NCBI GenBank assembly: GCA_948470755.1
Contig: CAOKPU010000025.1
Coordinates: forward strand, 1-39,244
Direction: 5' to 3'
DNA: 39,244 bases
DNA from: an uncultured Lachnospiraceae bacterium
Lineage (GTDB): Bacteria; Bacillota; Clostridia; Lachnospirales; Lachnospiraceae
Both the position numbers and the translations under genes were made by a program. Numbering within the stretch: the first letter of the stretch is position 1; every line of letters starts with the position of its first letter. The notes beneath the pieces were generated by a model. That model did no database searches, was not told where the DNA came from, and saw only the letters and a program-made list of their open reading frames with translations. Of the stretch, positions 1-39,244 are shown piece after piece.

Positions 1-50
1 GAAATGCGGCATTCTCCGCACAGATTTGAGATTCCGCGAAGCGGAATCAT
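1..50. repeat. Palindromic repeat module, inverted copy
   Basis: Two hairpins are visible: TGCGG/CCGCA at the left, and a perfect 8-bp stem at 30-48 (GATTCCGC, loop gaa, GCGGAATC). The reverse complement of this stretch resembles 4800-4862: both share the CGCTTCGCGGAATCTCAAA core and a GGAGAATGCC-ATTTC segment in the same order. This is therefore an inverted, partial copy of the element between the permease and oxidoreductase genes. It may continue to the left, outside the window. Confidence 0.6.
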
Positions 51-310
51 GGGGGGTAGTGTGTAAATTCTTTCGGTTGGAAACTCTGATGGCATAAACG
101 GAAAAGTAATTTTGGCGTTTCGGTGAGCCGCTCCTTCGTTTACGCCATCGTAATCCCACCTGAACTGATCCATAATTATTTGTACTATACGAATAACTGA
201 GGGACTATGGATAATCCATATTGGCTTGACCTCAAAACCATTTAATCCTGCGCAGGATCCGGTATCAATTATTTTTTAACGAATTGCCCCGCCAGCCCGC
301 GTCTCTATGT
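51..310. other. Non-coding stretch downstream of the response regulator gene
   Basis: No credible gene is seen here. An imperfect inverted repeat pairs 88-100 with 137-149 (12 of 13 positions) and could fold at the 3' end of the minus-strand transcript. A perfect 14-bp palindrome (ATCCTGC/GCAGGAT) lies at 245-258. Neither is followed by a convincing T-run, so a classical terminator cannot be called. Confidence 0.4.
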
Positions 311-1825
311 TCACGGGTTAGCGCCGCCCTTATTCACATAATCCTTCGGACTCATCCCTGTCACTCTTTTAAAGACCTTGGAAAAATAGAGGGAATCCTC
401 ATACCCGAGCCAGCCTGCGATCTCCTTTATTTTCATCTCCCCCATTTCCAGAAGCTTTTTCCCTTCCTCCATGCGCTTCTGTACCACATATTCCATCGGC
501 GTCACACCGTAATAGGACTTGAAGATACTGCCCAGATAGGAACCCACAAAACCGAAGCGCTCCGCCAAAAACTGATTGGTAATGTTGATCCGGAAATTCT
601 CGTCCAGATAATCCTTCATTTTTTCCGCCAGTTTCGCTTTGCCGCCGGATTCTATCGGCACCGCCCCGAATATATCCCGGAACAAAAAGTCAAACTCCTT
701 CTGCATAGCTTCTTCCGTATAATAATTGTCCAGAATGAACTGTACCTCATGCTCCAGTTCATAATACTCCCTGTGTCCCGGGCATTTCTGGCAGAGCCTG
801 AACACAAAATATCGGATGTCATGTTCCGCCTCCTTCTGGGACACAGGGCGGACCGTCAGCAGTTTCAAAAGCTTCCCAAATGCTTCCGAAATCTGATCCG
901 TTCCCGCGCTCCCGCACTTCAAAAGCAATCTATCCAGTTCCTGTTTCCTCTCCCCAGGCTCCCTGGTAAGATTTCCCGGGCTGTACACAAGCAGCGCATC
1001 TTTTAAAAAGATCCTGTGTTCCCCGGCATATTTCTGCATCTTCCGGTAAACCGGAAAAATATCGGAAAGTTCCACCGCCTCCCGATAATATACCGCGGTC
1101 AACGTCAGCGGCGCATGGTGCAGTTCCCCCAGCATCCGCCGGAACCTGTTTACTTCCGGCTCGCTTTCCTTCCTGACAAAGATCAGCTTTTCATTGGCAT
1201 TTTTCCCGTCCACCACCCAGAAACACTCCCTCGGAATGATACGGCATAAATGCTCCTCTAAAGACAGTCCCCGGAATATTTCCGGGTCGTTCCATTCCCC
1301 CTCCCCGTAAGAAGCGTGGCTGTTTCCGAAAACCAGAAGCAACATACAGTATTTCTGCCCTGCCTCCGCCGCTTTATCCGGCCCCCTTTCCGGCTCCGCT
1401 CCCGTCAGCGCCTCTTCAAGCCTGTGTGCCTTTTCCTCAAACCACTGCCTCCGCAGTTTCTCTTCCAGCCTCTCCAGCAGAAGTTTCAGTTCACTGTCTT
1501 TCAGCGGTTTCAACAGATAATCCAGCGCGTTGTTCTCAAAAGCGCTCTTCACATAAGCGAAATCCGTATAGCCGCTGAGTACCACTGGGATCAGCTTCTT
1601 ATTCTGCCGCGCCACAAGGGACAACAGTTCCTGTCCGTCCATAACCGGAAGGTTCATATCCACGAACAGCACATCCACCGTATGTTCCTGAAGATAACGA
1701 TATGCCTCCTTTCCGTTGTCCGCCGTTGCCACCACCTGAAAGCGGCTGTTTATCTCCTCTATTTTCTGACAAATGCTTCTCTGGATCGGTGGTTCATCTT
1801 CCACCACCATTACCCTTATCTTCAT
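311..1825 (-). CDS. YesN-type response regulator with AraC DNA-binding domain
   Basis: A cytoplasmic two-component response regulator. An N-terminal receiver domain covers about residues 1-125, with the acidic pocket VVEDE at 7-11, the phospho-acceptor Asp56 in LFVDMNLPVMDG, and the conserved Lys in YLLKPL. A middle region of about 270 residues has no clear family. The last 100 residues form an AraC-type double helix-turn-helix (ITNQFLAERFGF, then IKEIAGWLGYEDSLYFSKVFKR). The ATG at 1825 is preceded by GGGGAGG at good spacing; a longer reading from an upstream TTG would place the RBS inside the gene, so I reject it. It follows the sensor kinase gene and very likely controls the sugar transporter promoter near 8280. 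Other targets cannot be excluded. Confidence 0.93.
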   Translation of the reverse strand: MKIRVMVVEDEPPIQRSICQKIEEINSRFQVVATADNGKEAYRYLQEHTVDVLFVDMNLPVMDGQELLSLVARQNKKLIPVVLSGYTDFAYVKSAFENNALDYLLKPLKDSELKLLLERLEEKLRRQWFEEKAHRLEEALTGAEPERGPDKAAEAGQKYCMLLLVFGNSHASYGEGEWNDPEIFRGLSLEEHLCRIIPRECFWVVDGKNANEKLIFVRKESEPEVNRFRRMLGELHHAPLTLTAVYYREAVELSDIFPVYRKMQKYAGEHRIFLKDALLVYSPGNLTREPGERKQELDRLLLKCGSAGTDQISEAFGKLLKLLTVRPVSQKEAEHDIRYFVFRLCQKCPGHREYYELEHEVQFILDNYYTEEAMQKEFDFLFRDIFGAVPIESGGKAKLAEKMKDYLDENFRINITNQFLAERFGFVGSYLGSIFKSYYGVTPMEYVVQKRMEEGKKLLEMGEMKIKEIAGWLGYEDSLYFSKVFKRVTGMSPKDYVNKGGANP

Positions 1826-1876
1826 ATATCCTCCCCGCTCCAAAACCTTGCCGTTCTCATAGCAATATACCAGCTC

Positions 1877-3667
1877 CTATTTACTGCTCCTTCCCCCCAC
1901 AATAACGCTCATCCCTCCACCGTTGCTCTCTATCTCAAACACCATCTCTTCACCGTAGGCGAGATACAGCCTCTCATAAACATTTCTAATGGAAAGCCCG
2001 CCTATCTTCATTTCCTGCATCAACTCGTTCCTGTCCCGCTGCCGCATAGAATACAGTTCTTCTCTTAGTTTCTCCAATTGATCCCGTTCTATCCCGTTGC
2101 CGTTGTCGCTGACCCGGATCTCCCAGCGTTCTTTTGAGACATACGCCTGGATATCAATCTCCCAGGGAAATTCCTTCGCCCTGAACCCATGGGCAAAACA
2201 GTTTTCCAGAAAAGGCTGCAGCACAAACCTCGGAAGGCTGCATCTTTCAGCGCCTCCCACATAATTCAACGCGTAATGGAATTTGTCCTCATAACGTATC
2301 TTCATCAGTTCCAGATAGTTTTCCGCATGTTTTATCTCCGTCTCCAGATTCCCGTAATTCGTATCGTAACTGGTACTGTATCGGATCATGGCGGATAGTT
2401 TTTCACAGATTTCCGGGATCTTCCCCGTCTCCTCATTTCCCGCCATAGCGGAAATAATCGTCAGTATATTATGGATAAAATGTGGATTCATCTGCGCCTG
2501 CAGCGCAAACATCTGGCTCTGGATCTCGTTTACCCGGCTCAGCATTTCCTTCTCCATGGAAAGTTTCAGATTTTTTACCAGTGCGTCAAAAGCCCGGTTC
2601 AGGCGCCGCAGTTCATCCGCCTCCACCTGCGCCACAAGGGGGATCTCCTGCAGATTCTCATCCACTTTAAGACCATCCAGCATGGTACACATCTGCACGA
2701 TGGGTTCCGTCGTTTTCCTTATGATCTGCCTCTGCCCCACAAAGATGATCAGAATGATACATATCAGAAGAAGAAATACCCAGGTAAAGGTTGAAGTCAG
2801 GCTGTTGACCAGACTGGTATTCTTTGATACGATAAAAACCCGTATGCCGTACTGCGGAAGTTCCTGCATTTTACAGTACAGGCCGCCCCTGGAGAAACCG
2901 TTTTTTGTACGGAGAAGTTCCTTCACCTCCTGATTGCTGTGTTCCCGTTGAAAACCGCAAAGCGCCTCATCTTCATCCAACGGCAGCAGATAGCATTCCG
3001 TGTCCTTTCCCAGCAGTTTCTCAAAATGGGAAAAGCTCTCAAAACGGATCTGCACCTGCACATACCCCAGACACTCCGAAGGGATCAGTTGATAATCCTT
3101 GATTTCCCGGAATGCCGAAATCGTGGAGGAAGGCGTCTTCACATAAGGATCCTGTCTGTCCACCCGGAACAAATTGGCATGTTCCCTGTCGGCAAACCAG
3201 CCGCTCACATCCTCAAGCATCCGATCGTCCGGACAATCTTTTTTTAAATAACCGTAGTCCACCGCTCTTCCCACATAGGTCATATTCCGGTTCTTATCAA
3301 ACAGGATGATGCGATACAGGGAATTTAACTTCAGCATATAAGACATGGTGTGCTGTTTCAGGGAATAATCCCTGTTCGCATTATCCACAAAATAATTCTG
3401 TTCCCCGTCATAACCGTACATCTCGTAGAAAGTCTCTATAATCAGATGATTCGCCCCAATCTGCAGGGCGATATCATCTGCCAGACGCAGTGTATTATCA
3501 AGCTGCGATGTGATACCGCGGAGCTGCACATCCACCTGTTCCTCGAACGCAGCCCCGCTGGTATGCACAATATAACCGGAAAACACTGCGGTCATCACCG
3601 AGAATACTACCATCGCCACCACAATACTCCTCTTAAGGATCTGTTTCTGAAACTGATGCTTTTGCAA
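1877..3667 (-). CDS. YesM-type sensor histidine kinase
   Basis: A membrane sensor kinase and partner of the downstream response regulator. It has a transmembrane helix at about 14-34, an extracellular sensing region of about 250 residues, a second helix near 290-312 (FLLLICIILIIFVG), a HAMP-like linker, and the His_kinase domain of the YesM/LytS class, with the phosphorylated His in QAQMNPHFIHNIL. ATP-binding boxes follow: LQPFLENCFAHGF (N box), VSDNGNGI (G1) and GGLSIRNVYERL (G2). The start is a TTG with GAGGAG seven bases upstream; the next ATG falls inside the first helix, so TTG is preferred. It starts 12 bases after the oxidoreductase gene, which suggests cotranscription with the transporter. 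The signal is probably an extracellular sugar or the loaded binding protein; that is inference. Confidence 0.93.
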   Translation of the reverse strand: MQKHQFQKQILKRSIVVAMVVFSVMTAVFSGYIVHTSGAAFEEQVDVQLRGITSQLDNTLRLADDIALQIGANHLIIETFYEMYGYDGEQNYFVDNANRDYSLKQHTMSYMLKLNSLYRIILFDKNRNMTYVGRAVDYGYLKKDCPDDRMLEDVSGWFADREHANLFRVDRQDPYVKTPSSTISAFREIKDYQLIPSECLGYVQVQIRFESFSHFEKLLGKDTECYLLPLDEDEALCGFQREHSNQEVKELLRTKNGFSRGGLYCKMQELPQYGIRVFIVSKNTSLVNSLTSTFTWVFLLLICIILIIFVGQRQIIRKTTEPIVQMCTMLDGLKVDENLQEIPLVAQVEADELRRLNRAFDALVKNLKLSMEKEMLSRVNEIQSQMFALQAQMNPHFIHNILTIISAMAGNEETGKIPEICEKLSAMIRYSTSYDTNYGNLETEIKHAENYLELMKIRYEDKFHYALNYVGGAERCSLPRFVLQPFLENCFAHGFRAKEFPWEIDIQAYVSKERWEIRVSDNGNGIERDQLEKLREELYSMRQRDRNELMQEMKIGGLSIRNVYERLYLAYGEEMVFEIESNGGGMSVIVGGRSSK

Positions 3668-3679
3668 AGTCTCTCTCCT

Positions 3680-4759
3680 CTATACTTCCTGAGGCACCCA
3701 GTTTTTCGTTACTGTGCAAATACGTTCCCCGCTTTCCACCGCCCGCTCCATCTCAAAGGATAGATAAGTATCCTGCAGAGCCTCCCGCAGAGGGTAGAAC
3801 TCCCTGCCGGTATCCACATACTCCTTCATCGCCGCAAGACAGGAGGCCACCGCAATCTCGTCATCGTTGAGCCGAGCCGGATAGAACGGGTTTTCGTAAA
3901 CCGCCCGTTCCAGGAACATCATGCACTTGTGCGCCCACTCGCTGTTATTGTTGACTCCCACATCCACTCGCCCGATCTTCTGTATCACCGGAAGATTTTC
4001 CTTCGTCAGAAACCGTACATCCATATCATTGATCTCGCCGCGCAGGCCCCTGACATTCCATCTTCTGGTGCGGATCTGCGAGAAATACTGTTCTCCCTCA
4101 AAATCCATCAGCGCCGTTTTCCCGTTCTCAAAAGACAAAGATACCCAGTCCCTCTCCTCCTGAATGATCTTTCCGCCGGTATCAAAGCCGCCTCTGCCGT
4201 TGGTCGCCGTCACCTGCGACACAAATTTCTGTCCCTGTATCACACAGTTTTCAAAACCAATCCCCAAAAGCTTTCTGTACATGCTCACCGCATGATAACC
4301 GTGAAGCGCTGAAAGCATGACGCTGGATACCTCTCCCAGATATCCCTCCTCAATAATACGCAGCGCCCCGGCGTAATAGGGCTGCAGAAAATACTGCTCC
4401 ACCACCTGTACCCTGCCCTGCAGCTCCTGCGCCTTCTCCCACAGATCCTCCAGCTCCGCCCCATCCTTCCCCGGCGGTGTCTCACAAAGCACCGGCACTT
4501 TCTTCTCCATCAGCTTTACCAGATACTCCTTTACGATCCCTCTTGGCACACAAAGTACCGCAAAATCGGGATGTTCCTTCAATGCTTCGTCCAAATCCTC
4601 CGTGGCAAATATCTTCTCTCTCTCCGCTACCTGCCGCGCCCGCTCCTTTGTACGCAGCACCCCGGCGCAGATCTCAAACCGTTCCGGCAGCATCTTCGCA
4701 ATCCGGTAGAAAAAATCCGCCCTCCAGCCGTAGCCTATCACCATAAATCTCGCTTTCAT
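3680..4759 (-). CDS. Gfo/Idh/MocA family oxidoreductase
   Basis: A predicted cytoplasmic NAD(P)-dependent sugar oxidoreductase of 359 residues, the usual length for the family. The N-terminal Rossmann fold begins MVIGYGWRADFF, a variant of the GxGxxG dinucleotide loop, followed by a C-terminal alpha/beta substrate domain. The family motif EKP, whose Lys takes part in catalysis, reads CETPPG here, so the usual Lys is replaced by Thr. The gene lies between the transporter and the two-component genes on the same strand, which suggests it acts on the imported sugar. The RBS GGAGAG lies just upstream of the ATG. The substrate cannot be named. A non-catalytic or sensing role is possible because of the changed motif. 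Confidence 0.85.
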   Translation of the reverse strand: MKARFMVIGYGWRADFFYRIAKMLPERFEICAGVLRTKERARQVAEREKIFATEDLDEALKEHPDFAVLCVPRGIVKEYLVKLMEKKVPVLCETPPGKDGAELEDLWEKAQELQGRVQVVEQYFLQPYYAGALRIIEEGYLGEVSSVMLSALHGYHAVSMYRKLLGIGFENCVIQGQKFVSQVTATNGRGGFDTGGKIIQEERDWVSLSFENGKTALMDFEGEQYFSQIRTRRWNVRGLRGEINDMDVRFLTKENLPVIQKIGRVDVGVNNNSEWAHKCMMFLERAVYENPFYPARLNDDEIAVASCLAAMKEYVDTGREFYPLREALQDTYLSFEMERAVESGERICTVTKNWVPQEV

Positions 4760-4799
4760 CCTGTCTCTCCTTCCCGTACTTTCTCTCTAACCTCCATAA

Positions 4800-5058
4800 T
4801 CCCGCTTCGCGGAATCTCAAAATCCCAAGACAAGCAAGCTTGTCTGGGAGAATGCCGTATTTCAGGCATTCTCCCGTGTAAAAAAGTGTCTTCGACACTT
4901 CATGAAGAACCTTCGGTTCTTCGTTAATTCATGTTCGTCTGACGACGAACTTTCCTATAAGGTGAGAAAGACTTGCAAAGCAAGTCATAGAACTTCTTCG
5001 CGAAGCAGCCTCTGCTGTTGAGCCGAAATTGCCAAAGGCAATTAGAACTTCTTCTCAC
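4800..5058. repeat. Array of about ten short perfect hairpins
   Basis: Almost the whole intergenic region consists of back-to-back palindromes. They are: 4802-4812 (CCGC, loop ttc); 4824-4848 (AGACAAGC/GCTTGTCT core); 4846-4875 (GGGAGAATGCC, 8-nt loop, perfect 11-bp stem); 4884-4900 (AAGTGTC, ttc); 4904-4922 (GAAGAACC, ttc); 4933-4950 (GTTCGTC, tgac); 4970-4986 (GACTTGC, aaa); about 4994-5003 (CTTCGCGAAG); 5004-5016 (AGCAG, cct); and 5027-5043 (AATTGCC, aaa). Stem sequences differ but geometry is nearly constant. The outer GTGAGA near 4962 and TCTCAC at 5053-5058 pair with each other. The array starts one base after the stop codon of the permease gene. It may act in transcript 3'-end processing, partial termination, or as a REP-like mobile repeat. 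Confidence 0.85.
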
Positions 5059-5059
5059 A

Positions 5060-5884
5060 CTAACCCTTAACGGCCCCGGAGGTCATACCTGCAATAATAT
5101 GCTTTTGCAGGATCACAAACAGGATCAGCATCGGCAGCACGGCAAGCATCAACGCCGCAAACACAAACTGCCAGTCCCTGTTATACCTTCCGAAAAAGCT
5201 ATATATCGCCATGGAAACCGTAGCCTTCTTGGCTGAACTTAGATAAAATAATGGTATCATAAAATTGTTCCACACATCAATAGATGTGATGACGATATTC
5301 GTCACCATGATCGGTTTCAATATCGGCAGCAGCACCTTGACCGACATCTGCCAGAAATTGCATCCATCAATCACCGCCGCCTCATCAATCTCCCTTGGCA
5401 CCCCCTTCACAAAACTGCAGAATGTCATTACCGTAAACGGAATACGCAGGGAAATAAAAATACAGATTACGGAAAAGAATGTACCATATATATTGAGCGC
5501 TTTCAGCAAAAAGAAGATAGAAGCAATCTGCAGCGTCAACGTCAGCCCAAAAATAAAATAATAGTAAATACCTCTTGTCATCCTGTCGTTCCTTCTGGAG
5601 ATTACGATTCCCGCCACCGCGCCGAGCAGCACGGAGATGAGCGTCACCGGAACGGTGATGATCACACTGTTGACATAGCCCCGCAGGATTTTACCGGATT
5701 CCATCACATGAGCATAATTGGAAAACTCCCACTTTGTGGGAAGCGCCAGATCAAACCTGGCAGCCTCCGCCTGGATCTTAAAGGAACCCAGCAACATCAT
5801 CAGAAACGGGATCACATAGATAAGCGCAACCGCAATCAGACACACGGAAAGCACAACCGTTCCCGCCCTTTTTTTTGTTTTCAT
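5060..5884 (-). CDS. CUT1 sugar ABC transporter permease, MalG/MsmG type
   Basis: An inner membrane-domain subunit of a carbohydrate ABC importer, 274 residues with six predicted membrane helices. The cytoplasmic EAA loop that contacts the ATPase is visible as EIDEAAVIDGCNFWQ followed by VLLPILKP. The C-terminus (KHIIAGMTSGAVKG) is typical of MalG-like proteins. The start ATG overlaps the stop of the other permease by one base (TAATG), a sign of translational coupling. No ATP-binding gene is present in the locus. Known CUT1 systems in Firmicutes often share one MsmX/MsmK-type ATPase encoded elsewhere, and that is expected here. Confidence 0.95.
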   Translation of the reverse strand: MKTKKRAGTVVLSVCLIAVALIYVIPFLMMLLGSFKIQAEAARFDLALPTKWEFSNYAHVMESGKILRGYVNSVIITVPVTLISVLLGAVAGIVISRRNDRMTRGIYYYFIFGLTLTLQIASIFFLLKALNIYGTFFSVICIFISLRIPFTVMTFCSFVKGVPREIDEAAVIDGCNFWQMSVKVLLPILKPIMVTNIVITSIDVWNNFMIPLFYLSSAKKATVSMAIYSFFGRYNRDWQFVFAALMLAVLPMLILFVILQKHIIAGMTSGAVKG

Positions 5885-6762
5885 TACATTTCCACCTCCC
5901 GCTTCGTAAAATACCGGTTCATGGCGAAAGATATGATCACCACGATCACCGCCAGAATGACCGAACCCGCCGTAGACTCTCCGAGAAAGCCCAGGCTGAA
6001 CGACTGGTATGTATAGGTCGCCAGCACCTGCGTATCAAAGCCGGGACCACCGTTTGTAATAACATAAATAATATCAAACACTTTCAGTCCGCCCGCAATG
6101 CTGAGCGTCACCACCACGGTCATGGACGGTACAATAAGAGGCAAAGTAATATGCCTGAATTTGTCATAGGCGGAAGCGCCGTCCAGAGTGGCGCTTTCAT
6201 AATAATCCGCAGAGATTGCCTGCAGGCCGGAGATAAAAATAAACATATTAAAACCCGCCCACATCCATACTTCTACAAAAATAACGCTCCCTATGGCCGT
6301 GCCGTAACTGCCCAGCCAATCACGGGTAAGCCCCTCCAGCCCAATACCGGACAGGACATTATTCAAAAGCCCTCTGTTTGCCAGAATGGATTTGAACAAT
6401 ACGCCGACTACCGTGATACTGATTACGCAGGGCGCATAATATATGGTCCTTAGGATGCCCCGCGCCGCCACCTTTTTTACAAGCGCCAGCGCCAAAATAA
6501 ACCCAATTCCGGTTTTCAGGATAGTCGTAGCAAAGGCGAACAAAAAAGTGTTCCCTATGGAGCGCAAAAAGACGGGATCTTGTAAGAGTTCCGCATAATT
6601 TGCCAGCCCGGTGAATACCGGCGTAAAGAGCCTGTTCATATTCCAGTCCGTAAAGGACAGCAGCAGGCTGATGGCGATAGGCACCACGGAAAATATCGTG
6701 TAGATCACGAGCGCCGGTATCAGGGCGTACAGCGGATAGATCGATTTTTTCTTTCTTTTCAT
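5884..6762 (-). CDS. CUT1 sugar ABC transporter permease, MalF/UgpA type
   Basis: The second membrane subunit of the sugar importer, of the MalF/UgpA class. The EAA loop reads YYESATLDGASAYDKFRHITLPLI. Six helices are predicted, beginning with YALIPALVIYTIFSVVP. The ATG at 6762 (MKRKKKSIYPL) is chosen because AAAGGAGA lies six bases upstream; an in-frame extension of nine codons has no RBS. The gene follows the binding-protein gene after a strong hairpin at 6796-6830 and overlaps the next permease gene by one base. Confidence 0.94.
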   Translation of the reverse strand: MKRKKKSIYPLYALIPALVIYTIFSVVPIAISLLLSFTDWNMNRLFTPVFTGLANYAELLQDPVFLRSIGNTFLFAFATTILKTGIGFILALALVKKVAARGILRTIYYAPCVISITVVGVLFKSILANRGLLNNVLSGIGLEGLTRDWLGSYGTAIGSVIFVEVWMWAGFNMFIFISGLQAISADYYESATLDGASAYDKFRHITLPLIVPSMTVVVTLSIAGGLKVFDIIYVITNGGPGFDTQVLATYTYQSFSLGFLGESTAGSVILAVIVVIISFAMNRYFTKREVEM

Positions 6763-6795
6763 AACTGTCTCCTTTTTTGAGATAAGCATATCCGC

Positions 6796-6830
6796 AAAGA
6801 GGACCGGAAGTTATCCCTCCAGTCCTCTTT
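6796..6830 (-). terminator. Intercistronic hairpin after the binding-protein gene
   Basis: An inverted repeat AAAGAGGAC...GTCCTCTTT pairs over 13 of 15 positions with a short loop. It lies between the binding-protein stop (6840) and the permease start (6762). On the minus strand it is not followed by a long T-run, so it more likely blocks 3' exonucleases or gives partial termination. Such hairpins are known to raise binding-protein levels above those of the permeases. Confidence 0.6.
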
Positions 6831-6839
6831 TAGCAATGG

Positions 6840-8219
6840 CTAGTTCCAGCCTTCCGCTCCTTTTTCTTTCATAAATTTATCGACATCTTCCTGGAAACGC
6901 TCCATCACCGCAGCGCCGTCCATATTTCCTTTTGAAGGTGCTTCCAGAAAATATACCCAGAGAGTATTGCCGAAAAGCGGCTGAAGCATATCAATATATT
7001 GATTCATCTGAGCTACCACTCTGCCTTCGCTCATATATTCATTGTAAATCTTCGGGATATCCGGGTTCATCGCCTCTTCGTTCCCATTGACGCCTTCGAT
7101 ATTAGGGAAACCGGGCCTGGACTGGAAGTACAGATCCCCGTATTCCGGCGTACTCCATAAGTCAAATACCTTCTTGATCGTATCCAGGTTTTCCGTATCC
7201 TTATTTACCGCGATACCCATTGCCGTGGGCAGATATGCCAGCACATCTTTGTCATCATATCCTACAGGCGGATTAAAAATCGTCAGGTTTGCCTCAGGAT
7301 AAGACTCTTCGATCGATGTCAATATTTCCGTCGCACCATAGATCATCGCAATCTCGCCGCTGGCCAGACGCCCCAATATCTCATCGTAGCTTACGGTCAT
7401 AAAGTCCTCGTTCACATATCCTTTCTCGAATAAATCCAGATATTCATCCACCACTGCCGCCATCTCCGGATAGTCATTGAACTTCGCCTGATTGGTCAGG
7501 ATCTTATCCGCAAAGTCCTCACAGGCGTCCACCGTGCCGAGCGCCCTGGACATACCGGAAGTCATCCAGATCTGAGGGACCCATGTATCCAACGGAATCG
7601 CGATCGGCACGATATCCGCCGCTTTCAGCTTATCACAGACCGCATAAAATTCATCCAGCGTCTTCGGAAGTTCCGTAATATCGTTTGCCTCAAATACATC
7701 CTTATTATAAATCAATCCCTGAAAACCGTTGGATGCTTCAAAACAATAACCGTAATGCTTTCCGTTATACTCCGTAAGTTCCGGCGCCTGCACTTTGGAC
7801 ATCCATGCCTCATCGTCCAGCGGGACAAAAAACTCTTCCGGATTTACCCCCGCAAAAAGATCCGCAAACTGATAAACGATCAGATCCGGCGCTTCATGGG
7901 AATTTAATCTCATTTTCATCAAATTATCATATTGGTCATCCGGTATCACTTCAAATTCAATATATATATTTTCCTGTTCCGCAAGCCGGTCAACCATATT
8001 CTGCAATCCCGAATACCATCTGGACTGCTGTACCATACCGGTCAGTTCCACTTTCTCCCCGGAAGTTTCCTTTGCCGACGATTCATCGGCCTCAGTTTCT
8101 GCTCCCGCCTCTTCCTGTGCCGGTTCCACGGAAGGTTCCGCCGCATTTCCCCCACATGCTATCAATGACAATGACATCACACCGGCAAGCATCAGAGCAA
8201 TCCATTTTCTGTTTCTCAT
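6840..8219 (-). CDS. Sugar-binding lipoprotein of CUT1 ABC transporter
   Basis: An extracellular solute-binding protein of family 1 (MsmE-like), 459 residues. The signal peptide MRNRKWIALMLAGVMSLSL ends in the lipobox LIAC, with the lipidated Cys at about residue 22, followed by a Glu/Ser/Ala-rich linker to about residue 56. The body has typical family features such as MKMRLNSHEAPDLIVYQ and FEASNGFQGLIYNKDVFEAN. It is the first gene of the minus-strand transport unit. The start ATG has a clear GTGGAGG box upstream and a promoter with a palindromic operator near 8245-8305. The ligand is probably an oligosaccharide; the sequence does not tell which. Confidence 0.95.
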   Translation of the reverse strand: MRNRKWIALMLAGVMSLSLIACGGNAAEPSVEPAQEEAGAETEADESSAKETSGEKVELTGMVQQSRWYSGLQNMVDRLAEQENIYIEFEVIPDDQYDNLMKMRLNSHEAPDLIVYQFADLFAGVNPEEFFVPLDDEAWMSKVQAPELTEYNGKHYGYCFEASNGFQGLIYNKDVFEANDITELPKTLDEFYAVCDKLKAADIVPIAIPLDTWVPQIWMTSGMSRALGTVDACEDFADKILTNQAKFNDYPEMAAVVDEYLDLFEKGYVNEDFMTVSYDEILGRLASGEIAMIYGATEILTSIEESYPEANLTIFNPPVGYDDKDVLAYLPTAMGIAVNKDTENLDTIKKVFDLWSTPEYGDLYFQSRPGFPNIEGVNGNEEAMNPDIPKIYNEYMSEGRVVAQMNQYIDMLQPLFGNTLWVYFLEAPSKGNMDGAAVMERFQEDVDKFMKEKGAEGWN

Positions 8220-8244
8220 ATTTTTTCCTCCACTTCATAATTTT

Positions 8245-8258
8245 ATAAGCGCGCTTAT
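8245..8258. promoter_or_regulatory. Perfect 14-bp palindrome, candidate operator
   Basis: ATAAGCG/CGCTTAT is a perfect 14-bp palindrome 26 bases upstream of the binding-protein start codon, just downstream of the predicted transcription start. The CG-centred symmetry is like LacI-family operators, but no LacI-type gene is in the window. A repressor encoded elsewhere could bind here, while the linked two-component regulator would act further upstream. Confidence 0.5.
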
Positions 8259-8276
8259 TATGATAGTTTCAGTATA

Positions 8277-8305
8277 TCTATATCCATGCCCCGATAAAAT
8301 GGCAA
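8277..8305 (-). promoter_or_regulatory. Predicted promoter of the sugar transport unit
   Basis: On the minus strand TTGCCA (8305-8300) is followed after 17 bases by TATAGA (8282-8277). An overlapping TATACT at 8276-8271 is a better -10 match but has a poorer -35. The start of transcription would fall near 8265-8270, placing the 14-bp palindrome at about +7 to +25. Confidence 0.45.
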
Positions 8306-8397
8306 TTTATCAAAAAAAACATGGAAAATTTTAAAGGGGGAGCATCCTCCCCCACTAAAAGTCAATATTCTAATCATCACCGATACATTCGCCTTCA

Positions 8398-8496
8398 CAC
8401 CGAAAAATGCCGCATTTTGGGCATTCTCCTGCGTGAGACTTAGAACTTCTTCGCGAAGCAGCCTCTGCTGCGAGTGATTAGAAGTTCTTCTCACGC
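8398..8496. repeat. Palindromic repeat element, second copy
   Basis: A hairpin AATGCC...GGCATT at 8406-8434 is followed by a long imperfect hairpin at 8431-8496 with outer arms GCGTGAG/CTCACGC and an apical CAGC-ctct-GCTG. The 30 bases at 8441-8470 are identical to 4988-5017, and 8477-8494 differs from 5041-5058 at one base. The right end overlaps the stop codon of the SGNH gene by one base. It probably also serves as the 3' end of that operon. Confidence 0.8.
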
Positions 8497-9545
8497 TACT
8501 CTTGAGAAAACAATCCATCAAAATCATACGAATACACGATCCGTTTCATTTTCCCCAATTCCTCCCCCAAGTTCTTTTCCGTCACTTCACATTCACCCGT
8601 TGCAAAGCATTCCGTCATATAACGGTTGATATCCGGGTGATAATGGCTGTAATCCGCATAATTATCCAGGTCGCAGACGATCCACTCCTGATCCGGGAAG
8701 AAAAACACCTTAACATTCTCGTAGGGAAACAGCCTTTGGGCAATATATTCATATTCCCGTATGACCGCATCCATCTGTTTCTCCCGAAGCACATCGTTCC
8801 AATAAAGGATGCTGTAGGGAGGAAAAAAAATATAAAATAAAGTGTCCGGGTTAGCCTCTATATAAGGGCAGATATTCGCCTCCATATTCGCCTCAATATT
8901 TTCCACAAATTTTTCCGGATCCGCTTCTTCCACGGCAGGCTCTGCCGGCACATAATTATGCATCACCCATTGCTTATTATAGTATTCCTCCGTCCACCAG
9001 CTCGCATACACCGTAGCCAGATCCGTTTTATCCGGATCAGCCAAAGGCCGCAGGATGTATTGCAGCATCACATCTTTATTCAATAAATACGGGATATCGT
9101 TCCATACCACATCATCGTACAAATATTCCGGGACCGGATATTTCGTTTCCTCCACACCGCCGCTATAAGTGATCACATCGATTCCCAGAAAAACCGCATC
9201 TACTTTATTTCCTGAGTCAAAGATGATATCCATAATATTCGCCTGATCCTTCGGAAACGCCCCACTATAGCTTAGTTTCAAAGTCCTAAGCCCCATCAAT
9301 TCCCCAAACCATTCCGTATTAAAATTCACCGTCATGCTTGATCCCAGGATCACGCTGTCATAATCCATATGCCTTGCCATCCCCGGGTTCTGGTTGACCT
9401 GATGATCCACTACATAAGGGAAATCCTCCAACGGAGCATGATATTGGAAGAAAGGGTCTACATACGCCACCAACAGCATAACCGCCGCCGCTGCCCCAAG
9501 AAAAAACAAGACAAATACGGCCAGCCACTTTTTATATTGCTTCAT
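8496..9545 (-). CDS. Membrane-anchored SGNH-like partner of MBOAT (DltD/AlgJ-like)
   Basis: A 349-residue protein with one N-terminal membrane helix (about 8-28) and the rest outside the cell. The likely nucleophile is in GSSM (Ser69 or Ser70) and a C-terminal DYSH (Asp298, His301) would complete an SGNH-type triad. This arrangement is seen in DltD, AlgJ/AlgX and related acyl-transfer partners of MBOAT proteins. The gene follows the MBOAT gene after 14 bases on the same strand, so the two almost surely work together to O-acylate a surface glycan. It is the last gene of its unit, and its stop codon touches a palindromic repeat. The family is inferred from motifs and context; the acyl group is unknown. 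Confidence 0.75.
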   Translation of the reverse strand: MKQYKKWLAVFVLFFLGAAAAVMLLVAYVDPFFQYHAPLEDFPYVVDHQVNQNPGMARHMDYDSVILGSSMTVNFNTEWFGELMGLRTLKLSYSGAFPKDQANIMDIIFDSGNKVDAVFLGIDVITYSGGVEETKYPVPEYLYDDVVWNDIPYLLNKDVMLQYILRPLADPDKTDLATVYASWWTEEYYNKQWVMHNYVPAEPAVEEADPEKFVENIEANMEANICPYIEANPDTLFYIFFPPYSILYWNDVLREKQMDAVIREYEYIAQRLFPYENVKVFFFPDQEWIVCDLDNYADYSHYHPDINRYMTECFATGECEVTEKNLGEELGKMKRIVYSYDFDGLFSQE

Positions 9546-9559
9546 TGTCTCTCACCCTT

Positions 9560-11086
9560 TTAAAAATTAAAATACAAAAACGCGCTCACATCGGAAAAAG
9601 TAAGCACGCACCAAAGCAACAGACAGGCAAACACTGCCGCCGTCCATCCTTTCGGCTTTATTTTTTCCGCCGCCCAGGCCGCATTTTTGCCAAAAAACAC
9701 CAGCATCATGGCGAAAACCGTAAACGCACACATCAAAATATAATGCCCATATTCCCATCCGTCCAGCCGCAAGACCTTAAGAAAATACCAAAACTCATCC
9801 AAATTAAAGCATCCTGCCAGATTCCTGTCCACGCGCACAAAACCGCCTGTAAAAACCCGTCCCAGCAGGAAATTCCCCTGCACTATACTCTCCGCCCTGA
9901 AATATACCCATGCTATGGAAACATAACAGAATGTAAACGCTTTGCCCACCGCCCCTGCTATCCTCCCGCCTTTTGGCGCATCCGGTTTATGAAGCTGTCC
10001 CCGGCTTTTAATCAAACCAATTCCGGCCGCACTTCGTTCCTGCCACGCCCTCGTCAGGACGTACAGTATCCCGTGCATCATCCCCCATAGGATAAAATTC
10101 CATCCGGCCCCATGCCATAAGCCGCTGAGAAAAAACACAACCAACAGGTTCCGGTACGTTTTCCCTTTTCCTTTCCTGTTCCCTCCCAAAGGGATATAGA
10201 TATATTTTGTGAAAAAACGGGTAAGCGTCATGTGCCACCGCTTCCAGAATTCAATAATATTCCCGGACTGGTAAGGGGAATCAAAATTCACCGGCAGCTC
10301 GATGCCGAACATCCGGCTGACCCCCCGCGCCATATCACAATAACCGCTGAAATCAAAATAAAGCTGCAAAGAATAAAATACAATCAGCAACAATGCATCC
10401 GATCCGTGCATCATTTCCAGATTGGAATATCCATAATTCACTGCCTCCCCAAAGGTATCCGCCAATATCACCTTTTTTAACATTCCCATTATGAACAGGC
10501 AGATCCCCCGCATAAGACCTTCCGCATCGGGTTTTTTACCCCCTATCCCGGCAAACTGTGGGAATAGCTCCGATGCAAAAGTCAAAGGGCCTTCCACCAG
10601 CTTTGGAAAATATACGATATAAAGCATATAATCCGTAAAACCGCCCTCGATTATTTCCCCTCGGAAACAGTCCGCCAGATAAGATATCTGCTGGAAAGTA
10701 AAAAAACTGATACCCACCGGAAGCGCCGCGCGCAGCAGAGGCAGATCCCCGCCGCAAAGGGCATTCCAGTTCTCTATAAAGAAATCCATATATTTAAAAT
10801 AGGCAAGCAGCGTAAGATTCCCCGCGGCGGCAACCGCAAAGGCCCGCTTCCCGCCGCGGCCGCTTTCCCTGCATTCCCTTATCTTCCGCCCTGCTTTATA
10901 GTTAAAAAGGACACTGGCCAGCAAAAGAAACAGGTATTCTATGCCAAAACAGCCATAAAACCAAAGCGAAACGGCAGCCAGCCACAGCTTTGCTTCCCTG
11001 CCGCTTCCTTTGCCCGCCAGGAAATAGTATCCTATCAAGCTCACCGGTAAAAATATAAATACAAATATATAAGAATGAAATAACAT
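9560..11086 (-). CDS. MBOAT family O-acyltransferase (AlgI/DltB-like), first copy
   Basis: A polytopic membrane O-acyltransferase of 508 residues, normal for the AlgI/DltB branch. The catalytic His is His325 in SGLWHGAGWNF. Other family hallmarks are LPVGISFFTFQQISYLAD at about 122-139, YFDFSGYCDMARG and FWKRWHMTLTRFF. It would pass an acyl group across the membrane to the SGNH partner encoded just downstream, which finishes transfer to a polysaccharide. It starts eight bases after the preceding gene. The conserved C-terminal part is complete. Confidence 0.93.
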   Translation of the reverse strand: MLFHSYIFVFIFLPVSLIGYYFLAGKGSGREAKLWLAAVSLWFYGCFGIEYLFLLLASVLFNYKAGRKIRECRESGRGGKRAFAVAAAGNLTLLAYFKYMDFFIENWNALCGGDLPLLRAALPVGISFFTFQQISYLADCFRGEIIEGGFTDYMLYIVYFPKLVEGPLTFASELFPQFAGIGGKKPDAEGLMRGICLFIMGMLKKVILADTFGEAVNYGYSNLEMMHGSDALLLIVFYSLQLYFDFSGYCDMARGVSRMFGIELPVNFDSPYQSGNIIEFWKRWHMTLTRFFTKYIYIPLGGNRKGKGKTYRNLLVVFFLSGLWHGAGWNFILWGMMHGILYVLTRAWQERSAAGIGLIKSRGQLHKPDAPKGGRIAGAVGKAFTFCYVSIAWVYFRAESIVQGNFLLGRVFTGGFVRVDRNLAGCFNLDEFWYFLKVLRLDGWEYGHYILMCAFTVFAMMLVFFGKNAAWAAEKIKPKGWTAAVFACLLLWCVLTFSDVSAFLYFNF

Positions 11087-11094
11087 AACAGCAC

Positions 11095-11913
11095 CTATCC
11101 AAACTGTTCCTCAATCACCGCCGCCGCTACCGGATCATAATAAACCGGATATCCGTCCACGTTGCCAATAAGCTCCAGCCCAAAATCTTCCGGATCCTGC
11201 GTCACCCCTTTATCCTTCACATTCGGGAAAACAATATAAGTGCAGTATCTTTCCCGGGTCAATTTTAAAAGCTCTTCCACATCTATCGTTGTGGGGTGGT
11301 TCATAATCGTATGCACCGGTTCCGCATATTGCCATTTCGGCTCCACCATTTCCCTTCCATAAAGAAGCTGGATGTCCGTATCATACTGTCTGACAAAATA
11401 AACCAGATCCGTAGGAAACACTGCCCATATCCTTTCTTCCCCTTCTCCCGGCGCGATCAAATCACAGATGTCAATGACATTCTGAGGCAAATGATACATA
11501 TTCTCCGCTTTGGACATATACTGGCTGGCGTACACATATTTCCCGCCAAATATAATCCCCGCGCCCGCCAGCGCAAAAGCAATCCTGCCCGCCCACGGCC
11601 CTTTCTTTTCATATAACTGCGACGCCAGCTTTACTCCGCCGTACGCAACGATCATTCCCATGGGAATCAGCCAAAGCACCCTGTAATACGTATCTCCTTC
11701 CCCGCCCATCAGCCGGACAAATACTTTCCTGAAGACAGGAAAAAAGAAAAGCAGCAACAGGCTCAAAGGCATGTATACAAACAAGGCCCTCCGTCTCTTG
11801 TTTTTTTCCGCCGCCAATAGATAAACCAAAGCAAGCGCAAACAAAACAATAAGATATCTGCCTCCTGTATAATTCTTAAATATTACTACGCTTTCCATAA
11901 AAATCCCGTACAT
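11095..11913 (-). CDS. Membrane protein with extracellular C-terminal domain, unknown function
   Basis: A 272-residue protein with about four membrane helices in the first 130 residues (for example LIVLFALALVYLLAA and IAFALAGAGIIFGGKYVYA) and a soluble C-terminal region of about 140 residues that should lie outside the cell. I recognise no catalytic motif. The start at 11913 has a GGGAG-type RBS. It begins 33 bases after the DUF6077-like gene and ends eight bases before the MBOAT gene, so it belongs to the same glycan unit. It may be a second piece of one larger GT-C-like protein with its upstream neighbour, or an independent accessory subunit. Confidence 0.75.
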   Translation of the reverse strand: MYGIFMESVVIFKNYTGGRYLIVLFALALVYLLAAEKNKRRRALFVYMPLSLLLLFFFPVFRKVFVRLMGGEGDTYYRVLWLIPMGMIVAYGGVKLASQLYEKKGPWAGRIAFALAGAGIIFGGKYVYASQYMSKAENMYHLPQNVIDICDLIAPGEGEERIWAVFPTDLVYFVRQYDTDIQLLYGREMVEPKWQYAEPVHTIMNHPTTIDVEELLKLTRERYCTYIVFPNVKDKGVTQDPEDFGLELIGNVDGYPVYYDPVAAAVIEEQFG

Positions 11914-11946
11914 ATTCCATCTCCCACTTCCCGCTTTGGGTATTTT

Positions 11947-13026
11947 TTATACGTGCAAAAACAGATACAGCAGCATATATACCCCATTAGGGATGCATAC
12001 CAGCCCCGCTTTCACCAGGATGCCCAACTTCCTTTCCACTACCGCCAGCCAGAACGCCGCCGCCCCGATCATGACCGCATTCAAAAAGACAATCATGGAA
12101 GTACAGACCCCAGCCGTCATATTGGTAAGGGCCAAAAGCGCCCACATGCCCGCTGCCGTACCCTTTTCTCCTTTCCTCCGGTCGAAAATCCAAAAAAGCA
12201 GCCAGACCGTCGCCGGAAGGACAAAGCTGACCGCCACCGCCTTCCCCTGCCATGTCCTTGTCAGGAAAAAAGTCTCATTTGTAAAAATTGACACATTCCC
12301 AAATATCTGTAAAAGCGCCATCAATGCCATAAAACCCGGAAGACATTCTTTTTTCTCCTGAAACAAATGTTTCCCGACTTCATAAAACACCGTATATGTC
12401 AGCGGGATCCAGACGAAGGGAAGCACGCTGTGCGCAAGTATTGTAGTATGCAGCCCCGTCATCCTCCCAATATAAGCCACCCATACGGGCAGCACTGCCA
12501 GAGAATGCCGGATATCCAGGGAAGTGGTCCCCCCCGTATACGGCTTGATCAAATACATCGTGTTGCTTTGCCAGGTAACTAACGACTGCGCCACATACTC
12601 CGCATCATCCCCGTCAAACGAAGCCATCGTAAACGCCTTGTACAATTGCCAGGCAAGCAGGGCAAAAAACAACAGCCACACGGCCCGTTCCCCCCACGCC
12701 ATCCTGCCGATATCTAAGGCCGGGCGCGGGACAACCGGCTTCCCTTTTTTATATGCCCGAAAGCCGATGAAGATCCCCAGCAAAACAGCCGCAGCCAGCA
12801 ATGCCGTAAACCATCGCGCCATGACGAGAAAACTATCGTATTTTACAAACAAAACGCACGGCACTGTCGCCAGCCAGCACAAAGGCAGCATAATCAAATA
12901 CCCTGCAATCCAAACAACTCCCGGATTCCTCTTCTTTTCCGGAATCCAGGGCATCGGGATCATCCCGATACAGCACGGAATCAAAAACAACCATAAAATA
13001 AGGCTAAGGATTCTTATTATTATCAT
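11947..13026 (-). CDS. DUF6077-like polytopic membrane protein
   Basis: A 359-residue integral membrane protein with eight to ten predicted helices. After the fourth helix the first large loop holds FDGDDAEYVAQSLVTWQ, an acidic motif like the catalytic loop of GT-C glycosyltransferases, and ends with a short LYLFLHV tail. It resembles proteins annotated as DUF6077 in Clostridia; this is from memory of the family, not a search. It is the first gene of a four-gene minus-strand unit with an MBOAT/SGNH pair. The start has an AAGGAG box. It probably handles a lipid-linked sugar, but this is inference. Confidence 0.75.
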   Translation of the reverse strand: MIIIRILSLILWLFLIPCCIGMIPMPWIPEKKRNPGVVWIAGYLIMLPLCWLATVPCVLFVKYDSFLVMARWFTALLAAAVLLGIFIGFRAYKKGKPVVPRPALDIGRMAWGERAVWLLFFALLAWQLYKAFTMASFDGDDAEYVAQSLVTWQSNTMYLIKPYTGGTTSLDIRHSLAVLPVWVAYIGRMTGLHTTILAHSVLPFVWIPLTYTVFYEVGKHLFQEKKECLPGFMALMALLQIFGNVSIFTNETFFLTRTWQGKAVAVSFVLPATVWLLFWIFDRRKGEKGTAAGMWALLALTNMTAGVCTSMIVFLNAVMIGAAAFWLAVVERKLGILVKAGLVCIPNGVYMLLYLFLHV

Positions 13027-13241
13027 AAATGCTTCTCCTTATCAATTATAAGATCCAGGCGTCAAAAAGCCCATCCGGCGGCCCCGCCTGACAGATGGCA
13101 CAATAGATTTGTGCCATCTTAAGCTGTTATTAGTTTACCCCAATTCTCCCTATCTGTCCATGGACAATCCTATAATTCCATGTTAAAATAGGAACCAGCA
13201 AGTTTTTTGACTGGAATATAAACAATGGAAAGGAATGGATC
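13027..13241. other. Divergent intergenic region with a perfect hairpin
   Basis: This region separates the minus-strand glycan unit from the plus-strand FAD gene. A perfect 11-bp stem (AGATGGCACAA/TTGTGCCATCT) with a 5-nt loop lies at 13093-13119. No T-run follows on either strand, so it is more likely a protein-binding site or a leader structure of the minus-strand transcript. A plus-strand promoter lies at 13161-13189. I could not place a good minus-strand promoter, though a TATAAT (13050-13045) is present close to the start codon. Confidence 0.5.
13161..13189 (+). promoter_or_regulatory. Predicted sigma-A promoter of the FAD gene
   Basis: TGGACA (13161-13166) and TAAAAT (13184-13189) are separated by exactly 17 bases. 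Each differs from consensus at one position. Transcription would start near 13196, giving a leader of about 45 bases with AAAGGAATGG as the RBS region before the ATG at 13242. Confidence 0.6.
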
Positions 13242-14837
13242 ATGAGGAAAGCACTTATCATAGGCGCCGGCCCCGCAGGGCTTACCGCCGCTTATGAATT
13301 ACTAACCAATAGACAGCCCGGCAGCCCGGCTGTAGACAATGAATATGAGGTCATCGTATTTGAAGAAAGCGAAGCCATGGGAGGCATTTCCAAGACGGTA
13401 AACCATAACGGCAACCGCATGGATATGGGCGGACACCGGTTCTTTTCCAAAGTCCCGGAAGTCAACGAATGGTGGGAAAAAATGCTGCCCGAACAAGGCG
13501 CGCCTACTTATGACGATATTCTCCTCCGCCGGAAGATGCCCTTGGCGTCAGGCGGGCCAAACCCGCAAAAGGAAGACCGGGTCATGCTCAACAGGAACCG
13601 CGTATCCCGTATCTATTTTAAGAAAAAGTTCTTTGACTACCCGATTTCCTTAAAATTTGAAACCCTTAAAAACATGGGGCTGCTTACGACCGTCCATGTT
13701 TTCTTCAGTTATCTGAAAACACTGCTTCACAAACGGGAAGAGAATTCTTTGGAAGATTTTTACATCAACCGGTTTGGCCAGAAGCTGTATTCCATGTTTT
13801 TTGAAAACTATACCGAAAACCTCTGGGGGCGGCATCCCAGCGAGATCGCCCCGGACTGGGGGGCGCAGCGCGCAAAAGGTTTATCGGTTTTCGCCATCAT
13901 AAAAGATATGTTTGGCAAGCTCCTGCCAAACAAAAAAAACCGGAAAGTGGAAACTTCCCTGATCGAACAATTTAAATATCCGAAACTGGGACCCGGGCAA
14001 TTATGGGACGTCACCGCCGAGGAGATCACCAAATTAGGCGGCACCATCTTAAAAAAGAGCAAGGTGACGGGTTTTGTAAAGGATGAAAACAATCATATCA
14101 CCGCTCTGACTTATGAACACGACGGCGCTGTTTCCACAATGGAAGGGGACATCTTTATTTCTTCCATGCCAATAAAGGATCTGGTTGGCGGCATGAATGA
14201 TGTGCCGAAGGATATGGCAAAGATTGCGGCAGGCCTTCCTTACAGGGATTACCGTACGCTCGGCGTATTGGTGCCGAAACTGAACCTGAAGAACAAAACA
14301 AAAATGAAAACAGTGGGCAATATCGTTCCCGACTGCTGGATTTACGTCCATGACCGTTCCGTTAAACTTGGACGCCTTCAAATCTATAACAACTGGTCGC
14401 CCTACATGATCAAGGATATTAAGCATACCGTATGGGTAGGGCTGGAATATTTCTGCAACGAAGGGGATAAATATTGGAACATGTCCGATGAAAAGTTCAC
14501 CAGATTCGCCTTACATGAAATGGTGAAAATGGGGCTGATCGACAACGCATCCCAAGTGCTGGACACCCATTCCGAACGGGTGAAAAAGGCTTATCCCGCA
14601 TATTTTGACACTTACAAAGATATTGATAAGCTGATCAATTATCTCAATACCATTGACAATCTCTATTGCGTAGGCCGCAACGGACAGCACAGATATAACA
14701 ACATTGACCATTCCATGTGTACTTCTTTTGAAGCTGTAAAAAACATCAAAAACAATATCCGCGACAGAAGCAATATCTGGAGCGTCAACACGGAAAAAGA
14801 ATATCATGAAGAGGCAGCGGCGAATGAGATCGAATAA
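13242..14837 (+). CDS. FAD-dependent NAD(P)-binding oxidoreductase, UDP-galactopyranose mutase-like
   Basis: A 531-residue flavoprotein. The N-terminus [21 protein letters not shown] is the FAD-binding Rossmann loop, followed by [17 protein letters not shown] (the ribose-binding Glu and the GG doublet) and [11 protein letters not shown]. The C-terminal part ends with a second FAD contact near [19 protein letters not shown]. Proteins with this pattern are related to UDP-galactopyranose mutase and protoporphyrinogen oxidase and are common in polysaccharide clusters. It has its own promoter and is transcribed away from the adjoining unit. A role in making a furanose or otherwise rearranged sugar nucleotide is likely, but the true substrate is unknown. 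Confidence 0.85.
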
Positions 14838-14915
14838 GAAAAACCGCCGCTAAGCCGCAACATTTTTTCCATCAAATAACAATTAAGGAGCTGTCGGTTA
14901 ATAGGCAGTTCTAAA

Positions 14916-14955
14916 TAGGGAGGCATGTGTCTCGTTCGAGTCACATGCCTCCCTA
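14916..14955. terminator. Strong 40-nt hairpin downstream of the FAD gene
   Basis: TAGGGAGGCATGTG pairs perfectly with CACATGCCTCCCTA; after one mismatch a CTCG/CGAG inner stem continues to a 2-nt loop. It lies 78 bases past the plus-strand stop. No T-run follows on the plus strand; TATTTA follows on the minus strand. It probably ends transcripts from one or both sides, or is the end of an old mobile element. Confidence 0.5.
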
Positions 14956-15029
14956 AATTATCCTCATAAAAGAGAAAAAAGATGGCTAACGACAACCATC
15001 TTCTCTCCGCTACATGTTATAATGCAACT

Positions 15030-15158
15030 ATGCTAAACAATAAATATTATAACGAATTTATTGAATTAGGACAACAGAAAATTAACTTTAAATTTTACGA
15101 ATGGAAATTCAATGAATACTATCTACAAATCAGTTCCTTCTTCGATCCATTCCTTTAA
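15030..15158 (+). pseudogene. Short ORF, probable N-terminal remnant
   Basis: A 42-codon AT-rich ORF beginning MLNNKYYNEFIELGQQ. It overlaps the 3' end of the convergent nuclease gene by 36 bases. An extended -10 (TGTTATAAT) ends only six bases before the ATG, so a transcript would be leaderless, and no RBS is seen. An imperfect hairpin (AAGATGG/CCATCTT, 14971-15008) precedes it. The composition resembles the start of a transposase or another mobile-element protein, but I cannot name the family. It may not be expressed. Confidence 0.35.
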
Positions 15159-16220
15159 TTTCTTCTGTAATTCTTTCTTATCTGGCAAATACAATTTATA
15201 CTCCGAGGCATAAATATTGGCATCCTCCGGTAATGTTATTTCTACAAGAGTATCATCCTTTTCCTTGCATAGCAAAATGCCAACCGTTGGATTTTCCTCC
15301 GGCAGCTTCTCATACCTATCATAGTAATGCACATACATCAGCATCTGCCCCAAATCCTGATGCGTCAACTTATCAATTTTCAAGTCTATCAATACGTAGC
15401 ACCGTAGAAGTCTATTATAAAACACAAGATCCACATAATAGTTATCTTCATTGAATGTAAATCGCTTCTGCCTTGCTTCAAACAAATAACCTTTGCCCAA
15501 TTCCAACAAAAAATTTTGCAATTTATTGATAATTGCAGTTTCTAAATCAGATTCCACATATTTTGCTTTTTCATCTAACCCAAGAAATTCAAGCACCGTG
15601 GGCTGTTTCACAATATCCTGCGGTTTCGTGATAATATTGCCCTCAGATGCAAGTCGCATTACCTCGTCCTTTTCTCTACTCAAAGCCAATCTTTCATAAA
15701 GGCTTGAATTATATTGTCTTTGCAATGTCCGTATTCCCCACGCCCCATTTGTTGCTTCTATTTCATAAAATTTTCGTTCATTTTCGTCTTTAATGCGCAT
15801 CAGTTGAAGATAATGAGACCACGGCAGTGTGAACGGTGATTCTTTTTCAAAAAAACTAAACAGTGTTTCGGATTTTTCCACAGCAAATTTCCGAAACACT
15901 GTTTCGGAAATTCTATCCTGATATGTCAGGAAAAAGCGTCTGGCGTTCTCCAATGTGTCTACCGAAAACCCTCTTCCATACTGCTCAGTCAGAGCTTCCG
16001 AAAGTCTTTTAATCACTCGTTGGCCATACTTCGCTCTGCTTTCGCCTTGTTGCTGTTCTTCCACGATCCATCTTCCTATGGAATAAAATGTCATTAACTG
16101 AATGATGTTAATCTGCTTTGTCGTAATTCCTCTTGCATATTCAACTAAATCTATTGAATTTTTGCACAATTCATTCAATGATTTATCTTTATCTATTATT
16201 TCCGGTAAATCATTTTCCAT
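15123..16220 (-). CDS. YhcG/DUF1016 family PDDEXK nuclease
   Basis: A 365-residue protein with an N-terminal DUF1016 helical domain (about 20-180, with IQLMTFYSIGRWIVEEQQQG and YGRGFSVDTLENARRFF) and a C-terminal PD-(D/E)XK nuclease domain. The active-site candidates are Glu227, Asp264 in YYVDLVFYN and Asp279-x-Lys281 in VLIDLKIDKLTHQDLGQM; a D in place of E before the Lys is found in many relatives. It looks complete. The start has GGAGG seven bases upstream. Such genes often travel with type I restriction systems, and a specificity-subunit fragment lies 300 bases away. Its AT-rich composition differs from the glycan genes on both sides, which points to transfer. The role is unproven but defence-related is likely. 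Confidence 0.88.
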   Translation of the reverse strand: MENDLPEIIDKDKSLNELCKNSIDLVEYARGITTKQINIIQLMTFYSIGRWIVEEQQQGESRAKYGQRVIKRLSEALTEQYGRGFSVDTLENARRFFLTYQDRISETVFRKFAVEKSETLFSFFEKESPFTLPWSHYLQLMRIKDENERKFYEIEATNGAWGIRTLQRQYNSSLYERLALSREKDEVMRLASEGNIITKPQDIVKQPTVLEFLGLDEKAKYVESDLETAIINKLQNFLLELGKGYLFEARQKRFTFNEDNYYVDLVFYNRLLRCYVLIDLKIDKLTHQDLGQMLMYVHYYDRYEKLPEENPTVGILLCKEKDDTLVEITLPEDANIYASEYKLYLPDKKELQKKLKEWIEEGTDL

Positions 16221-16291
16221 AATTCAGCCTCCAATCATTTTTGGGCATATCTATATAATTTTAATATTTTGCTCTCATCACTGCTCAATTT

Positions 16292-16447
16292 TTATATAGC
16301 TTTTATCTCTGCGCATCCCAACCGATTCTTACATAGTTCCTTAAATCCCAATAAATCTAAAAAGGCAACATAACACTTTTGATATGAATTAGGTTCTTTT
16401 AATTTTTTCTTTATATATTCCCGCTTTTCTCTATCGAAAAAATTCAT
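16292..16447 (-). pseudogene. Truncated N-terminal fragment of an unknown protein
   Basis: A 51-codon ORF from ATG 16447 (RBS AGGTG) containing YVAFLDLLGFKELC, a motif seen at the start of longer bacterial proteins with a cyclase- or GGDEF-like core. A TAA stops it at 16292. Reading continues in the same frame past the stop for 18 more codons, up to the next gene, which suggests a decayed gene with the rest deleted. I do not assign a function. Confidence 0.4.
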
Positions 16448-16524
16448 ATGTTTACACCTGCTTTCCAATAAATGCATTTTTCAAAATGCTTTGGCACATA
16501 ACTTCTGCCTATTGCATAGCAATC

Positions 16525-16731
16525 CTAACCATTTTTTTCAATGTTATCGCAAATCGATAATCTTGCTTCAATTTCCTTCACTATATCCGATTGGTCTGAC
16601 ATATCTGGAACTGGAATTAAAAACTCTTTAATATCACCCACATTTATATGTGGTGAAGCCATTCCACCAATATTCTGTATGACTAGCTTATTCACCATTG
16701 GTGAATTTAAGTAGTACATTAAAAATAATTA
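16525..16731 (-). pseudogene. hsdS: C-terminal fragment of type I restriction specificity subunit HsdS
   Basis: The frame reads LNSPMVNKLVIQNIGG, then PHINVGDIKEFLIPVPD, then QSDIVKEIEARLSICDNIEK to a TAG. This is the usual end of a target-recognition domain (N-x-G-D-x-K-x-x-x-I-P-x-P) followed by the C-terminal spacer helix. Similarity runs a few codons upstream of the ATG at 16719 until a TAA near 16731, where the gene is cut off. No hsdM or hsdR is in the window, so this is a remnant and not an active subunit. Confidence 0.7.
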
Positions 16732-16739
16732 CTGTTCTT

Positions 16740-16810
16740 GGAAACAGGGATACCCTGCAGAATATGCTGCTGCTGAAAGGCGCGCATTTTTGCAGAGTAT
16801 CCCTATTTCC
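16740..16810 (-). terminator. Long imperfect hairpin downstream of the SGNH lipoprotein gene
   Basis: Arms 16740-16759 and 16791-16810 pair at 18 of 20 positions (GGAAACAGGGATAC... with its complement), with a 31-nt spacer. On the minus strand an AT-rich tract (TTATTTTTAA) follows after about ten bases. A smaller hairpin at 16907-16928 overlaps the stop codon of the SGNH gene. Together they probably end the long minus-strand glycan unit. The 71-bp size would also fit a decayed small mobile element. Confidence 0.45.
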
Positions 16811-16923
16811 CTTTTAAATTGGAAAGATCAGCATTAGCCGATTTCCCCTTTTTGCCATATCAACCAGATCCTCCAATCGCTGCCCAGGAAATCTTCCATG
16901 CGGAAACTTAAGGAAACCTTCCT

Positions 16924-17739
16924 TTAAGAAAATCCCTCGCATACCTTATCCGCTATCAGCTTCGCCCCTGCCGCATTCGGGTGGGTGCCTTCACTGGTAT
17001 AGTCCATAATGTTCTCATACGTAATGCCGCATTCATATACGTCAATAACCGGAACCCCCTTTGCTTCTGCCACCGCTTTGATCCACGCATTATAATCCTT
17101 AGCTTCCGCTCCATGGGCATTCCTATATGCATAACCTTTCCCCGCTTCATCCCATCTTCCTACTTCCGCTATCGTACAGCAGTAAATATCCGCTTCCGGG
17201 TAATGCTCTATCATTTTATCGAGCATCAGGGCATAAGCTTCGCTGAAAGTCCCAATATCCCCTTCCTTCACCGGGGCTGCCCCATCGTAATCTCCAAGCG
17301 GCACATCCGTCAGCAGATCGTTCGCCCCCATCATGATCAGGATGATATCCGGCGTTTCTCCCCCTTCCCCTGCCAGATCGGCTATCCGCCTGTTGCCGCA
17401 GGCGTATCTTCCGTCCACTTCTTCCAGGGAAGGGCCGCTCACCGTACTCCCCGAATAAGAAGCGTTCCGGCATAACTCCATCCCCGTCCGCTCCAGCACC
17501 TGCATCCACCAAGTATCTTCCACATCAGTAATTTCCCCCATCTCCGGATAGAACTTGCTGTAATCCTCCGGGATGTAACCGGTAAAAGTGGAAATGCTGT
17601 CTCCGCAGATTGTCAGCGTCTTCCCGGCAAAAGGCAGGCTTGCCCCGCTCTCCGTTCTTCCGCATCCTATGAACAATATGGCCAGCCATGAGCAGAATGC
17701 CAGCCATGCCGTCAATCCCTTTCTTTTACTTCCTGCCAT
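16924..17739 (-). CDS. SGNH/GDSL-type lipoprotein esterase
   Basis: A 271-residue surface lipoprotein. The signal peptide ends in the lipobox FIGC (Cys26). The SGNH blocks are clear: block I ICGDSIST with Ser48, block III MGANDLL with Asn, and block V DYTSEGTHPN with Asp246 and His253. Such enzymes remove or transfer O-acyl groups on glycans at the cell surface. It is the last gene of a unit holding a GT2 enzyme, three GT-C-like proteins and a radical SAM protein, so its target is likely the same polysaccharide. Unlike the MBOAT-linked SGNH proteins here it is lipid-anchored and has a full classical triad. Confidence 0.88.
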   Translation of the reverse strand: MAGSKRKGLTAWLAFCSWLAILFIGCGRTESGASLPFAGKTLTICGDSISTFTGYIPEDYSKFYPEMGEITDVEDTWWMQVLERTGMELCRNASYSGSTVSGPSLEEVDGRYACGNRRIADLAGEGGETPDIILIMMGANDLLTDVPLGDYDGAAPVKEGDIGTFSEAYALMLDKMIEHYPEADIYCCTIAEVGRWDEAGKGYAYRNAHGAEAKDYNAWIKAVAEAKGVPVIDVYECGITYENIMDYTSEGTHPNAAGAKLIADKVCEGFS

Positions 17740-17803
17740 ACTTCCTTTCCCTGTCCCGTCATTTCAGAGTCTTATCCGGGCTTCCTTATCCATCCGGGCC
17801 TTC

Positions 17804-18784
17804 TTATTTTTTAAACATGGACTGCCTTGCCCCATGCGCGGCCCCCCGGTTTTTCAGCACATCATCCACGGCGTCCATACGCAGCCCGGCGTCGATAAAG
17901 TCACAATGCTTACAGAATGGATAATTCTGCCTTCCTGTCCGGATCGCCTCCCGCAAAATCTTATATTTCTTGCTGTTCCAGCCATCCTTCAAAGGCGTTT
18001 CATGCAGATCCGCCAGATCCGTTACCTCAAAATTATCGCAGCAGCATATTCCCAATTTGCCATTAGGCATAATCCACATATCCGTATACGGCATCAGGCA
18101 GGTTTCCTTTATCACCTTTTCCGTCGCCTTCTTATTCGGCGCGCTGCCCGCCCGGTTGGTCAGCACTTCCTTCAGATAGCGCATTTGTATCAAAATGTCC
18201 ACATCTTCAAATTCATCCGGGTGCTCTAAAATATATTTATAAATGACCTGTATATTCCTATGCAGTTTCATATCCAGACAATAATTATTAATAATCAACT
18301 GGTTTACATAAGGTATGACCGCTTTCACCTTGTCCACATCTAAAAGCAGCCCGTTCGTAGACATGAAAATAAACGCATCCGGCAGTTTTTCCCTCGCGTA
18401 TTTATGAAATTCCACAATACGCGTATCCAGCCAGGGTTCGTTATTTCCATACATCGTCAAATGCCCTTTATACCCCCAGTCCGCAAGCTGGTCGATAATG
18501 CTGTAAAAAAGCTCGTCTTCCATCCTCTTATAAGGACGTTTTTCCGCGTTTTTATTTGCCGTACAAAACTCGCAAGTGCTGTTGCACCGGTTGATCGTCT
18601 CCAAATTAACGACTAACGGCTGCGGGACTTCTTTTGCATTCATAAAGTAATCTATATAGTTCTTCTGCAGCTTCCTCCTCGTCACAAACTGGAGCTTGAG
18701 ATAGCTTTCGCTCGACAGCATAGGGAAATATTTTCTTGCATTCCATCCCAATCTTCCTAAAAAATTGTGTACTCTAACTGGCAT
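17804..18784 (-). CDS. Radical SAM protein with SPASM-like C-terminal domain
   Basis: A 326-residue iron-sulfur enzyme. Cys67, Cys71 and Cys74 form the CxxxCxxC motif (CNSTCEFC) for the SAM-binding 4Fe-4S cluster, followed by TMYGNNEPWLDTR, the GGEP-like SAM contact. The C-terminal third has CLMPYTDMWIMPNGKLGICCCD and later FCKHC, the pattern of a SPASM domain with auxiliary clusters. SPASM proteins mature peptides, or modify sugars and aminoglycosides. No small precursor peptide is seen nearby, and the gene sits inside a glycan operon, so a sugar or lipid-linked sugar substrate is more likely; this is inference. The RBS AAAGGAG lies about ten bases upstream. Confidence 0.88.
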   Translation of the reverse strand: MPVRVHNFLGRLGWNARKYFPMLSSESYLKLQFVTRRKLQKNYIDYFMNAKEVPQPLVVNLETINRCNSTCEFCTANKNAEKRPYKRMEDELFYSIIDQLADWGYKGHLTMYGNNEPWLDTRIVEFHKYAREKLPDAFIFMSTNGLLLDVDKVKAVIPYVNQLIINNYCLDMKLHRNIQVIYKYILEHPDEFEDVDILIQMRYLKEVLTNRAGSAPNKKATEKVIKETCLMPYTDMWIMPNGKLGICCCDNFEVTDLADLHETPLKDGWNSKKYKILREAIRTGRQNYPFCKHCDFIDAGLRMDAVDDVLKNRGAAHGARQSMFKK

Positions 18785-18842
18785 CGATATCCGTCTCCTT
18801 TATCTTTCATTCATTTAATATTACCATCGGGCAAACGCCCGG

Positions 18843-20414
18843 TCAAGGCCATTGCGTTTTCCCAATCATGGAAAACATATTCTCCCCCTGCAGATAATAA
18901 GGCAAAAAACGGTTAAACAGGCTATAGGCAAATGCCGCCATTACATACCCTATAACGCCAAAACATAAGATCTTCCCAAGCGCCGGCCTCACCCATTCAA
19001 GCAGCAGGTACGCCTTCCGTATTCCCAAAGCAACCAGATACATAAACGGTACCAGCACCGGAAGAATATACCTTCCCTGAGGCTGGTATTCCCAAGTATA
19101 GGAATAATAAATGCTTAAACCGATCGTAATGGCGCAGAATAAGAACATACATATGTAAAAAGCAGCCTTCTCTTTTCCGCATCCTGCCCTTCTTTTCTTC
19201 TTTTCCTCCCTTTCCGTATACAGCCCTGTATTTCCATTCCTGTCATAGGATACAGCCCCTCGTCTTTTCCTATACGCTTCCCGCAGCCTGTCTATCGGGA
19301 AGAAGGCCATCGTGCAGGCTCCGGCCCATAGCCATTTATAACCAATATAGATCAATCCGTGAGTGGGAATCTTCATCGGCCCGAACATGGCGATAAAGCT
19401 ATCCCTAAGCAGCGTGATGTACCCTGTCTCGAACAACATCTCCCGGATGCTCTTGCCCGCCTTTTGAAAAGTAAACCTGAATAAAGGATTGTACTCCTCA
19501 ATGGACGTTACGATTGCGCACTCCCTTCTGGCTTTCATGGCAATGATATCCCCGTTATAAAGGATCGCATTCCTCCCAAACCACCAGCCGATCCCTAAGA
19601 GGACGACCAGGGAAATATAAAACCCTTTCCTAAGCAGAGGCTTCCATTCCACCGCAAGCCCTCTCCGGAAATGGACGAAATGGATAAAAAACAACAGGAT
19701 TGCCGCCAGGATGATCCCATATGCATTATAATAAGACATCGCGCAAAGGACGATCCCCACCGACAGCAAAAAACAACCCTTCTTATCATACCCGGCCCTC
19801 TGCGCCCTAAGAAGCACATAAAAGATCATGGCCACCGACAACATCGCCATAGAATCCGTATTGACATAAGAATGGATAAATATATTCTGGGGAAGGAAGA
19901 CGACAAGAACCGTAAACGTCCACTGGATATAGGGATTATCCCAGGCTTCTTTCGCCGTCTTCCTTACAAAATACGCCATAAGAGTCCCGAAAACAGCATT
20001 GACCGTTCTCGCCGCCAAAAGCAGGATGTATCCGTCCTCCGTAAACAGCTTCAGGAATCTTAGCAGGAACCCTTGGATAATATAAGTCAACATAGGCTGG
20101 AACGCATACGAAGCCCCATATCCATCCAAAAGCACTTCCGGATCCGCGCCATGGGGCAGCCTCCCATACTTACAGATATAATTGACTACCTTAAACCGAT
20201 TGATTTCATCCGGAGGATCCCCATAAGTCTGTACCATGGCAAAACACATGATCGATGCAAATACAAGAAGATAAAATACAGCTTCCGTCGCCATTTCCAG
20301 CCTCTTCCCGTTTTCTTCCCCCGGGCTTCTTTTTGCTTTCTTTGTCCTTCCCCCTCTTCCTTCTATCCCCGCCGCCGCCATCATCTTCCCCGGCAGTCCG
20401 GATGCTTCCAACAT
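18843..20414 (-). CDS. GT-C-fold-like polytopic membrane glycosyltransferase
   Basis: A membrane protein of about 523 residues with 10 or more predicted helices. The first outside loop carries TYGDPPDEINRFK, an acidic motif like the metal or base site of GT-C glycosyltransferases (PMT/ArnT and DUF2142-like). Such enzymes use polyprenyl-phosphate sugars outside the membrane. The start at 20414 (MLEASG) is preferred because AAAGGAGGAGG lies directly upstream; an upstream in-frame ATG would put that RBS inside the gene. A charged cytoplasmic N-tail of about 40 residues precedes the first helix. It lies between the radical SAM and another membrane protein gene. Substrate unknown. Confidence 0.8.
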   Translation of the reverse strand: MLEASGLPGKMMAAAGIEGRGGRTKKAKRSPGEENGKRLEMATEAVFYLLVFASIMCFAMVQTYGDPPDEINRFKVVNYICKYGRLPHGADPEVLLDGYGASYAFQPMLTYIIQGFLLRFLKLFTEDGYILLLAARTVNAVFGTLMAYFVRKTAKEAWDNPYIQWTFTVLVVFLPQNIFIHSYVNTDSMAMLSVAMIFYVLLRAQRAGYDKKGCFLLSVGIVLCAMSYYNAYGIILAAILLFFIHFVHFRRGLAVEWKPLLRKGFYISLVVLLGIGWWFGRNAILYNGDIIAMKARRECAIVTSIEEYNPLFRFTFQKAGKSIREMLFETGYITLLRDSFIAMFGPMKIPTHGLIYIGYKWLWAGACTMAFFPIDRLREAYRKRRGAVSYDRNGNTGLYTEREEKKKRRAGCGKEKAAFYICMFLFCAITIGLSIYYSYTWEYQPQGRYILPVLVPFMYLVALGIRKAYLLLEWVRPALGKILCFGVIGYVMAAFAYSLFNRFLPYYLQGENMFSMIGKTQWP

Positions 20415-20469
20415 TGCTCCTCCTCCTTTCCCCTTTTGCATACACATTTACCTCAGTTGCTTATTCCAT

Positions 20470-22239
20470 TTATGCCGCAGAATCTTGTCTCCGATACACA
20501 TACACCGCATAAGGCGCGCCTTCCCGCCCATAAGCCTTCACCAAATAAAAACCGGCCTCTTGCGCATTGCCGAATTCAAACCGGGAAAAAATATACACGC
20601 CTCCCAGATCCTCAAACGCCCGGGCATCCACATAAAGATCCCGATCCGTCACCGTAAAAGATTTGGATGAACTTACCGCAGAAAGATCCGTTCCCGGGTA
20701 AAGATACGCCCTCGCCCCCCAATTGTCATAATAAAGACGGCTTGCTTCCACCCGTTCCAGCGCCGGGGCAATGATTTTCCTGAAATCCTCCTTATACTGT
20801 TGGGGATAAAAACCCAGATACCCGTCCAATGTACATATCCCGTTGTATTCCAGTACAGCCGGATGGAATCCGTAAGCCGCCGACCACTCCCCCTGATAAC
20901 CGATGTCCTCCTTGATCCATGCAAACAAATCCTCAGAGTAGAATTCCCTATAATTCATTTCGTCGGTTTCCTTCCCCTTTAGCAACTCCAAGGCTTTGTT
21001 TTTACATGTAAAATACAGATCGTTATATCTGGAAGGGGTAAACAGGACGACCGCCATTGCTAAAAGCAACAATCCATAAACCGCCCGCCCAAGCAGGAAA
21101 CGCATCTTTCCCTTTTCCATCTTTAACACATAAGAATATACCCTTTGCAAGACTATAAAAAAGGCGCCGTACCAGAGAAACGGATTAAAAAATATCGTAC
21201 GGTTAAACTGGAACCCTTTTAACGGAGGCAGCAAAGTTTCCACCAGCCTGCGGAACGCCCCCCAGTTATAAACGCCGTATATCATACTGTTAAATGCCAG
21301 GACAAACATCAGCAAATTATAAATATCGGAAAACATGGATTTTATCTTTTTCCCGGCAATATATTTCCCATTCAGCCATATAAAATACGCCATACAGATC
21401 CACAAAACCAATTTTTCATGATCGCTCTGCGCATGAAACACGCCGTGCATCCACACATCCGCGCCCTGGGCCAGGATCTCCCCCGCCGTCAAATCCGCCT
21501 CCACCATCGTGGAACGGATGGTTTCCACCCCGCCAAACAACATCGTATAAAACAGGCGGTATTCAAAACAAACATAACCAAGGGCAAGCACACACAAGGC
21601 TCCCGCCAAAGATACCGGCATCTTCTTATCCCGGATGCCAATCCAGATCATCCCGGCAAAAAGATAAGCCAGGATAAAAAAACCAAAATAAGAAAAATAA
21701 GAAACAAAGGGATAACAGAATAACAGGATATACGGCCCGGCCGATGGTTTTCTGTAAATCCGCAGCAGCAAATATAACGCGAACGGGATAGAGGCAAAAG
21801 GGATCCCAAACGCCGGAAATACATTTAATATCCCGTAAACCAGCCCCATCAGCGCCGCTAACGGCCGATATTGCACCCATTCCGCGCCATACCATTCCTT
21901 TGCCAGAAGGCAGACGGAAACCACTGCCGTCACGACTTTTATCAAATATCCTATGATATATGCCGCAAAGGAAGGGAATAAGAAATAAAGCAACGTATAC
22001 AGGGATAGTTCGGAAGGAAGATTGTCCCTCGTGACCCCTCCCAAAAAAGGCACATCCACCCCGTGAGAAAAAAAAGAATCCGTATTTTTCAGCATCCGGA
22101 ACTGCGCCACAAATAAATCCAGATTATCATGTACCGCAATATGGCTGTTTTCCCCAAAAACAACATATACCGCCGATACAGACAGCAAAAAAAGCCCTAT
22201 GAAAACCCAATACCATTTATCGAATATTTTGTTCCTCAT
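20470..22239 (-). CDS. DUF6044/YfhO-like integral membrane protein
   Basis: A 589-residue protein with about 12 helices and an extracellular C-terminal domain of about 160 residues that includes YSEDLFAWIKEDIGYQGEW and YDNWGARAYLYPGTD. The first outside loop has HIAVHDNLDLFVAQFRML, the acidic motif seen in YfhO and DUF6044 proteins, which are linked to glycosylation of lipoteichoic acid or other surface polymers. The family name is from recall of the motif. It follows the next membrane protein gene after 58 bases and precedes the GT-C-like gene by 55, so one operon is likely. RBS GAGGAAGTAGG. Confidence 0.72.
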   Translation of the reverse strand: MRNKIFDKWYWVFIGLFLLSVSAVYVVFGENSHIAVHDNLDLFVAQFRMLKNTDSFFSHGVDVPFLGGVTRDNLPSELSLYTLLYFLFPSFAAYIIGYLIKVVTAVVSVCLLAKEWYGAEWVQYRPLAALMGLVYGILNVFPAFGIPFASIPFALYLLLRIYRKPSAGPYILLFCYPFVSYFSYFGFFILAYLFAGMIWIGIRDKKMPVSLAGALCVLALGYVCFEYRLFYTMLFGGVETIRSTMVEADLTAGEILAQGADVWMHGVFHAQSDHEKLVLWICMAYFIWLNGKYIAGKKIKSMFSDIYNLLMFVLAFNSMIYGVYNWGAFRRLVETLLPPLKGFQFNRTIFFNPFLWYGAFFIVLQRVYSYVLKMEKGKMRFLLGRAVYGLLLLAMAVVLFTPSRYNDLYFTCKNKALELLKGKETDEMNYREFYSEDLFAWIKEDIGYQGEWSAAYGFHPAVLEYNGICTLDGYLGFYPQQYKEDFRKIIAPALERVEASRLYYDNWGARAYLYPGTDLSAVSSSKSFTVTDRDLYVDARAFEDLGGVYIFSRFEFGNAQEAGFYLVKAYGREGAPYAVYVYRRQDSAA

Positions 22240-22297
22240 GCCTACTTCCTCAACCCGCTTCCCTTATCCCCATTCCCGCATACGGCATAACGCCGGG

Positions 22298-23704
22298 TCA
22301 TCCTCTTTCTTTCCACGCCTTCCTATCCTTCAGCCAATCATAAACCAGCATGGAAAGCGCCGTATAGAACAAGCCCATGCTGTAAATCATATAACGGGGC
22401 TGACAGAAAATCATAGCGCCTACTACTACCGCATTTACCGCAATGCCCCCCAGCACGATTTCCGCCATCGCCATGCTCCTATCCCGCCCAAGCCACCGTT
22501 TCTTTTTCCATGCGCCATAAATATAAAGCCCGATATAGAGAAGATATGCCGCAACTGCATAAATATTTAAATACCGGTTGACCCTTGCGATGGAATTGAC
22601 AAACCCCTTCCATAGGTTCGATACATAAACTCTTGCCAAATCCCCCTTTTCCTGCCCGAGCAGCGTCCTGACCATGGCGCCGCAATATCTGTCGTATTGT
22701 AAGACCGCCTCAATCGCCGTATATTCGTAGTTCTCCGCAATATACCCCTGGATAACCGGGTTGATAATGCCATAACCGATGGCGTCATAACTATCCGCAT
22801 AGTGAGAGGACAGCTCCACCCACCCCTGCGGCGCATAAGTTATCTTAAGTCCCTGCCTGTCCGCTTCCGCCGAGATTTCTTCATACAATCCCCTTAAGAC
22901 CTCATCTTCAAACAAATCGGCGTCTTCTTCCCCCGCCGTATAGATCAGTGTACAGAGCATTCCCATAGAATTGCCGGAATGCTCGATCCAGGCGCCCCTG
23001 ACGCAGTAATTATAAAGCCTGTCCGTAAACCGGCATGCGCCAAAAATCCCCGCCGTCATCAAAAGCAAAAGGAGCAGCTTTTTCCCCTTCCTTTCCTTTA
23101 TCAGTTCATACAAGATAAAAACGGCCGCCATCAGGCAAAGGGTTACCAGCATCTGTTTTCTCAAATTAACTAATAAAAATGCAAAAAAAGCCGTTCCCGC
23201 CAGATTTTTCATTTTCTGTCCCAATACATATTTATATAGCTGCACAATAAACAGCACATACAAAGAAAGCCCCAGCCCTTCCGTCATAATACTGTCAATA
23301 TAGGAAGACCCCCTCACCGCCACAAAGCGGCACAAAAAAGTCACTCCAAACTGGAAGGCGACCGAAAGCAGGGCAAGAAGCCTGCTCCCGTCCTTATACT
23401 CCTTTACCGTAACCGCCAGCTTCCACGTGGCATAGGCCGCAAGGACGCTCTGGGCGATCACCACCGGCATCAAATACCCTTCCTCCCCGAAGAGCTGCCT
23501 GAACAGCCATAAAAACGTAGGATAAAGCGGCTCCCTTGTAATATTCATAGTCGCATAGCTCGGCGAATCCTTGCACCAGACCGGCCCGTCATAAAACGGA
23601 AAAAAGAGATAAAAGCCCAATGCCGCGGCAAATAAGCAGATATCCCATCGTTTCCGGCTTTTTTCTGTTTTTTTCCTACCATCCTTATTCATCCACATCA
23701 TCAT
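22298..23704 (-). CDS. GT-C-like polytopic membrane protein
   Basis: A 468-residue protein with about nine or ten helices. The first extracytoplasmic loop reads KDSPSYATMNITREPLYPTFL, where Asp/Tyr and REPLYP recall the first loop of GT-C-type glycosyltransferases. The start region ATG-ATG-ATG overlaps the end of the upstream GT2 gene by 20 bases, so translation of the two is probably coupled. This pairing fits the known division of labour: a GT2 enzyme makes a polyprenyl-phosphate sugar and a GT-C-like protein uses it outside. The acceptor is not known. Confidence 0.75.
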   Translation of the reverse strand: MMMWMNKDGRKKTEKSRKRWDICLFAAALGFYLFFPFYDGPVWCKDSPSYATMNITREPLYPTFLWLFRQLFGEEGYLMPVVIAQSVLAAYATWKLAVTVKEYKDGSRLLALLSVAFQFGVTFLCRFVAVRGSSYIDSIMTEGLGLSLYVLFIVQLYKYVLGQKMKNLAGTAFFAFLLVNLRKQMLVTLCLMAAVFILYELIKERKGKKLLLLLLMTAGIFGACRFTDRLYNYCVRGAWIEHSGNSMGMLCTLIYTAGEEDADLFEDEVLRGLYEEISAEADRQGLKITYAPQGWVELSSHYADSYDAIGYGIINPVIQGYIAENYEYTAIEAVLQYDRYCGAMVRTLLGQEKGDLARVYVSNLWKGFVNSIARVNRYLNIYAVAAYLLYIGLYIYGAWKKKRWLGRDRSMAMAEIVLGGIAVNAVVVGAMIFCQPRYMIYSMGLFYTALSMLVYDWLKDRKAWKERG

Positions 23705-24629
23705 GCTCTTTCCGCTCTTGAATCATATTCAGCCGGAATTCAAAATCCCTCCGGTTCTTCAACGCCATATTTGACAATATCAACCCCGAAAAGAAAGATT
23801 GTATCGCGGCCAACATCACAAAACCGCATACAAATAAAGTCGGGAATTTATCCACCATCCCCGTCCTTACAAAATCAATCAGGACCGGTATAAAGAAAAT
23901 AATGGACACCGCCGCCAAAAGCACGGCCAGCATCGTAAAAAAGCCGAGCGGCTTATAATCTTTATACAGCCTGCCTATGGTACCCAGCACCTTAATCCCG
24001 TCCGAATAAGTATTTAACTTCGATTCGCTGCCTTCCGGCCTGTCCCTGTAATCCACGATCACATTCTCTATCTGCATATTATTGGACACCGCATGAATGG
24101 TCATCTCCGTCTCTATCTCAAACCCCTTGGACAATACCGGGAACGTCTTCACAAAACCATAGCTGAAAGCCCGGTAGCCAGTCATAATGTCTTTAATATC
24201 GCAGCCAAACAGCCTGTTGATGCTCCCCCTTACCAGGCTGTTGCCCAGATTATGGAAAGGCCTTTTATTTTCCGTAAAATAAGTGGAGGACAACCGGTCG
24301 CCCACTACCATATCCGCATTATGGCGCAGGACCTTGTCCACCATCCCGGCCGCATATTCCATCGGATAAGTATCGTCGCCGTCCACCATCACATAGCACT
24401 CCGCCTGGATCTCCCGGAACATACGGCGGATCACGTTCCCCTTCCCCTGCATGTATTCATTCCTCACCACCGCCCCGGCTTCCGCCGCCAGTTCGGCGGT
24501 CCTATCGCTCGAATTATTATTATACACATAAACTACCGCGTCCGGCAGGGCCTTCCTTGCATCGGCCACTACCTTTGCGATCGTCTTTTCCTCATTATAA
24601 CATGGTATTAAAACTGCAATCTTATCCAT
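23685..24629 (-). CDS. GT2 glycosyltransferase, DPM1/GtrB-like, with C-terminal membrane helices
   Basis: A 314-residue enzyme predicted to make polyprenyl-phosphate-linked sugar at the inner face of the membrane. The GT-A domain begins MDKIAVLIPCYNEEKTIA; the metal and nucleotide site is VDGDDTYP (Asp83, Asp85, Asp86). A DIMTGYRAFSYGF segment and EIETEMTIHA follow, as in DPM1-type enzymes. Two C-terminal helices (LGFFTMLAVLLAAVSIIFFI and FVCGFVMLAAIQSFFSGLIL) anchor it. Start codons at 24629 and 24641 both have possible RBS sites; 24629 fits the family N-terminus better. It is the first gene of the unit and has a promoter at 24702-24730. Confidence 0.9.
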   Translation of the reverse strand: MDKIAVLIPCYNEEKTIAKVVADARKALPDAVVYVYNNNSSDRTAELAAEAGAVVRNEYMQGKGNVIRRMFREIQAECYVMVDGDDTYPMEYAAGMVDKVLRHNADMVVGDRLSSTYFTENKRPFHNLGNSLVRGSINRLFGCDIKDIMTGYRAFSYGFVKTFPVLSKGFEIETEMTIHAVSNNMQIENVIVDYRDRPEGSESKLNTYSDGIKVLGTIGRLYKDYKPLGFFTMLAVLLAAVSIIFFIPVLIDFVRTGMVDKFPTLFVCGFVMLAAIQSFFSGLILSNMALKNRRDFEFRLNMIQERKEHDDVDE

Positions 24630-24701
24630 CTTTCCTCTCATTCTGCCTCAGGCCGCCCCTTGCGCCCGGGCATTTATGCTCTTATGTTCATCATAACCTA
24701 T

Positions 24702-24730
24702 ATTTTAGCAGAATATCCCCTATACGTCCA
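24702..24730 (-). promoter_or_regulatory. Predicted promoter of the GT2/GT-C/radical SAM unit
   Basis: On the minus strand TGGACG (24730-24725), a 17-base spacer, and TAAAAT (24707-24702) preceded by TGC, an extended -10. Transcription would start near 24695, about 65 bases before the GT2 start. This also separates the unit from the MBOAT gene upstream, whose stop is at 24839. The rest of 24630-24838 holds no gene; a 12-bp palindrome AAGCGTACGCTT followed by TTT on the minus strand (about 24733-24748) could be a weak terminator for the MBOAT gene. Confidence 0.5.
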
Positions 24731-24838
24731 TAAAAAGCGTACGCTTCAACACCTACCCGCGCCGGAATGCGGCGGCGGCAGCCATTTCCCTTTTGCGCGC
24801 ACCCCATCCCAAAGAGGCAGTATGCCGGTTTACGGAAA

Positions 24839-26374
24839 TCAGAATCCCTGATAGATAAATTCCGCCGCGCTGTAGCCCGGGCCGTAATATCCTAACAATA
24901 TGGTGTAAAACAGCAGGGCGTACCAAATCATGAAGCGGATAGGAAGCTTCTTTTTCTCTATCCTTTCACGGACAGCCCCCTTTTGCTGAAGGAGGGATAC
25001 CGTCAGCAATATAAGCAAAGACACTATAGCGATCACGGCCTCGATCACATCCAGCCCCAGAGTGAACAAAGAGCCGTTAAACAATACTTCCGGGTTCCAT
25101 ACGCTTACCCCCGCTTTCAGCATCCGGAACGCATCCGGTGCCGAAGAAGCCCGAAAGAATACAAATCCGATATTCGCAAGAAAAAACGTACGCAGAATGC
25201 GGAAAGCATCCAGCCATCTGCTCTTTGGGTCAATGGAAAGCCGTTCCATCATTTTTTTAAAAAAGGGATCCGCCAGCTCGCCGGAAACAATATAAAACCA
25301 ATGAAGCAGGCCGGAGCCTATGACAAATTTCCAGTCCCCTCCATGCCATACGCCAACCGCAAACCAAAGCAGGAACATAGCCAGAAACGTCGTCAGTTGT
25401 TTCCCTTTCTTTTTCCCGAACCTGCCCCGCAGCTTCTTCCCCAGCTTTTGAAAGGCGTCCGTGCGCAGCAAAGGATAAAACACATATTCCTTCATCCATA
25501 CCCCCAGTGTGATATGCCATCTGCGCCAGTATTCGGAAATATTCCTGGAAAAAAACGGCGTTTCAAAGTTTTCCGGCAGATGGATCCCAAAAGTCTGGGA
25601 CATGCCCAGGACGATATCCATGGAGCCGGAGAAATTAGTATAAAGCTGAAACGCATAACATACCGTGGCTATCCATATATAAGAGCCCGGATACTGCGTA
25701 TAATTGTCATATACCGTATTTACTACCAGATTCATCCGTTCCGATATGACGAGTATTTTAAAAAACCCCCATACCATCCGCTGCAGGCCGAAAGTAACCT
25801 GACGGTAATCAAACGGATGGGGCCGGAAAAACTGCTCCCCGTCTTCCCGATACCGGAGGATCGGCCCGGATAAAACGGAAGGGAAATACATGCCATACAA
25901 AGACAATTTCAGGAAATTCATCTGCGGCGCGGCTATCTGATTGTACACATCTACGATATAACCAAGAATGGAAAACGTATAAAAAGAAATCCCCAGCGGT
26001 ACCAGGAATTGGAACCCCTTCCATACCGCCCCCTGCGCCCCGCATAAGGAAGCGATCCCATTTACCGTATGGACGCCAAAGTTTATATACTTTAATACAA
26101 CCAATGTACCGATTAACAGGACCAGGGAAACGCACAACGCCCGTTTCCGCCTTTTCCCATCCTGCGTCCCCGCCATTATGCGGATCGCCCCATAAGCGAT
26201 AGCCGAAGCGGCAATGGGGTATAAGATTAAGATCCCGTTTCCGGTCAGCATATAATAACCGATACTGGCAGATAGCAAAAAAAACCATTGCGTTTTTGCA
26301 GGAATCAGATAATATATAAGTAATATACATGCATAAAAACACAAAAAATAAAAGGATGTAAAGGTTGCCGGCAT
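24839..26374 (-). CDS. MBOAT family O-acyltransferase, second copy
   Basis: A 511-residue polytopic acyltransferase of the AlgI/DltB class. His344 in GVWHGGDWKF is the predicted catalytic His. Other hallmarks are LVPLGISFYTFSILGYIVD, LYTNFSGSMDIVLG and ISEYWRRWHITLGVWMKEYV. Unlike the other two MBOAT genes in the window it has no adjacent membrane-anchored SGNH partner. Instead it is next to VOC, acyl carrier protein and FkbH-like genes. That makes it the best candidate to accept an acyl group from the carrier protein, as DltB does from DltC; this is inference. Its start is 53 bases from the divergent VOC gene. Confidence 0.92.
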   Translation of the reverse strand: MPATFTSFYFLCFYACILLIYYLIPAKTQWFFLLSASIGYYMLTGNGILILYPIAASAIAYGAIRIMAGTQDGKRRKRALCVSLVLLIGTLVVLKYINFGVHTVNGIASLCGAQGAVWKGFQFLVPLGISFYTFSILGYIVDVYNQIAAPQMNFLKLSLYGMYFPSVLSGPILRYREDGEQFFRPHPFDYRQVTFGLQRMVWGFFKILVISERMNLVVNTVYDNYTQYPGSYIWIATVCYAFQLYTNFSGSMDIVLGMSQTFGIHLPENFETPFFSRNISEYWRRWHITLGVWMKEYVFYPLLRTDAFQKLGKKLRGRFGKKKGKQLTTFLAMFLLWFAVGVWHGGDWKFVIGSGLLHWFYIVSGELADPFFKKMMERLSIDPKSRWLDAFRILRTFFLANIGFVFFRASSAPDAFRMLKAGVSVWNPEVLFNGSLFTLGLDVIEAVIAIVSLLILLTVSLLQQKGAVRERIEKKKLPIRFMIWYALLFYTILLGYYGPGYSAAEFIYQGF

Positions 26375-26427
26375 AAAACAGATCCTTTCCTTAAACCAAT
26401 CACCGTAATAATATCCGGAGGATAATT

Positions 26428-26832
26428 ATGATATCTTTAAAAATCCATCACATTGGATATCTGGTAAAAAAAATGAAAAAAGCGGCGGAGGGATTCGAGC
26501 GTCTTGGATATACCGCTTCTTCCGACGTCATCCACGACGATAATCGGAAGATCCATATCCTCTTTATGGAAAAAGACGGTTACCGCATAGAGCTGGTTTC
26601 CCCCTCCGATGAGCAGTCCGTCGTCGCGGGGCTTTTAAAAAAATATAAAAACAGCCCCTATCATATATGCTATGAAACGCCCGATTTTGATGCGGATTTT
26701 GATTCGCTGTCCAAAAAAGGCTTCACAGCGATCGACGTTCCCGCGCCCGCCCCGGCCTTTCAGGGAAGACGCGTCGTATTCCTTATGAGCCCTGCTTTAG
26801 GGATGATCGAACTGCTGGAATCTAATCCTTGA
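26428..26832 (+). CDS. VOC family protein (glyoxalase/epimerase-like)
   Basis: A 134-residue vicinal-oxygen-chelate protein, one full two-module domain, similar in size and motifs to methylmalonyl-CoA epimerase. Likely metal ligands are His7 or His8 (KIHHIGYLV), Glu55 (RIELVSP), His79 (SPYHICYE) and Glu128 (MIELLE). The RBS CCGGAGG is six to seven bases from the ATG. It lies on the opposite strand to its neighbours, diverges from MBOAT and overlaps the acyl carrier protein gene tail to tail by 11 bases. An action on the carrier-bound or free acyl group, such as epimerisation, is plausible given the company but is not shown. Confidence 0.85.
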   Translation: MISLKIHHIGYLVKKMKKAAEGFERLGYTASSDVIHDDNRKIHILFMEKDGYRIELVSPSDEQSVVAGLLKKYKNSPYHICYETPDFDADFDSLSKKGFTAIDVPAPAPAFQGRRVVFLMSPALGMIELLESNP

Positions 26833-27067
26833 TCTGGCTCATGATGATATCCGCCATTTCCCCCACATTTTTCATGGTGACTACCTGTCCCATGGAGAAC
26901 TTTATTCCGAATTCCTGCTCCACCGCGGCAATCAGGTTAATATGCTCCAAAGAATCCCAGTCCTCGATATCATCCGCAGTCGTCCCTTCCCCCACAGTAA
27001 TCGACTCATCATCGAATACATCCTGGAATACTCCGTTCAATGTTGCAAATACCTCTTCTCTCGTCAT
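26822..27067 (-). CDS. Acyl carrier protein
   Basis: An 81-residue carrier protein, standard ACP size. Ser39 in EDWDSLEHINL is the site for the 4'-phosphopantetheine arm. The W-D-S-L form is more like specialised carrier proteins (DltC and polyketide or FkbH-linked carriers) than the fatty-acid ACP, which has a DSL in a different setting. It is the second gene after the FkbH-like gene on the same strand, 59 bases away. It probably carries the acyl group made by that enzyme. Confidence 0.92.
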   Translation of the reverse strand: MTREEVFATLNGVFQDVFDDESITVGEGTTADDIEDWDSLEHINLIAAVEQEFGIKFSMGQVVTMKNVGEMADIIMSQIKD

Positions 27068-27126
27068 CTTTTTTTCCTCGCTTCTTTAAATATTTTATGA
27101 AAACATTTTATTGAATCATTTCAATG

Positions 27127-28920
27127 CTATCTTTCTATGATTTCTATATATCTGTTTTTCTTCTCATAATGCTTTGGGATATCATAAACCCATACCGTGT
27201 TCCCGTTTTCATCCTCTTCGGCCTTAGCAAACCCCTGTAGCCCATAAAAGTTTTCCACCATACGGTTCTTGGCGGTAGGGTAATAATAACCTGTTATTGC
27301 GGCTATCCCCGCTTTCCCGCATTCTTCCACCAGCCTGTCCATCATGGCGTATTCCATATCCCTTTTCAGCACCCGGCAGCTCATGATCCATAAATCAATA
27401 TGAAGCGTCTTCTCTTTCTTTTCCCCGATCACAACGGACACGACCCCGTTATCCCCGAATCTGTCCTCCAGCTTCCCGTACAAAGTGATATGATCCGGGG
27501 AAGCCGCCGTCTGCTCGATCTCGCTTTGGGTATATCTTCTGGTCGTCAAGTTAAACTGGTTGCTCTTATTGGTCAACTGGGCGATCCTTGCCATATAAAC
27601 CGGCTCAAAGGATCTGACTATCCCTTTCATCTTGAGCGATTTCAAGTATTCGCCGTAATCGGCAAACCCGGCCTGCTGTTTCTCCCTCATAAGATTGGCT
27701 TTATACATATCGCTGCGTTTCTTATCATCCTCTGAAAGGCTGGTCACCTCAAAGAAACCGGAACGGTCTAAAATATGGATATATTGTTCCGGCCTGCCGA
27801 TCTCCGGAACCGCCGCCCCCGGAAACTGCATCCTTACAATTTCCCGTTCCGCCGGATTGTCGTCCACAAATACAAGGCTTTCCGGCAATATATTCAATTC
27901 CGCGGCGATATCCGCCATATTCTTGCTTTTAGGCTCCCAATTGGCTTTGATCAGAATGAAATCTTCCGGCTTTAGGATCCCCGCCGGATGGTTCAATCCC
28001 GCAAGGGCGTTTTCTTCCTCATTCTTGGAATTCACATTCAGCATAACGCCGATATCCTTATGCTCTTTTATATATGCCTGGAATTCCGCATAGACCTGTC
28101 CCATGGAAGTCTCTTGCCCAATCTCTATATTTTCCGCCCCATCATCGCCCACAATGCCGCCCCAAAGCGTATTGTCCAGATCGAGTACAAGCGCTTTCTT
28201 ATTTTTTCCGAACACCGCTTTGATCATATTGCATAAGTTGTATGAGAATTCCGGGATCGCCTGCATACACAGACAATATTTGTACATATGCCAATAAAAA
28301 GGATCGGCCCACTTATCCAAACCATAAGCCGATGAAATATAATTAATATCGTGGATATAAAAATTCCCATGGGATTCCGCATGCTGATAAAACCGCTCAT
28401 TCAGCCTCGTCAGAAAACGGATCCGCCCATTTACGCCGACCGCGTCACGATTCCCCAGCAGGCGGTAAAACGGATACTCAAAATTATTCTGTATCACCGG
28501 GCAATGATAGGTTCCCTCCAGCTTGTCCCACATGGATGAAAAATGGGCGTACTGCTCTTCCAGCATAGCTTCCACTGTCTCCGCGTTATCTCCCGGCGCC
28601 GGATAGGAAGCGATGTTCCTGCTGCTGGTATGGATATAAATAAGATCCGGGGCAAACGCATCCAATTCGGGATTTCCAAACATAGCATCCTGAAAATACT
28701 GCCCATACTCCGATTCGTAAAACTCCGGCTCGATCCCCTGATGCAGAAGAAAGATTTCCAGGATACGGACAATATCATGGGTGGTGCTTCCGCCCAGCAC
28801 TGCGATCTTCTTCTTTATGCGCCCTATATCCTGCCCGGACAGGATGCGTTTTAACTTTCTTGCATTTTTTAATATATAATCACTGTCAAAAGGATATTCC
28901 AATTCTTTCAATCTTATCAT
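27127..28920 (-). CDS. FkbH-like HAD-IIIC protein with N-terminal SGNH-like and C-terminal GNAT-like domains
   Basis: A cytoplasmic protein of about 597 residues. Residues 1-220 look like a Rossmann/SGNH-like domain (KIAVLGGSTTHD). The HAD domain covers about 240-390: nucleophile Asp247 and Asp249 in VLDLDNTLWGG, Lys in ILIKANWEPKS, and Asp353/Asp354 in LVFVDDNPAERE. The last 160 residues resemble the GNAT-like part of FkbH, with Cys515 in WIMSCRVLKRD. FkbH proteins are known to take the three-carbon unit of 1,3-bisphosphoglycerate, remove phosphate and load glycerate on a carrier protein. The neighbouring carrier protein gene fits this. The ATG at 28920 is chosen because the earlier in-frame start lies inside a terminator; TTG at 28911 is also possible. 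Confidence 0.88.
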   Translation of the reverse strand: MIRLKELEYPFDSDYILKNARKLKRILSGQDIGRIKKKIAVLGGSTTHDIVRILEIFLLHQGIEPEFYESEYGQYFQDAMFGNPELDAFAPDLIYIHTSSRNIASYPAPGDNAETVEAMLEEQYAHFSSMWDKLEGTYHCPVIQNNFEYPFYRLLGNRDAVGVNGRIRFLTRLNERFYQHAESHGNFYIHDINYISSAYGLDKWADPFYWHMYKYCLCMQAIPEFSYNLCNMIKAVFGKNKKALVLDLDNTLWGGIVGDDGAENIEIGQETSMGQVYAEFQAYIKEHKDIGVMLNVNSKNEEENALAGLNHPAGILKPEDFILIKANWEPKSKNMADIAAELNILPESLVFVDDNPAEREIVRMQFPGAAVPEIGRPEQYIHILDRSGFFEVTSLSEDDKKRSDMYKANLMREKQQAGFADYGEYLKSLKMKGIVRSFEPVYMARIAQLTNKSNQFNLTTRRYTQSEIEQTAASPDHITLYGKLEDRFGDNGVVSVVIGEKKEKTLHIDLWIMSCRVLKRDMEYAMMDRLVEECGKAGIAAITGYYYPTAKNRMVENFYGLQGFAKAEEDENGNTVWVYDIPKHYEKKNRYIEIIER

Positions 28921-28941
28921 TCTCCATTCTGCAACGGTTAA

Positions 28942-28965
28942 AAGCGGATGCCAAAACATCCGCTT
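28942..28965 (-). terminator. Intrinsic terminator of the SGNH lipoprotein gene
   Basis: On the minus strand a perfect 9-bp stem AAGCGGATG/CATCCGCTT with a 6-nt loop is followed by TT of a TTTT run. It lies between the lipoprotein stop (29001) and the FkbH start (28920). A TAAAAT lies just upstream of the hairpin, so a promoter for the FkbH gene could overlap it. Confidence 0.65.
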
Positions 28966-29000
28966 AGTATTTTACCATACTTTGCTATTCGCCGCTACCT

Positions 29001-30077
29001 TTAATTATTTTTTGTAGACTCGTATTCCAGGATAACCTGCGATAATTTCTCCGCATATTTCCGTCTTCCTTTTTCCGCAAGATGAATACCGTCCTCAAGA
29101 TACTCGCTGGCCGAATACGTATCCAGCCCAATCCCTTCGTAGGCGTTCAGGAACAGCGTATGCATATCCGCCGACACATTGCCGCATACCCTGTAGTATT
29201 CCACCAGCTTGCCGCCTCCATTGCTGACCATGTTGCCGTCCCCTAAGTAGGAACCGTCTTTTCCCCAGAACTGGGCGTAGTTAGGCGAACATAATACTAT
29301 GGCGGCGTCCGGGAAAGAAGTCCTTAACCTTTGTATGGCAATACGCAAAGCTCCCACATACGTATATTCGTCATAAAAGTCATCCTCGTCATTTAACGGT
29401 ATCCCGCTTAAAAAGTCATTCATCCCATATTCAATGACAAAATAATCCGTCTTGGAAAAATCGCAACTGGCAAACACTTCCCCGGCCCGGTGGCCGTCCA
29501 TGATCCCTGGGCCTACTTCCCCGCAAATCGCGTGGACGACCCCTTGCAGCGACCGGGAATCCCATTCCTCATAGGAAGCATTTTCATAAGTCGTCAAAGC
29601 GGCCGTCGTCCCCCCCATCGCCAGGTTATACACATCCGCATTGCAGTATTCCCCTGTCAGATAAGCAATGCCCGTTTCGTTCCTGTACCCGTCCAGGATA
29701 CTGTCGCCTAAAAATACGATCTGCAGCTTATTTTCATCCCTGGTTTCCGGGATCTTCTCCGTCATTGCCGCTTCCCCGATCTGAGGTTCCTGCAGTTCCT
29801 CCGGATTTACAGTCACTTCTTCCGGCTGCCCCGCCTCCTCCTCTTGCCCTGTTTCCGGCTGATTCGCCTCTTGCCCCTCCGATCCCTTCGTCTGGGCGGT
29901 TGCATTCTCCATATTCATCTCTTCCGTTGCCCAGGGGATTTCATTGATCACGATCGCATCCCCCGACATATCCGCAGCGTCAGGGATTTCTTCCTTTACG
30001 TCTTTCGCCTCTTTCCCGCATCCCATCATCAATACCGCAGAAAAAACAAGAGCGGCGGCCACATGTAATTTTTTCAT
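29001..30077 (-). CDS. SGNH/GDSL lipoprotein with long acidic linker
   Basis: A 358-residue surface lipoprotein. The signal peptide MKKLHVAAALVFSAVLMMGC gives the lipidated Cys20. A linker of about 95 residues (22-118) is rich in Glu, Gln, Pro and Ala and probably spans the cell wall. The SGNH domain follows: VFLGDSILDG with Ser126, NLAMGGTT, YGMNDFLSG with Asn, and DGIH with Asp329 and His332. The start at 30077 has GGAGGG five bases upstream; the frame is open for 47 more codons upstream but these read through a hairpin-rich leader. It likely edits acyl groups on the surface glycan. It is monocistronic, with a terminator at 28942-28965 and a promoter near 30306. Confidence 0.88.
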   Translation of the reverse strand: MKKLHVAAALVFSAVLMMGCGKEAKDVKEEIPDAADMSGDAIVINEIPWATEEMNMENATAQTKGSEGQEANQPETGQEEEAGQPEEVTVNPEELQEPQIGEAAMTEKIPETRDENKLQIVFLGDSILDGYRNETGIAYLTGEYCNADVYNLAMGGTTAALTTYENASYEEWDSRSLQGVVHAICGEVGPGIMDGHRAGEVFASCDFSKTDYFVIEYGMNDFLSGIPLNDEDDFYDEYTYVGALRIAIQRLRTSFPDAAIVLCSPNYAQFWGKDGSYLGDGNMVSNGGGKLVEYYRVCGNVSADMHTLFLNAYEGIGLDTYSASEYLEDGIHLAEKGRRKYAEKLSQVILEYESTKNN

Positions 30078-30116
30078 AATTCCCTCCATTTCTGCGCTTC
30101 TTGTTGCGCATAATGA

Positions 30117-30175
30117 GTTTGTGTCTGCGCGGCTTTTATGCACAGCAAGTTTGTGGATGCCGCGCGGACACAAAC
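30117..30175 (-). repeat. Leader hairpin with 17-bp arms
   Basis: GTTTGTGTCTGCGCGGC (30117-30133) pairs with 30159-30175 at 16 of 17 positions, with a 25-nt loop. It lies about 40 bases upstream of the lipoprotein start, within its predicted leader. A third AAGTTTGTGG sits in the loop (30147-30156) and a related CAAACTTGTGTC lies at 30285-30296. It may be an attenuator-like structure or a set of operators. Confidence 0.6.
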
Positions 30176-30305
30176 TTGCAGATTGTCGCTTCCTATGAAG
30201 CCAACGGCCCCGCAGCATCCGTCAAATATAAACATCTGCCCGGCTCATTGCCTGCGGGAATAAAAATTCTACTTGCATATTTGTCAAACTTGTGTCTATA
30301 TTTCA

Positions 30306-30314
30306 ATTATAGCA
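30306..30314 (-). promoter_or_regulatory. Extended -10 promoter of the SGNH lipoprotein gene
   Basis: On the minus strand TGCTATAAT is a perfect extended -10 (TATAAT at 30311-30306). No good -35 is seen at 17 bases; TTGCAG lies only 14 bases upstream. Transcription would start near 30299, giving a leader of about 220 bases. Confidence 0.5.
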
Positions 30315-30393
30315 TGTTTTTTTGTCTGCAACGCGTTTCTCCTCATTATTAAAGAAACATTCCGCAAACATTAAAGAAAACTTAATATATTTT

Positions 30394-30402
30394 TGCTATT
30401 AT
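30394..30402 (+). promoter_or_regulatory. Extended -10 promoter of the third MBOAT gene
   Basis: TGCTATTAT at 30394-30402 is an extended -10, 27 bases before the MBOAT start codon. Upstream are two direct repeats ATTAAAGAAA at 30348-30357 and 30370-30379, 22 bases apart, close to two helical turns. They could bind a response regulator or other activator in place of a -35 box. Confidence 0.4.
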
Positions 30403-30429
30403 TTGTCCTTGAAAGAATAGAGGTTGTTT

Positions 30430-31899
30430 ATGATATTTAATTCTATGGCATTTGCCATATTTTTACCAATCGTGTTTATTTTATACTGGGTTTTCCCGCA
30501 TAAATACCGTTATCTTTTCCTTTTAGCGGCCAGTTTTTATTTCTATATGTATATGGACGTAAGGTATTTGTTTTTCCTTTCAGGCACCTGCGTCCTCTCC
30601 TTTTTTCTCGGCCTTGCCCTTCAACGGGCAAAGACCCCCTCTTCCAAAAAAATATTCCTTTTTACAGGTGTGCTGATCCTGGCAGGCGTCCTGATCCTGC
30701 TCAAATATCTGGGCTTTTTTCTGGGACTTACGGGCCTGCCCTCCCCTGCTATACAGTTTATGCTGCCCGTAGGGATTTCATTCTACACCTTCCAGACATT
30801 AGGATATCTAATCGATATTTATAGGGGAAAGTATCCTGCGGAGCGTCATTTCGGCTATTATTGCCTATTTGTCTCCTTTTTCCCCCATCTTCTTTCCGGC
30901 CCCATCGGCCGGGGGGATCTTTTGCTTCCCCAGTTTAAAAAAGTACGTTCCTTCGACTCTTCCAAGGCCGCCTATGGAGTCAAATTAATGACGGTCGGTT
31001 ATTTTAAAAAGCTTGTGGTAGCAGGCCTTCTCACTCCTACGGTAGATGCGGTATATAACAACCCCGAGAATTATATCGGCTTAGTTTACATCATTGCCAC
31101 CGTTATGTTTGCCTTGCAGATCTATTGTGATTTTTCCGGCTATTCGGATATTGCCGCAGGCTGCGCCAAGCTTTTTGGCATAGATCTGACGGAGAATTTC
31201 AAGACTCCTTACTTTTCCCGCAGCATCAGGGAATTCTGGGGGCGGTGGCATATTTCCCTTTCCGGATGGTTCCGGGATTACGTATACATCCCCTTAGGCG
31301 GCAACCGCGTCTGCATGTTCCGCCATTGCCTCAACTTAATGCTGACTTTCCTTATCAGCGGCCTATGGCATGGGGCAGGGCTGACTTATCTTGTCTGGGG
31401 AGGCATCCACGGCTTTTATCAGATCATAGAGGCATGCTTTCAAAGAGCAGGAAACTCTGCGCGTACACGGCTGCAGATACAGCATACGCCTTCCTCCGAC
31501 GCAGGGCAGACAGGTAAACACAGCAGGATAAAAAACATGTTTTCCACATTCCTTACTTTTTTGGCCGTATGCTTCGCCTGGGTATTTTTTCGCGCCAATA
31601 GCTTGAGCGACGCCTGGAGAATCATTTCTCTTAGTTTGTATGGGATAAATGACTTTGACAATTATTTAAAAACCGCCATTATCTGCCTCGATCAATCCTA
31701 TAGTTATCTGATTTATTTATGCATCCCCATCTTCCTTTTGATGCTTTACGATTACGCCTCCTTAAAAACCGACGTCATCGCTTATCTTTCTTCCAGAAAG
31801 GCCGGGGTACGCTATTGCGTATACGTTCTTTTCCTGCTCGCCATATTATTATTTTCAGAGAAAGGAGTATCAACTGAATTTTACTATTTTCAGTTTTGA
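30430..31899 (+). CDS. MBOAT family O-acyltransferase, third copy
   Basis: A polytopic acyltransferase of about 489 residues of the AlgI/DltB class. His314 in SGLWHGAGLTY is the predicted catalytic His; LPVGISFYTFQTLGYLID, YCDFSGYSDIAAG and FWGRWHISLSGWFRDYVYIPLGG are family marks. The ATG at 30430 has AGAGG six bases upstream; a TTG six bases earlier is possible. It is followed after 12 bases by its SGNH-like partner gene, forming a two-gene plus-strand unit inserted between minus-strand glycan genes. The acyl group and acceptor are unknown; acetyl is the common case. Confidence 0.94.
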   Translation: MIFNSMAFAIFLPIVFILYWVFPHKYRYLFLLAASFYFYMYMDVRYLFFLSGTCVLSFFLGLALQRAKTPSSKKIFLFTGVLILAGVLILLKYLGFFLGLTGLPSPAIQFMLPVGISFYTFQTLGYLIDIYRGKYPAERHFGYYCLFVSFFPHLLSGPIGRGDLLLPQFKKVRSFDSSKAAYGVKLMTVGYFKKLVVAGLLTPTVDAVYNNPENYIGLVYIIATVMFALQIYCDFSGYSDIAAGCAKLFGIDLTENFKTPYFSRSIREFWGRWHISLSGWFRDYVYIPLGGNRVCMFRHCLNLMLTFLISGLWHGAGLTYLVWGGIHGFYQIIEACFQRAGNSARTRLQIQHTPSSDAGQTGKHSRIKNMFSTFLTFLAVCFAWVFFRANSLSDAWRIISLSLYGINDFDNYLKTAIICLDQSYSYLIYLCIPIFLLMLYDYASLKTDVIAYLSSRKAGVRYCVYVLFLLAILLFSEKGVSTEFYYFQF

Positions 31900-31911
31900 G
31901 CCACCGACGAT

Positions 31912-32931
31912 ATGAAACAAATTTTTATATTTATCTCCAAATGTCTTTTGGTATGCGCAGGCGCATTGCTCCTGCTCTTAATTTTAAATTACCGATATGA
32001 GCAGGTGCGGGAAAATCCTTACGCCGATGCGGATAAATTCAACTACATGAATTCCACTTATACGGACATCCAAATCTGCAATATCGGAAGTTCCCATGGG
32101 GAGTATGCTTTTTACTACGACGCCCTCTCCAAGATGCAAGGATATGAATGCTTTAATTTCGCTATGGCCAGCCAGACCTATGATTATGATTATGCCATTC
32201 TTTCCATGTATCAGAAGCACTTTTCAGAACAATGCTTTATGTTCATCCCGGTTTCTTACTTTTCATTTAACAATGAAGTTACCGATGAAAATGAGCAGCA
32301 ATTTTTAAGTTCCAAATATTATACGTTTTTATCGCCCAAGTACATTCCGGGCTACAACCCTTATGTGGATCTCATCACCCACTATTTTCCCATCCTATCC
32401 GCCGGCGAGGATATGGGCAAGCTTTTCCCTTCGTTGTCCTTATCCGTATTAGCGGCGCAAAAAGCGGATGAGGCTGCGGACCCTGCCAAAGAATCTCAAT
32501 TCCGGGAGAAAGCCCTCAACCGGTATCACCGCCATATGGACGGAAAAGAGAATTATTTTCTTCCGGAGCGGATAGACAACCTCTACGCCATCCTGGACTT
32601 TTGCAAACAGAACGATATCACGGCCGTCCTCATCACCACCCCTTATACCGGCTATTATTCCAGTTTATTTTCCCCGGAATTCAAAGCGGGATTTTCCGAT
32701 ATAGTGGACAGCATTGCAAGGGATACCGGCGTACCTTATTACGACTACTCCGCAGATCCCCGTTTTTCCAATTCCCTGGAATATTTTTCCGACGCCGATC
32801 ATTTGAACACGGAGGGAGCCGCCCTCTTTACCGGGATCATAGAAAAAGAAATCCCTGAATTCCAGGAATTTCTTTCCAATGTAGCTCCCAACGGCAAAGA
32901 ACTGGTACCGGGATGGAAACCGTCTTTTTAG
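31912..32931 (+). CDS. Membrane-anchored SGNH-like MBOAT partner (DltD-like)
   Basis: A 339-residue protein with one N-terminal helix (about 4-26) and an external domain. GSSHGEYAF (Ser60/Ser61) and DADHLNTEG (Asp294, His297) are the ends of an SGNH-type site. It shares layout, but little sequence, with the protein at 8496-9545, so the two MBOAT pairs are not a recent duplication. It is cotranscribed with the MBOAT gene before it. No clear RBS is seen, so translation may be coupled. It ends nine bases from the convergent aminotransferase gene, with no room for a terminator between. Confidence 0.8.
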   Translation: MKQIFIFISKCLLVCAGALLLLLILNYRYEQVRENPYADADKFNYMNSTYTDIQICNIGSSHGEYAFYYDALSKMQGYECFNFAMASQTYDYDYAILSMYQKHFSEQCFMFIPVSYFSFNNEVTDENEQQFLSSKYYTFLSPKYIPGYNPYVDLITHYFPILSAGEDMGKLFPSLSLSVLAAQKADEAADPAKESQFREKALNRYHRHMDGKENYFLPERIDNLYAILDFCKQNDITAVLITTPYTGYYSSLFSPEFKAGFSDIVDSIARDTGVPYYDYSADPRFSNSLEYFSDADHLNTEGAALFTGIIEKEIPEFQEFLSNVAPNGKELVPGWKPSF

Positions 32932-32940
32932 TATGGATCT

Positions 32941-34044
32941 TTAAACGTTCCCTTCATATTGATTGCACGCTTCTATTACCATCTCAACCTCTTCTTTTGT
33001 CATTTCCGGGAACATAGGAAGGGTCACGCAATGCTCCGCCAGATATTCCGCATTAGGGCAATCCCCTTTCCGATAACCCAAGTGAGCGTACGCCTTCTGC
33101 AAATGACAGGGGACGGGATAATGGCGGTGGCACTCAATCCCCCTTCCGGCCATATATTCCACAAAATGTTCCGCTTCCGGCACGGTAATGACAAAAAGAT
33201 GAAATACGGGTTCCGTATTTTCCGGGTGTTCCTGCATAACGATCAGGGGATTTTTGATCTCCTCCAGATAACGCTTCCCGATCTCCTGGCGCAGGGCCGT
33301 CCATTCGTCCAGATACTGCAGGCTGACGCTTAAGACTGCACCCTGAATCCCCTCCATACGCATATTATAGCCCACTACATCGTGATAATAACGCACTTTA
33401 CATCCCTGGTTTTTCCACGTGTCAATGGCCTCGATATATTCTTCTTTATCGCTCACTACGCTCCCTGCTTCGCCAAAAGCATACAGATTCTTACCCGGAT
33501 AAAAACTAAAACATCCAAGATCCCCAAGGCTACCCGTCATCCTGCCTTCGTATCTGGCTCCATGGGACTGGGCGCAGTCTTCCACAATATAAAGCCCATG
33601 CCTGTCCGCAATTTCTTTTACCCGCCCAAACTCAAAAGGCTGCCCGTAAAGATGCACGCCGATGATTGCTTTCGTTTTTCCGGTAATCTTTTCTTCGATC
33701 TTATCCGGATCGATCTCCCATGTATCCTTTGTACAGTCCACAAAGACCGGAATTGCGCCTACATAAGTAGGCCCCCATGCGCTGGCAATATACGTATTCG
33801 CAGGAACAATCACCTCATCCCCTTCCCCTATCCCCAGCGCCAGCATGGCAAGCTGCAGGGCGGAGGTTCCATTGTCCACGCCGGAAGCCGCCCTGACGCC
33901 GATGTAATCGGCAAATTCTTTATCGAATTTATCCGCAAACTTCCCTCCCGAAAAGGCCGTTTCCTCGCATACCGCCTCGATCGCCTTAAGGTATTCTTCT
34001 TTATGGTTTTGATAATTTCTGCTTAAATCAATCCTTTTTAACAT
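32941..34044 (-). CDS. DegT/DnrJ/EryC1/StrS family sugar aminotransferase
   Basis: A 367-residue PLP enzyme. Lys185 in FYPGKNLYAFGEAG binds PLP; Asp156 in VEDCAQSHGA contacts the pyridine nitrogen; DNGTSALQLAM is the phosphate-binding turn. Such enzymes add an amino group to keto-sugar nucleotides such as dTDP-3-keto-6-deoxyhexoses, giving amino sugars for polysaccharides. The start overlaps the GT2 gene upstream by 17 bases, so they are coupled. No dTDP-sugar dehydratase or ketoisomerase gene is in the window; those would have to be elsewhere. The exact sugar cannot be told. Confidence 0.93.
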   Translation of the reverse strand: MLKRIDLSRNYQNHKEEYLKAIEAVCEETAFSGGKFADKFDKEFADYIGVRAASGVDNGTSALQLAMLALGIGEGDEVIVPANTYIASAWGPTYVGAIPVFVDCTKDTWEIDPDKIEEKITGKTKAIIGVHLYGQPFEFGRVKEIADRHGLYIVEDCAQSHGARYEGRMTGSLGDLGCFSFYPGKNLYAFGEAGSVVSDKEEYIEAIDTWKNQGCKVRYYHDVVGYNMRMEGIQGAVLSVSLQYLDEWTALRQEIGKRYLEEIKNPLIVMQEHPENTEPVFHLFVITVPEAEHFVEYMAGRGIECHRHYPVPCHLQKAYAHLGYRKGDCPNAEYLAEHCVTLPMFPEMTKEEVEMVIEACNQYEGNV

Positions 34045-34765
34045 AATTCCCTTCTTTCCAAAACGCTTTCCTTAACCTGTAAATCTGGATCAGATAATTC
34101 TTTATCGTTTTCCACACCTTTACGGTAGTATTATAGTCCTCCTGCCATTCCACCGGCATATCCAGTATTTTTACCCCCATACGCTCTGCCCGCAGCAGGA
34201 ATTCTATCGTATAAAACCAGCCGTCCTCATCCCCGGACGCTTCCACCAACCGCTGCGCCGTCTGCTTCCTTACAAAAGTAAACCCGCATACGGCGTCCGT
34301 GCATTTCATGCCAAAAACAGCCTTTAAAAGGATCAAAAGCCCCTTTGAAGTAATCTTACGGTACCATTTCCGGCCTTTGGTCACGGACTGTGCGCCGAAC
34401 CGGGTGCCATTGATATACTCAATATCCGGGCAGCTTTCAAAGATATGGATCGCCTCCCCCAGATGCTTGATATTGGCCGACAAATCGATATCCATGTAGC
34501 CCACGATATCGCTTTGGTTCTTCTCGATCCCTTTGCGGAACGCCACGCCTACCCCTCGTTTGTCCACCCTTATATACTCCACTTCCTCATATTCCCGGCA
34601 AAGCTGTCCGGCGATTTTCGGCGTTTCATCGGTTGAACCGTTGTCCAGGATCATGATTTTATACGGTATGGGACTATTTTCCCTCAAATATCCCACCGTC
34701 GTCTCAATCCCTTTGCGCAAACGCAGCTTTTCATCCAAAACCGGAAATAAAACGGTAATATCCAT
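34028..34765 (-). CDS. GT2 family glycosyltransferase (DPM1-like)
   Basis: A 245-residue GT-A enzyme without membrane helices. It begins MDITVLFPVLDEKLRL, with LDNGSTDETP and the DxD-type site GYMDIDLSANI (Asp92, Asp94); CTDAVCGFTFVRKQTA and YTIEFLLRAERMG follow as in polyprenyl-phosphate sugar synthases. It lies between another GT2 gene (16 bases) and the aminotransferase gene (overlap). It may put a sugar, perhaps the amino sugar made next door, on a lipid carrier for the GT-C-like membrane protein encoded at 36940-39048. Confidence 0.9.
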   Translation of the reverse strand: MDITVLFPVLDEKLRLRKGIETTVGYLRENSPIPYKIMILDNGSTDETPKIAGQLCREYEEVEYIRVDKRGVGVAFRKGIEKNQSDIVGYMDIDLSANIKHLGEAIHIFESCPDIEYINGTRFGAQSVTKGRKWYRKITSKGLLILLKAVFGMKCTDAVCGFTFVRKQTAQRLVEASGDEDGWFYTIEFLLRAERMGVKILDMPVEWQEDYNTTVKVWKTIKNYLIQIYRLRKAFWKEGNYVKKD

Positions 34766-34781
34766 TACGCCCTCCTCCTTA

Positions 34782-35756
34782 CTATCGCCCGGATATCTTT
34801 TCCACGCCTTCGATCAGATACCTTTGATGCTTAAAAATCAAGCTGAGCATCACGGACAGATATTTTAAAATAATGGTCAGTAAACTGAACACCCCAAAAA
34901 AGCCAAGCGACAAAAAACCCATAGTGGAAAGCCATCCTTCCACGGGTTTATTCTCACTGAAAAAAGAAACTCCGATATAAACAGCCATCCCTAATGTAAA
35001 AAGCAGGAAAACCCCGCTCAACGCCAGGGAAGCCCTCTCCAATACATCCGTAAAATAAATAAAGGAATCCATCGCCAGATTGGTTCTTTCATTTCTGTCC
35101 GTCTTGCTTTTATTCCTTTCCAGTTCACCCTGTCCCTCATAATAAACGGTATCCGTTTTTAACCCGCAGTTCACATAAACCGCCTTCCGGTAAGGGATAT
35201 ACTGCCCCATGGACAGCACCCGGTTAATCGCCCTTCTGGACAGGATGCGGAAAGTCTCCTGCCCTATCCTATTCCTGGATCTGCTGGTCATATTGTAAAA
35301 AAAATAGAACATTCTGGAACTCAGCTTAATCCTCCCCCTGCAGCTTGCTGACACGATATCGTAACCGGCAAGCATTCTGTCGTACACATCCCTTATCAGA
35401 TGTTCCGGATAGTCCGGATTGATGTCGTCGAACTCATAAACAAAATCCCCGATCGCCATATCCCTTCCTGCATTCATAGAAGCTTCCAGTCCCTGGAAAT
35501 AACTCATGTGGATAATATTAATCATGCTGCTTCCCCACAAATCCCCTTTCCCTTCCTTTGCATCAAAATACCTTCTCAAGGCTTCCACACTACCGTCCGT
35601 GGACGCATCATTTACGCAGATCACTTCATACTTTTCAAAATTTTCCTTTATGGCCGGAAGCGCTTTATCAAAAAAAGGCGCAATGTTCCCGCTGTCATTA
35701 TGAAGATATACCACCACCGATATAAACTTGCTCTCTTTTTTATCTGCCGCATCCAT
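34782..35756 (-). CDS. GT2 glycosyltransferase with two C-terminal membrane helices (GtrB-like)
   Basis: A 324-residue membrane-associated enzyme. The GT-A domain has FISVVVYLHNDSGNI at the start, VICVNDASTDGSVEAL, and the metal site YEFDDINPDYPEHL (Asp110/Asp111), close to the DDDLQDPP form of GtrB. Two C-terminal helices at about 240-262 and 280-304 fit the GtrB plan. The ATG at 35756 has GGAGG nine bases upstream, whereas the longer reading has none. The sequence is more divergent than the other two GT2 enzymes. It probably makes a polyprenyl-phosphate sugar. Confidence 0.88.
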   Translation of the reverse strand: MDAADKKESKFISVVVYLHNDSGNIAPFFDKALPAIKENFEKYEVICVNDASTDGSVEALRRYFDAKEGKGDLWGSSMINIIHMSYFQGLEASMNAGRDMAIGDFVYEFDDINPDYPEHLIRDVYDRMLAGYDIVSASCRGRIKLSSRMFYFFYNMTSRSRNRIGQETFRILSRRAINRVLSMGQYIPYRKAVYVNCGLKTDTVYYEGQGELERNKSKTDRNERTNLAMDSFIYFTDVLERASLALSGVFLLFTLGMAVYIGVSFFSENKPVEGWLSTMGFLSLGFFGVFSLLTIILKYLSVMLSLIFKHQRYLIEGVEKISGR

Positions 35757-35801
35757 TATAAAAATCCTCCATTCTTGCATAGCCTGTGAAAAATCTATTT
35801 T

Positions 35802-36923
35802 TCACAGTAACTCCTCCAAATCATATACCGTATTTATTTTACCGGACAATACGCTGACAAAATACGGCTCCTTAGAATCGACGCGTATCCTTGTGGGCCT
35901 GGAATCATCCACCTCCGATGATTTCAGGATCGGCTTCATGGAAAACAGGGACTGGACATATTCAAAGTCCAAATCATCCCTCATATATTTCCTGGCCAGG
36001 TGATTCATATATTCCCATGCCGTTTCCGGCTTATCTTTGCATTCATTGCAGTTAGCCAACTGCCCCGTCCGGCATTCCCCGCCACGCTGACAGGAAAAAG
36101 ACGGCAATTGCCCGTAACTGGTCACATGGGGCGTAAACGTCACGGAAGTCAAGGAGTGGCATCCCGTCTTCCCAAACGGCATAATCGAAAAGAAAGGGCC
36201 GTCCATTACGGTAATCCCCAGGTTCCGAAGCCTTCTGCCCGGCTTGCAGAGAATAATTTCGCATAATTCATATTTAATGTCAAAAAAAGCCGCGTCCTCT
36301 TTTAAAAGTCTTAAAATTTGATTCGTAGAAGCATAAGTCGCATTCAATACATAGCCTGTGCGGAAGCTGCCGCCGTCCGAAAGCCGCACTTCATATTCAT
36401 CCTTCTTCCGGCTGATCTTATCAATGCGGGCGTTATAGATGATCTCCACATTCTTTTTTCCCGAAAGTTCCTGTACATAATAATCCCTTAACAGCGCGGC
36501 GTCATACGTATACTCTTCCGTCAGGAAAGCGCCATCGCACATGCCCTCCTTAAAATAGCCGGATACCGGCATCTCCTCACAGAAAATACCCGCCGCCTTG
36601 CAGAACGCCTGGAACTGCTTTTTATCCGTCCATGAAAAGCGGGATGAGGTGGCGTAAATCTGCTGAAACGAAGAATGGATGCAAAAACCAAACTCCTCCA
36701 CAAAACGTTTAAAATATCCCGCCGATTTTACCGCCGTGGACAGGCTTCTCGGATAATGGTAGCCCATATGGACCCGCGCCTGATTAATATACGTCGCCCT
36801 TTTAAACGGCGCATCGTCGTATTCCAGTACGAGGACTTTCTCCCCCTTCCGGCTGCAGTACCGGGCCGCATACATCCCATAGAGCCCTGCGCCAATTATG
36901 ATCTTATCATAAATATTTCCCAT
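35802..36923 (-). CDS. DAO-fold FAD-dependent oxidoreductase with four-Cys insert
   Basis: A 373-residue flavoprotein starting MGNIYDKIIIGAGLYGMYAA, the FAD-binding loop, with VLVLEYDDAP for the ribose and NQARVHMGYHYPRS near the flavin. The N-terminal half matches the D-amino-acid/2-hydroxyacid oxidase fold. Near residues 285-310 it has CQRGGEC, then CNEC: four Cys spaced x5, x7 and x2, which could bind zinc or an iron-sulfur cluster. ATG 36923 is preferred to an in-frame TTG at 36953 because GAAGGG lies upstream and the TTG overlaps the previous gene. It is in the glycan unit and may oxidise a sugar or sugar-linked group. Substrate unknown. Confidence 0.85.
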   Translation of the reverse strand: MGNIYDKIIIGAGLYGMYAARYCSRKGEKVLVLEYDDAPFKRATYINQARVHMGYHYPRSLSTAVKSAGYFKRFVEEFGFCIHSSFQQIYATSSRFSWTDKKQFQAFCKAAGIFCEEMPVSGYFKEGMCDGAFLTEEYTYDAALLRDYYVQELSGKKNVEIIYNARIDKISRKKDEYEVRLSDGGSFRTGYVLNATYASTNQILRLLKEDAAFFDIKYELCEIILCKPGRRLRNLGITVMDGPFFSIMPFGKTGCHSLTSVTFTPHVTSYGQLPSFSCQRGGECRTGQLANCNECKDKPETAWEYMNHLARKYMRDDLDFEYVQSLFSMKPILKSSEVDDSRPTRIRVDSKEPYFVSVLSGKINTVYDLEELL

Positions 36924-36939
36924 TGTCACAAACCCTTCA

Positions 36940-39048
36940 TCACTCTTTTTCAATTATTATACTGCTCACGGCCAGATCCCCGCCGCCGATATTCCACAAA
37001 ACAAATTCCAGATCTTCCGCCCTTTCCGTCAATTCCACTTCATAACTTACCCTATTTTCCTCTATCGCCAGATTCTGAGGCTCCAGATCCATATCTCCGT
37101 GACGGTAATAGCATTTTACATCCGCTGCCGTAAGGCCGCTCCCTGTCACGCTCACCCGGTATCTCCCCGCTTCCGCATACAGATACGGGCCATAGGAATT
37201 GCCGTAAGGATGGATGATCCATCCTTCCTCCGTCACATCCGCGTTATTCAGATAACGGCTGCTCTTCATATCATACTCGTACATGGAAAGCTCTTTTTCG
37301 GACAACGGCTCCCATTGGCCCAGCGGCCTGCTGCACCCAACGATCAGCCCATCAAGGGCATAGTAATAAAACGGATACTCCAGACATTTCTGTATCTCGT
37401 TCTTGAAAAAGACAAAAACCGTATCCGGCGCACCTTCCTCCAACGCCCGCTCCCTTGCCGTCTTTTCTTTCTCTCCCAAAGACCTGGCAAAGTAGAAATT
37501 GCTTAGAGTCAGCCCATAATCCGATGCATAATCGCCGAAGGAAAACAACAGCTTCCGTTCGCTCACCATATCGGATACAAAACATATATGCGCAACATCC
37601 ATCCCGCTTCCTATTTCCGCCCATCCTTCTGCAGGCAGCAACGTCTGATAAACTTCTTTTTTATCATAAATCCCATTCTTTTCCCTAAGCATTCCCCCAA
37701 TATCCGCAAACTGCAAAAGCAGGCAGACAGCCAGCATCAGGTTCCCGGCCCTGCGTCCTATCCACTTCCGGTTCAGACAGACCGCCCCCAATACCATTAA
37801 ATAAACGAACGGCCAAATCAGCCTCCCGGAAGCGCGGAAAATACTCCATGCCTTATGGAGGACGCCCGGCAAATGCATCTCATACAACACTTTATCCCCA
37901 TACATCACCACATGGGAAGCGGACGCCGCAAGAGACAGGACGGCAATCAATACCCAGGCAATCTCCTGGATATGGCCCTGCACCCAATCCGCCAAGCGGC
38001 TCTTCTTCCGGCCCGGCCTTTGCTGCGCCGCATCCGCCTTATCTATTTTTTCAAGCCATGTCTGTCCTTCCATACGATTTCCCAGCCACATGACAAAAGC
38101 CCATAAAAACAATGCCAGCACGCCCAGCCCTAAATACCCGAACCCTTCATACTGGCTGTCGGTACAAGGCATGTCCTTTAAATATTTTGACCAGCCTTGG
38201 GGATTGATAAACCCATTCAGGTTAAAACTATAATATCCAAGCCCGTCATCCCCCGTCTTCATCCCTGAAGCGAATCCGCCAAAAAGGAACACCGCCGCCG
38301 CCGCTGCCGCCAGATACGAACCGACCGGCAACAGCGCCTTCCATTTCTTATTCCCTTTTACTGCATCCAAAAGCGCAAACCCCAGCAGGATCATGCCGCA
38401 CATGGGCAGGAAATAAAGATGGATGCCGCCGCAAAGCGCCCCTAATATCCCCCAGCCGATCACCGCTTTTTTTGTCTCCCGGTAAACCGGCTCATAATAT
38501 ACAATAAACATCAAGCCAAGCAGGCATAAAAAATGGCTGGCAAGAGCCGTCATCCAATACATCCTGTCGATGAATACCGGGCTTAGGATAAAAAACATCC
38601 CTCCGGCCACAATCCCTGCGCTGCCGTCCACATATTTTTTCACCAGCTTCGCCCCAAGCCCGCCCTGCAGCATAAAGCAGAAAAGCCCGTACCAGCCGAA
38701 ATACTGGAACTCTACCGGCAGCAGGAAGCGGAAAATCTTAAAGAAAAAGGCGAATAAAGGTATGGAATCCGTAAAGATAACGGACGTTTCATTAGGATAG
38801 GCTATGGTATCCGTCATCCCAAACGGGAACTTCCACGGTGCGTGGCGGTAGAACTTCCAGCCCAGATAATGCTGGGTCAAATCGCCGTCTTCACTGGTAA
38901 GCAGCCAGTCCGTATAGCAAGGGTTCAAGACATGCGCCCCATAAATCATCAAAAACACAGCCGCGCCCAGCAATGCGCAGATGATAACTTCTTTATTCTC
39001 CCATACGACCGCCTTACATTGTTCCTTTAACCCCTCTGCTCTTTTCAT
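36940..39048 (-). CDS. DUF6311-like large membrane protein, GT-C-like
   Basis: A protein of about 702 residues with 11-13 predicted helices and an extracellular beta-rich C-terminal domain of about 240 residues. The first outer loop reads SEDGDLTQHYLGWKFYRHAPW, the mark of the DUF6311 family, with acidic residues placed as in GT-C enzymes. The last 90 residues (YRVSVTGSGLTAADV and VELTERAEDLEFVLWN) look like a small beta-sandwich and may bind glycan. The ATG at 39048 has AAAGG ten bases upstream; an in-frame TTG at 39111 would add 21 polar residues. It is the first gene of the unit and likely transfers a sugar from a lipid carrier. Confidence 0.78.
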   Translation of the reverse strand: MKRAEGLKEQCKAVVWENKEVIICALLGAAVFLMIYGAHVLNPCYTDWLLTSEDGDLTQHYLGWKFYRHAPWKFPFGMTDTIAYPNETSVIFTDSIPLFAFFFKIFRFLLPVEFQYFGWYGLFCFMLQGGLGAKLVKKYVDGSAGIVAGGMFFILSPVFIDRMYWMTALASHFLCLLGLMFIVYYEPVYRETKKAVIGWGILGALCGGIHLYFLPMCGMILLGFALLDAVKGNKKWKALLPVGSYLAAAAAAVFLFGGFASGMKTGDDGLGYYSFNLNGFINPQGWSKYLKDMPCTDSQYEGFGYLGLGVLALFLWAFVMWLGNRMEGQTWLEKIDKADAAQQRPGRKKSRLADWVQGHIQEIAWVLIAVLSLAASASHVVMYGDKVLYEMHLPGVLHKAWSIFRASGRLIWPFVYLMVLGAVCLNRKWIGRRAGNLMLAVCLLLQFADIGGMLREKNGIYDKKEVYQTLLPAEGWAEIGSGMDVAHICFVSDMVSERKLLFSFGDYASDYGLTLSNFYFARSLGEKEKTARERALEEGAPDTVFVFFKNEIQKCLEYPFYYYALDGLIVGCSRPLGQWEPLSEKELSMYEYDMKSSRYLNNADVTEEGWIIHPYGNSYGPYLYAEAGRYRVSVTGSGLTAADVKCYYRHGDMDLEPQNLAIEENRVSYEVELTERAEDLEFVLWNIGGGDLAVSSIIIEKE

Positions 39049-39244
39049 ATTCCGAACGCCTTTCCCTTTGCTTTTCTTATTATTTTCCCTTTGGCCTTTT
39101 TCTGCAATCAACTTCGTCCATCATATCATAATCAAGGGATTTTTTCTACTGCTTGTTTCCGGGGAAAAAGGTTTTACGCCCGGTTTATCCAGGACAAACG
39201 CATGAGTAAATAAATTATGAACAAAAATGAAACACCGTTGTGAT
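39049..39244. other. Upstream region of the DUF6311-like gene
   Basis: No gene is supported here. The TTG extension of the membrane protein gene reaches 39111. On the minus strand TATGAT near 39122-39127 could be a -10, without a good -35. Another gene may start beyond the window edge. Confidence 0.3.

Follow-up and report, generated by a model that had tools for sequence, protein, structure and literature searches.

A probable carrier-fed MBOAT-SGNH surface acylation system with an FkbH-type loader in an uncultured Lachnospiraceae bacterium

We found a conserved set of genes coding for an FkbH-type protein, an acyl carrier protein (ACP), an MBOAT protein with a long insert and an SGNH/GDSL lipoprotein in a 39,244-nucleotide stretch of an uncultured Lachnospiraceae genome (contig CAOKPU010000025.1; "the window" hereafter). 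The set probably directs an MBOAT-SGNH acylation of the cell surface that is fed by the carrier, with FkbH loading a glycerate-derived acyl group and the MBOAT contributing a built-in shuttle. Our best reading is that it represents a third type of MBOAT-SGNH acylation, which would share its supply by a carrier with Dlt and its built-in shuttle with PatA. Among the open-licence literature matches listed, no FkbH-MBOAT surface pathway is described, and those that include both FkbH and MBOAT concern, in the parts of the texts available, cyanobacterial peptides. If this is true, carrier-fed surface acylation would be more varied than in the published picture (PMC12148441, in its available sections), acids could pass directly from glycolysis onto the surface of the cell, and the system would be a core trait of the Lachnospiraceae genus that includes Kineothrix, and of many relatives.

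Gene set and conservation

The FkbH gene (positions 27,127 to 28,959, minus strand) codes for a FkbH-type HAD-IIIC glyceryl-transferase-like protein of 610 residues, with a likely start at Met14 (28,920), inside the longer reading frame that begins at 28,959. In the family model scan it scored 290 bits against TIGR01686 (cut-off, 146.65), and it comprises an FkbH_N domain, a HAD domain and a C-terminal domain with Cys528; the match to PDB entry 3slr covers the N-terminal and HAD portions. A reading made earlier from the sequence only had described the N terminus as an extra SGNH-like domain, which we reject, since the region scores as FkbH_N (PF21211, 34.8 bits; cut-off, 27) and the same domain occurs in the second FkbH of this genome. 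Residues D260, D262 and C528, which we take to be catalytic, are invariant among 27 aligned FkbH proteins. The FkbH family loads glycerate, derived from 1,3-bisphosphoglycerate, as a three-carbon unit.

The ACP (26,822 to 27,067, minus strand; PF00550) has 81 residues, a net charge of -14 and Ser39 within WDSLEH, invariant in nine aligned ACPs; in the family model scan, general ACP models stayed below their cut-offs and no DltC model was among the matches. The MBOAT (24,839 to 26,374, minus strand; 511 residues) is above the cut-off of PF03062 and carries His287 and the catalytic His344, the latter invariant in 45 aligned MBOATs. The VOC-fold protein (26,428 to 26,832, plus strand; PF13669, 67 bits) is an optional member, and its gene runs opposite to that of the ACP, the two overlapping by 11 bases at their 3' ends. 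These four genes had been recognised in the sequence-only reading, with the FkbH start put at 28,920, and are confirmed here, with the VOC gene now assigned to the opposite strand. The residues which that reading named are confirmed too (its Asp247 and Cys515 are D260 and C528 counted from the longer start). A promoter and terminator scan gave counts within one standard deviation of those in shuffled sequences.

Just upstream of FkbH lies a further member of the set, omitted in that reading, an SGNH/GDSL lipoprotein (29,001 to 30,218, minus strand; PF13472, 44 bits) with a lipobox (LMMGC) and a GDS...DGIH pair recognised by eye. Its Pfam matches are GDSL families, with no NCBIfam match and no DltD among the matches, and we propose it as the final acyltransferase. 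On the other side of the MBOAT, four minus-strand neighbours are conserved in relatives: a GT2 glycosyltransferase (23,685 to 24,641; PF00535, 68 bits) with C-terminal membrane helices recognised by eye, which may help to make the acceptor, and three membrane proteins, one without a family in the Pfam scan (22,298 to 23,704), a DUF6044 protein (20,470 to 22,239) and a PMT/DUF2142 protein (18,843 to 20,447), which could possibly be the GT-C part of the acceptor pathway.

Conservation of the neighbourhood, which the sequence-only reading had suggested as a check, is borne out in relatives and in 80 named loci. FkbH is present in all 16 genomes of the genus searched, this one counted, and in the 15 relatives the gene order is mostly the same, with the ACP in 15, the MBOAT in 14 (the fifteenth contig ends before it) and the SGNH lipoprotein in 13, displaced in one of them. 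Among the 80 loci, an ACP is found near FkbH in 76 (in 75 by ORF calls over 6 kb and in L081 by reading) and a long-insert MBOAT in 69. In the four loci that have no ACP near FkbH (L080, L086, L096 and L097), the FkbH gene is immediately next to, or overlaps, that of a short MBOAT with a histidine spacing of 40, and the ACP lies elsewhere in the genome, directly beside a long-insert MBOAT in every case. The 11 loci without a measurable long-insert MBOAT are these four, two whose MBOAT is truncated where the contig stops (L113 and L121) and five for which none lies within 9 kb (the reading of L062 and L070 extended to 10 kb on either side). An SGNH-type gene (SGNHlip, c1 or c15 cluster) occurs within 6 kb in 62 of the 80 loci, these clusters being named by eye, c1 with a weak GDSL match only and c15 with none.

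A rearranged set of VOC, MBOAT, SGNH candidate, ACP and FkbH was also found in one record each of Sinorhizobium meliloti and Rhodobacteraceae. The plasmid searches matched 116 and 120 records, 12 of which had their annotated regions examined; the Rm41 and Subdoligranulum stretches carry no annotation, and the latter has no clear MBOAT. The SGNH candidates of S. meliloti, Rhodobacteraceae and Tistrella were named by eye from short motifs, with no Pfam support. In a class sample with 36 of 45 FkbH rows read (leaving out two of this genome, six giant frames of PKS/NRPS size and one below the cut-off), an MBOAT lies near 11 of the 11 closest FkbH genes versus 3 of the 25 others (Fisher, 6.1e-7), a comparison that is partly circular because the FkbH profile was built mostly from MBOAT-bearing loci. 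The MBOAT is short near four of these 11 (L274, L275, L278 and L279) and near the less close L265; three of the five genomes show no MBOAT with the long insert, whereas the remaining two have one that stands with another carrier.

MBOAT insert, shuttle motif and carrier genes

The spacing between the two histidines is 57 in the long-insert MBOAT and 40 in both of the window's other MBOATs. The basic insert of 17 residues (LRTDAFQKLGKKLRGRF, about residues 303 to 319; 25,418 to 25,468, minus strand) appears, by alignment, to sit where helix HC of DltB lies, the helix at which DltC contacts DltB according to the available part of PMC11035591, and we propose that it is the carrier dock. The protein ends in EFIYQGF (FIYQGF at 24,842 to 24,859, minus strand, with Tyr508 as the proposed acyl-Tyr), which is an FxYxxF motif, described as the acyl-shuttle motif of DltX and PatA in the sections available of PMC12148441. 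All 69 long-insert MBOATs of the 80 loci end in this motif.

The insert tracks carrier genes. In a phylum sample of 32 MBOATs outside this genome, a carrier gene accompanies all four MBOATs with a spacing of 47 to 57 (three directly adjacent, and that of DltB 3 kb off in the dlt operon) versus none of the 28 with a spacing of 37 to 41 (Fisher, 2.8e-5), the latter count depending on judgement by eye, since small ORFs matching the carrier motif in eight of the 28 rows (L200, L208, L211, L215, L218, L219, L220 and L223) were judged to be non-carriers. The divergent carriers of L224 to L226 and the DltC of L221 escaped our first ACP profile and were found by ORF reading and motif; Pfam confirmed those of L225 and L221 and gave no match for that of L224, and the carrier of L226 is assigned by ORF reading and motif. 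Two long-insert MBOATs met later (L310 and L311) have a carrier-like gene directly upstream, assigned by motif and, for L310, also by a weak profile match. This genome has two long-insert MBOATs, and the one on contig C11 has no carrier in the 40 kb read with an ACP profile that misses divergent carriers. Among the 80 loci, 37 of 69 long MBOATs but 0 of 37 short ones share the strand of the ACP and lie no more than 1 kb from it. This linkage argues for the ACP, rather than an acyl-CoA, as the probable donor of the MBOAT, and the MBOAT tree suggests repeated origins of the insert. The mean net charge between the histidines is +8.2 in the 69 long MBOATs versus +3.4 in the 37 short ones, a weak test because a longer segment has more charges and because one short MBOAT of the window reaches +7, versus +9 in the long-insert protein. 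If our reading holds, the segment between the two histidines would be a sequence mark that tells carrier-fed from CoA-fed MBOATs.

Known systems, tailoring genes and the proposed route

Dlt (DltA, DltB, DltC, DltX and DltD) resembles the set in having a small carrier beside an MBOAT, an SGNH protein in the locus and an extra segment between the MBOAT histidines at the DltC-binding place (PMC11035591, available part). However, the loader here is FkbH and not an adenylation enzyme, the FxYxxF shuttle is within the MBOAT rather than in a separate DltX, which should not be needed here because the MBOAT has its own, and none of the Dlt models is matched above its cut-off. PatA/PatB and related O-acetylation systems also pair an SGNH protein with an MBOAT whose C terminus carries the FxYxxF tyrosine (PMC12148441, available sections) but lack the linked dedicated carrier and loader and the carrier-side insert; according to the same sections, MBOAT-SGNH pathways other than Dlt use acyl-CoA and no carrier protein. 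FkbH with a stand-alone ACP is also used for glycerate in tetronate and methoxymalonyl pathways (Mad7/Mad8 and Mad14/Mad12), whose proposed source is 1,3-bisphosphoglycerate (PMC7489565, available part); here, in contrast, no ketosynthase III or PKS is adjacent, and the partner is the MBOAT. No MBOAT is annotated within about 5 kb in three plasmid stretches that combine ketosynthase III, FkbH and a carrier. A carrier gene directly beside a long-insert MBOAT is also found in adenylation-loaded sister systems (L224, L225, L226 and perhaps L310 and L311). The first three differ in having an adenylation protein nearby, joined in L224 and L225 by a PLP enzyme of the ornithine/DAP decarboxylase-alanine racemase fold, and their genomes have no FkbH above the cut-off.

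The genes within 6 kb of FkbH that could remodel the acyl group, assigned to families from one representative per cluster, are VOC in 38 of the 80 loci, MaoC dehydratase in 18, SDR in 15 and a split transketolase in five. The VOC of the window has its best PDB matches in 2qh0 and 3hdp and scored 53.5 bits against the methylmalonyl-CoA epimerase equivalog TIGR03081, below the cut-off of 114.95; its columns H8, E55, H79 and E128, presumably metal ligands, are common to seven aligned VOCs of FkbH loci from two phyla. VOC and MaoC never occur together within 6 kb (0 of 80; Fisher, 1.1e-6 as a flat count). On the FkbH tree there are about eight independent contrasts, none in the same direction, and the median sign-test p is 0.06, so that the exclusivity, strong in the flat count, is no more than suggestive once kinship is counted.

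We infer the following route, from its catalytic steps and docking to the acyl group and the acceptor. FkbH would take a three-carbon acid (glycerate) and load it on the phosphopantetheine arm of the ACP, where VOC would process it in some lineages and a MaoC-type dehydratase with an SDR reductase in others. The acidic ACP would dock at the basic insert on the cytoplasmic side, and His344 would pass the acyl group across the membrane to Tyr508, from which the SGNH lipoprotein would transfer it to a surface glycan, perhaps the product of the neighbouring membrane glycosyltransferases.

Alternative readings

The idea of a Dlt-like logic with FkbH in the place of DltA was already present in the sequence-only reading; the neighbourhoods support it, as do the shuttle motif and the insert at the docking site, two features that had gone unnoticed in that reading, but the MBOAT does not qualify as a DltB equivalog (140.7 bits on TIGR04091; cut-off, 375). 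Likeness to DltB by family score is rejected as evidence, since all nine MBOATs of the genome match that model at 134 to 175 bits (the eight others span this range; L127 was scored as a partial protein). A true D-alanine Dlt system with DltA lost or distant is very improbable. In its favour, the only solved relatives found by the MBOAT profile are DltB structures (6bug and 8jem), and the DltA model gives 294 and 279 bits for two adenylation proteins of the genome, but both are below the cut-off of 560 and on other contigs, the linked loader is FkbH, the ACP and the SGNH lipoprotein match no DltC or DltD model, and a quickly built tree places the MBOAT with short-spacing MBOATs of this genome, apart from DltB, itself a long branch. 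Judged by these comparisons, the set is not Dlt. Somewhat less remote, but unlikely, is that FkbH-ACP, with or without VOC, is a transferable module that supplies glyceryl-ACP to a different enzyme, for example a nucleotide-sugar N-acyltransferase, the adjacent MBOAT being a common O-acetyltransferase that uses acetyl-CoA and modifies the same glycan. Several genomes have VOC with FkbH and no long-insert MBOAT in the stretch read, among them L274 and Paroceanicella, both with FkbH-ACP-VOC; in Niveispirillum, FkbH-ACP stands beside a WcbI-type acetyltransferase and an SDR; no MBOAT accompanies the second FkbH-ACP pair of this genome in the 20 kb read; and FkbH abuts a short MBOAT in the four loci described above. 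Against this, the ACP stays beside the long-insert MBOAT where FkbH has moved away, the insert tracks carriers even where these come without FkbH, and close same-strand pairing with the ACP is confined, among the 80 loci, to long MBOATs.

The carrier route could also be right with an acyl group other than glycerate, either another acid loaded by FkbH or a product tailored to, for example, an epimerised or lactyl-like group, which we regard as a serious minority possibility. The tailoring genes differ between loci, and VOC and MaoC exclude each other in the flat count. However, FkbH is well above its family cut-off with the conserved Asp and Cys kept, and VOC and MaoC are both missing within 6 kb in 24 of the 80 loci, so that the untailored product must often be usable. 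Beyond carrier-fed acylation with a glycerate-derived group, we tentatively suggest, at slightly less than even confidence, a third MBOAT-SGNH class in which either FkbH or an adenylation enzyme could serve as the loader and the acyl group could be remodelled on the carrier by VOC or by MaoC and SDR (giving, for example, glyceroyl, epimeric glyceroyl or lactoyl) and exported by a long-insert MBOAT with a built-in shuttle, docking having originated repeatedly through insertions at one site of the MBOAT.

The FkbH-carrier-MBOAT gene set

The sequence-only reading had claimed neighboring genes for FkbH, an acyl carrier protein (ACP), a VOC protein and an MBOAT, and we found all four in place. The MBOAT (24839-26374, minus strand) matches PF03062, the VOC protein (26428-26832, plus strand) matches Glyoxalase_4 with 67 bits, the ACP (26822-27067, minus strand) is a PP-binding protein, and FkbH (27127-28959, minus strand) scores 290 bits with TIGR01686, against a cut-off of 146.65. 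An SGNH/GDSL lipoprotein (29001-30218, minus strand) is encoded upstream of FkbH. The genes downstream of the set encode a GT2 glycosyltransferase as well as three large proteins, of which two fall into membrane-protein families. The SGNH-like N-terminus of FkbH, which had been taken for an extra domain, is FkbH_N, the usual domain of the FkbH family. A gene for a YhcG-type PDDEXK nuclease (15123-16220, minus strand) adjoins the surface-glycan locus.

FkbH was found in all 16 genomes of the genus that were searched, the source genome included, and in 21 of 61 over all genomes searched. All 15 genus relatives read show the ACP, 14 the MBOAT (the contig of the fifteenth ends before it), 13 the SGNH lipoprotein and 12 the VOC gene. 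The order SGNH, FkbH, ACP, VOC, MBOAT, GT2 is largely maintained, with the exceptions of a displaced SGNH gene in one relative (L036) and a divergent relative (that of locus L040). Two of the three relatives lacking VOC (L033 and L037) retain the remainder of the set, so VOC is optional.

The set, whose neighborhood the sequence-only reading had proposed to search for in other genomes, recurs in the genus and beyond it. In a scan of named genomes we considered the best 80 of 356 loci encoding a relative, part of which belong to this genus; an ACP lies within 6 kb of FkbH in 75 of these 80, within 700 bases and on the same strand in 69, and an MBOAT lies within 9 kb in 75. No MBOAT was found within 9 kb in the other five, and for two of these the reading covered 10 kb to either side. 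An ACP is apparently missing from five of the 80 loci; one of them (L081) does have the gene, missed by the ORF call, and in the other four the ACP of the genome is found elsewhere, directly beside a long-insert MBOAT (4/4). Therefore, the carrier remains with the MBOAT once FkbH departs. In these four loci a short-spacing MBOAT adjoins FkbH or overlaps with it, which speaks for some flexibility.

Plasmid records gave other gene orders: VOC, MBOAT, SGNH candidate, ACP and FkbH are consecutive on pSymB of Sinorhizobium meliloti ml46 (39 plasmid records have an FkbH that shares 95% identity or more with this one), Rhodobacteraceae SC52 has ACP, FkbH, MBOAT, SGNH candidate and VOC, and Tistrella has MBOAT, ACP and FkbH. 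There was no annotated MBOAT in the stretches opened of Niveispirillum, Maritalea, Erwinia, Pseudalkalibacillus, Methylosinus and Streptomyces W1SF4, and no clear one in that of Subdoligranulum. A pSymB gene of S. meliloti (U8C34_13475, locus L155, 3996-5225) is annotated as a "TonB-dependent receptor," yet judged by short motifs its product resembles an SGNH protein that would partner the FkbH-MBOAT cassette; it has no Pfam match.

An insert on the putative carrier side of the MBOAT

According to PMC11035591, DltB binds DltC at its horizontal helix HC, in the loop preceding the helix with the catalytic His336. Around that region, two conserved histidines are spaced by 57 in the MBOAT of this set, against 40 in the other two MBOATs of the window (in total, nine proteins of the genome match MBOAT). 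The neighborhoods of these two short MBOATs span 30424-32931 (plus strand) and 8496-11086 (minus strand), and the next protein has a weak DltD/DUF1574 likeness in one neighborhood and no convincing family in the other. Of the MBOATs in the best 80 of 356 loci, 69 have a spacing of 55 to 59 and 37 have one of 40; three were left without a scripted spacing, one of which (L096) is 40 by alignment. An ACP lies within 1 kb on the same strand for 37 of the 69 long MBOATs of these best 80 loci versus none of the 37 short ones.

Since this link could be a matter of mere descent, a phylum sample was drawn blind to FkbH, comprising 101 genomes with the source genome, 27 of them with MBOATs. Outside the source genome, 32 MBOATs were read with about 4 kb per side where the contig allowed, and the spacing exceeds 44 in four. 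Three of these, at spacing 57, directly adjoin a carrier gene and have an adenylation enzyme nearby in place of FkbH; the remaining one, with a spacing of 47, is a DltB whose dlt operon has its carrier 3 kb off. The 28 at spacing 37 to 41 had no accepted carrier gene within the approximately 4 kb read per side (Fisher's test, 2.8e-5). Two further long-insert MBOATs from a later search each have a carrier-like gene directly upstream. Long-insert MBOATs adjoining a carrier gene make up sister systems in L224 (3659-8186), L225 (575-5095), L226 (3419-7561) and perhaps L310 (725-2574) and L311 (677-2571), loci of other genomes. The first three have the adenylation enzyme nearby, joined in L224 and L225 by a PLP enzyme of the ornithine/DAP decarboxylase-alanine racemase fold, and no FkbH above the cut-off was found in the genomes of these three.

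The main long-insert clade of the MBOAT tree (32 rows, SH-aLRT 99) is apart from DltB, from a Sinorhizobium-Rhodobacteraceae pair with inserts of 13 and from a small group including L106 and L132. These separate groups suggest that the insert arose several times, on a quick tree in which 17 of 53 inner branches are unsupported and DltB and Tistrella sit on long branches.

A proposed carrier-fed acylation

FkbH would load a glycerate-type acid on the ACP, as is known of the family (PMC7489565 and PMC3679948 describe such loading). The acidic ACP (net charge -14) would then meet the basic segment of the MBOAT (+9 in the window protein; on average +8.2 in the 69 long versus +3.4 in the 37 short MBOATs, with one short window MBOAT at +7). 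Within the MBOAT, the acyl group would pass to Tyr508, from which the SGNH lipoprotein would transfer it to a surface glycan. The window MBOAT ends in EFIYQGF, and the motif FxYxxF ends 69/69 long-insert and 35/37 short MBOATs of the best 80 of 356 loci; being common to both, it is a mark of the MBOAT-SGNH mechanism and not of the carrier. Glyceric acid is given in PMC6972965 as a backbone constituent of the Clostridium difficile LTA, which we take to be a different linkage.

The Dlt-like logic put forward from the sequence is well supported as a likeness in the way of working; the system is no member of Dlt. In the literature searched, we found no report of the variant of MBOAT-SGNH acylation proposed here, which would unite feeding by a carrier with a built-in shuttle.

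VOC and other uses of the FkbH-ACP pair

The link of FkbH with the long-insert MBOAT is not exclusive. FkbH is present in 31 of the 245 genomes of a class sample, the source genome counted. Reading covered 36 loci. ACP and MBOAT are both near FkbH in each of the 11 whose FkbH is closest, the MBOAT being of the long-insert type in only 7, and the remaining 25 include 3 with an MBOAT, all short. Five genomes combine FkbH with a nearby short MBOAT; no long-insert MBOAT at all was found in three of them, and the other two have one partnered by a different carrier.

VOC lies within 6 kb of FkbH in 38 of the best 80 of 356 loci; the corresponding counts are 18 for a MaoC dehydratase, 15 for an SDR and 5 for a split transketolase (each new cluster of these tailoring families was identified from one representative). 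VOC and MaoC were together in 0/80 at that distance; on the FkbH tree this exclusivity rests on about eight contrasts, with a median p of 0.06. We infer that the two are alternative ways of remodelling on the carrier. If glyceryl-ACP were dehydrated and reduced, the product would, hypothetically, be lactyl-ACP. VOC accompanies FkbH and ACP, with no MBOAT in the stretch read, in two loci of other genomes (L263 and L268) and in Paroceanicella (ACP, FkbH, methyltransferase, VOC; no MBOAT annotated), and in another locus (L274) the MBOAT upstream is short. This occurrence without a long-insert MBOAT points to the ACP-bound acid, and not the MBOAT, as what VOC serves, and to FkbH-ACP as a potential supplier of other enzymes. 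The closest solved VOC relatives, PDB 2qh0 and 3hdp, are named lactoylglutathione lyase or glyoxalase I, and in view of the FkbH neighborhoods, enzymes of this group may in nature act on an acid bound to ACP.

The source genome has a second long-insert MBOAT (L132, contig C11, 34080) in a capsule-like locus with an AlgX-like neighbor, whose C-terminal FIYFQF is in a different frame from the rest of the gene; no carrier was found in the 40 kb read, with an ACP profile that misses divergent carriers. It also has a second FkbH-ACP pair (L044, contig C13, 8739-10779), with an FkbH 38% identical and no MBOAT in the 20 kb read. By eye, this cluster holds a CMP-sugar synthetase-like protein as well, and the pair possibly provides an acyl group for a nonulosonate sugar.
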